Assembly (NCBI GenBank): GCA_946902875.1
Contig: OX336342.1
Coordinates: 16,299,523 to 16,363,522 of the forward strand
Length of the DNA: 64,000 nucleotides
Source of the DNA: Nematopogon swammerdamellus
Taxonomy: Eukaryota; Arthropoda; Insecta; Lepidoptera; Adelidae
Direction: 5' to 3'
Under the pieces are notes generated by a model that worked only from the letters and a program-made list of their open reading frames with translations, had not been told where the DNA came from and searched no databases. The translations under genes and the position numbers were made by a program. Shown here piece after piece: positions 1 to 64,000 of this stretch; position 1 is the stretch's first letter, and each line of letters opens with the position of its first letter.

Positions 1-135
1 CTGATCCTTATTATGTTTGCTGTACTATGAATGAGTTTTAATGAATGTTTATTGAGTTTAATTAATTGAATGTATCAGTGGAAAATGTTGAGTAAAGAAA
101 TAACATTTGACTGGGTGCTCTCTGTGTTGTTGCAG

Positions 136-167
136 TGGACAAGTGGCACTTCTTGAGTCTCAAGTAG
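136..167 (+). CDS. Possible terminal exon of an upstream gene (partial)
   Basis: A pyrimidine-rich stretch ends in TTGTTGCAG at 135. It is followed by a short open stretch that, read in one frame (two bases, then GAC AAG TGG), gives DKWHFLSLK and a TAG stop at 165-167. An ATTAAA at about 250 could serve as a weak polyadenylation signal. The rest of the gene would lie left of the window. The peptide is too short to assign to a family, so only the acceptor-plus-stop pattern supports it and it may be chance. Confidence 0.25.
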
Positions 168-514
168 TGCGGTGGAGTGAGTGAGCCCGCACGGGGACCG
201 CCGCAGTCCGCACGACCGATTATCTGCTCATGTGTTGTTACCTACATTAATTAAACATTATTTATTTATAGTATTCATTTGATTTATTTCCTAGCATATT
301 TAAACCATTAGAACATAATTGAATATTTATTGATATATCTAATTTAAAGGTCATTGAGGCATTGAGCTTCTTCAGTCAGTCAGATCTAATGCGTAACTCA
401 CATGTACTACATCACGAGCTAATAATTGTGATTGTTACCCTGTTGGAGGAATCAACCACTTTACAAGCATAGCAATGTGCCCATATAAGTAGGGATAAGT
501 GTACCAGCCGAAAA

Positions 515-628
515 TAGTACCACCTACAATGGATTTACTAGCCACATACTATAAAAACAGTACTACGTACAATGGATTTACTAGCCACGTACTATAAAAA
601 CAGTACTACCTACAATGGATTTACTACA
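515..628. repeat. 43-bp tandem repeat, about 2.6 copies
   Basis: The word TACAATGGATTTACTA recurs starting at 525, 568 and 611, a spacing of exactly 43 bases. Between these words the unit reads AGCCACATACTATAAAAACA with single-base differences (ACATAC against ACGTAC). The third copy diverges after TTACTA. Confidence 0.85.
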
Positions 629-1157
629 CCACATACGGTTCAAGTTAAGCTTAATGAGAATGATCATTTTTTAATGCTCTCCAGGCCATTGAGAATGGGT
701 TTGTATTTTTGTATAATTTCAGTTCATAACTTGATAGTGGAGAATTTCGTCATGGTTCCACCAGGGGGATACGACACGAAGAAGGAATGCTGGCCTGACC
801 AAGCTTCCCGCTTATTCTAGTTTCACAGCATCACTATATTGCTTTATAGAGTTATAAACAATTTGACGAAATTACCTAAATTACGAATAGGCCTAAATGA
901 AAACATTTATCTTAACTGATAATAATAATACATAGGTATATATTACACATGGAAGCAGCAAGATAAGAGCCTTCTACAGCAGCACTGATTTTCAGACAGA
1001 CCCCTCCTTGTTTACATTTTATAGCAGATACATACTACCGAAAGTGAGGAAATGGATGAAAAATCGCAGTATTAGGAAAGTATTATTTCATATATGTAGA
1101 GTGATACTGTATAGACTAATACCATCTTGAAAAGTGACAGTATGTAACAGTGAAAAC

Positions 1158-1335
1158 CATATCGATGGTTCCGGCAACAAAGGTCGTAAAAGCCATTTCG
1201 TTTCAGGCAACAAAGGTCGTAAAAGCCATTTCGTCAAAATGTCGTAAAAGCCATTTTGACGAAATGGCTTTTACGACCTTTGTTGCCTGAAACGAAATGG
1301 CTTTTACGACCTTTGTTGCCGGAACCATCGATATG
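1158..1335. repeat. 178-bp perfect palindrome built from tandem units
   Basis: Left arm 1158-1241 and right arm 1252-1335 are exact reverse complements (84 bp, coordinates adding to 2493) around a 10-base loop, TCGTAAAAGC. Each arm holds two direct copies of a unit beginning GGCAACAAAGGTCGTAAAAG, and the loop repeats part of that unit. The outer ends carry CATATCGATGG and its complement. It may be a small foldback element or a template-switch product. Confidence 0.9.
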
Positions 1336-1647
1336 TAAATCGATAAAGTGGTTCTCGAGTTATAAGGGTATTCATATATTGACGTATCTTACACAGCTGT
1401 AGAAACTGCTTTATTTATTTATTATTTCAGGAATAATTATAATAATTAGCAACAGCCAACAGAAGAGAAACCAAATTTGATAGTAATAAAAATAAAATGC
1501 ATTATATTTACCCACATATTAATATAATTATATATAACCTATTAATAATAGTATTCTAGTTTATGCTGAGAGATTAGAAAGAAAAACGAATAATTTATTC
1601 CATGAGTACTTCTGTATTTCCTTAAAACAAGCCGCTGTAATGTACAG

Positions 1648-3955
1648 TCAAACTGGGTCTGTAGATCTCGGTTTGCCCAGTATATGTAGCCACTGCTGGT
1701 TGATGTGGTCCATAGTGGCGTAGTTGCCCGAGACAGCTGTGAGACTACTCTTGAGTGAGCGCACGTGCTGAAGATACCCCTCTAGAGATGCTGTTGTCTC
1801 TTTCAGAGCTTCCAGCTCGAGGCGCAGCTGTTGTACGCTCGTCACCGATCCACTATCGCTGACCTGTAACATTCGGTATGCATTAGTTGGCCATTGTCGC
1901 AGTAATACAATATGCCAAGACCAAAGGGAATCACTCGCATGACATCTAGCTCCCAAAGCAACAAGGGCTAATAAACCATATCAGGTCCCATACAATAAAA
2001 TTTAGTAGGCCTGCCATCCATCTGGGTTTCCCCAGTTTGACCTAGTTTTGTACGCGTCCTAGTGGATTTTACCTAAGCAAATGAAAAAAAAATAATTCTA
2101 GGAATCACGGTCACTCGCACTGAACTAACACATGGGCCAAGTTCAAGAAAACCCTATCTCAACTCAAGTCCCAAAGTAAGCTTACCATAATTTCCTTTCT
2201 TGACCTTTTCCTTTCCAATTTACGTGGGCATGTTTTATGAAAAATAAAACCAGATGAAAGTTTAAATTTTTATTGCAACAATGTTATCAAGTTATTCTTT
2301 ATTTACATGATATTTTTTACTGGAGTGAATTTGTGTGATGACATTTTTTTTGGCTCTTATATTAGGTCTTTACCTATGATATTGGAGATTTGTATGAAAA
2401 TTTTAAAATATAAAAATTTTGGTTATCTTTTTATTTTAGCTAATCAAAGTACTGGCCCAAATTTATCTATACAATTTTGCCATTTTGATGGCAGTTTGTT
2501 TATCCCTTTACTGTAGAAGTCTGCTGGACGAGAGGCGATGAAGTCAGCGAAAGCGTTTTGTACTGCCTCTCGGGTGCTGAATTTTTTCCCAGTTAAAAAA
2601 TTGTTGGGGCATGGTCCGGTGAGTACGGGGGGGGGGGGGGGGGGGGGTGACGGAGAGCTTCCAGCTGTAACTCTTGTAGCTTTGCGATGGTCTGTTGTGA
2701 AGTGTGAGCTCGCGCGTTGTCTTCGAGAAGCAATGGGGAAGAGCGATTGACCAGTCTTGGTTGTTGAATTGCGAGCTTCTCCATCATTGTTTGCAATTCT
2801 TGGCAATAGACATCTGCCGTCACTGTTGTGCCATTCGGTAAGAAGCTGTGATGTACAATACCGGCACTGGTCCACCAGACAGTCACCATCATCTTCCTAT
2901 GGGTAACCTTTTTTAGCGTACTGATTAGGTGCTGTGCCCGGGTCCACCCACTGCGACGAATGCTTACGGTTGTCGTATAGTATCCACTTTTCATCGCAGG
3001 TAACAATTCGAATTAGAATTCCCTCGTTTCTATGCCGATTCAGTAGTGCTATGCACGCTACGAGGCGCAAGTCTCGCTGATGGTCACTTAGTTCGTGTGG
3101 CACCCACTTATCTAGCTTTTTTATCTTACCGATTTGACGCATGTGCTTCAATGTTGTTTTGACACTAACTCCAAAGCCCGCAGCAAGCTCTGCCGTAGAT
3201 TGAGTTGGATCCGCTTCCACTATCGCCTTCAATTCGTCGTTGTCGACAATAGTTACCGGCCGACCGCGACACTCGTTCCTCAACTCAAAATTTCCAGATC
3301 TAAAACGATTGAACCAGTAATGGACCGTGTTTATGCAAGCAGTGTTAGGACCGTACACGTCGTTAATGTTTTGTGTTGTTTGCGCAGCGGTATTTCCACG
3401 TAGGTACTCATATTCGATAATTGTACGAATTCCTGGTACAGGGTGGAACCCAGCTTTCAGTGGCTTCACCTGATTTTGATGAGTGATTTTCAAAATACGC
3501 CTTAGACAAAACCACTTCGTCAAACAAATTATCGGGAAATAACCGGAACACGAACCCAAACCGGCCGGGACACCGGGATAGACACCTGAAACCGGGACTG
3601 TCCCGGTCAAACCGGGACGAAAGGGAAGCCTACATAAAAGTACTATTAGGTTAGAGTTAATATAAAAAACAATAGTTTTTTGTTTGTGATTTTCATAGTT
3701 TCTTCATCCGATTCAGTATCTGAAACTGTACTTCCTGTCTTCGGGTGTTCGACAGGTTTTTTGTTCACCGTGTATATCGCTATCGCCCAGAAGCGAAGGT
3801 ATCAGCGACCATACGTATCTATAGTAAAATGGATAAATAAAATATGAAATAAAATAAACTAAAAAGATATTTATTTTGTGTTGACTCACATCGCTTGGGT
3901 TAAAAGATGCAGGCATTTCTGAAATGTCGAAGTTCAGGTAGGTATGTTTTTGTAA
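1648..3955 (-). CDS. 3' end of an unrecognised coiled-coil protein (two exons, partial)
   Basis: Two exons on the - strand join in phase 0: 3955-3890 (22 codons, containing YLNFDISEMPASFNPSD) and 1863-1648 (71 codons plus TGA). Splice sites fit: GATAACGCAG before the first, GAT|GTGAGT after it, and TTACAG before the last. The last exon is rich in leucine, glutamate and lysine with heptad-like spacing (LRLELEALKETTASLEGYL) and ends in HINQQWLHILGKPRSTDPV. That composition and the clean phase argue for a real gene. I do not recognise the family. The tail has a general look of small coiled-coil complex subunits, but that is only an impression. The 2 kb intron between the exons holds a dead mariner. 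5' exons are not identified and may lie to the right of 4000. Confidence 0.55.
2362..3530 (-). pseudogene. Degenerate mariner (Tc1/mariner) transposase, frameshifted
   Basis: On the - strand three frame-broken pieces give a mariner transposase in order. The DNA-binding half has EYLRGNTAAQTTQNIN and FNRFRSGNFELRNECRGRP (about 3420-3260). The first catalytic D is in VTCDEKW (about 3000) and the second in LLLEDNARAH (about 2730). The third is in YSPDHAP (about 2610), next to a run of 21 G on the + strand (2627-2647) that encodes extra prolines in the normally short HPPYSPD motif. The C-terminal part (FLTGKKFSTREAVQNAFADF) is in another frame. A mariner-like end, TTAGGTCTTTACCTATGA, starts at 2362 after TA. 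The opposite end is not found and the element seems cut off near 3530. It cannot make an intact transposase. It lies in the intron of the 1648-3955 gene, in the same orientation. Confidence 0.85.
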
Positions 3956-5475
3956 CTGCGTTATCCACCAAAGATAAAGTACAATCACTGATGATATTGA
4001 TAATATAGCAATAGGAAAAAAAAATAGTAAGAAAGTAACGATTTAAAAAATTCAAACGTTTGCCGGAGCTGTTTGTTACTACAGTTACTAATCTTTGGTT
4101 CGGTCGGACGGTTGTTGTTGTTGTTGTTGTTTTCGCCATAAATAGGCAGGCAAAGATCATCCGACCATACAGCCAATGTTCGGTCGGACGGATGACGAGC
4201 GTCTCTTTGTAGTAAGCACCTGACAGGTAACTTTTTTTTTCTTTCATAAGGAAATGCAAGGATCGTGCGACCGTGTAGCCATATATCTTATTTTTTCATT
4301 CTTTTTCTCATTTGAATTTGTTGCACCTCATAAAAAAAACATACAGGAGCATAGAGGACCACAAAACATTGCTATTAGAAAAGACTTAGCCTGCGGAAAT
4401 CAAAACTGGTGCCAAAAATACAAAAAATATTATTTCACGAAAAAAAATTCATACATAATGGCGACTTCCGCGAATTTATTTTCAATAGCGACTTAGGATT
4501 GCCTCTTCTCCGGCTTATAAAAACACTCTAGGGAATAGCCACACTAACAGGTTAAGTCGGGGCGGTGGATTTAGTTTTTCCGCAAAGTATTTTAACTCCA
4601 TTGCCCTTGCAAATGTTGTCAACACACACGTTATCTATACACTATTCTGTACGATGAACGACGAACTTGCTTCGCTTCTCGATGCGTTGCTGACTTCCTG
4701 GCTCCTTCCTGGCTCCTTTAGTTCCTTTCGGCAGACTTCGGCTGCCCTAACCTACCCTAACAGACCCTAACCTAATGTTGAGGCGGTGCATGTCGTTTTT
4801 GTTACGTTTCGTTTCGAGCCGAGTGTTCACGAAAGGAGCCAAAGGAGCCAGGAAGTCTTTCAGGTGTAGAACGCGCAAGCTCGTAGTATGTTTTTTTTCC
4901 AGCAGCGTCAACTGTCAGGTGGCACTAAAAAAGCTAGTACTTAGTCGTATTATATTCTTTGGTCAGGTGCTTACTACAAAGAGACACTCGTGAGTCGTGA
5001 CGGATGCTCTCACTCAATGTCAAGCCAAATAGGGCTCCTGATCTGACAGTTTTCGGTACACCGTACTTTGATAAGTCAACATTGCAGTGCTTTCGTTATT
5101 TTGTTGATTCTAATGTTAATACTATTACTACTAAACCATGGCTAAACCTAAAAGAAAGCTTTGAAAAACATATAACTGTCGCGCCTAAATTTAATAAGAA
5201 CGGATTGAAACTTGGGTTACTGTATTCTATGCAGGTAGTTGGGACTTGGGAGCAGGACCTTGTGGTCATAAATCATATTGCTTAAAAGGGAAATGAATCC
5301 AAACCATTAGTAATTAAAAAAAAATTGAAGGGCGGGAAAACCGGATATTCAATGTGTCTTCAAATGTGAGTTTTCGTATTTCACTGACTTCACGAATAAC
5401 TTCAAATACTAAATAAATAACTTCAAAAAAGATACCTACGGAGGAGGCGTAACTTCAGTTATTTATTATATAACT
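3956..5475. other. Repeat-rich stretch with no recognised gene
   Basis: It holds the inverted-end element at 4187-5000 and AT-rich DNA. Open frames here, including one of 93 codons at 5004-5285, show no domain or homology I recognise. A (GTT)n run lies at about 4110-4130. Confidence 0.5.
4187..5000. mobile_element. Putative DNA transposon or MITE of about 0.8 kb
   Basis: A 24-bp perfect inverted repeat, GTCTCTTTGTAGTAAGCACC plus TGAC, lies at about 4201-4224. Its complement is at about 4962-4985. Similarity extends outward imperfectly to a CATCCGTC word on each side. The interior includes a segment (about 4497-4556) shared with 44117-44350 and another (about 4690-4867) resembling 46985-47532. 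No transposase is visible and the exact ends and target duplication are uncertain. Confidence 0.55.
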
Positions 5476-5919
5476 GAACTCGGCGCTCCACTACAAGGAC
5501 ATGGTCGCGGACGAGTTCGACATGTTGGGAAAGGATATCATTGTTTAGATTGAGGAGGTCACATAAATCGAATAATATGCACTTGCGTGATAAATAAACG
5601 ATAATAAATACATAACGTTCATGTTAGAATTCGTCCGCGACCATGTCCTTGTAGTGGAGCGCCGAGTTCTGGAACACTATCCGGAAGAAGTTGACTAGTC
5701 GGACCTGAGGCTGATAGGTAACCATCATGCATCCTTCCTTCGCTGCTTCAGCTTCGGCTCTACTTTGTGCAGGCTGTCATCAATCAAAAGCTTCTTTTCT
5801 TCCTCATATGTAAGTGCAGACTGGTGCAGACCCTTGGCGTAGGTACCTAGTTGAGCCGGTGGTTCAGACCACGAACTGTTCTCAGTGACAGAGGAATATG
5901 GCTCCGGCGGCACCAGCAC
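5476..5919 (-). pseudogene. Broken, partly inverted fragment of a glutamate-decarboxylase-like gene
   Basis: On the - strand, 5919-5725 encodes a stretch ending LHKVEPKLKQRRKDA. The reading frame then breaks (GCATGATGG, apparently missing about 7 bases) and resumes as MMVTYQPQVRLVNFFRIVFQN and SALHYKDMVADEF. This matches the C-terminal pattern of the PLP-dependent glutamate/cysteine-sulfinate decarboxylases (HKVAPKIK..MM..G..MV.YQP...NFFR). The last segment is present again in opposite orientation at 5476-5550 on the + strand, where it runs on to DMLGKDIIV and a stop, as the family C-terminus should. The shared 39 bp (5476-5514 and 5631-5669) are exact reverse complements. It looks like a gene tail that was broken and inverted. 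The catalytic lysine region is not present. Confidence 0.55.
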
Positions 5920-7632
5920 CCCAGCCTAGCGGAGAAATCGTGATGAGCCCATCAGCTCACCACTGCGGCGGCGGCGCGGCGGCAGGAAGGTTGGAAACTA
6001 TTATATTCTTTGGTTGGAAACGTAGTAACCTATTTTTACCAGTAAGTAGGTAGGTGGCAATCAAGGTATAATTTTATTGTGAACCTATGAAAAGATGTGA
6101 AAGTATTATTATATTTCCATAGTTATCCTATAATTTATTTCTGCATAGGAATTAGTTTGCAATCAATTTACATTTTGGCCACGATGATGGCTGAGCAGTG
6201 AACGAAAACATTGCGCGAGTAGGTATTATCAACGTAGGAAACTACTGACAGAAAACTATTTTAGCTATTGTTACTGATGTACAAAGCCCGGCAGGAGACT
6301 GGTAGTTCCACAGAACTAGGTATAGTCATGGAGGGCTCCATGGGTATAGTTACGTGATGTGGGCAACCGTGTCAGTCTTCATAAAAACCGGTATTTTATA
6401 AACATGCATTTATTTGGAAATAAATCCTTTACGACTCTAAGCCGTAAAAACTACGCTGAAACACTCCAAATCAAAACTATGATGGCATGAATTCGCAATG
6501 AATGAGTCCGCAAATGAACACGAAATAGGTAGTTCGCGGCCGTGCGTGCGTTTCCATCGTGTCCTGCCTGCCATTTTAGAAGACATGCGCGGCGCGACAC
6601 AATCGATTATTTGAACGAAACTCATACGAGGCGGTCGCACTTGTAAAATGTCGCCCTAGCTACTCAATACATTTCAGCGGCCGCAGAATCCGAAGTACTT
6701 ATTTATACATTCAAAATCAGGATATGTAGCGAAAGTCTAGGTAAATACAAAACTCTAGACCGCGATCGATGCTCACAGGCGGGAAGGACATGATATGGGA
6801 CAGGAACAAACAACCCAGCTGAAATTCTAGTTCTCTACGGACGGATGAACGAGCGGATGCGGGAGGAGGATAGGAAATGATACCTGTACCGTGTATAGCC
6901 TATGTTAGATCGATAGGAGGGCTATGTAGGTATTTAATGAAATTGTATGTAGGTACAACGTACAAATATCATTCAATATAATTAATTTCAAACAATATAT
7001 AGTAGTAAGTAAGTCAATGTTTAAAAACCCAAAGGGGAAAATGAATGCCACGTCGCTGATTCATCGCAGAACCGATGACATGATTAGGTGATGATTTTGT
7101 GACGAATCCAGAGATAAATTCCAGTGACTAGAACCCGTGATAGATCCGAATAAAGGACCATTGAGTAGATTCAATGACAGGATCAAATGACGTGATCCAA
7201 TAAATAATTATTTCCTGAATTTGAGTCACTGAAGCCAGTGACAAAATACATAAGGCCCAGTGAAAGAACCTTGTAATAGGATTCAGTGTTTGGATACAGC
7301 TATTGGATTGCAATGAAGCTCGTCTATCTACCTCAGCCAGTGTGCTTTCACATGTTTTGCTGTCGATGTAGCATACGCACTACTCTACTTATTGTCTCTC
7401 CCTCCGGCGAGGTTGGGCTGCGCGAAGCCGAGAAGCCTCGCTTGCCTCGCTCCCCTCACCGCGGGCCGCCCCTCGACCCGCACCCCCGCGCCTCGCTTCA
7501 TCTCCCTCCCGCACCACTCCATCCTCACTGCGTCGCTGTTCGTCGCGACCTGCGCGCGTATCCACATTTTTATTCGGTCGCTCGGTTATTGTGTGAGGAA
7601 AACAGTTCGTTCTCCCCCCGGTCCGGATCACC
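5920..7632. other. Intergenic DNA and presumed Cow promoter and 5' UTR
   Basis: No coding exon is recognised at 5920-7380. A degenerate short-period repeat lies at about 7040-7290. From about 7395 the composition turns GC-rich with many CpGs (7400-7560), then runs into the Cow start codon at 7633. This is a plausible promoter and 5' leader, but no TATA box or clear initiator could be singled out. Confidence 0.45.
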
Positions 7633-10600
7633 ATGAAGATCCTATGGACTCTGCTCCTCATCGGGCTGTTCACCCTGGCGGCGACCGATGCCAAGAAAAA
7701 GAAGAAAGTGGAGGGCGACTTTGAGTTTGCGGACGAGGTAAGAAGTGTATCGTCGGCTAGGTGTCGGAGGAGGCTTCGACGGACAAGTGATTAACTCCCC
7801 CTTTCATTCCCCACTCGCCCGCGCCCCGGTTGGCGACGCCTCTGCCTCGCCGCGCCGATGTGATGCCGAGCGGCTCACTGAAAACGACATTACTGTAAAA
7901 AACTTGCTATAATATCGCCAATCTGCCACTTTAGCGATTTTCACTTTTTAATGTTTTTATATGCCTAATTATGACCTCCTCCCCACTGCAGAAAACTCTC
8001 GTATTTGTACCATAAAATATGACGGTAGTAGAATATGGGTAGTAGAGTCATGATCTGACTCTACTACCTACTAGTTTTATACCTACCGCACATAGAATTA
8101 AATATGTATTCGAAGCTACCACATTGACTTATTTATTGGCATCTAAGGACCTCATACATTTACTTGAAGATACCGTAGTAAACTTGCCAAACTACCACTT
8201 TGGAGAACAGAAGTGGTCAATATGTTTAGCAAGTGAAGAAACATTCATAGTGGCCAAGTCAGCAATCAGCCACATCTCATTTTAGAGTAAATTTGTGCTT
8301 ATAAATAACATTTCAATTGATAAAGTCCTTTTAATGTGTTATATGATTTTTCCAGCTTTCTAAGATAAAAGCTTGATTTTGGGGGAAATTAATTAAGCTT
8401 TCATTTACTCCTCCTCAAAAGTTATGTAATTCATGTACCTACCAGATTTTTGCGGCAAAAACCTGTATAATACTTAGGTACTCTATACTTTATAGTAAAA
8501 CGTGTAATTTCACATTGACGTTGATTGTTAATCAGCGTCGTGGTCGGTCGGAGTGCTCGAAACGAAATAGCTTTTAAATTAAATTAGTTGCTGTTTTTGT
8601 CGATTTTCTGCTGACGAAGCTGTGGTCATTGGTATGTTTTGCATATTTTCTTGTAGTGCCGCCATACTTCTGCGATGTTTTATTGCTGATTAGCAATTTT
8701 AATTAATACGCTTTGTCAAACTTATACTCTATCTAACTCGCACTGAAGTAGCGATTTATTTGTCATAATTTATGCGAAATCTACCTGCGCAATTTTTATT
8801 TTAAATTCTAAAGTATTCGAACAAAAGAGAATAGTCCCCAGTTTTTGTCAGCGGCAAAGGTCTATCAATGCCATCGTTCGCAAGAAAAACCAGTAACGCA
8901 AGTTGTTATAATCCACCTGCATTTCTTCGAATTGTTGTTGTTGTCCATCGATGTTTGTTATCACGTTGTAGGTGGGTACATCCACCAGGCGGAATTATCC
9001 CGCCTGTATACCTACGTAGTATGCTCATCATAGCTGTCAACATAGAATATAGGGGCTGTGCTGTACGGGGCTGTCTAGAGTAGGTATTCCAGGGAAATTA
9101 ATTCCAGTCCACTAACACATTATGAAGTTTTATTGAAACTCAGTCCAACTATCTCTAACTGAAAGCATGGCACCACAGATCAGAGAAGTTTCATGGCACA
9201 ATGTAACTTTAGGGAGTACATAGGTATGCGCAGCGCAGGCAAAGCTCAGGTTTGCCATACATAATGTTCTTTCACGAGCGCGCGTGGACTTTTCATTTAC
9301 TACAATGCCATTGTTTATCCGTATCCCGTATCCGTACGGGAGCCTATTACTAAGCCTACGCCATCTGTCCGTCCGTACGTCCGTCTGCCCTGCCTTTAAA
9401 AGGCTGTATCTTTTGAACCGTAATAGATAGCCGATTGAAATTTTCATAGAATATGTGTGATTATGGCGGATATAATTTGTTTTTTTTTATGGAAACTGAC
9501 ACGGTTGGCTACATCACCTACAACATCCGTGATGTCAGCCCATAACACCGGGTGAACTTGGTGCCACGTCAGTGCTTCCCTTCGGTCGTGCCGGCTAACT
9601 GAACTGGACGGAAAACACGAACTATTTACATAGCCGTTTCGACTGACCTTTCATTTAGTGCGGTGGTTACCAACCCGGGCGGGTTAAACTCTACCACCTA
9701 GTCACATAAGAAGGGAGTCATATCCCTTACTCGCCTTTTACGATATACACGGGGAGAGATGCAGTGGGGCTATTCTTTCAAAGTACCGGCCCCACACGGT
9801 ACATATAATAATAACACAATACCTACAAAATAATAATAAAAAAACTAAAAGTATAAAAATAAGGGTGTCTCCATACAAGAAACGCGTTTTTAATCGTAAA
9901 AACGGCTAACACATACGAGTACAAGCGTCAAACTCGGTGTGATCACTACAAGTGAAAAATGTAAAGTAAAAACAATGTGAAAACAACAAAATTGTTTTCT
10001 CGGTACGCGAGTCCGACTCGCACGCACTTGGGCGGTTTTTTCTTAATATTTTGCTAAAAGTACGCGCTACCGCGCACATATATCGAACACAGCTAATGGT
10101 CATGCGCATATACCACGTAACAATGATACCATGGCTCTATGCGACTGAGAAATGACGGCTCTCATCCATCATTCATGAATGCTGCTATCAGCACTCTACC
10201 AAAATCGTGAGTGCAGTACCTACATTTTATAGTTACCGTGTAGGTACCTACTACCTATATATTTGCAATATATATCGTGTCTAGACAGAACATCATTACC
10301 AGCGATTTAGGTAGTATCAAATTTGGTATTTCTTACTTCGCACTGAGAAAAATGTTATGTATGATGGTGATTGATTAGTGATTTGATTACTAAACTTTAG
10401 TTAGAGACAACCACACACAAATATGTCTATACTATTAGAGACAACCACAAATATGACAGTTTCTCCAATATGTTATGATGGTGACTACTAAACTTTAGTA
10501 AAATAACTATTGGTTGTCTCTAACTAAAGTTTAGTACCTACTTCGGTTTAAAGAATCTTTATTATCTCAAAGAACGTGTGAACATTCGCTTATAGAGATT

Positions 10601-13600
10601 ACAAATAGTTACAAAGCAAATAAGTACTTAAATTTTAAAACTAAACATATGATATGATAATGCACAACAAATTTATGTTCTAGACGTATGATTGGTAAAG
10701 ATACTTAAGTAATCAAACAAAAATATTCAGTAAACAGACGGACAGACCAACAGACAGACAGACAGACACACAGAATTGAAATATTGATAAGATGCGTTTA
10801 CATAGGTACCTAAGTATAAAACTTTAGTCATTTTGGAAGAATTTTTTTACACTTAATTTAAACACATTATCCGATTCTAAGTCTCTTATCTCTTTTGGTA
10901 GTTTATTAAAAAGTTGTGCGCCATCGAAAATCATGTTTGTTTTGCCATAATTCGTTCTGACTGTTGGAATGCGTATCATAACATTTTTGGAATCACCATC
11001 ATAACATTTTTCTCAGTGTACGTTGACACTTGCGCCAGGCGACTAGGTAATAATCATGTATTCATAGCTGTCAAGTTTTCCTAATCAATAAATAAATACA
11101 CCAATAAAGAGCGGTCAAGTGCGAGTCGAACTCGCGCACCCAGCTTCCGTACCGGTCGTGCTATTTCATCATACCTACTCTTTGTATTTTATCAACGGGT
11201 GACTAGCATAGAATGAGCAAAAAGAGCACATAGAGCTATGCGTTTGTTTTCATGTGAGCCTGTTTGTGATGGATGACTAAAAGCTGTCTATGTTCCACGT
11301 CAATGTTGGAGAAAATTAATGCCATCAATGGCAGCGAAATCTCGCGTTGTAGGGACTTGCGTCAGCAAAAACAAAATAAGTGGTACATACATACAGTCGA
11401 GCTTTCGAAAGAGACAATCCGATTGTAGAGCGTCGTCTCTCTCGCACAGAGACATGCGAGTTCGTGCGACGTACGTATGCTAGAAAAAAAAAAGTTATAA
11501 AAAACTAAAACCCGACTACGTAAAAGCTAATTATGAAAATCGTTTAAATAAAAAAAAATAGTTATGAAAAACTAAAACCCGGCTACGAAAAAGCAAATTA
11601 TGAAAATAGTTTAACTTTAACTAAAAATAACAAAATAATGTTTTCCATATAATTTATCAGATACAGCAATTCTCTTTTTACATTGATTCTACCTTAGCAC
11701 TAACTCTATAAATTTTGATAAATTTATTATTTTTAACGTTCTAAATATAGAGCCGTGGTCGGGCGTTCTTCGTTCAACAAGACAAGTGAGGCCGTCGTCG
11801 TGCATTATTAGAGCGCGGAACTTAGGACGGCCATCGCCATTGTGTCATACTGGCATCTTTTTGTAAGATCAGTCAGAGCCAATCTAAATTTATTATAAGT
11901 AGATACATAGGTAAATACCGAACGTCAACGGCTATAATGCACAACGACGGTCTCACTTGTCTTGTTGAACGAAGAACGCCCGACCACGGCTCTATATTTA
12001 GAACGTTAAAAATAATAAATTTATCAAAATTTATAGAGTTAGTGCTAAGGTAGAATCAATGTAAAAAGAGAATTGCTGTATCTGATAAATTATATGGAAA
12101 ACATTATTTTGTTATTTTTAGTTAAAGTTAAACTATTTTCATAATTTGCTTTTTCGTAGCCGGGTTTTAGTTTTTCATAACTATTTTTTTTTATTTAAAC
12201 GATTTTCATAATTAGCTTTTACGTAGTCGGGTTTTAGTTTTTTATAACTTTTTTTTTATTTTAGGCTTTTTTAAAAACTGTTTGCATACTTTAAATGTTG
12301 TATGTAACTCGTATATTGATTTTTTTTTATGGAATCTGACACATCACCTACAGGCTACAACATCCGTGATGTCAGCCCATAACACCGGGTGAACTTGGTG
12401 CCACGTCAGTGCTTCCCTTCGGTCGTACCGGCTACACTAAATACATAGCCGTTTCTACCGACCTTTCATTCAGTGCGGTGCGGTGGTACCAACACGGGCG
12501 GGTTAAATAAACCCTACCACCTAGTAATATAAGAAGGAAGTCATATCCCTTAGTCGCCTTTTACGGCATACACGGGGAGAGATACAGTGGGGCTATTCTT
12601 TTATATAAGTACCGGCCCCACACGGTACAAAATTTATACTATCCGTCCGTTTATTTGTCGTGATCTCTATTTGAAACTAAAGTTTTCTGCAAATAGCGCA
12701 TGAGTGAGTACCTACATATATATACAAATTATGTATAGTTGAACGATGTATAGTCTTGAAGTAAAATGAAAAGTCAGTCAGAGCAAGACCGAAGACTGAG
12801 CTGTGTAAGTACACGATTTTCTTTGTCTATGTAAGTAAATATATCTGGTTGGGGTGAAGCGGATTCGGGAAGTAAGTAAACCAATCAGTTCAAGGCCGAA
12901 GACCGAGGGCGGTTTCAGGTTGTACATAGTTGAATAATGTACTCACTCGAAGCAGGTAAGCCACTAAGGCGAGGCCAAAGCTACTGATATTATTTTTATA
13001 GTAAGCGCGACATGTGGCGCCGAGCCACCCATAAGGTGTCTAGCGATGCCCATGGACATTCGGTAGCATGCGGAGGCTACGAATGCCATGCCGGCCTGAC
13101 AGGTGCCCAGGTTGAAGGACCCGAAACTGTACTTGGGGGAAAATATTTCTCTCTGTTTGTATTTCAACAGGCTCTGATTTAGCTATGTATCCCTACGGAG
13201 TTGCAGTGGTTTTAGATCGCGGGACATTTGGGAGTCACCTACTATTCGCACGGCTCGACGCTGGATCGAGTCCAGAGGCGCTAGCTCGTATTTGACTGAG
13301 CCATCCCATAGGCATGCCCATAGGTGCGAGCAGTACCCCAAGCAGGACCGAATCTGCGATTTATACGGCCTTGCCCTCGATGTCACGCCGGAAGTTTAGA
13401 TCGTGCGAAAATTCGACTCGGAGGACCCCGAGGTGGTCGCAAAATTTAAGTGACGTGCCTTGGTAGGAAGGAGCTGGTGTGATGCCGCTCTCTTTGCACT
13501 GAACGCGCAAACTTGTATCTTGGAGGTATTTAACTTGACCAACTTGCTACGGCCCATTCGGAAATAGAGCCGAGTGTTTGCTCAAGTTCAGACGCAAGTC

Positions 13601-16600
13601 TTCGCCTGTTCTCATCCACATCCCGCGTAGTTGAAGGGTAACTGGTGTAGAACCCGTGTTCCGTACTCTCGTATGCATAACAATGATATGTTGCCCCCTG
13701 AATGCTACGCCCACGCCTTCAACGTTAGCAAGGCTCAGTGCTGCGCATTATCTGCGAAGGTCGATTTGAAGGTCCTTTTGCTTTCCAAGCCAGTTTCTAA
13801 GTCAGCGTCATACCTGTCTGGAAGCACCTGAACGTCCTGGGCACCGCCATTTCCAAAGACGTAGGTTTCCGGCAACTAATCGAGTCTAGGGCTAAAACTG
13901 CACCCAGAAAATTGGGAATACTTTTCCGCAATCGGCGGTTCTTCTCTTCCACAATATCCCGCTTAGCTGAAGGGTAACTTGCATCCGAAAATATTGTAGG
14001 TATTAGGTATATTTAATGTACCTACCTTTTTTTTTTTTATGGAAACTTGACACGGTTGGTTACATCACCTACAAAATCCGTGATGTCAGCCCATAACACC
14101 GGGTGCCATGTCAGTGCTTCCCTTCATTTCGCGCCGGCTACACTGAACTGGACGGAAAACACGAACTATTTACATAGCCGTTTCGACCGACGTTTCGCTC
14201 AGTGCGGTGGTAACAACCCGGCCGGGATAAACCCTACCACCTAGTAAGGTAAGAAGGGAAGGGACCTACAGTTTAACGTGGTATCCGAACCACGGTCAGC
14301 CTCCAACAGTCGGGCGGTCATCCATCCAATAACTGACCGCACCATTAAGCTGCCGAGGCTGGCGATCCCTTAGTCGACTTTTACGACATGCGAGGGGGAG
14401 AGATGCAGTGGGGCTATTCTTTTTAAGTACCGACCCCACACGGTACACCTACGCTACATATTATGCTTACACTAGGTACATGGGCATTTAATACCAATTT
14501 ATTTTAGCATAGTACTGTATCTAATAATAATATTATATATCTATGTATATAAAATTTGCGGTAGATCAGTGAGTAAGTATGTAGCAAAGAGTTTTACAAA
14601 CTCTTTGGTATGTAGGTATATTACCAACAATACCACGTCGCTTCTTCGCGTCGCGTCGTCGCGTGTCGTCGTCGCGCGTCATTGGTGTATGTAACGTATC
14701 GAAACCGCGGGGGCGCGCGGCGCGGTGCGCGGGCGACTAGGCTTCATCGGGAATAATCGCTATTAATACATGCGCCACACATTTTGCTCTATTTCTCTGT
14801 ACACATAAGTTTAATAGATAGCAAAGTATATATTTTCGGAATCGTAATTTAATTATCTTTAATTTGATACCCCACTCAATATATTTTGAAAAACTAATTT
14901 GACATTTTGAGGCCGTGCGTCCGCCATTTTTGAATTTTGAAAATTGTTATATAGCCTATGACACTCCCGTGAATAAGACAAATCCAATAGCACAAGAATT
15001 ATTCAAATCGGCCCAGTACTTTAGGCTGTAGAGTGGAATATAGATAGTCACATACATACATACATACATACATACATACATACACGCCAAACTCATAACC
15101 CTTCCTTTTTTGGCTTCGCCGTAGTCGGGTAATAAGACGTGGACGCAAAAATGGATTGGCTGCATATTACTGCATAATATCTAAAACAGCGTAAGTGATC
15201 GAGATAGAGAACGGAGAAAGACGGTTACATGACATAATGTGATACGTATAGGAGATACAACGATTGGTACGTTCCCAATGTCCCACTGCAGTAATTTACC
15301 TATACATAGACATCCGCTTTTAAACACACATACTACAGCAAAAGTGTCGTGACGGTCGAAGTCTTACACTTTTTTCGGCCTCGCTCTCATTCGCCAAGGG
15401 TCTGGAGCGAAACGTGCGATAAGGAACTTCTTTCCAATTAGAAATAAGTGCAAAGTGTTTCCCATTCGGTCATACAAAGTCATTAATACTCGCATTAATC
15501 CAAATCCGAAATCATTAATCCATGGACCCATGCAATCCATCCAATCGTCACAGAGCCTGGCAGACCGATCGACTGAAAATAAAGCTAATCCAACACTGAC
15601 AGAAAAAGTGACCCCATAGGTACCTAACGTAATCATTATTAATTAATTGTGATCCATCCACATATTAATTTACTTATACGAGTATGTAGATGGATTGACG
15701 GGCTCAGTTCTACTAGGTATTTTGAAACGTGTATCTTCAAGCCAGCCAGAGCTTAAGCAAATAGTGCCAGCTTTCACACAACAAGAGAGCCCTACCGTGA
15801 TTTCATTCCACAAAGATGAATTATCTAAATGTGTGGGTGCAAAGAAAGCTTGTTTAGGTTGTGCGTAGGAATTAATAGAACTAAAGTAGCTTATATTTTT
15901 ATTATCTGGATGCCTAAAACCTTTCTAAGTATGTGCAAATTTTGGTTTGAATTCTAGAATTATATCAGAGTTACCTACGCTGCATTTGCAAAATAATAAA
16001 AACGATTGATTGATGAAAAGGGGACATATTTGCATTGAATTGTCGAGGCTTGAAGCCCGCGCTAGACTGATCAACTGATCTTCCGTCCAGGGGCCGAGGG
16101 CCGGAGACCGTTCGTCGATGTCCGTAGGTTATATTTTTACCATCCAACCTTGGTTGTTGCTACAGTCCTTGGGACGAAGAAAGTCCCAGATGATGGAATA
16201 ATACGTTCTTGTAAAAATTTTCAATTATTTTCTTACTGCACTTTTGTTATATTTTTCATGGAGGAGCAACGCATTTATAGTTTAGGTTCTTACGTAACAG
16301 AAGACAGGGAGGTGGGAGGAGTGGTAGGGGGAAAGGAGAAGTCGGCAGCCGGGATAGGGGATGGGGGTTCAGTGTCAGCGCTGCCGATAATGAATTCACA
16401 CGCTCCATTAATCACCAGCAGCCGCGCCGCAAAAATGTTGTAATTAAATTACTTTGCAACTATGTAGGTGTATTCGCATGTCTCTTTATGTGTGCCGCTG
16501 ACATTTTTCCTCCTCCGATGAATGGTGGAAGTTGGAAGTTTCAGCGATGCGGTGAGTAAACATTTTAATCTAGTTGTGCAATCGGGTAACTGTACTGTAC

Positions 16601-19600
16601 AAAGTTAGTGTTAATGGCAAAGTTCTGCAGCTCCCACTTTTAGAACAGACACCGTATGACTTATAGGAAGGTAGATACTGTTTGGCAGTACATTTATTGA
16701 ACAAGTGCCATTATAAGTTTCACTTCATCGTTAAAGTTTTTTATTTTCTAGTATTAGCAGTAATATTTTGAGATATATACACTTTTTAATTGAACTAAAT
16801 TTATTGTTTCAATAAAAACTAAAAAACTAATACGCTAAAACTAATCTATTTTAAATCAATCAGCTTTACTCACGGTTCCACTCCGATTGACTGTCTAACA
16901 ACCACGGTAATTTAAGAACCCATATAAAACAAATCTAAAATTAATATTAAGAAAACCTACAAAAAAAAATATTCTGAAAAGTCCGCCGAAGCCCCATCTC
17001 TGCCGACGCCAAGCTTACCCAGCACGCTCGCCGCGTTACCCCTCTGAATTTCCATACTTTGGAACGGCGCGCGGCGGTCGCCAGTCCTCTCCGCGAGAAA
17101 CTTTCCCAGTTTCTCCGTGAAAACCTTGGTTTCAGACACGTTTCAGACGACAATGGTCCCAGATTTTGTTTGACCGTCGTCTGTTTGTTCATCTTAAACT
17201 CAATTATTAATTTAACATTTTGGGAAAATTGCTGCACTTACATGCATAAAACCATATTATGTTTTGTACATCGGATTCCTCGGAAGTAAGCGACGACGCG
17301 GCACAAAAGGCCACTAAAGTAACAAGCAATGCTCTCAACGCTCGCTGCGTCAGGCGGGCGCACCTTCCCGTCGTCGTCGCAACGAACAATCGAGTGCAGG
17401 CTTAGCTGCTCGCCTAGGCACGTGTGAGTGAATGGAGCTAATGGTCTAGCTAGGAGAAGCCGAGTTGACTGCGAAGGCGGTAGCACTTGTCTGGTTGCTT
17501 ACCACCCCCTTTTCTTAGCTACACTACACGAGGCCGCCCACATCCCAATACATAAAGCCAATACATATTACATTTGCGAAAATTTCATCACGATTCGTCG
17601 CGACAATGTGTAGGTGGCGACGGAGCTTTAGTTTTTCGGAAATATAAATATTTCTGTCGAAAATACGACGATGATGACGACGCGACGATGACGTTACGAT
17701 CAAGTCAATGGCATCTACAAGAAGTCAACTACGAAAGTGTGCAACTGTTTTTTAATAATATCTCTGATTAAGTACTGGCCAAGATTAATTACACTCTTCC
17801 CCTCCAGGTGGGACGACGACATAAAGTACGTCGGAGGCAATCAGTGGTTTCGTACCGGTGAAGGCCGGGAGGACTGGAATCTGGAGAGGCGTATGTCCAG
17901 AAGTGGACACATAAACGCTGACTAACTGACTACCTATACTTTCGACCGTTCGATATTTGCTATTTTAAGTTTCACTTTGTCCAACTAATTTAATCATCAC
18001 GAAAGTGCAAAAATTGCAAAACACGGGAAAATAGCGTCGCAAAAACGTATTTTTCATACACACGTACACACATACCACACGCTGTATCCCGACAATTGGG
18101 GTAAGCAGAGTAATCGTTGTTTTGCTGCAAGGACTCTCGTACATTACAGCATTACATCGACCACCACGTTTAGCAAAGTATTATAACTTATAACAAAGGA
18201 TCGCAGTAAGTAAGCATGAGTCGCTGGAAGGACATGCCAAGGTGAGAGGTGGCTAGCCTGTCGCCCTTTAGCACGGCATCTTTTCTTTATCCCTTAGTCG
18301 CACATGCACGGGGAGAGATTGAGTAAATGTAATGTCGACTTAAGGGCGAGGTTCCGAAGTCCGGTCCTCCTGGGGGAGCGATACCCATTTCCTGCGAGTG
18401 CCGAAGTGGGGGCATTAACTGTTTCATCTAGTTAATGTTTTCGCCGCCAATAGAGTCCCTTGCGCGAATGTTTGTACACGCAATATTGTTCGCGAAATCA
18501 ATTCGATTTATATTGTTGGTGAACGCGATCGGGCCCTGTGCGATAGATAGCCTTTTTAGGGTTACGTCACAAAATGCGAAAAAGGGGACCCTTATGGGAT
18601 CATTGTGGCGTCTGTCTGTCTGTATATCCGTCTGTCGGTCACACGCAGGACCTGATGCCATAAAACGTAGATTTTTTAAAATAAATCGAGTATTGTGTCA
18701 TTTAATAGGTATTGTTCAGGCTATTTCAAAAATATATAAGTTATATATAACATGGCTAGAATTACTAAGTTTGCTTTAACAAATATTTCGGTTGAAAGTA
18801 TATACATAAATATATCCCCTGCCCAACTGGACAGGTGATGCACTCCTACACAATCGACCTACCACGGATGCGCTCCAACCGATTCTGGGGTAATTTATTC
18901 TCAGAACCGGAAAAATATGGAACGCACTCCCTGCCCTACTATTGCCTCCCAAGTACAGCCTGGAGTTTTTCAAAAGGGACGTGAAAAGGCTTCTGGCAGG
19001 CCGGCATGGCATTCGGAATCACCTTGCATCACAGAATGCCCATGGGCATACCTTGTAGTGTAGGTGTAACGTTGCCACATGTCGCGCATTCCATAAAAAA
19101 CCGGCCAAGTGCGAGTCGGACTCGCGCACCGAGGTTTCCGCACCACAAAAAAAACAATTAAAAAAACACGTTTCTTGTATGGGAAACCCTCTTAATTTTT
19201 TACTTTTTTAATTTTTTTATTATTTGTTGTTATATCCGCCATAATAACACATATTCTGTGAAAAGGCACAAGGCTACCTATTACGGTTCTAGAGATACAG
19301 CCCTCGGTCAGACAGACGGACGGACAGACGAACAGACAGACGGACGGACAGACAGACGGCGTACGGGATACGGAAACCTAAAAAAAGTATTAACATCCAT
19401 GGCAGGTAATTGTCGCTCGAAAATGATGCGGTTAATTCGCAACCTCCCCTTCCACTAGAACTTATATACTTATTCAACGACGCTTTTAGTCGAATTTCAA
19501 AGCGTCAAAGTTATTGGGCGAGGGTAAATGATTTGTGCTTCTTTGAAGTTCTCTTAAGGGAAATTAAGATACAAAACAGCAAAGCAGGCGTCAACGTTTG

Positions 19601-22600
19601 AGTGAAATACTTTATCTCTACTTCTTTGATTATAATAACTCAAAACTCGGTATTTCAAAATCGACAAGCAGCAAACAACAGCGAGGGCTATTTATAGCCA
19701 GACTCGAAACAACGACAGTGAGCCGAGCAAAGTTTGAAACGCCTACAGTACAGTTAAAAGCGAAGCTCAAAGTGCCGCTTCCAGAACGAAGGCTGAAAGA
19801 AGCGAAATACGTCTCCTTAAATATTTCTGAGAGCTTTCGCAAAGACGGACAAAGCTTTGTGTGTGTAGCACGGTAGCAAGTATGATGGTTGACGGAAGCA
19901 TTCTTGAGCATTGAACGTGTTACTCCACAATTTATGATGACCCAAAGGCTTCGAAAGTAGAACTGTCATTGTTGTATTTATTCACTAGCTTTTGCCCGCG
20001 GCTTCGCTCGCGTGAGATTGGTATTAAAAAAGAAAAAAAGTGAGTAAGACCGCTACCGTACCTTTATTTCGGCGCGCGAAACAATTCGGTTTGTATGAGA
20101 GCCACATCTTAGCGTAACCGGAACTGAATTTTATTTAGCACTAGCTGTGCCCGCGGCTCCGCCCGCTGTCATATTTGACTTCTCTGCTAACCTCATAAGC
20201 CATTTAGCGTGATAGTAAGTAGCCTATAGTTGATGGGAAGAATCAAGCTATCCGTAGATTTTTTTTTATTAAAATCGGTTCAGTGGTTCTCGAGTTATAA
20301 GCGGACAGACAGACATACATACATACATACATACATACAGACAGAAAGCAGACGTTGGATTTTATTAAAGGTAAGGATATCCTGTGTCCCGTGTAGTTAA
20401 ATGGGCTTGTACCAAGTTTTCATCGAATTCGGATGATCGGTTTAAGAGTTATGGAGGAACATACAAACATACATACAGACAAGATTTCTAAAAAAGGTCA
20501 ATTTAGTTTTAGTATCATACATAGAGTCTACAAACGCAATATCTCATCAAACAAAGTAACTTACTCCATGACCATCACTTACAGATTTATTATTAGTGCT
20601 GATATTGATGATATTGATTTAGAAAATCTACAGCTTAACCATACAATAATGAATAAGTGAATTATCTTCTACAATTACAGAATTGCCTTGAAAGCTAATC
20701 TATTTTTTATTCAACCTGAATTCTTATATTATATGCAATTTAAATTAAGTCTATGTGGAGGTGAGTGTTAGTGTGGGTGTAGTGTGTGAGGGTGAGTTTA
20801 AAGTTGTTGAGTTTAAAGCGAGCTTAAAGTCATTCAATCATAACATATCATGCAATTTTCAAAGTCAAATATTGACTTCGCCTCCAATATAATCCATACT
20901 TGCAATCAAGAACGAATGTTCTTGCTCGCAATTTACATTAGTCGAGAGGCATTGACGAACATACTCAAGTTCACAAGTGTGAGAGCTTTTATAATGACCG
21001 CACCGGGTCGAAGAGTTGGTGCATTTTCTATTCTTTTCAATTCTCTGATGATGGTCCGAATGTACCCACAACATGTTTATTCAAGCTAGAAACTCATTGG
21101 GCCCACGTACGCTACGCACGCGTACGTGGGCGCGTCTGTCTCCATACATTTTTTATGGAAGAGTGCAGCACGCAGTGTGTCGCGTAGCGTAGGGTGGCGT
21201 GGGCGCAATGAAACTGCGTGGTGAACTCTTCCATATAAAATGTATGGAGACCGACGCGCCCAGATTCGCGTGTGTGGCGTACGTGGGCCCAATGAGTTTC
21301 TAGCTCAGTCTACTCTAGCTTTCAGTGGTTCGTTGCACTAAGGATTAACGCGGAGCTTTAAACGAAAATGCTGCTGCCTCGGGCGAGCTAGCAACGACAC
21401 TGCAAGCGAGCGGAGCTTCGTCTCTGGCTGGATATTCGAGTCTGGGATGACATTATTCGTAGCCCAGCTTTGTTTTACTTTGCACTTACGTGCCACCGAC
21501 CTGCACAACACTGCTCAGATTTATTTTGTTTTTAAGTGGGATTTATTTGGATGTAGGTAATCCGGTATGGGTGTCTGATTCCGGGCCAGAGCACATGCTC
21601 CGCCCGGCCAATATCGCCACCAAAAAGAAAGGTGCCATAGCGGAGATTTCCCGTTGAGTTGCTGGATATTCTGAACTAGAGGAGAACACAGCCGAGACTG
21701 CTATGCGGCCGATCTTTCGTCCGGTATCATGGTGGTGCCAACCGGTGGCGGTTTCCAAACGTATGGTTTGTATGTGCAAAGAAAATAATATAAATAAAAA
21801 TAGTTTTGTACGTGTATGTTGGTTATGCACAGATGTGCAACTAGGTATCTAAGCTGCTTTAAATATCTAAATACATAGATGGCTTCCTGTGTGTCAATAA
21901 AAAAAATTCCATAATGTGTACCAACAGACAAACCAATAAAATTACAGAAAGTGTTCTGCCAGCCAGCGATATGCCAGCACAATAATGTACGATATTACAA
22001 GTAAAATAGGTATACCTATAATTCACTGAAAGTCTCTAGCTTCACTTTGCTTGTAGGTACCTAAATTGTACTTCGTATCTGTGTCGGCGGGGATCGCAAA
22101 GTTGTGCTGTCTTTGTTTTCCTCCCTATTTTCATTTTCCACAAATTTAATTGAAGATAACTTGAAAAAGAAAATCAATGTTTTCCGAACTAATATCATGC
22201 ATGAAACACCTTTTTTCTTTCTTCTTAGTGCAGGCAGCTAAAGTCGTGGGAAGAAACGCTAAATTTGTATTTGATATCATTAATCACTAGGTGTTCACAA
22301 CACTGTGAGAACAAACATTCAAATAAACCAACTGAACTCTCCAGATGTCAAAAGGTCAAAAGCAAATGAGGGCAAAAATGTCGATTGAAACTGTCAATAT
22401 AAATATACTTAAACTCACGAGTTCACCTACTAACTAAATCTTTTTCAGGGTGCTGCACTGTAATGTAGGTAACATTACAGTGCAGCACCCTGAAAAAGTC
22501 TAAGTGTATTCATTCAGATTCCGGAGTCTATAGAAGAAGAAATTATAAACTTGGGTAGGTAGGTACCTATCTGCTTTACTTTACTGCACAAATAAAGCTT

Positions 22601-25600
22601 GTGTATCACATATCAGTTTCAGTACCAACAAGGACACATTTTTTTCTACTGTTATCTTCGGCAGAAATGCCAATTAAATAGCTCATTCTGCATGTAACGT
22701 ACCTATTAAAAAAAAATAGTTTCCTGTACGAGTATTTATAGCTACGTACGTACCTAGAGGGAGTGCGAATCGAGCGAAGCGATACCTACTTATTGGTACG
22801 TGGAATTGATTCTCTTCATTCAGCTCCAGTTTGGATTCGGGAAACCGAACGCGTCAATCACAATGGGCAATCAACGAAATCGCGGACTCAATTCCGCGCG
22901 TCACATTGATCAATTCCCGCCATTTCGAGCGACCTGCGATAATACATGACATAATCGGATCGGAATTGTCGACGGGCGGCGGCGTTTTATACCTTGTAGG
23001 TTTCATGCATGAATGACGTTGATGATCGAGCAACAATGGATCAAGGTGTGGACCGTGGGCTAGACTGCCTGCAGTGCACTCTTTTTGGAGGTTGAATCGA
23101 ATTGGATGGAACGGCAGGGAACCGGTTAGGTTGTGGTGTGGGGCCCAAGGCTGCTTCGCTCGCTCCCGCCCGCCTCGCCCCGCTGCGTCGCCGTGCCTCC
23201 GCGCCCCGGTCCAAGCTTTGTTTTGGCCAACTTGCTCACTGCACATATATTATATTAGGCATATCTACCTGACTGAGATGAGCTGCGTTCGTGCAGGTAG
23301 CTTAGCTGGGTTAAATCATGCATTATTCACCGGGATTATTCAGGCATGCGTACGAGTGAGTGAACCGAAATAGAGAGAGGTAGGTTGCGGCTGCTATCAA
23401 CATGGTACCTATCTACATTTGTATAGGTTCTAAAAGGTTTTGGTACTTATTGGTATTTCTTGCACCTACTGTAATTATATCATGACTTTAATATTATTTA
23501 TTTATATGTTGTACACATACCCTTAGCTACAGACCTTAGATGGTACCTTGTGTTTCATAAAATATTAGGGGCAATTTGTACATACAACATGCAAGGCAAG
23601 TGAACTGCTTTTCACTTCTTCCATAGGTACGTACCATAAGTATAGATAATTATGTACGAATAGGTACCTCTGAAAAAATCGACCAAGTGCGAGTCGGACT
23701 CGCGCACCGAGGGGAACCCTCGCTCGGTGCGCGAGTCCGACTTTTCACCGGCTTTTATTATTTGTTGTTTTACTTTAGACTTTGTACTATAATCACACCT
23801 AGTTTGACGCTTTTACTCGTATGTTTTACAATTTGTACGACAGAGCAAAGACAATGAAAAAAAACTTGAATGAAAAAACACGGTTCTTGTAATAAATCCC
23901 TACTGTTTATTATTTTTTATTTGTTAGTATATCCACCATATTAACACATATTCTGTGATAATGTCAACCGGCCACCTATTACGGTTCAAAAGATACAGAC
24001 AGACGGACAAACGGACGGTGTGGACTTAGTAATAGGGTCCCGTACGGATACGGAACCCTAAAAACAAATGAAGTTAGGTACCTACATCATTAAGTCAGTT
24101 AGGTACTTACATAAAACTCAACCTTACAATATTTGATGAAATGAAGGGAAGCACTGACATGGCACCTAGTTCACCCGGTGTTATGGGCTGACATCGACGA
24201 TGTTGTAGGTGATGTAGCCAACCGTGTAAGTTTCCATAAATCAAAACAAATCAATAATAATTTCTGGTATGTAAATAATTTACCGAGAAGATAAAGGCGG
24301 TCTGTCCAACTAAACCAGAGAAAGTCTAAGCAGGTTCTGAGTTAGTGTTTACTCTTTCTGTCGTCATCTTCTATACACGGTGTTGCAGTTGCCCCCGTAA
24401 TATTTTTAACTGGCATAAGGGGGTTATTCTATATATGAAACTAAACAACTTCTGTGAAGAAAAAACATTTTTTGAAACAAAAAAATAATTATTTTTTCCA
24501 TAAAAATTTTAAATACCTCTTCTCAAAATGTATGGATAAAAATTTTTTTTTTTTTAAATAAAAAAGTCGTAGAACAAAAGTTGTTCTATTTCACGTACAG
24601 AATCACCCCTTTCGGGTTTAACGGTTGGGGTTGCAACACCGTGTATATGATACCTAGATAAAGCTCACTAGTTCCAAAGGGTGGAGGACGGAGGAGGGAG
24701 GAGGAAGGGGTCACGACCGCTGGCATCGCTGTCCGCTGTTCAGAGTTGAGAGCGGCACTTTCCGCGCCGGCTTGTTTTCTCGTGCCAATTTCCCGAATCT
24801 CGGAAGGCGCGCGCGCGACTTACTTACGAGCGGGGTGTAAAGTAGCAGCAATGTTGGTCGGATATTTTTCACAATTTAGCTGGGCTCTGTCTAGCGAGAC
24901 ACAGTACCTGTCTAGCTCTGCGGCGGCGGCGGCGGCGGCGTCCTCTCGGCGCCCCGGGGCGTATCGACCTCGCAGGGAGACGACGACGTCGTGCCGCCGC
25001 AACGCCGGCGCCGCCGCCGCGACGCCGACGCCGCCGCCGCGACGCCGACGCCGCCGCCGCCGCCGGGCTGTCTGCCCCGCCCCGCCCTCGCGACTGTCGG
25101 CGTCTATCGTCTCCTTTAATAGGATTTATCAGCACGATCCGGTCTGGGAACTTTGGCTTCGTGACACTTTGCCGATACAAGCGCACTATTGTTGAAAATC
25201 ACACAGAAATGCAAAATACTAAATTTGATCTATTTTTACCCGACTACGGCGAAGCCAAAAAAGGAAGGGTTATGAGTTTGGCGTGTATGTATGTATGTAT
25301 GTATGTATGTATGTATGTGACTATCTATATTCCACTCTACAGCCTAAAGTACTGGGCCGATTTGAATAATTCTTGTGCTATTGGATTTGTCTTATTCACG
25401 GGAGTGTCATAGGCTATATAACAATTTTCAAAATTCAAAAATGGCGGACGCACGGCCTCAAAATGTCAAATTAGTTTTTCAAAATATATTGAGTGGGGTA
25501 TCAAATTAAAGATAATTAAATTACGATTCCGAAAATATATACTTTGCTATCTATTAAACTTATGTGTACAGAGAAATAGAGCAAAATGTGTGGCGCATGT

Positions 25601-28600
25601 ATTAATAGCGATTATTCCCGATGAAGCCTAGTCGCCCGCGCACCGCGCCGCGCGCCCCCGCGGTTTCGATACGTTACATACACCAATGACGCGCGACGAC
25701 GACACGCGACGACGCGACGCGAAGAAGCGACGTGGTATTGTTGGTAATATACCTACATACCAAAGAGTTTGTAAAACTCTTTGCTACATACTTACTCACT
25801 GATCTACCGCAAATTTTATATACATAGATATATAATATTATTATTAGATACAGTACTATGCTAAAATAAATTGGTATTAAATGCCCATGTACCTAGTGTA
25901 AGCATAATATGTAGCGTAGGTGTACCGTGTGGGGTCGGTACTTAAAAAGAATAGCCCCACTGCATCTCTCCCCCTCGCATGTCGTAAAAGTCGACTAAGG
26001 GATCGCCAGCCTCGGCAGCTTAATGGTGCGGTCAGTTATTGGATGGATGACCGCCCGACTGTTGGAGGCTGACCGTGGTTCGGATACCACGTTAAACTGT
26101 AGGTCCCTTCCCTTCTTACCTTACTAGGTGGTAGGGTTTATCCCGGCCGGGTTGTTACCACCGCACTGAGCGAAACGTCGGTCGAAACGGCTATGTAAAT
26201 AGTTCGTGTTTTCCGTCCAGTTCAGTGTAGCCGGCGCGAAATGAAGGGAAGCACTGACATGGCACCCGGTGTTATGGGCTGACATCACGGATTTTGTAGG
26301 TGATGTAACCAACCGTGTCAAGTTTCCATAAAAAAAAAAAAGGTAGGTACATTAAATATACCTAATACCTACAATATTTTCGGATGCAAGTTACCCTTCA
26401 GCTAAGCGGGATATTGTGGAAGAGAAGAACCGCCGATTGCGGAAAAGTATTCCCAATTTTCTGGGTGCAGTTTTAGCCCTAGACTCGATTAGTTGCCGGA
26501 AACCTACGTCTTTGGAAATGGCGGTGCCCAGGACGTTCAGGTGCTTCCAGACAGGTATGACGCTGACTTAGAAACTGGCTTGGAAAGCAAAAGGACCTTC
26601 AAATCGACCTTCGCAGATAATGCGCAGCACTGAGCCTTGCTAACGTTGAAGGCGTGGGCGTAGCATTCAGGGGGCAACATATCATTGTTATGCATACGAG
26701 AGTACGGAACACGGGTTCTACACCAGTTACCCTTCAACTACGCGGGATGTGGATGAGAACAGGCGAAGACTTGCGTCTGAACTTGAGCAAACACTCGGCT
26801 CTATTTCCGAATGGGCCGTAGCAAGTTGGTCAAGTTAAATACCTCCAAGATACAAGTTTGCGCGTTCAGTGCAAAGAGAGCGGCATCACACCAGCTCCTT
26901 CCTACCAAGGCACGTCACTTAAATTTTGCGACCACCTCGGGGTCCTCCGAGTCGAATTTTCGCACGATCTAAACTTCCGGCGTGACATCGAGGGCAAGGC
27001 CGTATAAATCGCAGATTCGGTCCTGCTTGGGGTACTGCTCGCACCTATGGGCATGCCTATGGGATGGCTCAGTCAAATACGAGCTAGCGCCTCTGGACTC
27101 GATCCAGCGTCGAGCCGTGCGAATAGTAGGTGACTCCCAAATGTCCCGCGATCTAAAACCACTGCAACTCCGTAGGGATACATAGCTAAATCAGAGCCTG
27201 TTGAAATACAAACAGAGAGAAATATTTTCCCCCAAGTACAGTTTCGGGTCCTTCAACCTGGGCACCTGTCAGGCCGGCATGGCATTCGTAGCCTCCGCAT
27301 GCTACCGAATGTCCATGGGCATCGCTAGACACCTTATGGGTGGCTCGGCGCCACATGTCGCGCTTACTATAAAAATAATATCAGTAGCTTTGGCCTCGCC
27401 TTAGTGGCTTACCTGCTTCGAGTGAGTACATTATTCAACTATGTACAACCTGAAACCGCCCTCGGTCTTCGGCCTTGAACTGATTGGTTTACTTACTTCC
27501 CGAATCCGCTTCACCCCAACCAGATATATTTACTTACATAGACAAAGAAAATCGTGTACTTACACAGCTCAGTCTTCGGTCTTGCTCTGACTGACTTTTC
27601 ATTTTACTTCAAGACTATACATCGTTCAACTATACATAATTTGTATATATATGTAGGTACTCACTCATGCGCTATTTGCAGAAAACTTTAGTTTCAAATA
27701 GAGATCACGACAAATAAACGGACGGATAGTATAAATTTTGTACCGTGTGGGGCCGGTACTTATATAAAAGAATAGCCCCACTGTATCTCTCCCCGTGTAT
27801 GCCGTAAAAGGCGACTAAGGGATATGACTTCCTTCTTATATTACTAGGTGGTAGGGTTTATTTAACCCGCCCGTGTTGGTACCACCGCACCGCACTGAAT
27901 GAAAGGTCGGTAGAAACGGCTATGTATTTAGTGTAGCCGGTACGACCGAAGGGAAGCACTGACGTGGCACCAAGTTCACCCGGTGTTATGGGCTGACATC
28001 ACGGATGTTGTAGCCTGTAGGTGATGTGTCAGATTCCATAAAAAAAAATCAATATACGAGTTACATACAACATTTAAAGTATGCAAACAGTTTTTAAAAA
28101 AGCCTAAAATAAAAAAAAAGTTATAAAAAACTAAAACCCGACTACGTAAAAGCTAATTATGAAAATCGTTTAAATAAAAAAAAATAGTTATGAAAAACTA
28201 AAACCCGGCTACGAAAAAGCAAATTATGAAAATAGTTTAACTTTAACTAAAAATAACAAAATAATGTTTTCCATATAATTTATCAGATACAGCAATTCTC
28301 TTTTTACATTGATTCTACCTTAGCACTAACTCTATAAATTTTGATAAATTTATTATTTTTAACGTTCTAAATATAGAGCCGTGGTCGGGCGTTCTTCGTT
28401 CAACAAGACAAGTGAGACCGTCGTTGTGCATTATAGCCGTTGACGTTCGGTATTTACCTATGTATCTACTTATAATAAATTTAGATTGGCTCTGACTGAT
28501 CTTACAAAAAGATGCCAGTATGACACAATGGCGATGGCCGTCCTAAGTTCCGCGCTCTAATAATGCACGACGACGGCCTCACTTGTCTTGTTGAACGAAG

Positions 28601-31600
28601 AACGCCCGACCACGGCTCTATATTTAGAACGTTAAAAATAATAAATTTATCAAAATTTATAGAGTTAGTGCTAAGGTAGAATCAATGTAAAAAGAGAATT
28701 GCTGTATCTGATAAATTATATGGAAAACATTATTTTGTTATTTTTAGTTAAAGTTAAACTATTTTCATAATTTGCTTTTTCGTAGCCGGGTTTTAGTTTT
28801 TCATAACTATTTTTTTTTATTTAAACGATTTTCATAATTAGCTTTTACGTAGTCGGGTTTTAGTTTTTTATAACTTTTTTTTTTCTAGCATACGTACGTC
28901 GCACGAACTCGCATGTCTCTGTGCGAGAGAGACGACGCTCTACAATCGGATTGTCTCTTTCGAAAGCTCGACTGTATGTATGTACCACTTATTTTGTTTT
29001 TGCTGACGCAAGTCCCTACAACGCGAGATTTCGCTGCCATTGATGGCATTAATTTTCTCCAACATTGACGTGGAACATAGACAGCTTTTAGTCATCCATC
29101 ACAAACAGGCTCACATGAAAACAAACGCATAGCTCTATGTGCTCTTTTTGCTCATTCTATGCTAGTCACCCGTTGATAAAATACAAAGAGTAGGTATGAT
29201 GAAATAGCACGACCGGTACGGAAGCTGGGTGCGCGAGTTCGACTCGCACTTGACCGCTCTTTATTGGTGTATTTATTTATTGATTAGGAAAACTTGACAG
29301 CTATGAATACATGATTATTACCTAGTCGCCTGGCGCAAGTGTCAACGTACACTGAGAAAAATGTTATGATGGTGATTCCAAAAATGTTATGATACGCATT
29401 CCAACAGTCAGAACGAATTATGGCAAAACAAACATGATTTTCGATGGCGCACAACTTTTTAATAAACTACCAAAAGAGATAAGAGACTTAGAATCGGATA
29501 ATGTGTTTAAATTAAGTGTAAAAAAATTCTTCCAAAATGACTAAAGTTTTATACTTAGGTACCTATGTAAACGCATCTTATCAATATTTCAATTCTGTGT
29601 GTCTGTCTGTCTGTCTGTTGGTCTGTCCGTCTGTTTACTGAATATTTTTGTTTGATTACTTAAGTATCTTTACCAATCATACGTCTAGAACATAAATTTG
29701 TTGTGCATTATCATATCATATGTTTAGTTTTAAAATTTAAGTACTTATTTGCTTTGTAACTATTTGTAATCTCTATAAGCGAATGTTCACACGTTCTTTG
29801 AGATAATAAAGATTCTTTAAACCGAAGTAGGTACTAAACTTTAGTTAGAGACAACCAATAGTTATTTTACTAAAGTTTAGTAGTCACCATCATAACATAT
29901 TGGAGAAACTGTCATATTTGTGGTTGTCTCTAATAGTATAGACATATTTGTGTGTGGTTGTCTCTAACTAAAGTTTAGTAATCAAATCACTAATCAATCA
30001 CCATCATACATAACATTTTTCTCAGTGCGAAGTAAGAAATACCAAATTTGATACTACCTAAATCGCTGGTAATGATGTTCTGTCTAGACACGATATATAT
30101 TGCAAATATATAGGTAGTAGGTACCTACACGGTAACTATAAAATGTAGGTACTGCACTCACGATTTTGGTAGAGTGCTGATAGCAGCATTCATGAATGAT
30201 GGATGAGAGCCGTCATTTCTCAGTCGCATAGAGCCATGGTATCATTGTTACGTGGTATATGCGCATGACCATTAGCTGTGTTCGATATATGTGCGCGGTA
30301 GCGCGTACTTTTAGCAAAATATTAAGAAAAAACCGCCCAAGTGCGTGCGAGTCGGACTCGCGTACCGAGAAAACAATTTTGTTGTTTTCACATTGTTTTT
30401 ACTTTACATTTTTCACTTGTAGTGATCACACCGAGTTTGACGCTTGTACTCGTATGTGTTAGCCGTTTTTACGATTAAAAACGCGTTTCTTGTATGGAGA
30501 CACCCTTATTTTTATACTTTTAGTTTTTTTATTATTATTTTGTAGGTATTGTGTTATTATTATATGTACCGTGTGGGGCCGGTACTTTGAAAGAATAGCC
30601 CCACTGCATCTCTCCCCGTGTATATCGTAAAAGGCGAGTAAGGGATATGACTCCCTTCTTATGTGACTAGGTGGTAGAGTTTAACCCGCCCGGGTTGGTA
30701 ACCACCGCACTAAATGAAAGGTCAGTCGAAACGGCTATGTAAATAGTTCGTGTTTTCCGTCCAGTTCAGTTAGCCGGCACGACCGAAGGGAAGCACTGAC
30801 GTGGCACCAAGTTCACCCGGTGTTATGGGCTGACATCACGGATGTTGTAGGTGATGTAGCCAACCGTGTCAGTTTCCATAAAAAAAAACAAATTATATCC
30901 GCCATAATCACACATATTCTATGAAAATTTCAATCGGCTATCTATTACGGTTCAAAAGATACAGCCTTTTAAAGGCAGGGCAGACGGACGTACGGACGGA
31001 CAGATGGCGTAGGCTTAGTAATAGGCTCCCGTACGGATACGGGATACGGATAAACAATGGCATTGTAGTAAATGAAAAGTCCACGCGCGCTCGTGAAAGA
31101 ACATTATGTATGGCAAACCTGAGCTTTGCCTGCGCTGCGCATACCTATGTACTCCCTAAAGTTACATTGTGCCATGAAACTTCTCTGATCTGTGGTGCCA
31201 TGCTTTCAGTTAGAGATAGTTGGACTGAGTTTCAATAAAACTTCATAATGTGTTAGTGGACTGGAATTAATTTCCCTGGAATACCTACTCTAGACAGCCC
31301 CGTACAGCACAGCCCCTATATTCTATGTTGACAGCTATGATGAGCATACTACGTAGGTATACAGGCGGGATAATTCCGCCTGGTGGATGTACCCACCTAC
31401 AACGTGATAACAAACATCGATGGACAACAACAACAATTCGAAGAAATGCAGGTGGATTATAACAACTTGCGTTACTGGTTTTTCTTGCGAACGATGGCAT
31501 TGATAGACCTTTGCCGCTGACAAAAACTGGGGACTATTCTCTTTTGTTCGAATACTTTAGAATTTAAAATAAAAATTGCGCAGGTAGATTTCGCATAAAT

Positions 31601-34600
31601 TATGACAAATAAATCGCTACTTCAGTGCGAGTTAGATAGAGTATAAGTTTGACAAAGCGTATTAATTAAAATTGCTAATCAGCAATAAAACATCGCAGAA
31701 GTATGGCGGCACTACAAGAAAATATGCAAAACATACCAATGACCACAGCTTCGTCAGCAGAAAATCGACAAAAACAGCAACTAATTTAATTTAAAAGCTA
31801 TTTCGTTTCGAGCACTCCGACCGACCACGACGCTGATTAACAATCAACGTCAATGTGAAATTACACGTTTTACTATAAAGTATAGAGTACCTAAGTATTA
31901 TACAGGTTTTTGCCGCAAAAATCTGGTAGGTACATGAATTACATAACTTTTGAGGAGGAGTAAATGAAAGCTTAATTAATTTCCCCCAAAATCAAGCTTT
32001 TATCTTAGAAAGCTGGAAAAATCATATAACACATTAAAAGGACTTTATCAATTGAAATGTTATTTATAAGCACAAATTTACTCTAAAATGAGATGTGGCT
32101 GATTGCTGACTTGGCCACTATGAATGTTTCTTCACTTGCTAAACATATTGACCACTTCTGTTCTCCAAAGTGGTAGTTTGGCAAGTTTACTACGGTATCT
32201 TCAAGTAAATGTATGAGGTCCTTAGATGCCAATAAATAAGTCAATGTGGTAGCTTCGAATACATATTTAATTCTATGTGCGGTAGGTATAAAACTAGTAG
32301 GTAGTAGAGTCAGATCATGACTCTACTACCCATATTCTACTACCGTCATATTTTATGGTACAAATACGAGAGTTTTCTGCAGTGGGGAGGAGGTCATAAT
32401 TAGGCATATAAAAACATTAAAAAGTGAAAATCGCTAAAGTGGCAGATTGGCGATATTATAGCAAGTTTTTTACAGTAATGTCGTTTTCAGTGAGCCGCTC
32501 GGCATCACATCGGCGCGGCGAGGCAGAGGCCTCGCCGCGCCGTAGGTGGTAGTTTTCAACCCGCCCGGGTTGGTACCACCGCACTGAATGAAACGTCGGT
32601 CGAAACGGTTATGTAAATAGTTTGTGTTTTCCGTCCAGTTCAGTGTAGCCGGCACGACCGAAGGGAAGCACTGACATGGCACCTAGTTCACCCGGTGTTA
32701 TGGGCTGACATCACGGATGTTGTAGGTGATGTTGATGTAGCCAACCTTGTCGGTTTCCATAAAAAAAAAGAAGTTTATTTTCACTATTTTTAAAGTACCT
32801 ACCTAACTACATCATGGATTGATTTGATACATACGGATACGAGTGCCAGAGAGAAGAATGGAACTGGCACTGCCTATGCCGCTAGCGCTTCAGATAATTT
32901 TACACAAATCTTGTCTCACTAAGTAGGTACCCAAGTTTTTTTTTTATGGAAACGGACACGGTTGGCTTCATACATCACCTATAACATCCGTGATGTCAGT
33001 CCATAACACCGGGTGAACTAGGTGCCATGTCAGTGCTTCCCTTCATTTCGTGCCGGCTACAGGACGGAAAACAAGTATATACCAACAGACATTTGAGAAA
33101 AAATACAGATGAAATGAGCACTTAGCCACGAGTTAGAAGTATTTTTTTTCTGTTCGTAATTTCGACAAGGTTCACCCTGAAGGAAAGGAAATAGATTTGA
33201 AGACAGTTTTGTATGATTCAGCCAGCAATGCACATAAAATTGATAATATGTAGGTATGTACCTAATTGTGTTCGGTGGATCCACCTTATCCCGGTGAACC
33301 GAAAAAAAGGCTGCTGTATCTTAAAATGATTCCCCTGACGCACGCTAAGGTTATGGATGGACCTCCCGGCGCGTGTGTTCAGAGTTCCCCCTAAATAACA
33401 ACCTGCGATGCGAAGCGAAGCTCTTCAACGGCCCCGGATTAATGTACTTTCCCCGGAAACACTTGTCCGCTTCCGCTTAAAGCACCCATGAAGGCGAAAT
33501 TTTAGTGAGTCTGCTTTGGGCTCAACGCAATCAGACTCGCTAAAATTCAAAATCAAGAGATTTAACCACATACATAATATACAAATACAATGCCTAATTT
33601 TTTCGGTACCTAAGCTGACATGTTTGAATGCCTACATAACCAAAGCCTGCGATGTCAGCTCAGTACACCTTGCTCTATGTTATGCATCCCGAGTCCCGAC
33701 ATGGCACCTCACTATGCATGGTTTCACGAAGTGGTGTGACCAGCGATATGCAAAAATAAATAAATGAGACAACGGGTGTGGTTGTTTTCACCCAGTCTAT
33801 ACCCGTGCCGGTTCTTTATAAAAAATACCGACATTGTGCTCATTTATCATACTCAGAACTGGGGGGAATAGGTTATAGAGGTCGTGGTCATACCGTCATA
33901 GGTTAATTCACGACGGCGACATGAGTAGGCGGCTGTAAAAGAAAACCATCTCACGTTGTATGTGTGTGAGTTTAGTGTCTGCCTGCTCATTGGTTGACTG
34001 ATATGATATAATATAATTATTATTGACTATGGCACTGCGTGCAGTTGGGTCCTGTTACAAAAATAAAACCGAAAATATCGATTAGTTTTCTTGAGATTAA
34101 AAGTCTTGCAAAGCGCGTTATTTATTACGGGTTAATTTACTTATAAAATGTTTATTACCTTCCTTGGTCCGCTTAGCAGAGACGTTATTTTATAGAAAGT
34201 GAGACATGTGTCGCTGGTGTCTAACGGCGCCCATGGACATTCGGTTGAACGCGGGGTTGCGAATGTCATAGTTAGAGCATTTAATGGGGAATAGTTAGAG
34301 CATTTAAGGCGCTGCTAGGGCGGTGCCATGCGGTTTTTGAAAAAAAAACATCTTTCACACTAGGTAAGTATGTATTTACTAAATTGTCAATTTGAAAAGA
34401 CTTCTGGTTCGATGAATCTATCGAGTTGCTACATTTTAGTATACTTAGAAACTACAACTAACTATGTCATATGAAAATCTAATTCACATTTTCTCCGACT
34501 GAAAATTTCCAAGTTCCAACCCTACTGATCAGTCCTTCTCCGGTGGTATCATATACCCAATAACCTTCCGGAGATACTGTATGTCGGATTGCATAAGTGC

Positions 34601-37600
34601 GTGGATATAGCGCGAAAATAAGTTGAGCCGTTCTCGAGTTGTGGCGTTCTGTGAATACTTGTGCGGGATATTGATTGTATGATATTTGTTGCAGGACGAA
34701 GGGCGCATGCTCTCAGAAAAGAGTGGAGAAAAGAAAAGATGGATCTACGACCCTGAAAGTGAGTTTATTTTTCATATTTCAACTTTCATTGTTAAATGTG
34801 AGTGAGCGAGTGAGTGAGTCAGACAATCCAGAGGGCGAGACCGTGAGAATGATGCTCTATCAGATAGACTCTATCTGATAGAGTCTATCTCGTAGTCGAG
34901 AAGGTAGGGTCAGGGTGTAAGTCAATCTAAATTTAAAATGCGAGGCCTCTCCAATTTTCCTCCAGTCCTCCCTTCTTTATTGCAGAAAATTGTTACAGGT
35001 AAAAAGTTTATTTGGCAAGGTTGTGGTTTGTTTCAGACGAGTTGTGTCGGCCCCTGGCATGTAAGAAGAAGGAGCTGTGTCTTCTAGAAGATGCGTTCAC
35101 CGCTCTCTGCGCTAGCAAGAAGGATATACACAGAAATGGGTGAGTTTCATACATACAATGCCTGATAGAACCCCCGTATACACCGCAATAGATTACCCGT
35201 ATTCTATTGCGGGGTATACGGGGGTTCTATCCCCTAATTTATAGATTAGAATACTCACTTAAGCTATTAATATGGAGAATGGTCCTTCGAGCCGGATATG
35301 AACAAAGTCATAAATTCTTCTAGTTTAAGTCTTATTACCCGACTGCGCGAAGCAAAAAGGAGGGTTATATATAAATGCCCTTCAAGCCAGATATGAATAT
35401 ATTATAATGTTCTTCGAGTTTATTTGGAATAAAGGTTCGACCCCCTAATAGTATTAGGTACCTATGTTAAAGTAAGATACATACATAAGATATTACAGGA
35501 ACTAATGAAAGCAATAAACCCTAAAAGTGGAGATTCACCAATAGGTACTTACTTACTCCCATTTTCCCACCAGCCTTTCCGGCTACCTACTATAGAACCA
35601 CACTCACAAAATGTCTCGCTCCGCTTTTCGCACTACACGAGGTGGTCGTGTGGAGAGTGGCGATAACGGCCGCCGATCGCTGTTCTTTGTGTGAAATGAA
35701 ATTACAAGGTTTTATCCTAACTAAATGTTCTACCTTACCCCTAATCTGTACAATACTGATATATCTTATAGTTAATGAAAGAGTACCTAACATATAGGTA
35801 CATAACCCGTATCATACTGAAATATGCATGAGACGAGACATACATAAACCACAGCGGCGAAATTTTAACATACTCACCTAATTTCGTATAGACTGCTTGG
35901 CCCTGCTCATTAATTTTGCATATATGTACAAGCGCGAAACGTTTCAGAGACATCATCGTGCCGGTGGGGGCGAAGTCCGAGGGAGGCGCGAGCGACGGCG
36001 AGGGGGACGGGGCGCCGCTCGACGACGCCGATGATGAGGACGATGTCTTCTATGATAGCGAAGATGACGCAAAGAAACCTGATGTCTACCAGTGAGTTGA
36101 ATCCTGCCTTATTTTATTTTTTTAATTTTAAGGTGACATGCTGCGGCTGATGCCAAATGCTCAAGAGATTGGCCACCTGTACCCGTTTGCGCCCGAAGTT
36201 GGGTTAGGCTGGGGTTAGCTTAATCAACGTGAGTCAAGTCTTGGGCTCAATTTTGTGGCACTATGAACTACCGTGGCGTGCCTTGGGAGAGGCCTATGTC
36301 CAGCAGTGGACCGATATAGGCTGACGATGATGATGATGAAATACCGCCATAGCCGAGTGTGTAACGCGCAGATGTGAGGCGTGCCCAGTAACACGGCCGG
36401 TGTTCCTGTGCGGCTCCGACAACCGAACCTACTCGTCTCTCTGCCGCCTGGACTACCACAACTGCATCCACCTGACGAGCGTGCGGCTCGCCTGTAAGGG
36501 CTTTTGTCCCTGCAAAGGTACCTAATATTATTATTTTTAAGAGGTCTATGTGGGGTTTCGCTGTATTAGATATGAAAGCGGCGGGTGGCCGAGTGGTTTG
36601 GGCATCGGCTATTCATGCGAGAGGTCCGAGGTTCGAATCGGTTGGCATGCACCAATGAGTTTTTTCTGACGAAAAAAATTTCGTGCATAACTACACCTGC
36701 TGCTCACCGTTCGGAACCGGTGTAAGACTGTAGGTCCCTTCCCCTTACTAGGTGGTAGGCTCAAATTGTAGCCGACTGGGTTGGTACCACCGTACTGGAT
36801 GTAAGATGGCCGCATAGCAGCCTCGGTTGTGTTCTCCTCTAGTCCAGTATAGCCAGCAATCCAGGGAAGTCTCCGGTATGGCACCTACCTTCTCGGAGGT
36901 GATATTAGCTGGTCGAAGCATGTGCTTTGGCCCCGCCGACTCAGCCACCCATATCGGATAACATAAAAAAAACCTATTAGCTTTTGCCAGCGGCTTCTCT
37001 CTCATATCCTATGCCCATCCTGAAGGTCCATTCAAAATATTGGTCAAAGAATTTTAAAAATCGGATGAGTATTTTCGGAGATTACCTCCTACATTCAAAC
37101 TTACAAACTATACCTCTTTATAATATTAGTGTAGACAACGGTCGACGATGCTTGTGAACACAGGTCCTTCGAACAGAGTATTAATACAGACTTCTGTCTA
37201 TTACGATACCCCTCCGAACCGGATATGAGCATATATGAAGAATGGCTTTTGATGTTGATATAAAATTTACTCGAATCTTTTGAGCTGAACATTGAACAAA
37301 TATTCGTACGCAGAGCTACAACATCCTGCCATAGATTCTGCAGTTATTGTGCAAATATTTTGATACTGAAAGGTAGTATGTAGCAAAAGCTATACTAGGT
37401 ACTGGGTAGGTTACCCGAGGTAAAGCGAAAGAGAAAGTGCCCCTACAAAGTGGAAATTAGTTCAAAGTTATCTACCTAGCATTTTCCTCCGCACAACGCT
37501 CGGCGGACCATGAAATTGTTGAAATGTGAGAACTCGCAGATGCGTCTATCGATATGCATATTTAATGTTCAGAAGGTGGTCGAGGCCGCAAGCGGCAGGG

Positions 37601-40600
37601 CGGCAACCGTCTAGGCGAGGGTGCCGGGGCGCGGCGCGGCGCGGGGGGCGCGGGGGCGGAGCGCAGGCGCGCGCAGTACCGCTTCACCCCAGAGGACTTC
37701 AAATACGACAACAAACACTACAAGTATATCAAGTACACCAAGTATAATGATGTAAGTCGCTGCCGTTCACTTGAACATTTCCACTTTACTGTTACTCACA
37801 TCACATACTTTGATTAATTCAACTGTTCCCCTTTAATTAACCTCTTTCTATAGAGTCGTTGGAGTGACTTTTCTCAATATCAAATAGGTACTAAGTATAA
37901 CCAACAGCAGCAAAGCAGATTGCACCATGTAAACGTTGGCTGTATGCAGTACAGAAGAGATCGCGTTGGTACCATGATAACAAAATGCCTATAAATTTGC
38001 ATGAAGCTTTTTCTGAAGTTGCCACTCTTGCGTGCCTAGTGGAAATACGGCATTATAATTAGGTACCTAATATCTTTGCAGACCGTTAAATTATATATTT
38101 TTTGTTTTTTTTTTGTTAGCCAAACATGTTCATTGTTCGTCTATTTCAGGGTCTAAATCAAAAGAAACGTCTGGAAAACTCCTACAATGATGCGTTGGAT
38201 TCGGAGCCCAATACTCACAACAACAACATAGAGGGTAGGCAGCTTTTTAACACAATTTTATACAATTTACTTCCTTTGATCGAAAATACGACGATGAAAG
38301 CTCCTAAAAGTTGTCACACTCATCATCTCGCTTTGCACAAGGAAGGTTCCAAAATTGTGCCGCCATTCCAATTTTCGAAATTCCATTCCTGTATGTATCT
38401 AGATAAGTACACTCAAATTTATAATATTTTTTTTATCAGTTGTTTGCCCCTCACAATTATTATATAAATTAGGTAAACCTATCGCGAGTTCATTCATTTA
38501 ACTAGTAGGTAGGTACCATACCACGAAAACAAATGAAACGATGCACATTCCGCAGAGAATACGTGGAACGCGCCGGCCACCGATACGCGAGACTGTTCAA
38601 TGGACAAGATGGCGGACCGCCTGTTGGATTGGTTCTCGGTACTCATGGTGGACAGCGCCGCTGCTGGTCGGGTCGCACCTCCCTCCGCGCATCATGCCAA
38701 AGGTGAGGTCTCTACACATACCTACCTATGCTATTACACCAGCTTTAGCTTGTGAGTTATATGTGACATAGCTGTTACTGGCTGATCTGTTGATGAGGTA
38801 ACGACGACGAAGCCAAACGTCAGAGGAAATTAAAAAAACAGTTCTGCACAATCTGTACCCTAATCGCGAGATTTAACCTACACCGCGTAGTACGCTACAC
38901 CGTGTTCTCCGCATCATTTTGTATGGACAAACGAAGTTCGCAAATCTATCACTAGAGGCGCTGCTCCGTTTCTCTATACAAAATGATGCGGAGAACACGG
39001 CGTAGTGTAGTACGCGGCGTAGGTTAAATCTCGTGATTAGGGTACAGGTCATGAAAATTAAATGCGAAGTTTATCGAGAACAGACAATCCAACAGAGAGA
39101 AAGAGTGAAGCTGTATTCTATCATCTAAAGGGCTTCATCCAATATCTTATGTTAGTACGCAGATAATTAGGTGTGGTTTGGTTTTACAACTCATCTGCTA
39201 TGTGACAGGATTCCCAAGTGACTGCAAGGCCGAAGTTCGTTGGATGTTCGCTCACCTCGACTCGGAAAACGACGGTGTTCTCTCTGCTAAGAACCTCTAT
39301 TCTCTTCGTAAGTAACTGTTTCTTTCATCTACTACGCTCTTTCTCATTTTTTCAAATAAGTGAGTAGTTTGGTACCTAGTATTATTTAGGTTGTAAACTT
39401 ATACGCATTTTACACTTTCCACTTATACATTCCGAGTCAACTTCTAAGATAGTGCGTATACTTGGGTTCATTGTCATTAAAATTGTGCAAACTTACCTAC
39501 ATACAACAAAATACATAGGTAGGCAATCAATCATAAGAGGGTTCACCGAGGAATTGAAAGTCTTGCATAAATTTAAACAGGGAAGGAAGGGTTTTAAGTA
39601 TTGGTTTACTGAATTCCAGGGCACGACGAGCAAGAACGTTGTCTGCGACCGTTCGTAGCGGGATGCGACGGTGATGCGGACGGAGATGTGACGCGCACGG
39701 AGTGGTGCCACTGCCTGCAGCGCGCCGCGCGACCCTGCCTCGCCCTCGCGCGCGCCGCCACGCCGCATCTGTATCCGGGTATAAACATATCCACAATGCA
39801 TAAATAATCACAGAATAAAGGCTTAAAGAAAAGGGCACATCACCAAAGAACAATTATTATGTTCGAAGTTGCGTTCATGCCCACGCAAGTAATTTCCTGA
39901 TGAAATGTAAGAATCTGGAAAGTACCGGCTAGGTGTTAATGAGGTGGTGTATTGTACATGTGATCGATATCCGGGTATCATGATTTTTTCCCATTCTCAA
40001 ACCTGTCTAAAGGTTGTCCTTCAGGTGCTATGGTGCTGCACTGAGGCCCTAAAATAATAGAAATAAAAATTTTTAACTGTAGTCTTCACTGATCAATCAG
40101 TGATCACTGATCACGCACTTCTCAGCCAACGGTCTCAGCATTTGAATAACAAAATGCAATGTCCACAACAGGAGCGTACATCCCCGCGTGCGACTCGCGC
40201 GGCTTCTACCGGCCGCTGCAGTGCCACACGGCCCTCGGTGTGTGCTGGTGCGTGGACGCACACGGCGTTGAACGTGCCGGCACACGTACTAAGGGCACTC
40301 CGCACTGTCCAGGTACACTCAAAGAATCATCTGTTTAATTAATTCATCTTCGTTATGACACGAAGTAAGCTTTACTAATTGACAAGAATATACCATTGAG
40401 CGTGATGTACAAACTTGTATGCTTGTAGCTTGATATGAATAACGAACTTTGTACAAATCCGGCTCGAAGGACCATTGTTCAACTAAATAATTTATGAACA
40501 AAGATAATTGAGACTTATTACAAAAAAATTGCTTTGAGCCAAAGACAACGTCCTTCAAGTCAGATGTGAATAGTTCTAGCCAAATGTGAACAAAGTTTTT

Positions 40601-40729
40601 GTGAGCTGCATAAGAAAAATAATCCTTGCACATTTGACAGCGGAGAAGCGGCCGGACGTGGGCGAGTTGATCTCCGACGACGAGGACGCCACCGCCGGCA
40701 GCGGCGACTCGGAGGCTTTCGACTTCTAA
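7633..40729 (+). CDS. Cow: Cow (carrier of Wingless) / testican, secreted heparan-sulfate proteoglycan
   Basis: Twelve coding exons give 486 aa: 7633-7737, 34695-34758, 35037-35139, 35948-36091, 36372-36517, 37573-37751, 38150-38234, 38556-38702, 39209-39307, 39620-39778, 40172-40312 and 40641-40729. All introns are GT-AG and phases agree. Residues 1-20 ([20 protein letters not shown]) are a signal peptide. A cysteine-rich piece (57-91) and a long acidic stretch (about 95-138) follow. Next are a Kazal-like domain (139-187), a basic Arg/Gly linker with RKRQ, and a testican signature ([18 protein letters not shown]). Then come the SPARC-type calcium-binding module ([21 protein letters not shown]-hands [13 protein letters not shown] and [13 protein letters not shown]) and a thyroglobulin type-1 domain with CWCV. 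The acidic tail has [11 protein letters not shown], a likely glycosaminoglycan site. In Drosophila, Cow binds Wingless outside the cell and affects its spread; that role is inferred here. Intron 1 (26,957 bp) holds the giant inverted repeat. Confidence 0.93.
9318..10045 (-). repeat. Lepidopteran dispersed repeat split by a SINE (left arm)
   Basis: Reading the - strand, a repeat begins with an AAGTGCGTGCGAGTCGGACT head near 10030. It ends in the ATACGGGATACGGATAAACA tail near 9320. It is interrupted at 9480-9802 by a SINE flanked by an ATTATAT word on both sides, a likely target duplication. The same repeat family occurs at 19101-19386, 23680-24064, 53339-53510 and 58405-58765. The whole arrangement is mirrored at 30323-31050. 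Confidence 0.6.
9480..9802 (-). mobile_element. SINE copy, short-head form (left arm)
   Basis: On the - strand it starts GTACCGTGTGGGGCCGGTAC, passes through ATAGCCCCACTGCATCTCTC and CCGTCCAGTTCAGT, and ends in TTTCCATAAAAAAAA. The family's tRNA-like middle segment is absent. Mirror copy: 30566-30888. Confidence 0.8.
10341..11018. mobile_element. Element with about 30-bp inverted ends around a LINE fragment (left arm)
   Basis: CACTGAGAAAAATGTTATG at 10341 and its complement CATAACATTTTTCTCAGTG ending at 11018 bound a 678-bp segment. Inside are inverted copies of ACTAAACTTTAGTTAGAGAC and, at 10979-10824 on the - strand, an open frame of 51 codons containing [19 protein letters not shown], a typical non-LTR reverse-transcriptase C-terminus. 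No target duplication is certain. It is mirrored at 29350-30027. Confidence 0.5.
11485..12257. repeat. Nested inverted repeat inside the left arm (324-bp arms)
   Basis: 11485-11808 and 11934-12257 are near-perfect reverse complements (coordinates adding to 23742) around a 125-bp spacer. Rare mismatches occur, for example GCCGTCGTCGTGC against GACCGTCGTTGTGC in complement. The outer ends are A-runs and T-runs and the inner ends ATAATGCA. It resembles a foldback-type MITE. No target duplication is clear. It is mirrored at 28111-28883. Confidence 0.88.
12320..12628 (-). mobile_element. SINE copy, short-head form (left arm)
   Basis: Same family as 9480-9802, reading from GTACCGTGTGGGGCCGGTAC to TTCCATAAAAAAAA on the - strand. 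The tRNA-like middle segment is absent. Mirror copy: 27740-28048. Confidence 0.8.
12964..13990 (-). pseudogene. Decayed jockey-type LINE, reverse-transcriptase C-terminus (left arm)
   Basis: Disconnected - strand frames give [33 protein letters not shown] and [10 protein letters not shown] (13183-13386), then [15 protein letters not shown] (12964-13167). These match the conserved tail of jockey-group LINE reverse transcriptases ([27 protein letters not shown]). Stops and frame shifts separate the pieces, so it is dead. The same remnant is mirrored at about 26378-27404. Related tails occur at 18840-19060 and 48695-49360. Confidence 0.7.
14026..14446 (-). mobile_element. Full-length tRNA-derived SINE (left arm)
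   Basis: On the - strand it starts GTACCGTGTGGGGTCGGTAC. It then has a tRNA-like module (GCCTCGGCAGCTTAATGGTG, and GTGGTTCGGATACC resembling a B box), then the common body and TTTCCATAAAAAAAAAAAA. At 421 bp it is the only family member here with both modules. It is mirrored at 25922-26342. Confidence 0.82.
16957..17160 (-). pseudogene. Fragment of a non-LTR retrotransposon C-terminal tail
   Basis: The - strand frame reads [19 protein letters not shown] and [12 protein letters not shown], with a gap in the usual middle part. This pattern resembles the end of some invertebrate retrotransposon polyproteins. I recognise it only by pattern. A second piece that appears to belong to the same kind of tail is at 43001-43231. 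Confidence 0.35.
17809..17925 (+). pseudogene. 3' end of an RTE-type LINE remnant
   Basis: The + strand encodes [20 protein letters not shown] and REDWNLERR before a stop. This is the familiar tail of RTE-like reverse transcriptases (RW.DDI...AG..W...A.DR..W). Only the last roughly 40 codons remain. A nucleotide relative of this kind of tail (GAGAGGCCTATGTCCAGCAG) is at about 36260-36340. Confidence 0.6.
18840..19060 (+). pseudogene. Jockey-type LINE C-terminal remnant
   Basis: One + frame gives [20 protein letters not shown] and [17 protein letters not shown], the conserved WN.LP...P..Y....FK..V tail of jockey-group reverse transcriptases. It is preceded and followed by non-coding sequence. 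Confidence 0.6.
19101..19386 (+). repeat. Lepidopteran dispersed repeat with CGAGTCGGACTCGCGC head
   Basis: It starts CCGGCCAAGTGCGAGTCGGA, has TATATCCGCCATAATAACAC in the middle, then a run of GACGGACAGACG-type units (19310-19360), and ends GGAAACCTAAAAAAAG. Other copies: 9318-10045 and its mirror, 23680-24064, 53339-53510, 58405-58765. Confidence 0.7.
19985..20380 (+). repeat. Dispersed repeats of the CTAGCTTTTGCCCGCGGCTT type
   Basis: Two starts of the same repeat lie in tandem, at about 19985 (ACTAGCTTTTGCCCGCGGCT) and 20141 (CACTAGCTGTGCCCGCGGCT). The second continues through GGTTCTCGAGTTATAAG to an (ACAT)n run at about 20306-20340. A third copy lies at about 36972-37135. Confidence 0.65.
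21084..21305. mobile_element. 222-bp MITE with long terminal inverted repeats
   Basis: It begins AGCTAGAAACTCATTGGGCC and ends with the complement GGCCCAATGAGTTTCTAGCT. Inverted similarity extends about 80 bp inward (CTCCATACAT and ATGTATGGAG). It has no coding capacity. The TSD is not clear. Confidence 0.75.
21549..21745 (-). mobile_element. Fragment of the tRNA-Leu/Ser-headed SINE family
   Basis: It is the complement of the body of the SINE at 36578-36969. Shared words include GAGCACATGCTCCG and GAGGAGAACACAGCCGAG, followed by GCTATGCGGCCGATCTT. The tRNA-like head is missing. Confidence 0.6.
22440..22498. repeat. Perfect 27-bp hairpin
   Basis: 22440-22466 and 22472-22498 are exact complements (CTTTTTCAGGGTGCTGCACT and so on) around the loop AGGTA. 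The stem is long and short-looped. No T-run or promoter context suggests a bacterial-style terminator, and the biological role is unknown. Confidence 0.9.
23680..24064 (+). repeat. Dispersed repeat copy with an internal head-to-head inversion
   Basis: Same family as 19101-19386. Its head, GTGCGAGTCGGACTCGCGCA (from about 23686), is followed by an inverted copy, TCGGTGCGCGAGTCCGACTT (about 23724-23743). The remainder then runs normally to ACGGAACCCTAAAAAC. Confidence 0.65.
24143..24235 (+). mobile_element. SINE 3' fragment
   Basis: It contains GAAGGGAAGCACTGACATGG, CACCCGGTGTTATGGGCTGA and TTTCCATAAAT, the 3' end of the SINE family whose full copy is at 25922-26342. Confidence 0.65.
24920..25080. 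repeat. GC-rich trinucleotide repeat tract
   Basis: A run of GCG repeats (about 24919-24940) and several GCCGCCGCGACGCC units (25005-25065) lie in a very GC- and CpG-rich stretch, just before the right arm begins. The open frames through it (poly-Ala, poly-Arg) look like products of the repeat. Confidence 0.7.
25922..26342 (+). mobile_element. Full-length tRNA-derived SINE (right arm)
   Basis: Mirror of 14026-14446: GTACCG head, tRNA-like module with GTGGTTCGGATACC, common body, and TTTCCATAAAAAAAAAAAA tail. The A-run has the same length in both arms. Confidence 0.82.
26378..27404 (+). pseudogene. Decayed jockey-type LINE C-terminus (right arm)
   Basis: Mirror of 12964-13990, with the same frames now on the + strand ([17 protein letters not shown] at about 27090-27140). 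The stops and frameshifts are shared, so the decay came before the inverted duplication or conversion. Confidence 0.7.
27740..28048 (+). mobile_element. SINE copy, short-head form (right arm)
   Basis: Mirror of 12320-12628, from GTACCGTGTGGGGCCGGTAC to TTCCATAAAAAAAA. Confidence 0.8.
28111..28883. repeat. Nested inverted repeat inside the right arm
   Basis: Mirror of 11485-12257: arms 28111-28434 and 28560-28883 with a 125-bp spacer. Confidence 0.88.
29389..29544 (+). pseudogene. LINE reverse-transcriptase tail fragment (right arm)
   Basis: An ATG-started frame of 51 codons contains [14 protein letters not shown] and [19 protein letters not shown], ending FFQND and TAA. This is the usual end of a CR1/jockey-like reverse transcriptase. 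It sits inside the inverted-ended element at 29350-30027 and is mirrored at 10824-10979 on the - strand. Confidence 0.5.
30566..30888 (+). mobile_element. SINE copy inside a dispersed repeat (right arm)
   Basis: Mirror of 9480-9802. The flanks ATTATTATAT (before) and AATTATATCCGCC (after) share ATTATAT, a likely target duplication inside the CGAGTCGGACTCG-type repeat. Confidence 0.8.
32510..32541. repeat. GC-rich hairpin at the outer junction of the right arm
   Basis: CGGCGCGGCGAGG, then CAGAGG, then CCTCGCCGCGCCG: 13-base perfect arms with a 6-base loop. The left half belongs to the giant arm. The right half is a reversed repeat of the arm's last bases and is not present at the left arm's outer edge. 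A truncated SINE follows at 32543. Confidence 0.85.
32543..32769 (+). mobile_element. 5'-truncated SINE at the arm boundary
   Basis: It starts mid-body (TAGGTGGTAGTTTTCAACCC) and ends TTTCCATAAAAAAAAA. It abuts the junction hairpin, so the SINE start may have been removed by the rearrangement. Confidence 0.8.
32770..34694. other. Rest of Cow intron 1
   Basis: It holds a SINE 3' fragment in - orientation (32936-33073). A short LINE-like tail lies in - orientation at about 34195-34275 (CCCATGGACATTCGG). The rest is unclassified AT-rich DNA. No extra exon is recognised, although small non-coding exons cannot be excluded. Confidence 0.5.
32936..33073 (-). mobile_element. SINE 3' fragment
   Basis: A T-run, then TATGGAAACGGACACGGTTG and CACCGGGTGAACTAGGTGCC, to GCCGGCTACAGGACGGAAAA. 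It lacks the head and an internal piece. Confidence 0.7.
35164..35231. repeat. Long hairpin in Cow intron 3
   Basis: GATAGAACCCCCGTATAC and its complement GTATACGGGGGTTCTATC form the outer stem and ACCGCAATAGA the inner stem. That is 29 paired positions with one mismatch, around a loop of about 10 bases. It starts 25 bases after the exon 3 donor. Confidence 0.85.
36578..36969 (+). mobile_element. tRNA-Leu/Ser-headed SINE in Cow intron 5
   Basis: The head reads GGTGGCCGAGTGGTTTGGGC (an A-box pattern of long-arm tRNAs) and GAGGTTCGAATCGG (B box). It has no cloverleaf 3' half. The body includes ACTAGGTGGTAGGCTCAAAT and GAGGAGAACAC-type words in complement, and the end is ATAACATAAAAAAAACC. Related copies are at 61589-61968 (+), 21549-21745 (-) and 51931-52057 (-). 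Confidence 0.8.
38853..39047. mobile_element. 195-bp MITE in Cow intron 8
   Basis: CTGTACCCTAATCGCGAGAT at the left pairs with ATCTCGTGATTAGGGTACAG at the right. Inverted similarity continues about 75 bp (TTCTCCGCATCATTTTGTAT and its complement) with a few mismatches. It has no coding potential. TSD not resolved. Confidence 0.8.
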
Positions 40730-43000
40730 CTGCTCCAGCGTGTGCACTCGCCCCCACACCTCTCTCCTTAGCTTGTAGCGCTCCCGTTCGCCCGACGATG
40801 AGCAACAACGAAAGAAATACAGGAGATTCGAGATTTCTGTACTACATTTTTCTTCTCAGTTCTCAGTGTATATTGCCGTTTGTTATGCTGATGTAATGTG
40901 AATCTTCACTGCAGAAACATTTATATATATTTTTTATTAGTCAATGTATATTTTAATTGTTGATCTGGTTAAAATGTAATACCATATTTTCTTAATAGTA
41001 ACCTATAGGTATGTACAGCTTCTCCTTGCGGCCCAATATAAAGAGCCTAAAAATCACAAACGGCCTCTTGAAGTCTTAGGTGACTGGCTGTATTGACTTC
41101 CTCCGTGTTAGATGTTTGCGTTCATATATTTTTAGTGAATAAGGGAATAAAATAAAATAATGAGGTAATAGATAGTCTGCACTAGTAGAGAAATTGCATT
41201 TTGTTTAAATAATTACATTTTTTCAATTGCCTCAAAAGCAACTTTGTCAATTTCAGACGTTTTGCCTGCTTTTTTTCTTATTTTAATTTCATCAATTCCT
41301 TTTAAAATAATAATGCTTTTAGACTTCTATAACATTATTTTTTATAGATTTCATATTTTGTAGTAAAGTTTAAGACAATTTTCCATATAGTAAATACGAT
41401 ATTGCGGCTATGTGTTAGTAACGTAAGGGAATTTTCTTTGTTGAATGTATAGATGGTAAATGTCCATTAAGTCTAAGTTACACACTCATATTTGGTAATG
41501 TGATGAATATGATGCTGATGTTCCCCGCTGCGGAACGAGAGGCTGAAATTATACAACATAAGTTGTATTTAATAATCCCAATTGATGTCTTTGAAATTGT
41601 GAATGAAATAATGGAACAGCAGGGGATGAGGAGCTTCGCTTTGAAATGTAGAGCGGGGGTAGGACGTTTCATGTCACTTAGCTTTCAATTTGTGCGTACG
41701 GTTGTCTATTTCATTATTTACACAAAGCCATACTCGTTATAAGTAAATTAAAATTCTACATTCGGTTATGTGATGAACTGCGAGGTCTAAATAACCAAAA
41801 CTTATGACTAATTGTAGAAATGATGTGCCTGCACGGGAGCGAGAACCCAAATCTTCAACCGTTCAGTTAAATTCGTCTTTGTGACTTAAAATTTCAAAAT
41901 ATTACAGCTGATTGGAGACCAATTTTGCATTTAATTTAAGTGTAAGGTTTTTTTGAAATAAGTGAGGACGAGGAAGTACTGCGAGCGTTCAAGTCAAGTT
42001 TATTTTATAGTTTGTTGATGGTCGATGAGGTGAGGACGGCAGGTGTGGTGCCGGCCGGTGCGGGGTGAACGAAGTACCTAAGCTATCTAGGATGTGCACC
42101 ATCAGTAACATTTTGATTGGTAATGTAGGCTCTTTAAGTCTCATCCATTGGCAGTAATCGTGAAATTATGCGATTTTATACATAAATTGTATTATTAATG
42201 TCTCAAATTATGAAGTAGCTAAACTATATACCTACCTACTTATGCAAATTAAATACATAAATGCCTACTTACCTATAATTAGCAGCTCCTTTTATGATTG
42301 GCTAATATTATTCTCCAGAACTACACAGAATAATGTTCGGGTACGTGTGGTATTTATGTAGTAGGTAGCGAAAGTTAGAATTAAATTAAATTGATATAAC
42401 CCCTCAAGGCTAAGTTTCAGTGTAGGTAAGTAAGTATACTTATTGTTAGATTGAATTATTTAAGTAGTGATGTAGGTGTTAATTTAAGCTTTTGTTGTGA
42501 AATTGATAAATTTATTAAATAATTCAAGTATTTGGTGCATTTGGGAAGCAGAAATTACAGTCCTTTACAAATCTCTTTCGGTACCTACTTGTTAAGGATA
42601 CATTCTGGCTCAGGCCTAGTACCTACTCAATAAAGTTATTCATGTTACATTCAATATAACAGTAAAATCTGAACTGATTTATAAAATCTGATTACATACA
42701 CCTATTATAGGAGGGTGGTTCCATAAGAGTATGGTAAAAAAAAGCCAGAACCAATGGTTAATTTTTTTGGGAAAACTGGTCTTTATTTCTCAACATAGTC
42801 CTTCGAGATCCACACACTTGGTCAGGCGATGTTCCAATTTCTTTAACCCCTCGGAAAAGAAGGATGTCTGGAGACCTTCAAAATTTTCATCTACAGTGGC
42901 GATGAACTCTCCATTTGAAGAAAATTTCTTTCCAAGTCACATGAGAGTAAATCTGGAGAATAGGGTGGATGATATTAACCGGCTCGATAGTCAGACTCAA

Positions 43001-43231
43001 TCAACGATCTCCGGAGACATTGTTGAGGAGGTAACCCTCTCTACCGGTGAACTTTTTCGCCTCCTCACACCGAGGGCCCAGAGACTCAACAGCGAGAGCA
43101 AGGAAGTGGTAAGCTGCCTTCAATGCCGAGTACTTGGCGTTTTTGAGGAGCACGGAGGTCTCGGCAGCCGCGCCAGCGGTGAGGGCGGTGCGAGACACAT
43201 GGCCAAAGCGTCCACGCAGGTGCTGTCCCAC
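43001..43231 (-). pseudogene. Fragment of a non-LTR retrotransposon C-terminal region
   Basis: The frame has HVSRTALTAGAAAETSVLLK, NAKYSALKAAYHFLALAVES and LGPRCEEAKKF. The order (TS...AGAAA, KYS.L...Y.F.P.AVET.G) is that seen just before the end of certain invertebrate retrotransposon polyproteins. It is short and isolated, so it is a relic. Confidence 0.45.
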
Positions 43232-44109
43232 TTTGGTCCCCTTTATGATTTGATTATGAAAATTGGTATAACAGCTTAAAGATACTCGCCGTACGCCACA
43301 TAGTGCAATTTGGCATCTCTCAGAAAGTAGGTACTTTAATGATCAGATCAGACCACTTACATACTTAAGCGTTTTCTAACAAAACAAACATCAATAAATT
43401 AGCACGCAGCACTGACTCAATACCTAGGTACCTATTACATAAGGAATTATATGCAAACCAAATTAATATTGATTTTGAAAACTCAGTCTTCTCTACTTCA
43501 GTCATTCAATTTTGAAAATAATGTTAGCAATTTTGTACATTTGGTTTCAACAAATTAATTTTCCAAAAAAAAGGTACGAAAATAATCATAAATGCCACAT
43601 TAGTCCGTAATTTGCACTTTTTTAATTCTCAATAATAAATATATATCTGTTACTACTTACTGAGGTTGTTTAATTTTTCCTGTTCTCAAAATATTTAAAT
43701 AATGATCTAACTGCATCACCCCCAAAGAGTAAATTTATATGATCACCCCATATCTCAAGGTACTAACCAATATAAGTACATAATTATTTTTGTAAAGATC
43801 CCGCCGCCGGATAGGAAATTAGAGAGAATATTGTTGTAAAGTAGTATTTATTAATAGAAACTGGAGGTTAGTGCAACAAAACAAACCCAATTTTGACTAA
43901 TGGCCAGCCAGTATTGCCTCTTATTCATACTGTGAGGGCTCATTCAAGAAATGCCAGGTAGATCACCGAGGTATTATTTTAATACTCCTATAATACTCCC
44001 CCCTTCATTGGAGATAATACTCCCCCCCCCCCCCCCCCCCTTCATTGGAGATATAATTATGCACTTTTCGGTACTTATCAGTTTACTAAACAAAAAAGAA
44101 AATATAAAG

Positions 44110-44350
44110 AAACTTAGGATTGCCTCTTCTCCGGCGCTGCGGGAATTGCAGCCCCTCCGTCCGTGCGTAACAAAGCGCAGACATCCCTGCTCGCCTCCGC
44201 AGCTTGGGCTTTTTGGTTGCCTTCGGCAACCAGCCTCAGCTGCTCCGGCTCACACGGGTGCCTGCGCTTTGTTACAGTGGACGGGGGCTGCACTCCCTCC
44301 GCGCCTCCGGCTTATAAAAAACACTCTAGGTAATAGCCATACTAACAGGT
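44110..44350. mobile_element. Dispersed repeat carrying a foldback MITE insertion
   Basis: The outer repeat (GGATTGCCTCTTCTCCGGC and CTTATAAAAAACACTCTAGG) also occurs uninterrupted at 4497-4556. Here about 170 bp is inserted between the two halves, bounded by a repeated CTCCGGC. The insert has imperfect inverted ends, GCAGCCCCTCCGTCC and GGACGGGGGCTGC, with AACAAAGCGCAG and CTGCGCTTTGTT just inside. Confidence 0.7.
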
Positions 44351-45412
44351 TTTTTTCAATTTTGTACTAAATTTTAAATTTCACTAATACCTATTTGGAT
44401 ATCTTTAAAAAAAATCTCCAAAAGTATAAGTCTCCGGCAAAAAATTCTTCTTGCTAATAATATCTTAGACCCTGATCTACCATTCCTAGCTACCAGCAAT
44501 CTTCTACTAAACCCGCCTCTTTCTACAGCGCACCCGATTTTTTTACTCCAGGAAAAACAAAACACACCCGAGATTTTTTGCTGAATTTTTCTAACTAAAA
44601 TTGCTGAATTTCCTTATGTGTCGGTGTATACATTATGTATGAATGTAACTATTCAAATAACGTTAGACTAGAACCCAGTTCACCATACTGGCAGAGGTAG
44701 GTGTAAAAAAAAAATTTTAGACTAAGAATGCATGGGGCTGCGTACTGCGACGGACGGCGGTACTGCATCATAGATTACTCTCGAGGATACGGCGGCGGAC
44801 GGCGATCGGTGGCTCAGATTTGGGATTTAATTAATGCAAGGGTCACAAATTTAGATACTGGAGTTCACCCTCTGCTACAAAAAACGTCATATTCCACAAT
44901 ATAGGGCATTTTCTATTTTTATAAAAGTACTTCTTCGTACCCACCTAAATTCATTTTTATGAACTCCACGTACCAGCCCACATTCTACTGGAAGAGAAAA
45001 ACCGTGCGAAAATGCGGTGTCGTGCATTGTCTCGCCTGTAAAATTGGACAACCATAGGGTGCGTCGCAGATGTCTGTGCGTTGTCTGCCATATAGTTCCA
45101 TACAAATTACATACCGCACCACCATCAACCACCACAGTGCGCTCTCCACCTAAGATAGAGCAATTATTTTTTGCAGAAATCACTGGTAAATGAATGGTAT
45201 GTAGTTATGTAAATTAATGGACGTCTTTTGATTTGACACTGATTCCACATTATCATGCAAAGCAGATCTTCCATGATGATAAATAGGGAGACAAATTATA
45301 ATACTACGTAATAACGATTAGCTTTACATTTATTCAGAACAATATATTTTTGTTTCAAGAGTGCCTTACATTATACAATTGAACTAAGCGCGAAGAACCT
45401 GATGATGAAGAT

Positions 45413-45595
45413 TTACTTCTTCTCTTCCTCCTTGTGAGGCGGGAATTTGCCGTTGTAGTAGGGTAAGTAGTCGAGGAAGACACGCCAGTCCGTGAAGTAG
45501 AGCAGGCCGAGGAATCCTGCTGCGCCGAATCCGCTAGCGGAGCCGACCCAAAGTGCCGCCTGCTCCGCCTGCTTCCTCCCCAGTTTACCGAGCAT
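45413..45595 (-). CDS. UQCR11: Cytochrome b-c1 complex subunit (UQCR11 / UQCR-6.4 family)
   Basis: A single exon encodes 60 aa ([20 protein letters not shown] at the N-terminus). The diagnostic stretch is [20 protein letters not shown], matching the family pattern of ATDWR.ILD.VPYINGKF near the C-terminus. Residues about 14-34 form one hydrophobic membrane-spanning helix, and a lysine-rich tail (HKEEEKK) follows. Length is as expected for this 6-7 kDa accessory subunit of respiratory complex III in the inner mitochondrial membrane. The ATG at 45593-45595 gives the family-length product. An AATAAA on the - strand (TTTATT on +, about 45328) lies some 80 bases past the stop. A hAT element begins about 170 bases upstream of the start codon, so the promoter is confined to a short interval or partly element-derived. 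A processed copy cannot be excluded by the lack of introns, but the frame is intact. Confidence 0.9.
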
Positions 45596-45768
45596 TGCTT
45601 CGGCGTAAGATGCCTCTTTTGTTAATGTGGTGCGAAGTGTACCTCTAAGTTCAGCCGTTCAGTGGTGGAACGAGGTTGGATGCTCTAGCTGGGTGTTACG
45701 TAAATTGATTTGCTTTCAGATTTTTTTCCTTGTCTTTCCGTCCGTGCGTGACAGCGATACCAAAGCGG

Positions 45769-46658
45769 CAGTGTTGCCAACGTTTTTCTAGCTCGCCCAC
45801 CAGATGCGCCAGTCGAAACCACCAGAATTTCCCCAGATTTTCAGAAATACTCAAAAATAAAAAAATATAATAAAAATCGAACCCTAGAGTTGATGGTGGT
45901 CGGTTATTTTTGCTTGCTTTAGCACCGCCTTCAACTCTAGGGTTAGATTTTTTTTTATTTCATACATTTTTGAACGCGGTTTTTATATTTTTTGAAATAG
46001 TTATTTATTTCACAATTTTTTATAGTATTTTATTGCTATTAATGTACTCGGCGTAATCGCTCGGCCTTCGGCCTCGCGATTCCGCCTCGCTTTCCAATCC
46101 GATCGTGACCAAAAGGGAAGCAGCAGCTTTAAAAAAAAAAAAATTCAAAATCGCTTCACCCAGTCGATGTCGGTAACAAACATTTCGGTTTTTGAGGCTG
46201 TGTCTGGTCTTCAGAATAATGAAAAACCGGACAAACATCCTTTTCAGGATCTTCAAATAAAAGAGTAGGTACGATCGTTTCCAAACAAATCAATTTAGTA
46301 TACTTATTAATTATTATCACTGCAATCACAGGACACATTGTTGCATACAAAATAATATTACTAAATTATCAATTGAGATTAGTCTTATTCTGAAGAAGAA
46401 AGCGTCTCAGCTTCTTCGCATGGAATGGGTGCAGCGTAAACACATTTGGTTCCAATTTTGTTTAACAGATCCTTGGGGAAAGTGTAGGTACGTGTTGCAA
46501 CACTTCATCGATTTAAACACTAAATTTTTTGCACAACCACTAAACAAATCTGATCAAACCACCATACTCAGCACTAGACCCTAGATTGCAAATTTGGCCA
46601 CCAGACGGGATTCCAAACCACCAGATCTAGTGGCGCTAGCACTAAGTTGGCAACACTG
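45769..46658. mobile_element. Non-autonomous hAT element with exact 8-bp target duplication
   Basis: The ends are CAGTGTTGCCAAC (45769) and GTTGGCAACACTG (ending 46658), 13-base perfect terminal inverted repeats. They are flanked on both sides by CAAAGCGG (45761-45768 and 46659-46666). The 890-bp interior has no transposase frame. It includes a short inverted repeat around 45887-45950 (AACCCTAGAGTTGA and TCAACTCTAGGGTT). A third copy of the terminal sequence, CAGTGTTGCCAACT, starts at about 46707 and may be the edge of another copy. Confidence 0.9.
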
Positions 46659-46984
46659 CAAAGCGGATTTATCAGACTGTCAGACAGTAAGTAACTGACA
46701 GCTGGACAGTGTTGCCAACTCGAATTTTGAAATTTTCCCAGATTGACTTCCAAAATAAACTAGATAATTTTCATACTCCTAAAAAATTAGTGTTTAGAAT
46801 ATTTTAATATGGAAGGTGGCTTGGTTTGGGACGGCGGCCAATTTGAAAAAAAAAATCAAGATAAAGGCCAGCGATAAAACCTTCTTAATCGATACCTAGC
46901 GGTTAGACAAGCATAAAATGTCATAATATGTCATTCATTTCATTACTTCCGTCCGTGTCACGCACGTTACTGAGCGGTCCGTCA

Positions 46985-47532
46985 CCTGAAAGAGCTGTTG
47001 GCTCTTACTACGGATCCTTTAGATCCTTTCGGCAAACTTTGGCTCTAAGGAATATGTGGTATGAGTGATGTTGTGTGGTATGACAAGAGTGATGTTTTGG
47101 TGGTTTAAAAAAAATAACCAGGGTTAATAGGGTTTATTTGATTATCAAAGCGCATACTACAACGTTGCAACACCTTCAAGTAAACTACCGCTGAAGTATT
47201 TCATTTACTATATTGACGCTAGATGTCTAGATTCCACATATTATGTAGAATTGTAGATGGCGTAAATTAAAAGTTTTTGAATATTATTAGTTTTTAAAGT
47301 ACTCACATTTAAACTTCTAAGCACGATAAAGTATTATAAACTGATTTTGTATCTGACTTCGCACTTTATATACTTTATGTCGTCATCACGTAAAACTATC
47401 GTCCGTAAACCAACTTTACAGACAACCAATTTTTTGTTACGTTTCGTTTCAAGCCGAGTGTTTCGTTTCGAGCCGAGTCAACCCGAGCCGTAGGATCGCA
47501 GGATCCGCAGAAGCCGCCAGAGCTTTCAGGTG
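46985..47532. mobile_element. Putative MITE with CACCTGAAAG ends
   Basis: CACCTGAAAGAGCTGTTGGC at the left and its imperfect complement ending CTTTCAGGTG at the right, with GGATCC words near both ends. The interior part GTTACGTTTCGTTTCAAGCC resembles 4795-4815. No TSD is clear and it carries no coding sequence. It ends about 230 bases before the ST7 start codon. Confidence 0.5.
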
Positions 47533-47763
47533 TGAAACCCACTCTTGGCTTGGATTAGTATTTTTCAAAGGTATTTTTCTAATTATTTGTGTTGAGAAAC
47601 ATTTCTCCTCTGAATAAAAAAAAAGAGTACCTATTGTATTGATGCATGCAAGGCAAGCAAAACAAACCAGCAGAAAGTCATTTTGGTCATCAAGTGATAT
47701 CTGAACTGCAGTGGATTGTTTTAGTGTGAGTGAATTTACTGAGTATCTTACCTTCCTTACGGC

Positions 47764-50700
47764 ATGATGTGGGACTCCAGCGTCTTTTTGTCAACGCTGA
47801 CACCCAAGTTTTACGTCGCGCTGACGGGCACATCTTCACTCATCTCTGGACTCATTCTGATTTTCGAGTGGTGGTACTTTCGCAAGTACGGCACCAGCTT
47901 CATAGAGCAGGTGTCGCTGAACCACATCAGTCCGTGGCTCGGCGGCGGCGAGGGCGGCGGAGGTAGCGAATCGACGCCGCAGCAGCCGGCCGGCACGGCG
48001 CAGCAGACGGTGCCCGAGTGTAAGGTGTGGAGAAACCCTCTGAATTTGTTCCGGGGCGCGGAGTACCAGCGGTTCTACTGGGCGACGAACAAGGAGCCGC
48101 TGACTTACTACGACATGAACCTGTCGGCGCAGGATCACCAGACGTTCTTTACGTGCGAGGGTGACTCCGGTAAGGCGGAGTACGAGATAATGCAGACGGC
48201 TTGGCGGGAGCGCAGCCCGGCGGCGCGTATCGAGTCGGCGCGTGCAGCCGTGGAGCGTAACGCTGAATGTGCGCCCGCCTACATCCTGCTGGCGGAGGAG
48301 GAGGCCACCACCATTGAGGAGTCGGAGAGGATACTGCGCCGCGCGCTTAAAGTTGCCGAGGCCAATTACAGACGTTCACAGGTAACCGATCTACACTATT
48401 CTATTGGTGTCCATACTCTATCTGTTAATCTTAAACACGTCGTCCAATAAGTCCAATATATAGGTATTTTTAATTATTATCATAAATGTTGCAATAAAAT
48501 TATGACCTCCGACAGGAGGACTGATAGATAATGGGGCTGCATCAGTGGAAGCACTCCCCTCAAGACCAGATACAGAAGTCAAAAACTGTTGAATGTCTCA
48601 ACAGAGACAGATGAGTCAGTAAGAGAAAAGGAGGTATATAACAAACAAATTCACGTATGCAAACAGCCACCATTATTATTCCATGGCTTATTCCACGGGG
48701 AGTGCTTCGAGGAGCTGTTTGACGCAATCCCGCCGTCCCCTTTCCACTAACGCGCAACGCACACTGAGTAGCGATTGCATCCCTACACGTTTGACTTTGC
48801 GGATGTATACCAATTGGTACTGCAGATCTTTCCTCCACAGAACTGGTAAATTCTGGCACGCTCACCCTGCCCACATATTTTCCCCCAAGTAGTCTCAAAT
48901 CCTACAAGAGAGGCCTGAATGGGCACCTTTCAGGCCGGAATGGCATTCCCGTATTCTACCGAATGTCGATGGGAGTCGTTGACACCTTTTTTTTTACGGA
49001 AACTGACGCGGTTGGCTACATGACCTACAACATCCGTGATGTGATCCCTGGGTGAGCTAGGTGCCATGTCAGTGCTTCCCTTCGGTCATGCCGGCTACAC
49101 TGAACTGGACGGAAAACAGAAACTATCAACCCGCGCGGGTTGAACCCTACCGCCTAGTAAGTAGAAGGGAAGGGACCTACAGTTTTACGTGGAATCCGAA
49201 CCACGGTCAGCCTCCAACGGTTGAGCGGTCATCCAAGTACTGACAGCGCCCAGCGTTGCCTAACAATCATAGCGACAGTCGACTGTCTGCACCACTGAGC
49301 TATCGAGGCTGACCTTGTGGGTGACTTCAAGCCGCATGTTGCACATTCTATATAATAAAAAAAAAATGGTCAAGAACTAGTCAGGCTCGCACAAATTATG
49401 GTTCCGTAAACAAAAATATATTTTTTCCCCGAAAATATTACATTGTGAAAAGACCTGCAGTTTTCTTGTAATCTATGGTTTAATATCTACTAACCCTATG
49501 AAAGTCAAAATTTTAGCTTTAGAAACCTAGAAGAACAGCGTAGGGGGAGAAGGAACGGATATCATTAAGACCTGTTAAATTGTAAAAAAAAAACTGTTTT
49601 GAATGCTTACAGTTAGCGCTTGCAAATGATACCCCGAATAATAAATTGATTTAAAAATTTTATTGGTATCACATTGGCCCCCCATATTAATGCAAAATAA
49701 TTTTTTTATTTAGTTTTCGCGTCATCAAGATCTATCATTAGGCCAAATTTCAAGTTTCTACATTACTTAGTTTTCCAGAAAAACCTCTGTGACAGACAAA
49801 CGGACACGGGAGTAATCTTATAATGGTTCTCTTTTTTCCTTTTAACGTACGGAACCATAAAAAAAGAGAATTGACTAGCAAATATTAAATTTAGAAAACC
49901 CAATAAACTGGCAGACAAAATATCCACTGAAACTTTCGCTTGCCTAGTCAAAGGGCTAAGAGCAGTGATGTGACATTAGGCGCTGCTGTATCAGGGTGCG
50001 CTCATGGAGGCCGTGCACCGGCGGGACACCAACATCCTCGTGTACGTGAAGCGGAGGCTCGCGATGTGCGCCCGCAAGCTCGGCAAGCTCAAGGAGGCAG
50101 CCAAGATCTTCCGCGACCTCACCAAGGAGGTCCCGCCCGCCATGAACGTCCTCAACATACACGAGAATTTGATTGAGACGCTGCTCGAGCAACAGGCGTA
50201 CGCAGATGTTCAAGTAATTATACATATAATCCTTGTTAAAAGTATGTCTGCTGCTTTATTTTTAACCCCCGATGCAAAAGGGGGATGTTATAAGCTTAAC
50301 GTCTGTGTGTGGACCGGTTTGGATGCTTTTTTTTATTAGAAAGCTGGTTTAATCGGGATGGTTCTTATGTTTGTAATGAAGTAATTAAATAATAAAACAG
50401 GAAGGTGTGGAACTAAGCTTGCGATGGCTTCACCGAACATATCCGGGCCCATCGGCAGTAGAGGAGGGTGTTAATCGAGGTCGGGACTAACGAGTGGCCA
50501 CTCTAAATTTCCCGCGCATGCTTCACGTTTCGGCTCGCATCAAGCCCTCGTCAGCTAGTCTGCGTTGACTAGGACACGGGGAAACACCAGTCCCGCTCTC
50601 GACCTCCCTCTCTCCACCTATCCATATTCTGTAGGATGCTTCCAGTGACGTTTTCGAAGCTCTCTCCATGTATGAGCTTAGCGTCGATGTTGGCAGCCCT

Positions 50701-53700
50701 AGATTCTTGAAGAGACTGTAGAGCGACTTCGCTGGTAGTTCTCTTGCTCCGACTTCCACAGCGAAGAGATCAGTCTTGAATCCGTTTCTCACAATCCGGT
50801 CTACTAAGTTGCAGTACTTGTTAAATTTGATGTTGTGGTCCTTCGGTATGTTGCTTTCCCACGGAACTGTAAGTTCAACAAGTACTACATGCTTTGTCGC
50901 TTTTGAGAATATGACTATATCCGGTCTTAATGCTGTGGTACAGATTTCCGAAGGCATCTGGTAATGCTTCTCATGTGTGTCCATCCACAATTCCCAATCC
51001 TTTGCTGCTCCCAAAATTGAAGAAGGTTTAGTCCTATCTTTGGGCAGATTTTTTTTTTTATGGAAACTGACACGGTTGGCTACATCACCTACAACATCCG
51101 TGATGTCAGCCCATAACACTGGGTGAACTTGGTGCCACGTCAGTGCTTCCCTTCGGTCGTGCCGGCTACACTGAACTGGACAGAAAACACAAACTATTTA
51201 CATAGCCGTTTCGACCGACCTTTCATTCAGTGCGGTGGTACCAACCCGGGCGGGTTAAACCTAGTGATATAAGAAGGGAGTCATATCCCTTAGTCGCCTT
51301 TTACGACATACACGGGGAGAGATGCAGTGGGGCTATTCTTTTAAAGTACCAGCCCCACACGGTACAGCTGGTTTTTAGCTCCAGGTTTCACAAAGTTGAC
51401 CTTCTGGAAGCCGCTACTGGTTTGCCCTTTCCTGGTCCGTGCAATTGACAGGTTGATGGCCTCTCTGATGATTTGGAGGACTTTATCATGACGGTAGGAA
51501 TACTGGCCTCCCTCAAGTAGTATTTTGCATCCGCATAACAAATGTTTGGCCGTGCCTAGGGACTCCTTACATGACGGGCATAGTCTATTTGTAGATTTCC
51601 CCCATCTGACTAGGTTACTCGGGTCGGGGAGAGTAAGCTGGAATGCATTTAGGTAGAACTTAAGCAGCTCAGGGGACCAGTTGTATATTATGGATTTCCA
51701 CTTCAATGCAGGAGGGATGCAGAAGTCGCCCACTGTTAGCCAATCATTCTGCATTTCTAGGTTTAGGGCGTGAAGTTTGAAACCTTGCTCCATGTCCTCA
51801 TGAGCAAAACCTTTCAGTATTTCTTTATCAGAATTTGCTGTTTCTATGCCCAGTCCAGATCTATTGGTGCGTGTAACTACTAAGAGGGCACGCTAAGTCC
51901 GTATTATGAGACCATCTGAAGGGGCTGGAGTTTTTTTTATGTAATCCGTATGTTATATGGGTGGATGAGTCAGACGGGCCAAAGCACATGCTCCGACCAG
52001 TAGGTATCCGAGAAAGTAGGTGCCATATTGAAGACTTCCCTTTGGATTGCTGGCTAATCTTCACAAGCTGTGGTAACTCATTTCCATAGGCGGTGCTGGC
52101 GCGATACGACGACATCAGTCTCCCCAAATCCGCAACCATTTGCTACACAGCCGCGCTGCTGAAGGCGAGAGCCGTCGCCGAGCGTTGGTCGGCGGAAGCG
52201 GCCTGGCGTCGCGGCCTCACCAGCGCGGAGATGGCGGCCGTTGAGGCCGTACATCGAGCGGTGGAGTTCAACCCTCATGTCCCCGAGTACATCCTCGAGC
52301 GTAGGCCCCTCGTGTTACCACCCGAACACGTGCTGAAGCGGGGAGATTCGGAGGCAGTGGCTTACGCCTTCCATCACCTGCCGCACTGGAAGGCGGTAGA
52401 CGGCGCATTGGAACTGCTACATGCTACTTGGGAAGGTGTGTATTGGTATATTTTTGGTTCAGCAACTAGCAATTTTCTACGTGGATTGCTTTTATTTCGA
52501 AGAAGAAAACACTAACAATGATAGTGTTGTATCAAAGATTGGCTGGAAAATTTAACAGTTTTTTTTTATAGAAACTGATTGGCTACATCACTTACAAGAT
52601 CCGTTATGTCGGCCCATAACACCTTGGTGAACTAGGTGCCATGTTTTCCTATCATTAGCCTTCCTTTGGTCGTGCCGGCTACAATGAACTGGACGGAAAA
52701 CACAGACTATTTACATAGCCGTTCGACCGACCTTTCATTCAGTGCGGTGATATCAACCCGGGCCGGTTAAACCGGATCTACAGTTTTACGCTACTTTAGT
52801 TTCAGGCTAGCATCCAACGGTCGAACGGTCACCCAACCAAGTTCTGACCGCGCCCAGGTGTGCTTATGATCACGAACGAAAGTCGACTGATCGCACCACT
52901 GAGCTGCTGAGGCTGATTTGGCGTTTGCACATATTATACAGTTAACACATGTTAACAATTTTTAGGAAAAAATTAAGAATGCTTTCTGAGATGCTTGAAT
53001 CTCTAGGTCAGGGATGGCCAAAGCGTCGACCGCGAATGCTTTTCAGGTAGCCCGCCCGCAGAATATACAAAACGTACGCCCCACACACTTTTTTCATTCA
53101 TTGGGTTCGAAATTGGAAAATACGGGTGACTAAATTATGGTCTACAATGGTAGAATCTACAACAGAAATACAGTTTACTTACAGTGACAGTTATGTCAGA
53201 CAGATATGACAGATATGTCAAATGTAAGTTCATTCACATCCTCGGCCCTTTTCTGTTTTACATTGTAAAACAGAGGTAGATAGAACTAACTTGTGCACTA
53301 GTTCGCGGTTTGCCTGTCGCGCGCTGACACAATAATGTGTTTTTAGGTTTCCGTATCCCGTACGGAAGCCTATTACTAAACCTCCGCCGTCTGTCCGTCC
53401 GTCTGTCCGATGGCTGTATCTCTTGAACCGTAATAGGTAGCCAGTTGAAATTTTCACAGAATATGCCTTACTTTGGCGGATATAACAACAAATAAGAAAA
53501 TGTTGAAAATTGAGGGGGGCTGCACTACAACAAACCAAACGAAAATTCGATTAGTCACACTATTGAATAATAGATGGCGCCATAGGCTTTTACACATTGC
53601 ATTGTTGAAAGACAAAAGATATCCGCTTCTTAATCTTTGGTCGTTCCAAAAAAAAGAATTTTCAGAAGTTTGATGTTTGACAGATCACTTTTAAAAAATT

Positions 53701-56700
53701 CTTCTTCTTCTTCTTTTTTTAAATAGTGGCAACCAAACGAATAGGAAATTCGTTTATTACTGCCAGTATCCAGTGACGGAGTTGCACGGTATAAATTTGT
53801 GATTATTTTTTATAATATAATAAAACAAAATAATGTTGAAAGGAACGAAGCATTTGAAGTTACTAGTTTGCATGCACAAATTCTGGAAGACACATACTTA
53901 GTTGTAAATAAGAAGATGAAAATAAATAACTAAAACATTATACATATATTTATATATAATTAATTACAGTCTTACGTCATTACATTTTATAAATTTTAAT
54001 ATATATTTTATAACATGGGAATTGTTAGTATACAGTATCGTTTGTATGTTAGTAGGAAGTGGGACTTTAAACAAATGTAAAGTGGCATATAACGGAGGGG
54101 AATTAACCGCGAGGGTAATTGGACAACCAAAGAGGATATGGTCTAGGGTTCCTTCGTCCAGTCCGCACTCGCAGATTGATGAGTCAAGTATACGAAGTCG
54201 GGCTAGATGCACTGGAGTGCAGCAGTGTCCAATTCTCATTCGGCACAGAACTGAGGTTTCCTTTTTATTAGCCGTAATTTTAAAAAACCAAGGCTTTGCG
54301 GGTATGACCCGCTGAATGGTGGCATAGTAAGACCCTCTCGCTCGACTGGACACGGACCATTCATCGGACCAGGAATCATGAAGGTATGTTTTTGGGAGTG
54401 CCAACAAATCATGGGGAAAATTAATGAACGGAGCCCTATCTCCACACACCACCGCCTCCTTGGCTAGAGCGTCTACACGCTCATTGCCTCGAATGCCGGT
54501 ATGTGAAGGTATCCAGGCAAAAACAAGTTGTTTTTGACCTAAGGTGATTAATGTATCTTTAATACATAGAACTATGGGATTATGAATTTGGCAATTGAAT
54601 GGGTTCTGTACCAATGCCTGAAGAGAACTGCGGGAATCTGAGAAAATTATGGTCCGTTCCAGTGTGTCGGAGAGGGACACAAATCTGACAGCCTCCAGTA
54701 GAGCCATACACTCGCCCGTATAGACCGAGGACTCGGGTGGGCACTGAGTGCGCATGTAGTCGTTGCTTCCGGGCTTATATACGGCAACTCCTACGTTACC
54801 TTTTGGTGTTAATTTTGAGGCATCCGTAAAAATTACATCCCACCCGTGCCAATCTCTATCAAGAATAATCTTGAACGATTCTTCAGCGCGTGGCATGTCC
54901 TTTTCAAGGCCAAAATCTAAAATTACATTCGGTTTTAAGATTACGGCCTCATATTTCGATCCGTGCAAAGGCAATGTCGGAGAGCGATAGGTAGGGGCTT
55001 CAAGGTTGCTAAACCTAGTGACGCTCTGAATGAGTCTGGGCTTCAGTTTATTAAACCAGTACCTCCCATTCAGAGTGTGTTCTGCGAGTAGGTTTAGCTT
55101 CGGAAACAGGGAGTGATTAGAAAATCTACTAGCTCTGAACAAATACCTGTCTGCCAGAAATTGCCGGCGTAGATGGAGGGGTGGATCTACACATTCCACC
55201 TGAAGAGCATTGACTGGGCTGGATTTCATTGCGCCTGTGATTATGCGGAGGGACTTTGACTGTACGAGGTCAAGCATTCTCAATGCAGATTTGTTGCAGG
55301 GCTCTAAAAGGAAAATACCGTAGTCCAAGTGACTACGAATCACGGCGTTGTACATGAGTTTTAAGGAGAAGGGGTGGGCTCCCCACCATACTCCCGCCAG
55401 GCAGCGGAGTATATTGATGTTGCGCTCACATTTCTTTACAACATAGTTAATATGAGGGGCTCCAGACATTTTGGAGTCCAGTATGACACCCAGGAATTTA
55501 ACCTGGTTCTGAACGGGAATGCGGGAAGAGTGGCACACTATATCAATACGGGGTCTGAGCCGCTTTCTTGAAAACACCACTATATTGCTCTTAGCTGCGG
55601 ATAGGTCCAAGCCATGAGCAGTTAGCCACGAGGTCAAAGATCGAATGGAATAGCCAACGGACCCAGAGGCCCTCACGATTGATTTGTGGGAAGAATAAAT
55701 AAGAAGATCATCCGCATATTGTAGTATACGGGAGTGAGAGATGATGGACTGTTCCAGGTCATGGGTATAAATGTTGTACAGGAGGGGACTAAGGACGGAA
55801 CCTTGGGGAAGGCCTTTCCAGATGACTCTGGGGTCAGTGGCTTTCCCGTCGGTGCGGAGAAAGATCGTGCGTTGAGTGAGGAGATTGCAGATGAATTGTA
55901 TCATCTTCTGTGGCAACCTCAGTTTTTGCATCTTATGCCTGAGGACGGGAAGAGATACGTTGTCGTAGGCTGCCGACACATCCAAGAAGGCAGCTACAAC
56001 TGATTCGTCTCGACTGAAGGCCAAACGAATGTCCGTAGTAAATATACTGAGGCTGTCCATCGTACTCTTACCCTTCCTAAACCCGAATTGGCTTTCCGCC
56101 AACAGGCCTCTACTTTCCACAAGCCATTCCAACCTATTTTTGACCATGTGTTCGGTTATTTTCAAGAGGGTAGGCGAAAGAGCAATAGGGCGGTAGGATG
56201 ATCCATCATTTGGGTCTTTGTGAGGTTTAAGAATGGGGATAATGAGTGACCTTACTATGGTACAGCTGTCAGTGGGCAAACATGGAGACCTGTCATACAT
56301 AACATAAACAAATATCTGATAATTCAAATTCAAAGACCATGCCACCTGAGCGGATAGGCGGATATTATTGATAGCGGATAGATACGGAAACCTCCGCGCG
56401 CGGGTAAAACTCGCACTTGACAGATTTTTATTTATATTCTTCAGTAGACCGCTCACGAATTTTAATTTGTTGGGGAGATCTCGGATGTAAAAAGTTTGGC
56501 CACCCCTGCTCTAGGTTCTAACATAAAGACCCATTTGAAATGCCAACAAAATGAAGGTTGATCAAATTTACCCATACACTCCTGTGCATAAATAAAATAA
56601 AATGTAATTTGCTGTTGGGTACACATGACATTATCGTGGTCGTCACAACCATCAGGTACATTTCGGGCGCTGCCGTACCCGCTGGAGCGCGGTCACCTGT

Positions 56701-56978
56701 TCTACCCGTACCCGGCCTGCACGGAGTGTGCTGACCGCGAGCTGCTGCCCCCGCACCACTCCCTCTCTGTGTACCCGCGCAAGGAGCTGCCCTTCTTCAT
56801 CGTCTTCACGGCGGCTCTGTGCTCCGTCACCGCTCTGCTGGCTCTACTCACACACCACTACCCGGACAGCATGGGCCAGCTGGCGAAAGCGGCTCTCGCC
56901 CACTTGGCTGCGCCGGCCCACTGGCTCGCGGACAAGGCTGAACGACTTAACTTACTTCAGCATATTTCTAAGATTTAA
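47764..56978 (+). CDS. ST7: ST7 family protein (suppressor of tumorigenicity 7 homologue)
   Basis: Four exons, 47764-48381, 49995-50213, 52090-52435 and 56656-56978, give 501 aa with GT-AG introns and matching phases. The family's highly conserved N-terminal block is present ([20 protein letters not shown] and [18 protein letters not shown]), containing a hydrophobic segment at about residues 14-36. Later landmarks are [92 protein letters not shown] and [21 protein letters not shown] second membrane segment (about 440-461) precedes the C-terminus. Two ATGs stand in tandem (47764, 47767); the second gives MWDSS. Vertebrate ST7 has an extra N-terminal stretch that is absent here. Residues 65-85 form a Gly/Gln-rich insert. 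The molecular function is not well defined; helical repeats and membrane location are family inferences. All three introns carry transposon insertions. Confidence 0.95.
48695..49360 (+). pseudogene. Jockey-type LINE tail interrupted by a SINE (ST7 intron 1)
   Basis: The + strand reads [19 protein letters not shown] and, after stops, [20 protein letters not shown] and MSMGVVDT, the tail of a jockey-type reverse transcriptase. The SINE at 48987-49313 follows. The LINE text then resumes at about 49314 (GGGTGACTTCAAGCCGCATG, then CACATTCTATATAA). Confidence 0.65.
48987..49313 (-). mobile_element. tRNA-headed SINE in ST7 intron 1
   Basis: Reading the - strand: GTCAGCCTCGATAGCTCAGT (tRNA-like A box), then GTGGTTCGGATTCC (B box), then the common body and tail to GTAAAAAAAAA. 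The GTACCGTGTGGGG module is absent. Confidence 0.8.
50523..51793 (-). pseudogene. Retrotransposon with restriction-like endonuclease, split by a SINE (ST7 intron 2)
   Basis: Two - strand frames are halves of one polyprotein C-terminus. The first (51793 to about 51366) has [20 protein letters not shown], a CCHC zinc knuckle. The second (about 51048 to 50523) has the nuclease motif [24 protein letters not shown], a PD...E.T arrangement typical of the restriction-like endonuclease of R2-like and related LINEs. The two are separated only by the SINE at 51049-51365. The upstream reverse-transcriptase domain is not seen, so the copy is 5'-truncated. A related 3' flank (GCTTCACCGAACATATCCGG) at about 50423-50510 recurs in opposite orientation at about 60944-61030. 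Confidence 0.75.
51049..51365 (-). mobile_element. SINE inserted into the endonuclease retrotransposon
   Basis: Short-head form: GTACCGTGTGGGGCTGGTAC to TTTCCATAAAAAAAAAAA on the - strand. It cuts the retrotransposon frame after [10 protein letters not shown] flanking duplication is not obvious. Confidence 0.8.
51931..52057 (-). mobile_element. SINE fragment just upstream of ST7 exon 3
   Basis: It matches the 3' half of the 36578-36969 SINE in complement: a T-run, TATGTAATCCG, CAAAGCACATGCTCCGACC, and GCTGGCTA at the inner edge. It stops about 32 bases before the exon 3 acceptor at 52090. Confidence 0.65.
52558..52920 (-). mobile_element. tRNA-headed SINE in ST7 intron 3
   Basis: On the - strand: ATCAGCCTCAGCAGCTCAGT (A-box-like) head, the common body with CCGTCCAGTTCATTGTAGCC, and an A-run end. 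It starts about 120 bases after exon 3. Confidence 0.75.
53009..56508. mobile_element. hAT element with exact 8-bp target duplication, containing a LINE
   Basis: The left end is CAGGGATGGCCAAAGCGTCG (53009). The right end is the complement of CAGGGGTGGCCAAACTTTTT (ending 56508). The terminal inverted repeat matches 13 of 14. CTCTAGGT flanks both sides (53001-53008 and 56509-56516). Without the inner LINE the hAT would be well under 1 kb and non-autonomous. No hAT transposase frame is visible. A CGAGTCGGACTCG-type repeat fragment also lies inside at 53339-53510. Confidence 0.9.
53690..56456 (-). mobile_element. 5'-truncated LINE with intact reverse transcriptase-RNase H frame
   Basis: One uninterrupted frame of 830 codons runs from 56456 to the TAA at 53964. 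The order is the reverse transcriptase ([24 protein letters not shown] and catalytic [10 protein letters not shown] near residue 247), RNase H (D in IFTDASKL, E in [11 protein letters not shown] in FSDSRSSL, then [17 protein letters not shown], about 543-660), and a Cys/His knuckle ([17 protein letters not shown], about 765). RT plus RNase H places it among the I-like LINEs. The apurinic endonuclease is missing, so the copy is truncated. The first roughly 60 codons do not look like LINE protein, and the listed start is not an ATG. A (GAA)n tail on the - strand lies at about 53699-53720. TTGACAGAT occurs just outside both ends and may be the target duplication. It is antisense to ST7, inside its intron 3. 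Confidence 0.88.
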
Positions 56979-59353
56979 ATGTGTACTTCCACTCTGACAG
57001 TGTGTAGTGTGTATTATGTCGACTCGAGGATTAACACTAATGATTGTTATTCTTCTAAACAATTATTTAGCTAATACAGTCTGTCTATATTTGAAGGATG
57101 TTCAGTAATATTTGGTCTTCAATACTTTGTTTGGGTGCTATCCATCCAAAATTATCAGATTTAAATTATTAAGAGATCTAGTGGGATTCTTCTTTTCAAT
57201 ATTCTCAAATAAAACAATCAGTGAGTGTCAACTCAAATTTTTTCAGGGCCTTTTGTTTTTTGTTGCATTTTGTGCAAATTTCAATGAATTGTGTTTCTAG
57301 AATGAATGTACAAAATATGATAATGAAGTTTTATGTATATGCGCAAAGCAAATTTTAAAATATAAAAAATGCTTTTACTCGGCAAGTCTGGTTAATTGTA
57401 AATGATTAGCATGAGATTGATTGTGCACAATGTCGTGAGCAGTATTAGCATGACCGAGATCTTATTGCTTGCCGTACTAGGATTGTTTTTATTTCATTGG
57501 GGTTTTACTCAATATAGTGGATCTGGTTTAATTTATTTATTAAAAAGTATTATGCAAACTTGAGTATTTTATTTCAATATCTAATTTGGTTTACATTCAA
57601 AAGTAGGTGATATTAAAATAATGATACCTCTGACATTCATAAAATATTATTTAATATTTCATTATGATAAAGAAATGCAAACACATTTTACTACAAGTAA
57701 CAAATGAAATATAACCAATGACAATTGAATTCATTAATTGTTTCTTTCATTCACATTGGAGAGTCACTAACCTATCCAATGGAGTTCGCTTGAAGCTGCA
57801 TATTATGTGTGTTCAAGAGATTGAAACTGGCGATAAGCTTAGAACATAATTATGTTTCTGTGAACAAACAAGCAGTCATACATATTACGTTGAGTAGTTT
57901 CATTTTCGGAATAGTTCCTTTGATGGTTACTTAAATACATGTGTAGCGGGCATGAGTTGATTATGAGACCAGTGAAAGCAATACGGACAAAAGGATCAGC
58001 CAAATTTTCAATTCAAATTCGATGGTTTCATTCAACAATATGGAGATATAAATTATACTAGAAGTAATATAAAATGTAAATGCATATAAGGCTACACATT
58101 GACTTATCTTACTAATTGTAACTTAAAAAAAATTGCTGTTTTTCATTCATCTTACTCGGAATGTTTCCATACACCCATAGTACAGGCAAGCCTAGTACAG
58201 GAAAGCTCAGCTAAAATATGCACTCAAATTAGGTGATTTGTGAGTTGTGCCTACACTGAGCTAGCCTTATTCACCTTACAGCTTAATACAGCACAGAAAG
58301 TGGTAAACACAAATAGCTTTACTCAATGCACCCCTTGAATGCACACAGCGTCCAGGGCGGTCCTATGACGACACACCACACAAACTTAGGTTTTATTCAT
58401 TTTTAAGATTATGTATCCATACGGAAGCTTACTCAGTCTGTCTGTCAGTCTGCCTGTATCTTTTGAACTGCAATAGATAGCCGGTTCAAATTTTCACAGA
58501 ATATGTGTTAGTATATCCGTCATACATAATGGATATACTAACAAATAATAAAAAACACAAAAAGTAAAAAAATAGGGGGTCCCCATACAAGACATGTGTA
58601 TTTTTAAAAGTACTTTTGTTTTTCCTCTATTGTAAAAATGGTAATACATACAAGCATAGAGCAAACTCTTAAGTATACCAAGAAATAATAACAATTTGAC
58701 AAATTAAGTGGTGGTACGGAGCCCTCGGTGCGCGAGTTCGACTCGCGCTTGACTGGTTTTTTTATTCATTTTAGAGTATAATTGCCTCGTCACAATAGTT
58801 TCTACTGTACGCGTACGATCTGAATGCAGCTCTGAGGAACGCTAGAGCATTCCTCAGAGCTGCATTCTACTGCTAGAGTGCTGCGACCTAATCAGTGATA
58901 TGTCGATAAATTACACTATAGCAAACCATTGCTTTAAAAAATATAATTGTTTACATATTGCGCCCATTGCGCGCACTTGTAGGTAGGTAGTAACGCTAAC
59001 AATGTGCGTGCGAAAGATGTCAAGGTCGTGTCGAGAAGTGTGTCGTAAATCATTTCGGTGCAGGTTTGTCACTGTGGGTGTTACCTAGCATGGTGTTCAA
59101 AGGACTAACATGATGGACTTATGATACATGACTGAACCGCCAGCGTCAGTGAATGTGTTTGTTTCGCAGTATATAGTAATTTATGTACATTCTTTTAAAA
59201 CTGCAAAAACATCTTTTGGTGAACAGCCTAAACTCACAAGTGATATCATGACATAAATTAATATCACGTTTTCACTCAAATAACCACAAGAACAATAACA
59301 CTTAACTGTCTCATTTCATAGTCAGTTGACTTGGTTCATCGCGGTCGGTAGCG
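56979..59353. other. ST7 3' UTR and intergenic DNA
   Basis: An AATAAA at 57208-57213 is one candidate ST7 polyadenylation signal. The CGAGTCGGACTCG-type dispersed repeat lies in - orientation at 58405-58765. A perfect 18-bp hairpin (GAATGCAGCTCTGAGGAA and complement, 58822-58839 and 58850-58867, 10-base loop) follows. No other gene is recognised. Confidence 0.55.
58405..58765 (-). repeat. Dispersed repeat copy of the CGAGTCGGACTCG family
   Basis: On the - strand it begins near 58765 with CAGTCAAGCGCGAGTCGAAC, has TATATCCATTATGTATG in place of the usual CCGCCATAATAAC, and ends near CCGTATGGATACATAA. Confidence 0.6.
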
Positions 59354-62300
59354 TCAGGCGGCCAGCTTGGTGGTGTGAAGTTTGTTGCGGGTGTGCGACG
59401 CCGACGCCCTCTTCTGCTGCCGAATGAACTCGGTCGCGTCGAGTTGCTGCTCGTCCCAGCCGCTGCTCGACTCCTCCAGCCATTCTCCCAGTTCCGACTG
59501 CAAACACATTTTGAAGATAAAAATTAGATATAGAAAATAGAATAGTTTGTGTTTTCCGTACAGTTCAGTGTAGCTGGCACGACTGAAGGGAAGCACCGAT
59601 ATGGCACCTAGCTCCCCCGGTGTTATGGGCTGACATCACGGATGTTGTAGGTGAAGGAGCAAACCGTCAGTTTCCATAAAAAAAAATTCCGACTTCTACG
59701 TACATACATAAGATAAGATAAGATAAGATCATTCTTTATTTTTTAAAATGTAAGTAGGTACAAATATTAATAATAATTTAATGTACAAAGCATCTTAAGA
59801 AAACGGTCTAGACGCAGCATCTGATAGCTAGCTTACGCCAGTTGTCGCTGAATTTAAGCCTAGCCGGTTCACATAGTTGATTCAATAACGACAAGTGGAT
59901 AAAACTGACCATACAAAACCAAACCAAAACAACAATAAGGCAACTAATATAATACAACTAATACAAAATTAAACTAGCACAATTTCAGATTCATTAACTT
60001 AAACTTAGGACTACGGAGCTCTACTATTAAAGAACACTTATATAAACCAGGCTATACTTCACCTATTTTTAATGGCGTAGATAACGGATCTTCAAGTGCC
60101 GCTAACCTGACACAACTCTGCTGCCTCTTCCAGACTCATAATGTATTTAATAATGCTTGTTGATTCAGGCTACTTTACATGAGATAAAACTCAAAAACCA
60201 TAATTTGTTTTAAACAAGAATGAACGCAGTAGGTAAATACTGTGTAGAATTTTTTTATGCGTAAACATCTATGAGGAGACCCTGAGGATTTTTCGGGGTT
60301 GGATAGAAATATGATTTTTTGAAATGGAAACTGACACGGTTGGCTACATCACCTACTACATTTGTGAAGTCAGCCGATAACACCTTGGTCGCACCTGCTA
60401 TGCCAGTGATTACCTTCGGTCGTGCCGGCTACTACTGAACTGGACGGAAAACACGAATTATTTACATAGCCATTTCAATGGACCTTTCATTCAGTGCGGT
60501 GGTTCCAGCCTGGGCGGGTTACACCCTACCAACCACCTAGTAAGGTAAGGAGGAAAGGGACCTACAGTTTAAGGTGGATTTGGTAATGGAAGCTCATGAG
60601 TTATGTTTACACACACATCTACCGTGAGTACGAGCACTTATTTTTAGGGTTCTGCAGCCTGCGACACTTAATATGGCCTGCAAAAACTGAGGTTAAAATA
60701 AAAATATGAACAGGTTGAGCAGTACATTAATGAAAAGTTCTTTCAAAGCCTGGATTATCAGAAGTAATTTTTGAAAAAAAAATACATGTTTAATTGTATA
60801 AAAAGTTATACTAAAAATGCGTACATTGTGCTGTGTCTGAGGTGATTGATTATTGAAGAACGTAAAACTCAATAAATCTTAAAATAAAAGGTAGAGTAAC
60901 TAGTACATTTTGTCCTTACGGCATGAAACTATTCAAACAGGAGAACTCTAAGAGTGGCGTCTCGCTAGTCCCAACCTCGATTGACACCTGCCAATGGGCC
61001 CGGATATGTTCGGTGAAGCCATAACACAATCTAGGTGTTGACACCTTCTTATCTTAAACGGTTATAGAGGAAATATTATTCTTATAAGCAAATGCTTTGC
61101 ATTTTATGGGCAGTGCGGAGGGGCCGCTTGTGCGGCGCGATGCGTGGGTGCGGAGAGTAAGCAGCGGAGCACCGATACGTCATACGGGACACTTGCGGGG
61201 CCACGAAGCAGCGCACACACTCACCTTGCGTGCAAGAAGGGAATGGCTATGCTTAATTAACTTTTTTTATGGTCAAGCAGGTTCAAAACATTTGTTCTTC
61301 TACATTGTTAAATTTTGGGGCTTCCCCTGTAGTAATAATGTAATATATAAATAAATAAATCCCAAATATTTCGCACTTTATGAAAATATGAAATGAAATG
61401 AGTCATACATACCGAGAAGTTATTTATAGCGGACAGTCGTGAGAGATCTACCGGCTCTGTCGAGTCCGGAGCTTTGGTTTTGTCAGTCGCGATGATCACT
61501 CGCTTTTGCTTTATTACTTGAGGCTCCAATTCCTGTAAGCATTAATAAGTATTGTGAGATTGAAATTTGGCAAACATAATTGAGCGTTACCGATCGGTCT
61601 GTGGGCGTTGGCTTCTCTTGCGAGAGCTCCGAGGTTCGAATCTGGTCGACGTATATCAATTAGTTTTCTAATGGAAAAATTTACCTGCTTTGCCGCTCGG
61701 AACCAGTATAGAACTGTTAGGTTCCTTCCCTTGCCCGTTACTAGGTTGTAGGCTCAAAGTGTAGCCGACTGGGTTGTTACCACCGTGGTGGATGTAAGAT
61801 GGGCGCGTAGCAGCCTCGGCTGTGTTCTCTAGTTCAGTATAGCCAGCAATCTAAAGGGAAGTCTCTGGTATGACACTTACCTTCTCGGACGGGATATTGG
61901 CTGGTTGGAGCATGCACTCTGGCGCCTCCAACTCAGCCACATATACTGGATTAAATAAAAAAAGCTATTGTGAGCAGGTTATAAGACATGGAGCACAGAC
62001 CTGGAACATGTCCTGCAGAACCTGGCTGGTGGGGTCTGGGGGCGGTGCGGTGGTGAGTCTCTCTCGGTAGGACTGAATATGCTCCTCCACTGTTTGCGGC
62101 GCCGCTTTCCTCTCGCCCCATTCTGTCGCCCACTCCTGCTGAAACCGTAGAAGGACTGATTATATATTAGAGGACGGACATTGAGAAATGCAATCAAACT
62201 ATTTTGGCATAGTACAGCTGATTTTTTTATGTTTTTTTTATGGAACCTGACACGGTTGGCTACATCACCTACAACATCCGTGATGTCAGCCTATAACACC

Positions 62301-63393
62301 GGGTGAACTAGGTGCCATATCAGTGCTTCCCTTTGTTTCATGTCGGGTATAGGTTTGCAGGTGCAATAAGATTATGTCATATATATCTGGCCTCATATTA
62401 TAGCTTAATGAACTTTTGGCTGACACTTAAATATTGTATTTTAGTTTTTATGAAAGAAGATGAATGTTCATTTTGAAATTATAAAATGTGGGAAGTTATT
62501 GATTTACATTTGAAATACACCTAGGTATTTGATGTTCAATAACTTATTTATTACTGAATTACAGCGTGACTTAAAACATTTTTGTTAATTACAACATGTA
62601 ACTTGGTTCATCGTGTTGACAAAACAGGAATTGTTCTAATAATGAATAACAGATACATTATTTACGGGTACCTATTTCTGTAAAATAAAAAAAAAATGCA
62701 TCAGGTTGCACGAGATTTTGCATCAATTTGTCAGTGGGAGTGGTACATGTTTTAAAAAGCAACATTTACGTCAATTTGTGAGTGAAATATGACTAACAAA
62801 TCACATGAATTTGATTTATTGGATTTTGAATTGTTTTGCTTCTTTTAACTTTATTTGAACATAAAGTTTTAGGTTATATCGTAAAGGACCCAATAAATTG
62901 GGAATTATAAGATTATTACAACCTTTATCTGATGGTATTTAAGTAATTACTAAAGAAGTTATTTATTCTTATATATCTTATTCATTTATGTTATTTTTCT
63001 CGAATTATTAGTTTTGTATGTATGAAGAACAATGTGAGTGGAAGAGGCGGCAGAAGTGTGTCAGGATCGTGGCGCGTGTGGATCCGTTGTCTCTGCCTGC
63101 CCCACTGGGAAACAGGCGTGACGGCTATGTATATAAGTAACTAGATAACACGGCTAAGCGTATCATACTCAACATACTAAGTATCAATGAAATGGTGGAG
63201 GAAGATTGTCAACACAAAATAAGAAGTGTACCTCCTGATTCCTATTAGGAACAACTCCGACGTGCGTGAGGCACTCGCTCGTGTCGTCTAGCTGCTCGTG
63301 AACACTTCGGAGGCGGAAGCAGCAGAAGGCGCGCCGCACTATGCGAAGCACCCATAGGATAGCAGACTTTACCTTCCGCAAGAGAAAAAACAT
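59354..63393 (-). CDS. EBAG9: EBAG9/RCAS1-like protein (receptor-binding cancer antigen family)
   Basis: Four phase-0 exons, 63393-63232, 62138-62001, 61532-61413 and 59497-59354, give 187 aa with GT-AG introns. The ATG at 63393 is the only in-frame methionine before the first exon's conserved part. Residues 1-29 are hydrophobic and basic with a cysteine pair (VRRAFCCFRLR), matching the family's N-terminal membrane-associated, probably palmitoylated segment. Exon 2 has EWATEWGERKA, resembling the family's EEWTSWDEDAP. Exon 3 has QKRVIIATDK and LSRLSAIN, matching K..IIKK and SRLAA. Exon 4 has ELGEWLEESSSGWDEQQLD and EFIRQQKRA, matching ELG.LDTW...W....VLRQQK. It is shorter than the vertebrate protein (213 aa), with a reduced C-terminal coiled coil. 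In vertebrates EBAG9 is a Golgi-associated regulator of secretory traffic; function here is inferred. The introns carry several SINEs. Confidence 0.8.
59545..59688 (+). mobile_element. SINE 3' fragment in EBAG9 intron 3
   Basis: From AGTTTGTGTTTTCCGTACAG through CACCCGGTG-type words (CCCCCGGTGTTATGGGCTGA) to TTTCCATAAAAAAAAA. It begins about 48 bases past the exon 4 acceptor, in opposite orientation to the gene. Confidence 0.7.
59700..60317. other. EBAG9 intron 3, GATA-type microsatellite and unclassified DNA
   Basis: An (ATAAG)n run at about 59708-59729 is followed by AT-rich DNA without recognisable coding content. The ATTCTTTATTTTTTAAAATG next to the run resembles a LINE 3' end but is not decisive. 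Confidence 0.4.
60318..60600 (-). mobile_element. Diverged SINE copy in EBAG9 intron 3
   Basis: GAAACTGACACGGTTGGCTA, ACTGAACTGGACGGAAAACA and CATTCAGTGCGGTGGTTCCA in - orientation of the family. It has more substitutions than the copies in the Cow intron. Confidence 0.7.
60944..61030 (+). mobile_element. 3' fragment of the endonuclease-type retrotransposon
   Basis: The complement of about 50423-50510, sharing GGGCCCGGATATGTTCGGTG and ACCTCGATTGACACC-like words. It lacks coding sequence. Confidence 0.5.
61589..61968 (+). mobile_element. tRNA-headed SINE in EBAG9 intron 2
   Basis: The head has GAGGTTCGAATCTGG (B box). The body has ACTAGGTTGTAGGCTCAAAG, GTAGCCGACTGGGTTGTTAC and GGATTAAATAAAAAAAG at the end. 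Same family as 36578-36969. It ends about 32 bases short of the EBAG9 exon 2 donor (on the opposite strand). Confidence 0.75.
62231..62345 (-). mobile_element. SINE 3' fragment in EBAG9 intron 1
   Basis: TTTTTTATGGAACCTGACAC, then CACCGGGTGAACTAGGTGCC, fading after GCTTCCCTTTG. Confidence 0.7.
62346..63231. other. Rest of EBAG9 intron 1
   Basis: AT-rich DNA with no recognised exon or element. Confidence 0.5.
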
Positions 63394-64000
63394 CTCGGAC
63401 AAATTTGTAAACACGCTCTCCACCTTATATCGCAACGGGAAGATATAATTTTACTGGCGGAGGAGAAAATAAAGCACTGTGTGAAATCAGAACCGGTGAG
63501 AAACTAATGAGATCGCCGACCGGAGCTAATTCAATTTTAGAATGACAATGGAGACATACATTTGTCGTAAATACAATTATTTCACTATAATTACGTCAAT
63601 ATTAACGTTTGCGGTAATATTTATAATAAATCACAGCCTAAATAGGGATACTTATTCATTTATTTAGTTCTACAGATTGTCTAATTGTTTAACGAGCAAT
63701 TGGAAATTGGAATATTTTGACTTCGTTTCGCAGGAATGACATGCTTTAAAACTATGACGTGTGTTTCTGTGATGCCGGCACTTCACTTGGCTTTGCGTAT
63801 TCGTGTATTTGGCAAAAATTTCCGTTTCGTCTCCCTTTAATGGCTTGTTTAGAGCGAGATAAAACTAAAATGTTTGCAACAATCACGAATACGCTAAGCC
63901 AAGTGAAGTGCCGGCATAAAATCTGAAATGTTACATTTTACAGAAACTAAAAATGCATGACTGCACCCCAAGGCTATAGACGGAGGTTACACACACGCTA
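63394..64000. other. EBAG9 5' flank with a MITE
   Basis: Upstream of the EBAG9 start there is AT-rich DNA. A 146-bp MITE at 63772-63917 follows, with ends ATGCCGGCACTTCACTTGGC and its complement GCCAAGTGAAGTGCCGGCAT. TGCGTATTCGTG and CACGAATACGC lie inside. Nothing else is recognised. Confidence 0.55.

Follow-up and report, generated by a model that had tools for sequence, protein, structure and literature searches.

How a giant inverted repeat came to occupy the first intron of an apparently Cow-like gene is the question raised by this locus of Nematopogon swammerdamellus, which lies in the window, that is, the whole stretch of 64,000 nucleotides analysed here.

The host intron and the two arms

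The Pfam analysis placed Kazal_2 at 36340-36522 (E 1.4e-9), SPARC_Ca_bdg in 39109-39312 (E 2.1e-4, exactly at its cut-off) and Thyroglobulin_1 at 40150-40335 (E 7.4e-20) downstream of a signal-peptide-like first exon, and no family above the cut-off for the exon at 7633-7737 itself. These domains bear out the preliminary description, which had named Cow as the host, and the gene is Cow-like as judged from its predicted products. Within the frame that starts at 35003, a 17-residue stretch that looks Cow-like gave no Pfam hit, and a small exon may lie inside the presumed Cow intron 1. The left arm begins at 7838, exactly 100 bp inside the intron behind the donor GT at 7738, just as had been described, and its outer edge falls within the GC-rich exon-1 region (GC 0.54-0.73 over 7438-7837 and 0.51 over 7838-7937, then 0.33).

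7633..7737, + strand: Cow exon 1, a stretch including a signal-peptide-like translation of 35 residues; donor GT at 7738
7838..15132, + strand: left arm A, perfect inverted match to 25236-32530; presumed donor
15133..25235: spacer between the arms, 10,103 bp
25236..32530, - strand: right arm A', perfect inverted match to arm A; probably the derived copy, a direction read from the outer junctions
7838..11484, + strand: intron part of arm A, largely single-copy, with repeats, among them a SINE, at about 9318-9806
28884..32530, - strand: intron part of arm A', the inverted copy of 7838..11484

As a result of the window self-alignment, which the preliminary description had called for, the two arms were found to be identical in inverted orientation, with 0 mismatches over 7,295 aligned positions, and the claimed constant coordinate sum of 40368, without net insertion or deletion, indeed held for the paired positions throughout. 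BLAST stretches the match to 7832-15135 / 32536-25233, with 2 mismatches in 7,304. A perfect inverted match of 7.3 kb is not due to chance, and it supports the recent inverted duplication proposed earlier; what that proposal had missed is the retroposon making up half of the arms, the position of its 3' end at the inner edges and the snap-back-like filler. Ongoing gene conversion, also suggested, is not needed as an explanation of the identity, since a young event should show no differences, though it may have contributed. Similarly, the eight recurring open frames do have identical translations, which follows merely from the identity of the arm DNA, so that they are no evidence of coding. The idea that the arms are coding duplicates was thus rejected, as only one frame of at least 90 aa (118 aa, stop to stop) lies wholly inside each arm.

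Each arm joins 3,647 bp of intron DNA, largely single-copy, to a near-full-length copy of a young, dispersed, non-autonomous retroposon. Within the highest-ranking candidates that were scored (40 and 38, respectively, a depth at which diverged relatives could be missed), segments 7838-9326 and 9838-11484 matched both arms only, save for one 39-bp match, and the searches for tRNA and Rfam content found none. The whole 24.7-kb unit was also considered as a single DNA transposon with giant terminal inverted repeats, and this was rejected because 7838-9326 occurs at these two places only among the best 40 candidates scored, and on the single frame of at least 90 aa per arm.

A young retroposon at the inner edges

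11485..15132, + strand: non-autonomous retroposon copy in A, sense to Cow, with the fixed 3' end CGTAGTCGGGTAA
25236..28883, - strand: retroposon copy in A', with the 3' end towards the spacer and, in place of the TAAGACG of A, AAATAGATC beside it
11485..12257: 5' fold-back of the retroposon, inverted pair 11485-11808 / 11934-12257

Dispersed copies of the retroposon, with 94-100% identity, start near 11485 and end at 15133-15138. Within the best 40 rows, A' among them, 38 of the 39 besides arm A stop at 15133-15138, the same 38 ending at 402-407 of the inner-edge query, while the remaining one stops about 10 bases before the common 3' end. Since 38 of 39 end at the same point, the inner edge is the end of the element and no random breakpoint. 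AAA directly follows the 3' end in 30 of the 34 copies scored, and the element at 11485-15132 therefore has the constant 3' end and A-rich tail of a LINE-type retroposon. Its longest frame encodes 75 aa, and neither a reverse transcriptase nor an endonuclease frame was found in it; an autonomous partner was likewise not found in the two longer loci read. The two halves of its 5' fold-back, 324 bp each, are 99.4% identical and contain 67-bp tandem units, and the fold-back is doubled in another copy, L053.

Target-site duplications were scored at 34 of the 38 loci L017-L054, with automatic 5' edges wrong or doubtful for at least six copies. Direct flank matches of at least 7 bases were detected in 8 of the 34, one of them an A-rich run, and four copies, with 12, 12, 11 and 9 bases, exceeded all 37 control flanks. 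For the present arms, the retroposon of A gave 5 bases (16 of 37 controls as good) and that of A' alone 4 (30 of 37), and the entire arms gave 5 bases for A (13 of 37) and 3 for A' (37 of 37).

The retroposon 3' end thus forms the inner edge of both arms, beyond which the flanks differ, TAAGACG at A versus AAATAG at A'. The AAA tail of A' is as expected if A' began as an insertion of its own. Repeats in the 1-kb inner flanks (15285-15437 and 24372-24648) fall short of the arm edges, and flank searches from or beside the edges found no older repeats joining the flanks to the arm. The copy L018 lies further along, 68 kb from the retroposon of A and 54 kb from the one in A', and shows 0 differences over 3,638 bp; its tail is TAA as in A, though it is identical in the aligned part, and the tail is therefore a poor guide to relatedness.

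As a separate and testable oddity, near-identical copies of the retroposon cluster locally on the chromosome: for 6 of the 24 aligned copies the nearest relative lies less than 500 kb away on the same contig, a number reached in 0 of 20,000 permutations.

The outer edges

7827..7857, + strand: imperfect hairpin across the left outer edge, the presumed snap-back seed, from RNA folding and alignment
32511..32542: perfect hairpin at the right outer edge, 13-bp stem and 6-base loop
32531-32542: inverted filler of 12 bases, identical to 7846-7857
32543..32772, + strand: SINE without the first ~100 bases of its longer form, starting directly at the filler

The left-edge hairpin is not unusual for its composition (z -1.48, 16 of 200 shuffles as stable). 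At the right edge, the perfect 13-bp stem is matched or exceeded in 7 of 20,000 flanks sampled at random from the window, and perfect hairpins with stems of at least 12 bp are not rare, with about nine such places across the 64 kb. No GC step is seen at this edge (0.51 then 0.52), because the GC-rich SINE follows. From these junctions we infer, short of proof, that the left arm was the donor and the right arm the copy, a direction weakened by the missing GC step and by the frequency of such hairpins. Were the right hairpin native, a match of 5 bases, GGCGA, beyond the left edge could represent microhomology for copying the other way. Moreover, the SINE at 52558 breaks off where the right-edge SINE does, and those at 14026 and 60301 have a different 5' part from about that SINE's start, so the right-edge SINE, as its relatives in the window suggest, may be short for its own reasons.

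Origin and consequences of the inverted copy

We consider break-induced replication with template switching, in which young inverted retroposon copies served as the homology, to be the leading explanation, with a probability of roughly one half. A second retroposon copy, old or just inserting, would have been present in opposite orientation 10 kb downstream, and a DNA end inside it, whether broken or still unfinished, would have paired with the left copy. Moving leftward, the polymerase would then have replicated the retroposon and 3.6 kb of intron and come to a halt at the imperfect hairpin, rich in GC, that lies 100 bp from exon 1; there the new strand would have folded back and copied 12 bases of itself, the snap-back end finally being joined to a SINE that had lost its first part. 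As in break-induced and microhomology-mediated break-induced replication (BIR/MMBIR), one junction lies at inverted homologous repeats, both inner edges coinciding with the retroposon 3' end, and the other carries a templated insertion, the 12-base filler within the 13-bp hairpin. The identical nearby copy L018 counts in favor of copying between inverted retroposon copies, and the SINE that is short exactly at the filler, together with the identity of the filler to 7846-7857, speaks for outward copying ended by snap-back. It counts against break-induced copying that the earlier second copy is itself a presumed one. The scheme resembles the DUP-TRP/INV-DUP rearrangements at PLP1 and MECP2, in which the junctions lie in inverted repeats and replicative repair involves microhomology switches, the inverted repeats at PLP1 being crucibles of replicative rearrangement with template switches (PMC4352052, in part). 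In contrast to that system, the repeats here are young retroposon copies and the tract outside them is 3.6 kb; DUP-TRP/INV-DUP itself was rejected, as there is no triplication or flanking duplication and the outer arm part exists in two copies only among the best candidates scored.

The main rival is retrotransposition of Cow intron RNA, in which the retroposon, lying sense in intron 1, would have had its 3' end recognised in the unspliced or excised intron, and a 7.3-kb cDNA reaching nearly to the intron 5' end would have been inserted 10 kb downstream. It would require one event instead of two, and it fits the inner edge, since target-primed copying would start from the 3' end found there, and the right arm, which stops 100 bp short of the intron 5' end, a position for which break-induced copying offers no special reason. 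Fold-back 5' ends within the family (the 324-bp inverted pair, doubled in L053), the clustering of close copies (6 of 24 within 500 kb) and an 8-base inverse match between the 5' and 3' flanks of L022, of which 7-8-base examples occur elsewhere and which has no control, point the same way. Penelope-like elements of Adineta vaga likewise have an inverted 5' terminal part, form palindromes and carry host DNA; they are reported to mobilise host DNA with introns, and one of their insertions has no target duplication, 8-10 bp target duplications being present in some copies and absent from others (PMC3846280, in part). The hallmarks of such elements are reverse transcriptase with GIY-YIG endonuclease and pseudo-LTRs; the Cow-intron retroposon differs in that no frame sufficient for either enzyme was found in it and in the A's that usually follow its 3' end. 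Against intron-RNA copying stand the lack of a target-site duplication at the right arm (3 bases at best, with at least as many in all 37 control flanks), the AAA tail of A', which differs from the TAA of the supposed template, the strong local bias needed to land 10 kb off in the same intron, and the finding of a transduced 5' flank in no other copy among 29 fetched 200-bp 5' flanks. A long stretch in common was seen between L029 and L035 alone among these flanks (120 bp, 95%); from the A-run at its end and relatives in L025 and L054, it looks like a common repeat into which both inserted. In the genome survey for 5' transduction, 15 of 29 flank pieces passed the filter and 12 were queried, with 37 of the best 40 rows due to one high-copy flank; in the all-against-all comparison of fetched loci, many ordinary repeats appear among the matches listed, the longest of which (885 bp, 95%, L047 versus L053) lies away from the L053 5' edge. 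We regard intron-RNA copying as possible but rather unlikely. Very unlikely, in our estimate, is an inversion by template switching in replication without retroposon machinery or a second copy, its inner edge set by coincidence or local fragility: the snap-back filler and the short shared bases at the outer edges would fit it, and a model of microhomology-mediated break-induced replication has been published (PMC2621351, in part), but the inner edge falls within a few bases of the element end. We give slightly less weight still to an assembly artefact or chimeric molecules, with the right arm absent from the animal. Perfect arm identity would suit this, and snap-back chimeras also arise in amplified libraries; however, read-through hairpin artefacts have arms with little or no spacer, whereas here the spacer is 10.1 kb, the flanks differ at all four edges, one edge coincides with a genuine element end and the window lies inside a 24.9-Mb contig.

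The Cow intron thus appears to hold a retroposon-templated inverted duplication with both junctions readable and too young for mutations, and such duplications can seed palindromes, inversions and hairpin RNAs. In maize Mu killer, an inverted duplication of transposon sequence similarly lies beside a gene, and a hairpin RNA of ~4 kb, made by read-through from the flanking gene, was proposed to feed siRNAs; individuals that failed to silence nevertheless had read-through sense transcripts, and the hairpin model is not simple (PMC3440606, in part). Unlike Mu killer, the present case concerns a retroposon in an insect intron. If transcribed, the Cow pre-mRNA would contain a perfect double-stranded stem of 7.3 kb, half of it a recently active retroposon. 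We also considered, as a fairly improbable idea, that the family copies RNA still tied to its gene and inserts nearby in cis; this, if true, would explain both the chromosome-local clusters and the perfect inverted duplicate of the beginning of Cow intron 1. The new-born hairpin could then act on the family as a small-RNA trap, in the way suggested for Mu killer, and its effects on Cow expression and on the silencing of the retroposon family are testable.

Composition of the inverted arms

On alignment, the left arm (A, 7838-15132) and the right arm (A', 25236-32530) proved to be perfect inverses with 0 differences at 7,295 positions, which bears out the preliminary description of two 7,295-bp reverse-complement arms with a 10,103-bp spacer. 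The host intron starts at 7738, directly 3' of the exon coding MKILW...EGDFEFADE, and downstream of the arms, on the same strand as exon 1, lie Kazal_2, SPARC calcium-binding and Thyroglobulin_1 domain matches, the SPARC calcium-binding match sitting exactly at the cut-off. We take these to be the domain set of Cow and SPARC-type proteins, hence the gene name Cow. The window (C10:16299523-16363522, in a genome of 699 Mb and 39 contigs) also holds the following features.

1158-1335: near-perfect 178-bp palindrome from a scan (84-bp stem, 10-base centre) with tandem units of 33 bp, likely to be a small fold-back element
2593-3703, minus strand: broken mariner-like transposase frames, recognized by eye
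22440-22498: spacer hairpin with a perfect 27-bp stem and a 5-base loop; either a hairpin RNA or a small fold-back element
24993-25065: tandem array rich in GCC, lying some 170 bp ahead of the right arm's inner edge
53964-56510, minus strand: 848-aa open frame with RVT_1 reverse transcriptase and RNase H, a non-LTR-like element inside a gene on the opposite strand that presumably resembles ST7

The genome searches score only the best candidates, so that a missing match points to the lack of a close additional copy. In these searches 7838-9326, which is the arm's outermost 1,489 bp, matched only at the two arm positions, and 9838-11484 gave a single 39-bp match besides the arms. The left arm carries repeats from about 9318 to 9806, one of which is a SINE. 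A dispersed element starts at 11485; of the 38 candidates scored for it, both arms included, the majority show 94-100% identity across more than 2 kb, and 38 of the 39 listed rows other than the left arm stop at 15133-15138. Each arm thus comprises 3,647 bp of intron and 3,648 bp of element. Both arms have the element's 3' end as their inner edge, past which the flanks of A and A' differ.

The probable retroposon and its local clustering

We read the element as a non-autonomous retroposon. Its constant 3' end, CGTAGTCGGGTAA, is followed by AAA in 30 of the 34 copies scored, its 5' starts are somewhat variable, and it holds no open frame longer than 75 aa; it contains a SINE piece and a stretch that by eye resembles an antisense LINE. 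In 4/34 copies the flanks carry direct repeats of 9-12 bases that beat all 37 controls; a clear target duplication was not seen in the other 30, the automatic 5' edges being poor in several. At the 5' end two 324-bp arms make up a fold-back, and one copy (L053, C10:24422677-24430577) carries a doubled palindrome with four 324-bp units, two per orientation. The flanks of copy L022 share an 8-base inverse match, a kind of match scored without control. At least three copies (L027, L029 and L035) sit directly behind A-tailed repeats or A-runs in the 5' flank, perhaps reflecting a target preference. A 100-bp piece in the 5' flank of L024 (C28:7592627-7598275) matches at least 37 genome places at 100% identity and is apparently a very recently active element.

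Near-identical copies cluster on C10, C14 and C28, about 36-390 kb apart within a chromosome. Among 24 alignable copies (13/37 were omitted, the extracted stretch being incomplete or broken up), the nearest relative lay on the same contig for nine (permutation mean 1.64; 2/20,000 as high) and within 500 kb for six (mean 0.48; 0/20,000), values that are indicative only, because the sample consists of the copies most similar to the arm and pair partners count twice. Closest to the arm are L018 (0 differences) and L017 (1 difference, 2.1 Mb off), both on C10. L021 and L024 on C28 differ at 2 positions, as do L027 and L028 on C14 with gaps included, and in both pairs the 3' ends face each other, like A and A'. 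Close pairs also span different contigs (L023/L030, 4 differences; L045/L051, 5).

Outer edges, probable direction of copying and origin

At the right outer edge, a perfect hairpin with a 13-bp stem spans 32511-32542. Its second half (32531-32542) is a repeat of 7846-7857, and a SINE lacking the first ~100 bases of its longer form starts at 32543. The window holds about nine stems of this length, but only 7/20,000 random flanks produce one at the edge. At the left edge, the GC-rich exon-1 stretch continues across 7838, and the hairpin that the corresponding bases form there is imperfect, with a stability not unusual for its composition. The observations are most simply read as an original left side whose bases recur on the right in a snap-back version, the perfect hairpin. 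However, the right edge shows no GC step either, another SINE copy ends at the same point, and a GGCGA match at 7832-7836 could be microhomology for the reverse direction.

Copying would start at the retroposon 3' end and head towards exon 1, stall at the hairpin and switch template onto itself, and the new strand would then be joined to the broken SINE. This course is compatible with two routes. We tentatively favour, at a probability of about 0.48, the one in which another copy of the retroposon, either old or in mid-insertion at 25236, would supply a homologous end that invades the left copy. The AAA tail of A' versus TAA of A fits this route. The other route, which we consider less likely, is reverse transcription of the Cow intron RNA as one whole. 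It fits the local clustering of retroposon copies and the stop at 100 bp from the 5' splice site of the intron, but the same difference in tails and the missing target duplication argue against it.

At a butterfly mutation rate of ~3 × 10⁻⁹ per site and generation, 0 differences in 7,295 bp would limit the age to at most some 70,000 generations, although gene conversion could mask a greater age of the arms. As to possible consequences, Mu killer, an inverted repeat that lies next to a gene and is transcribed, has been proposed as a source of small RNAs (PMC3440606).
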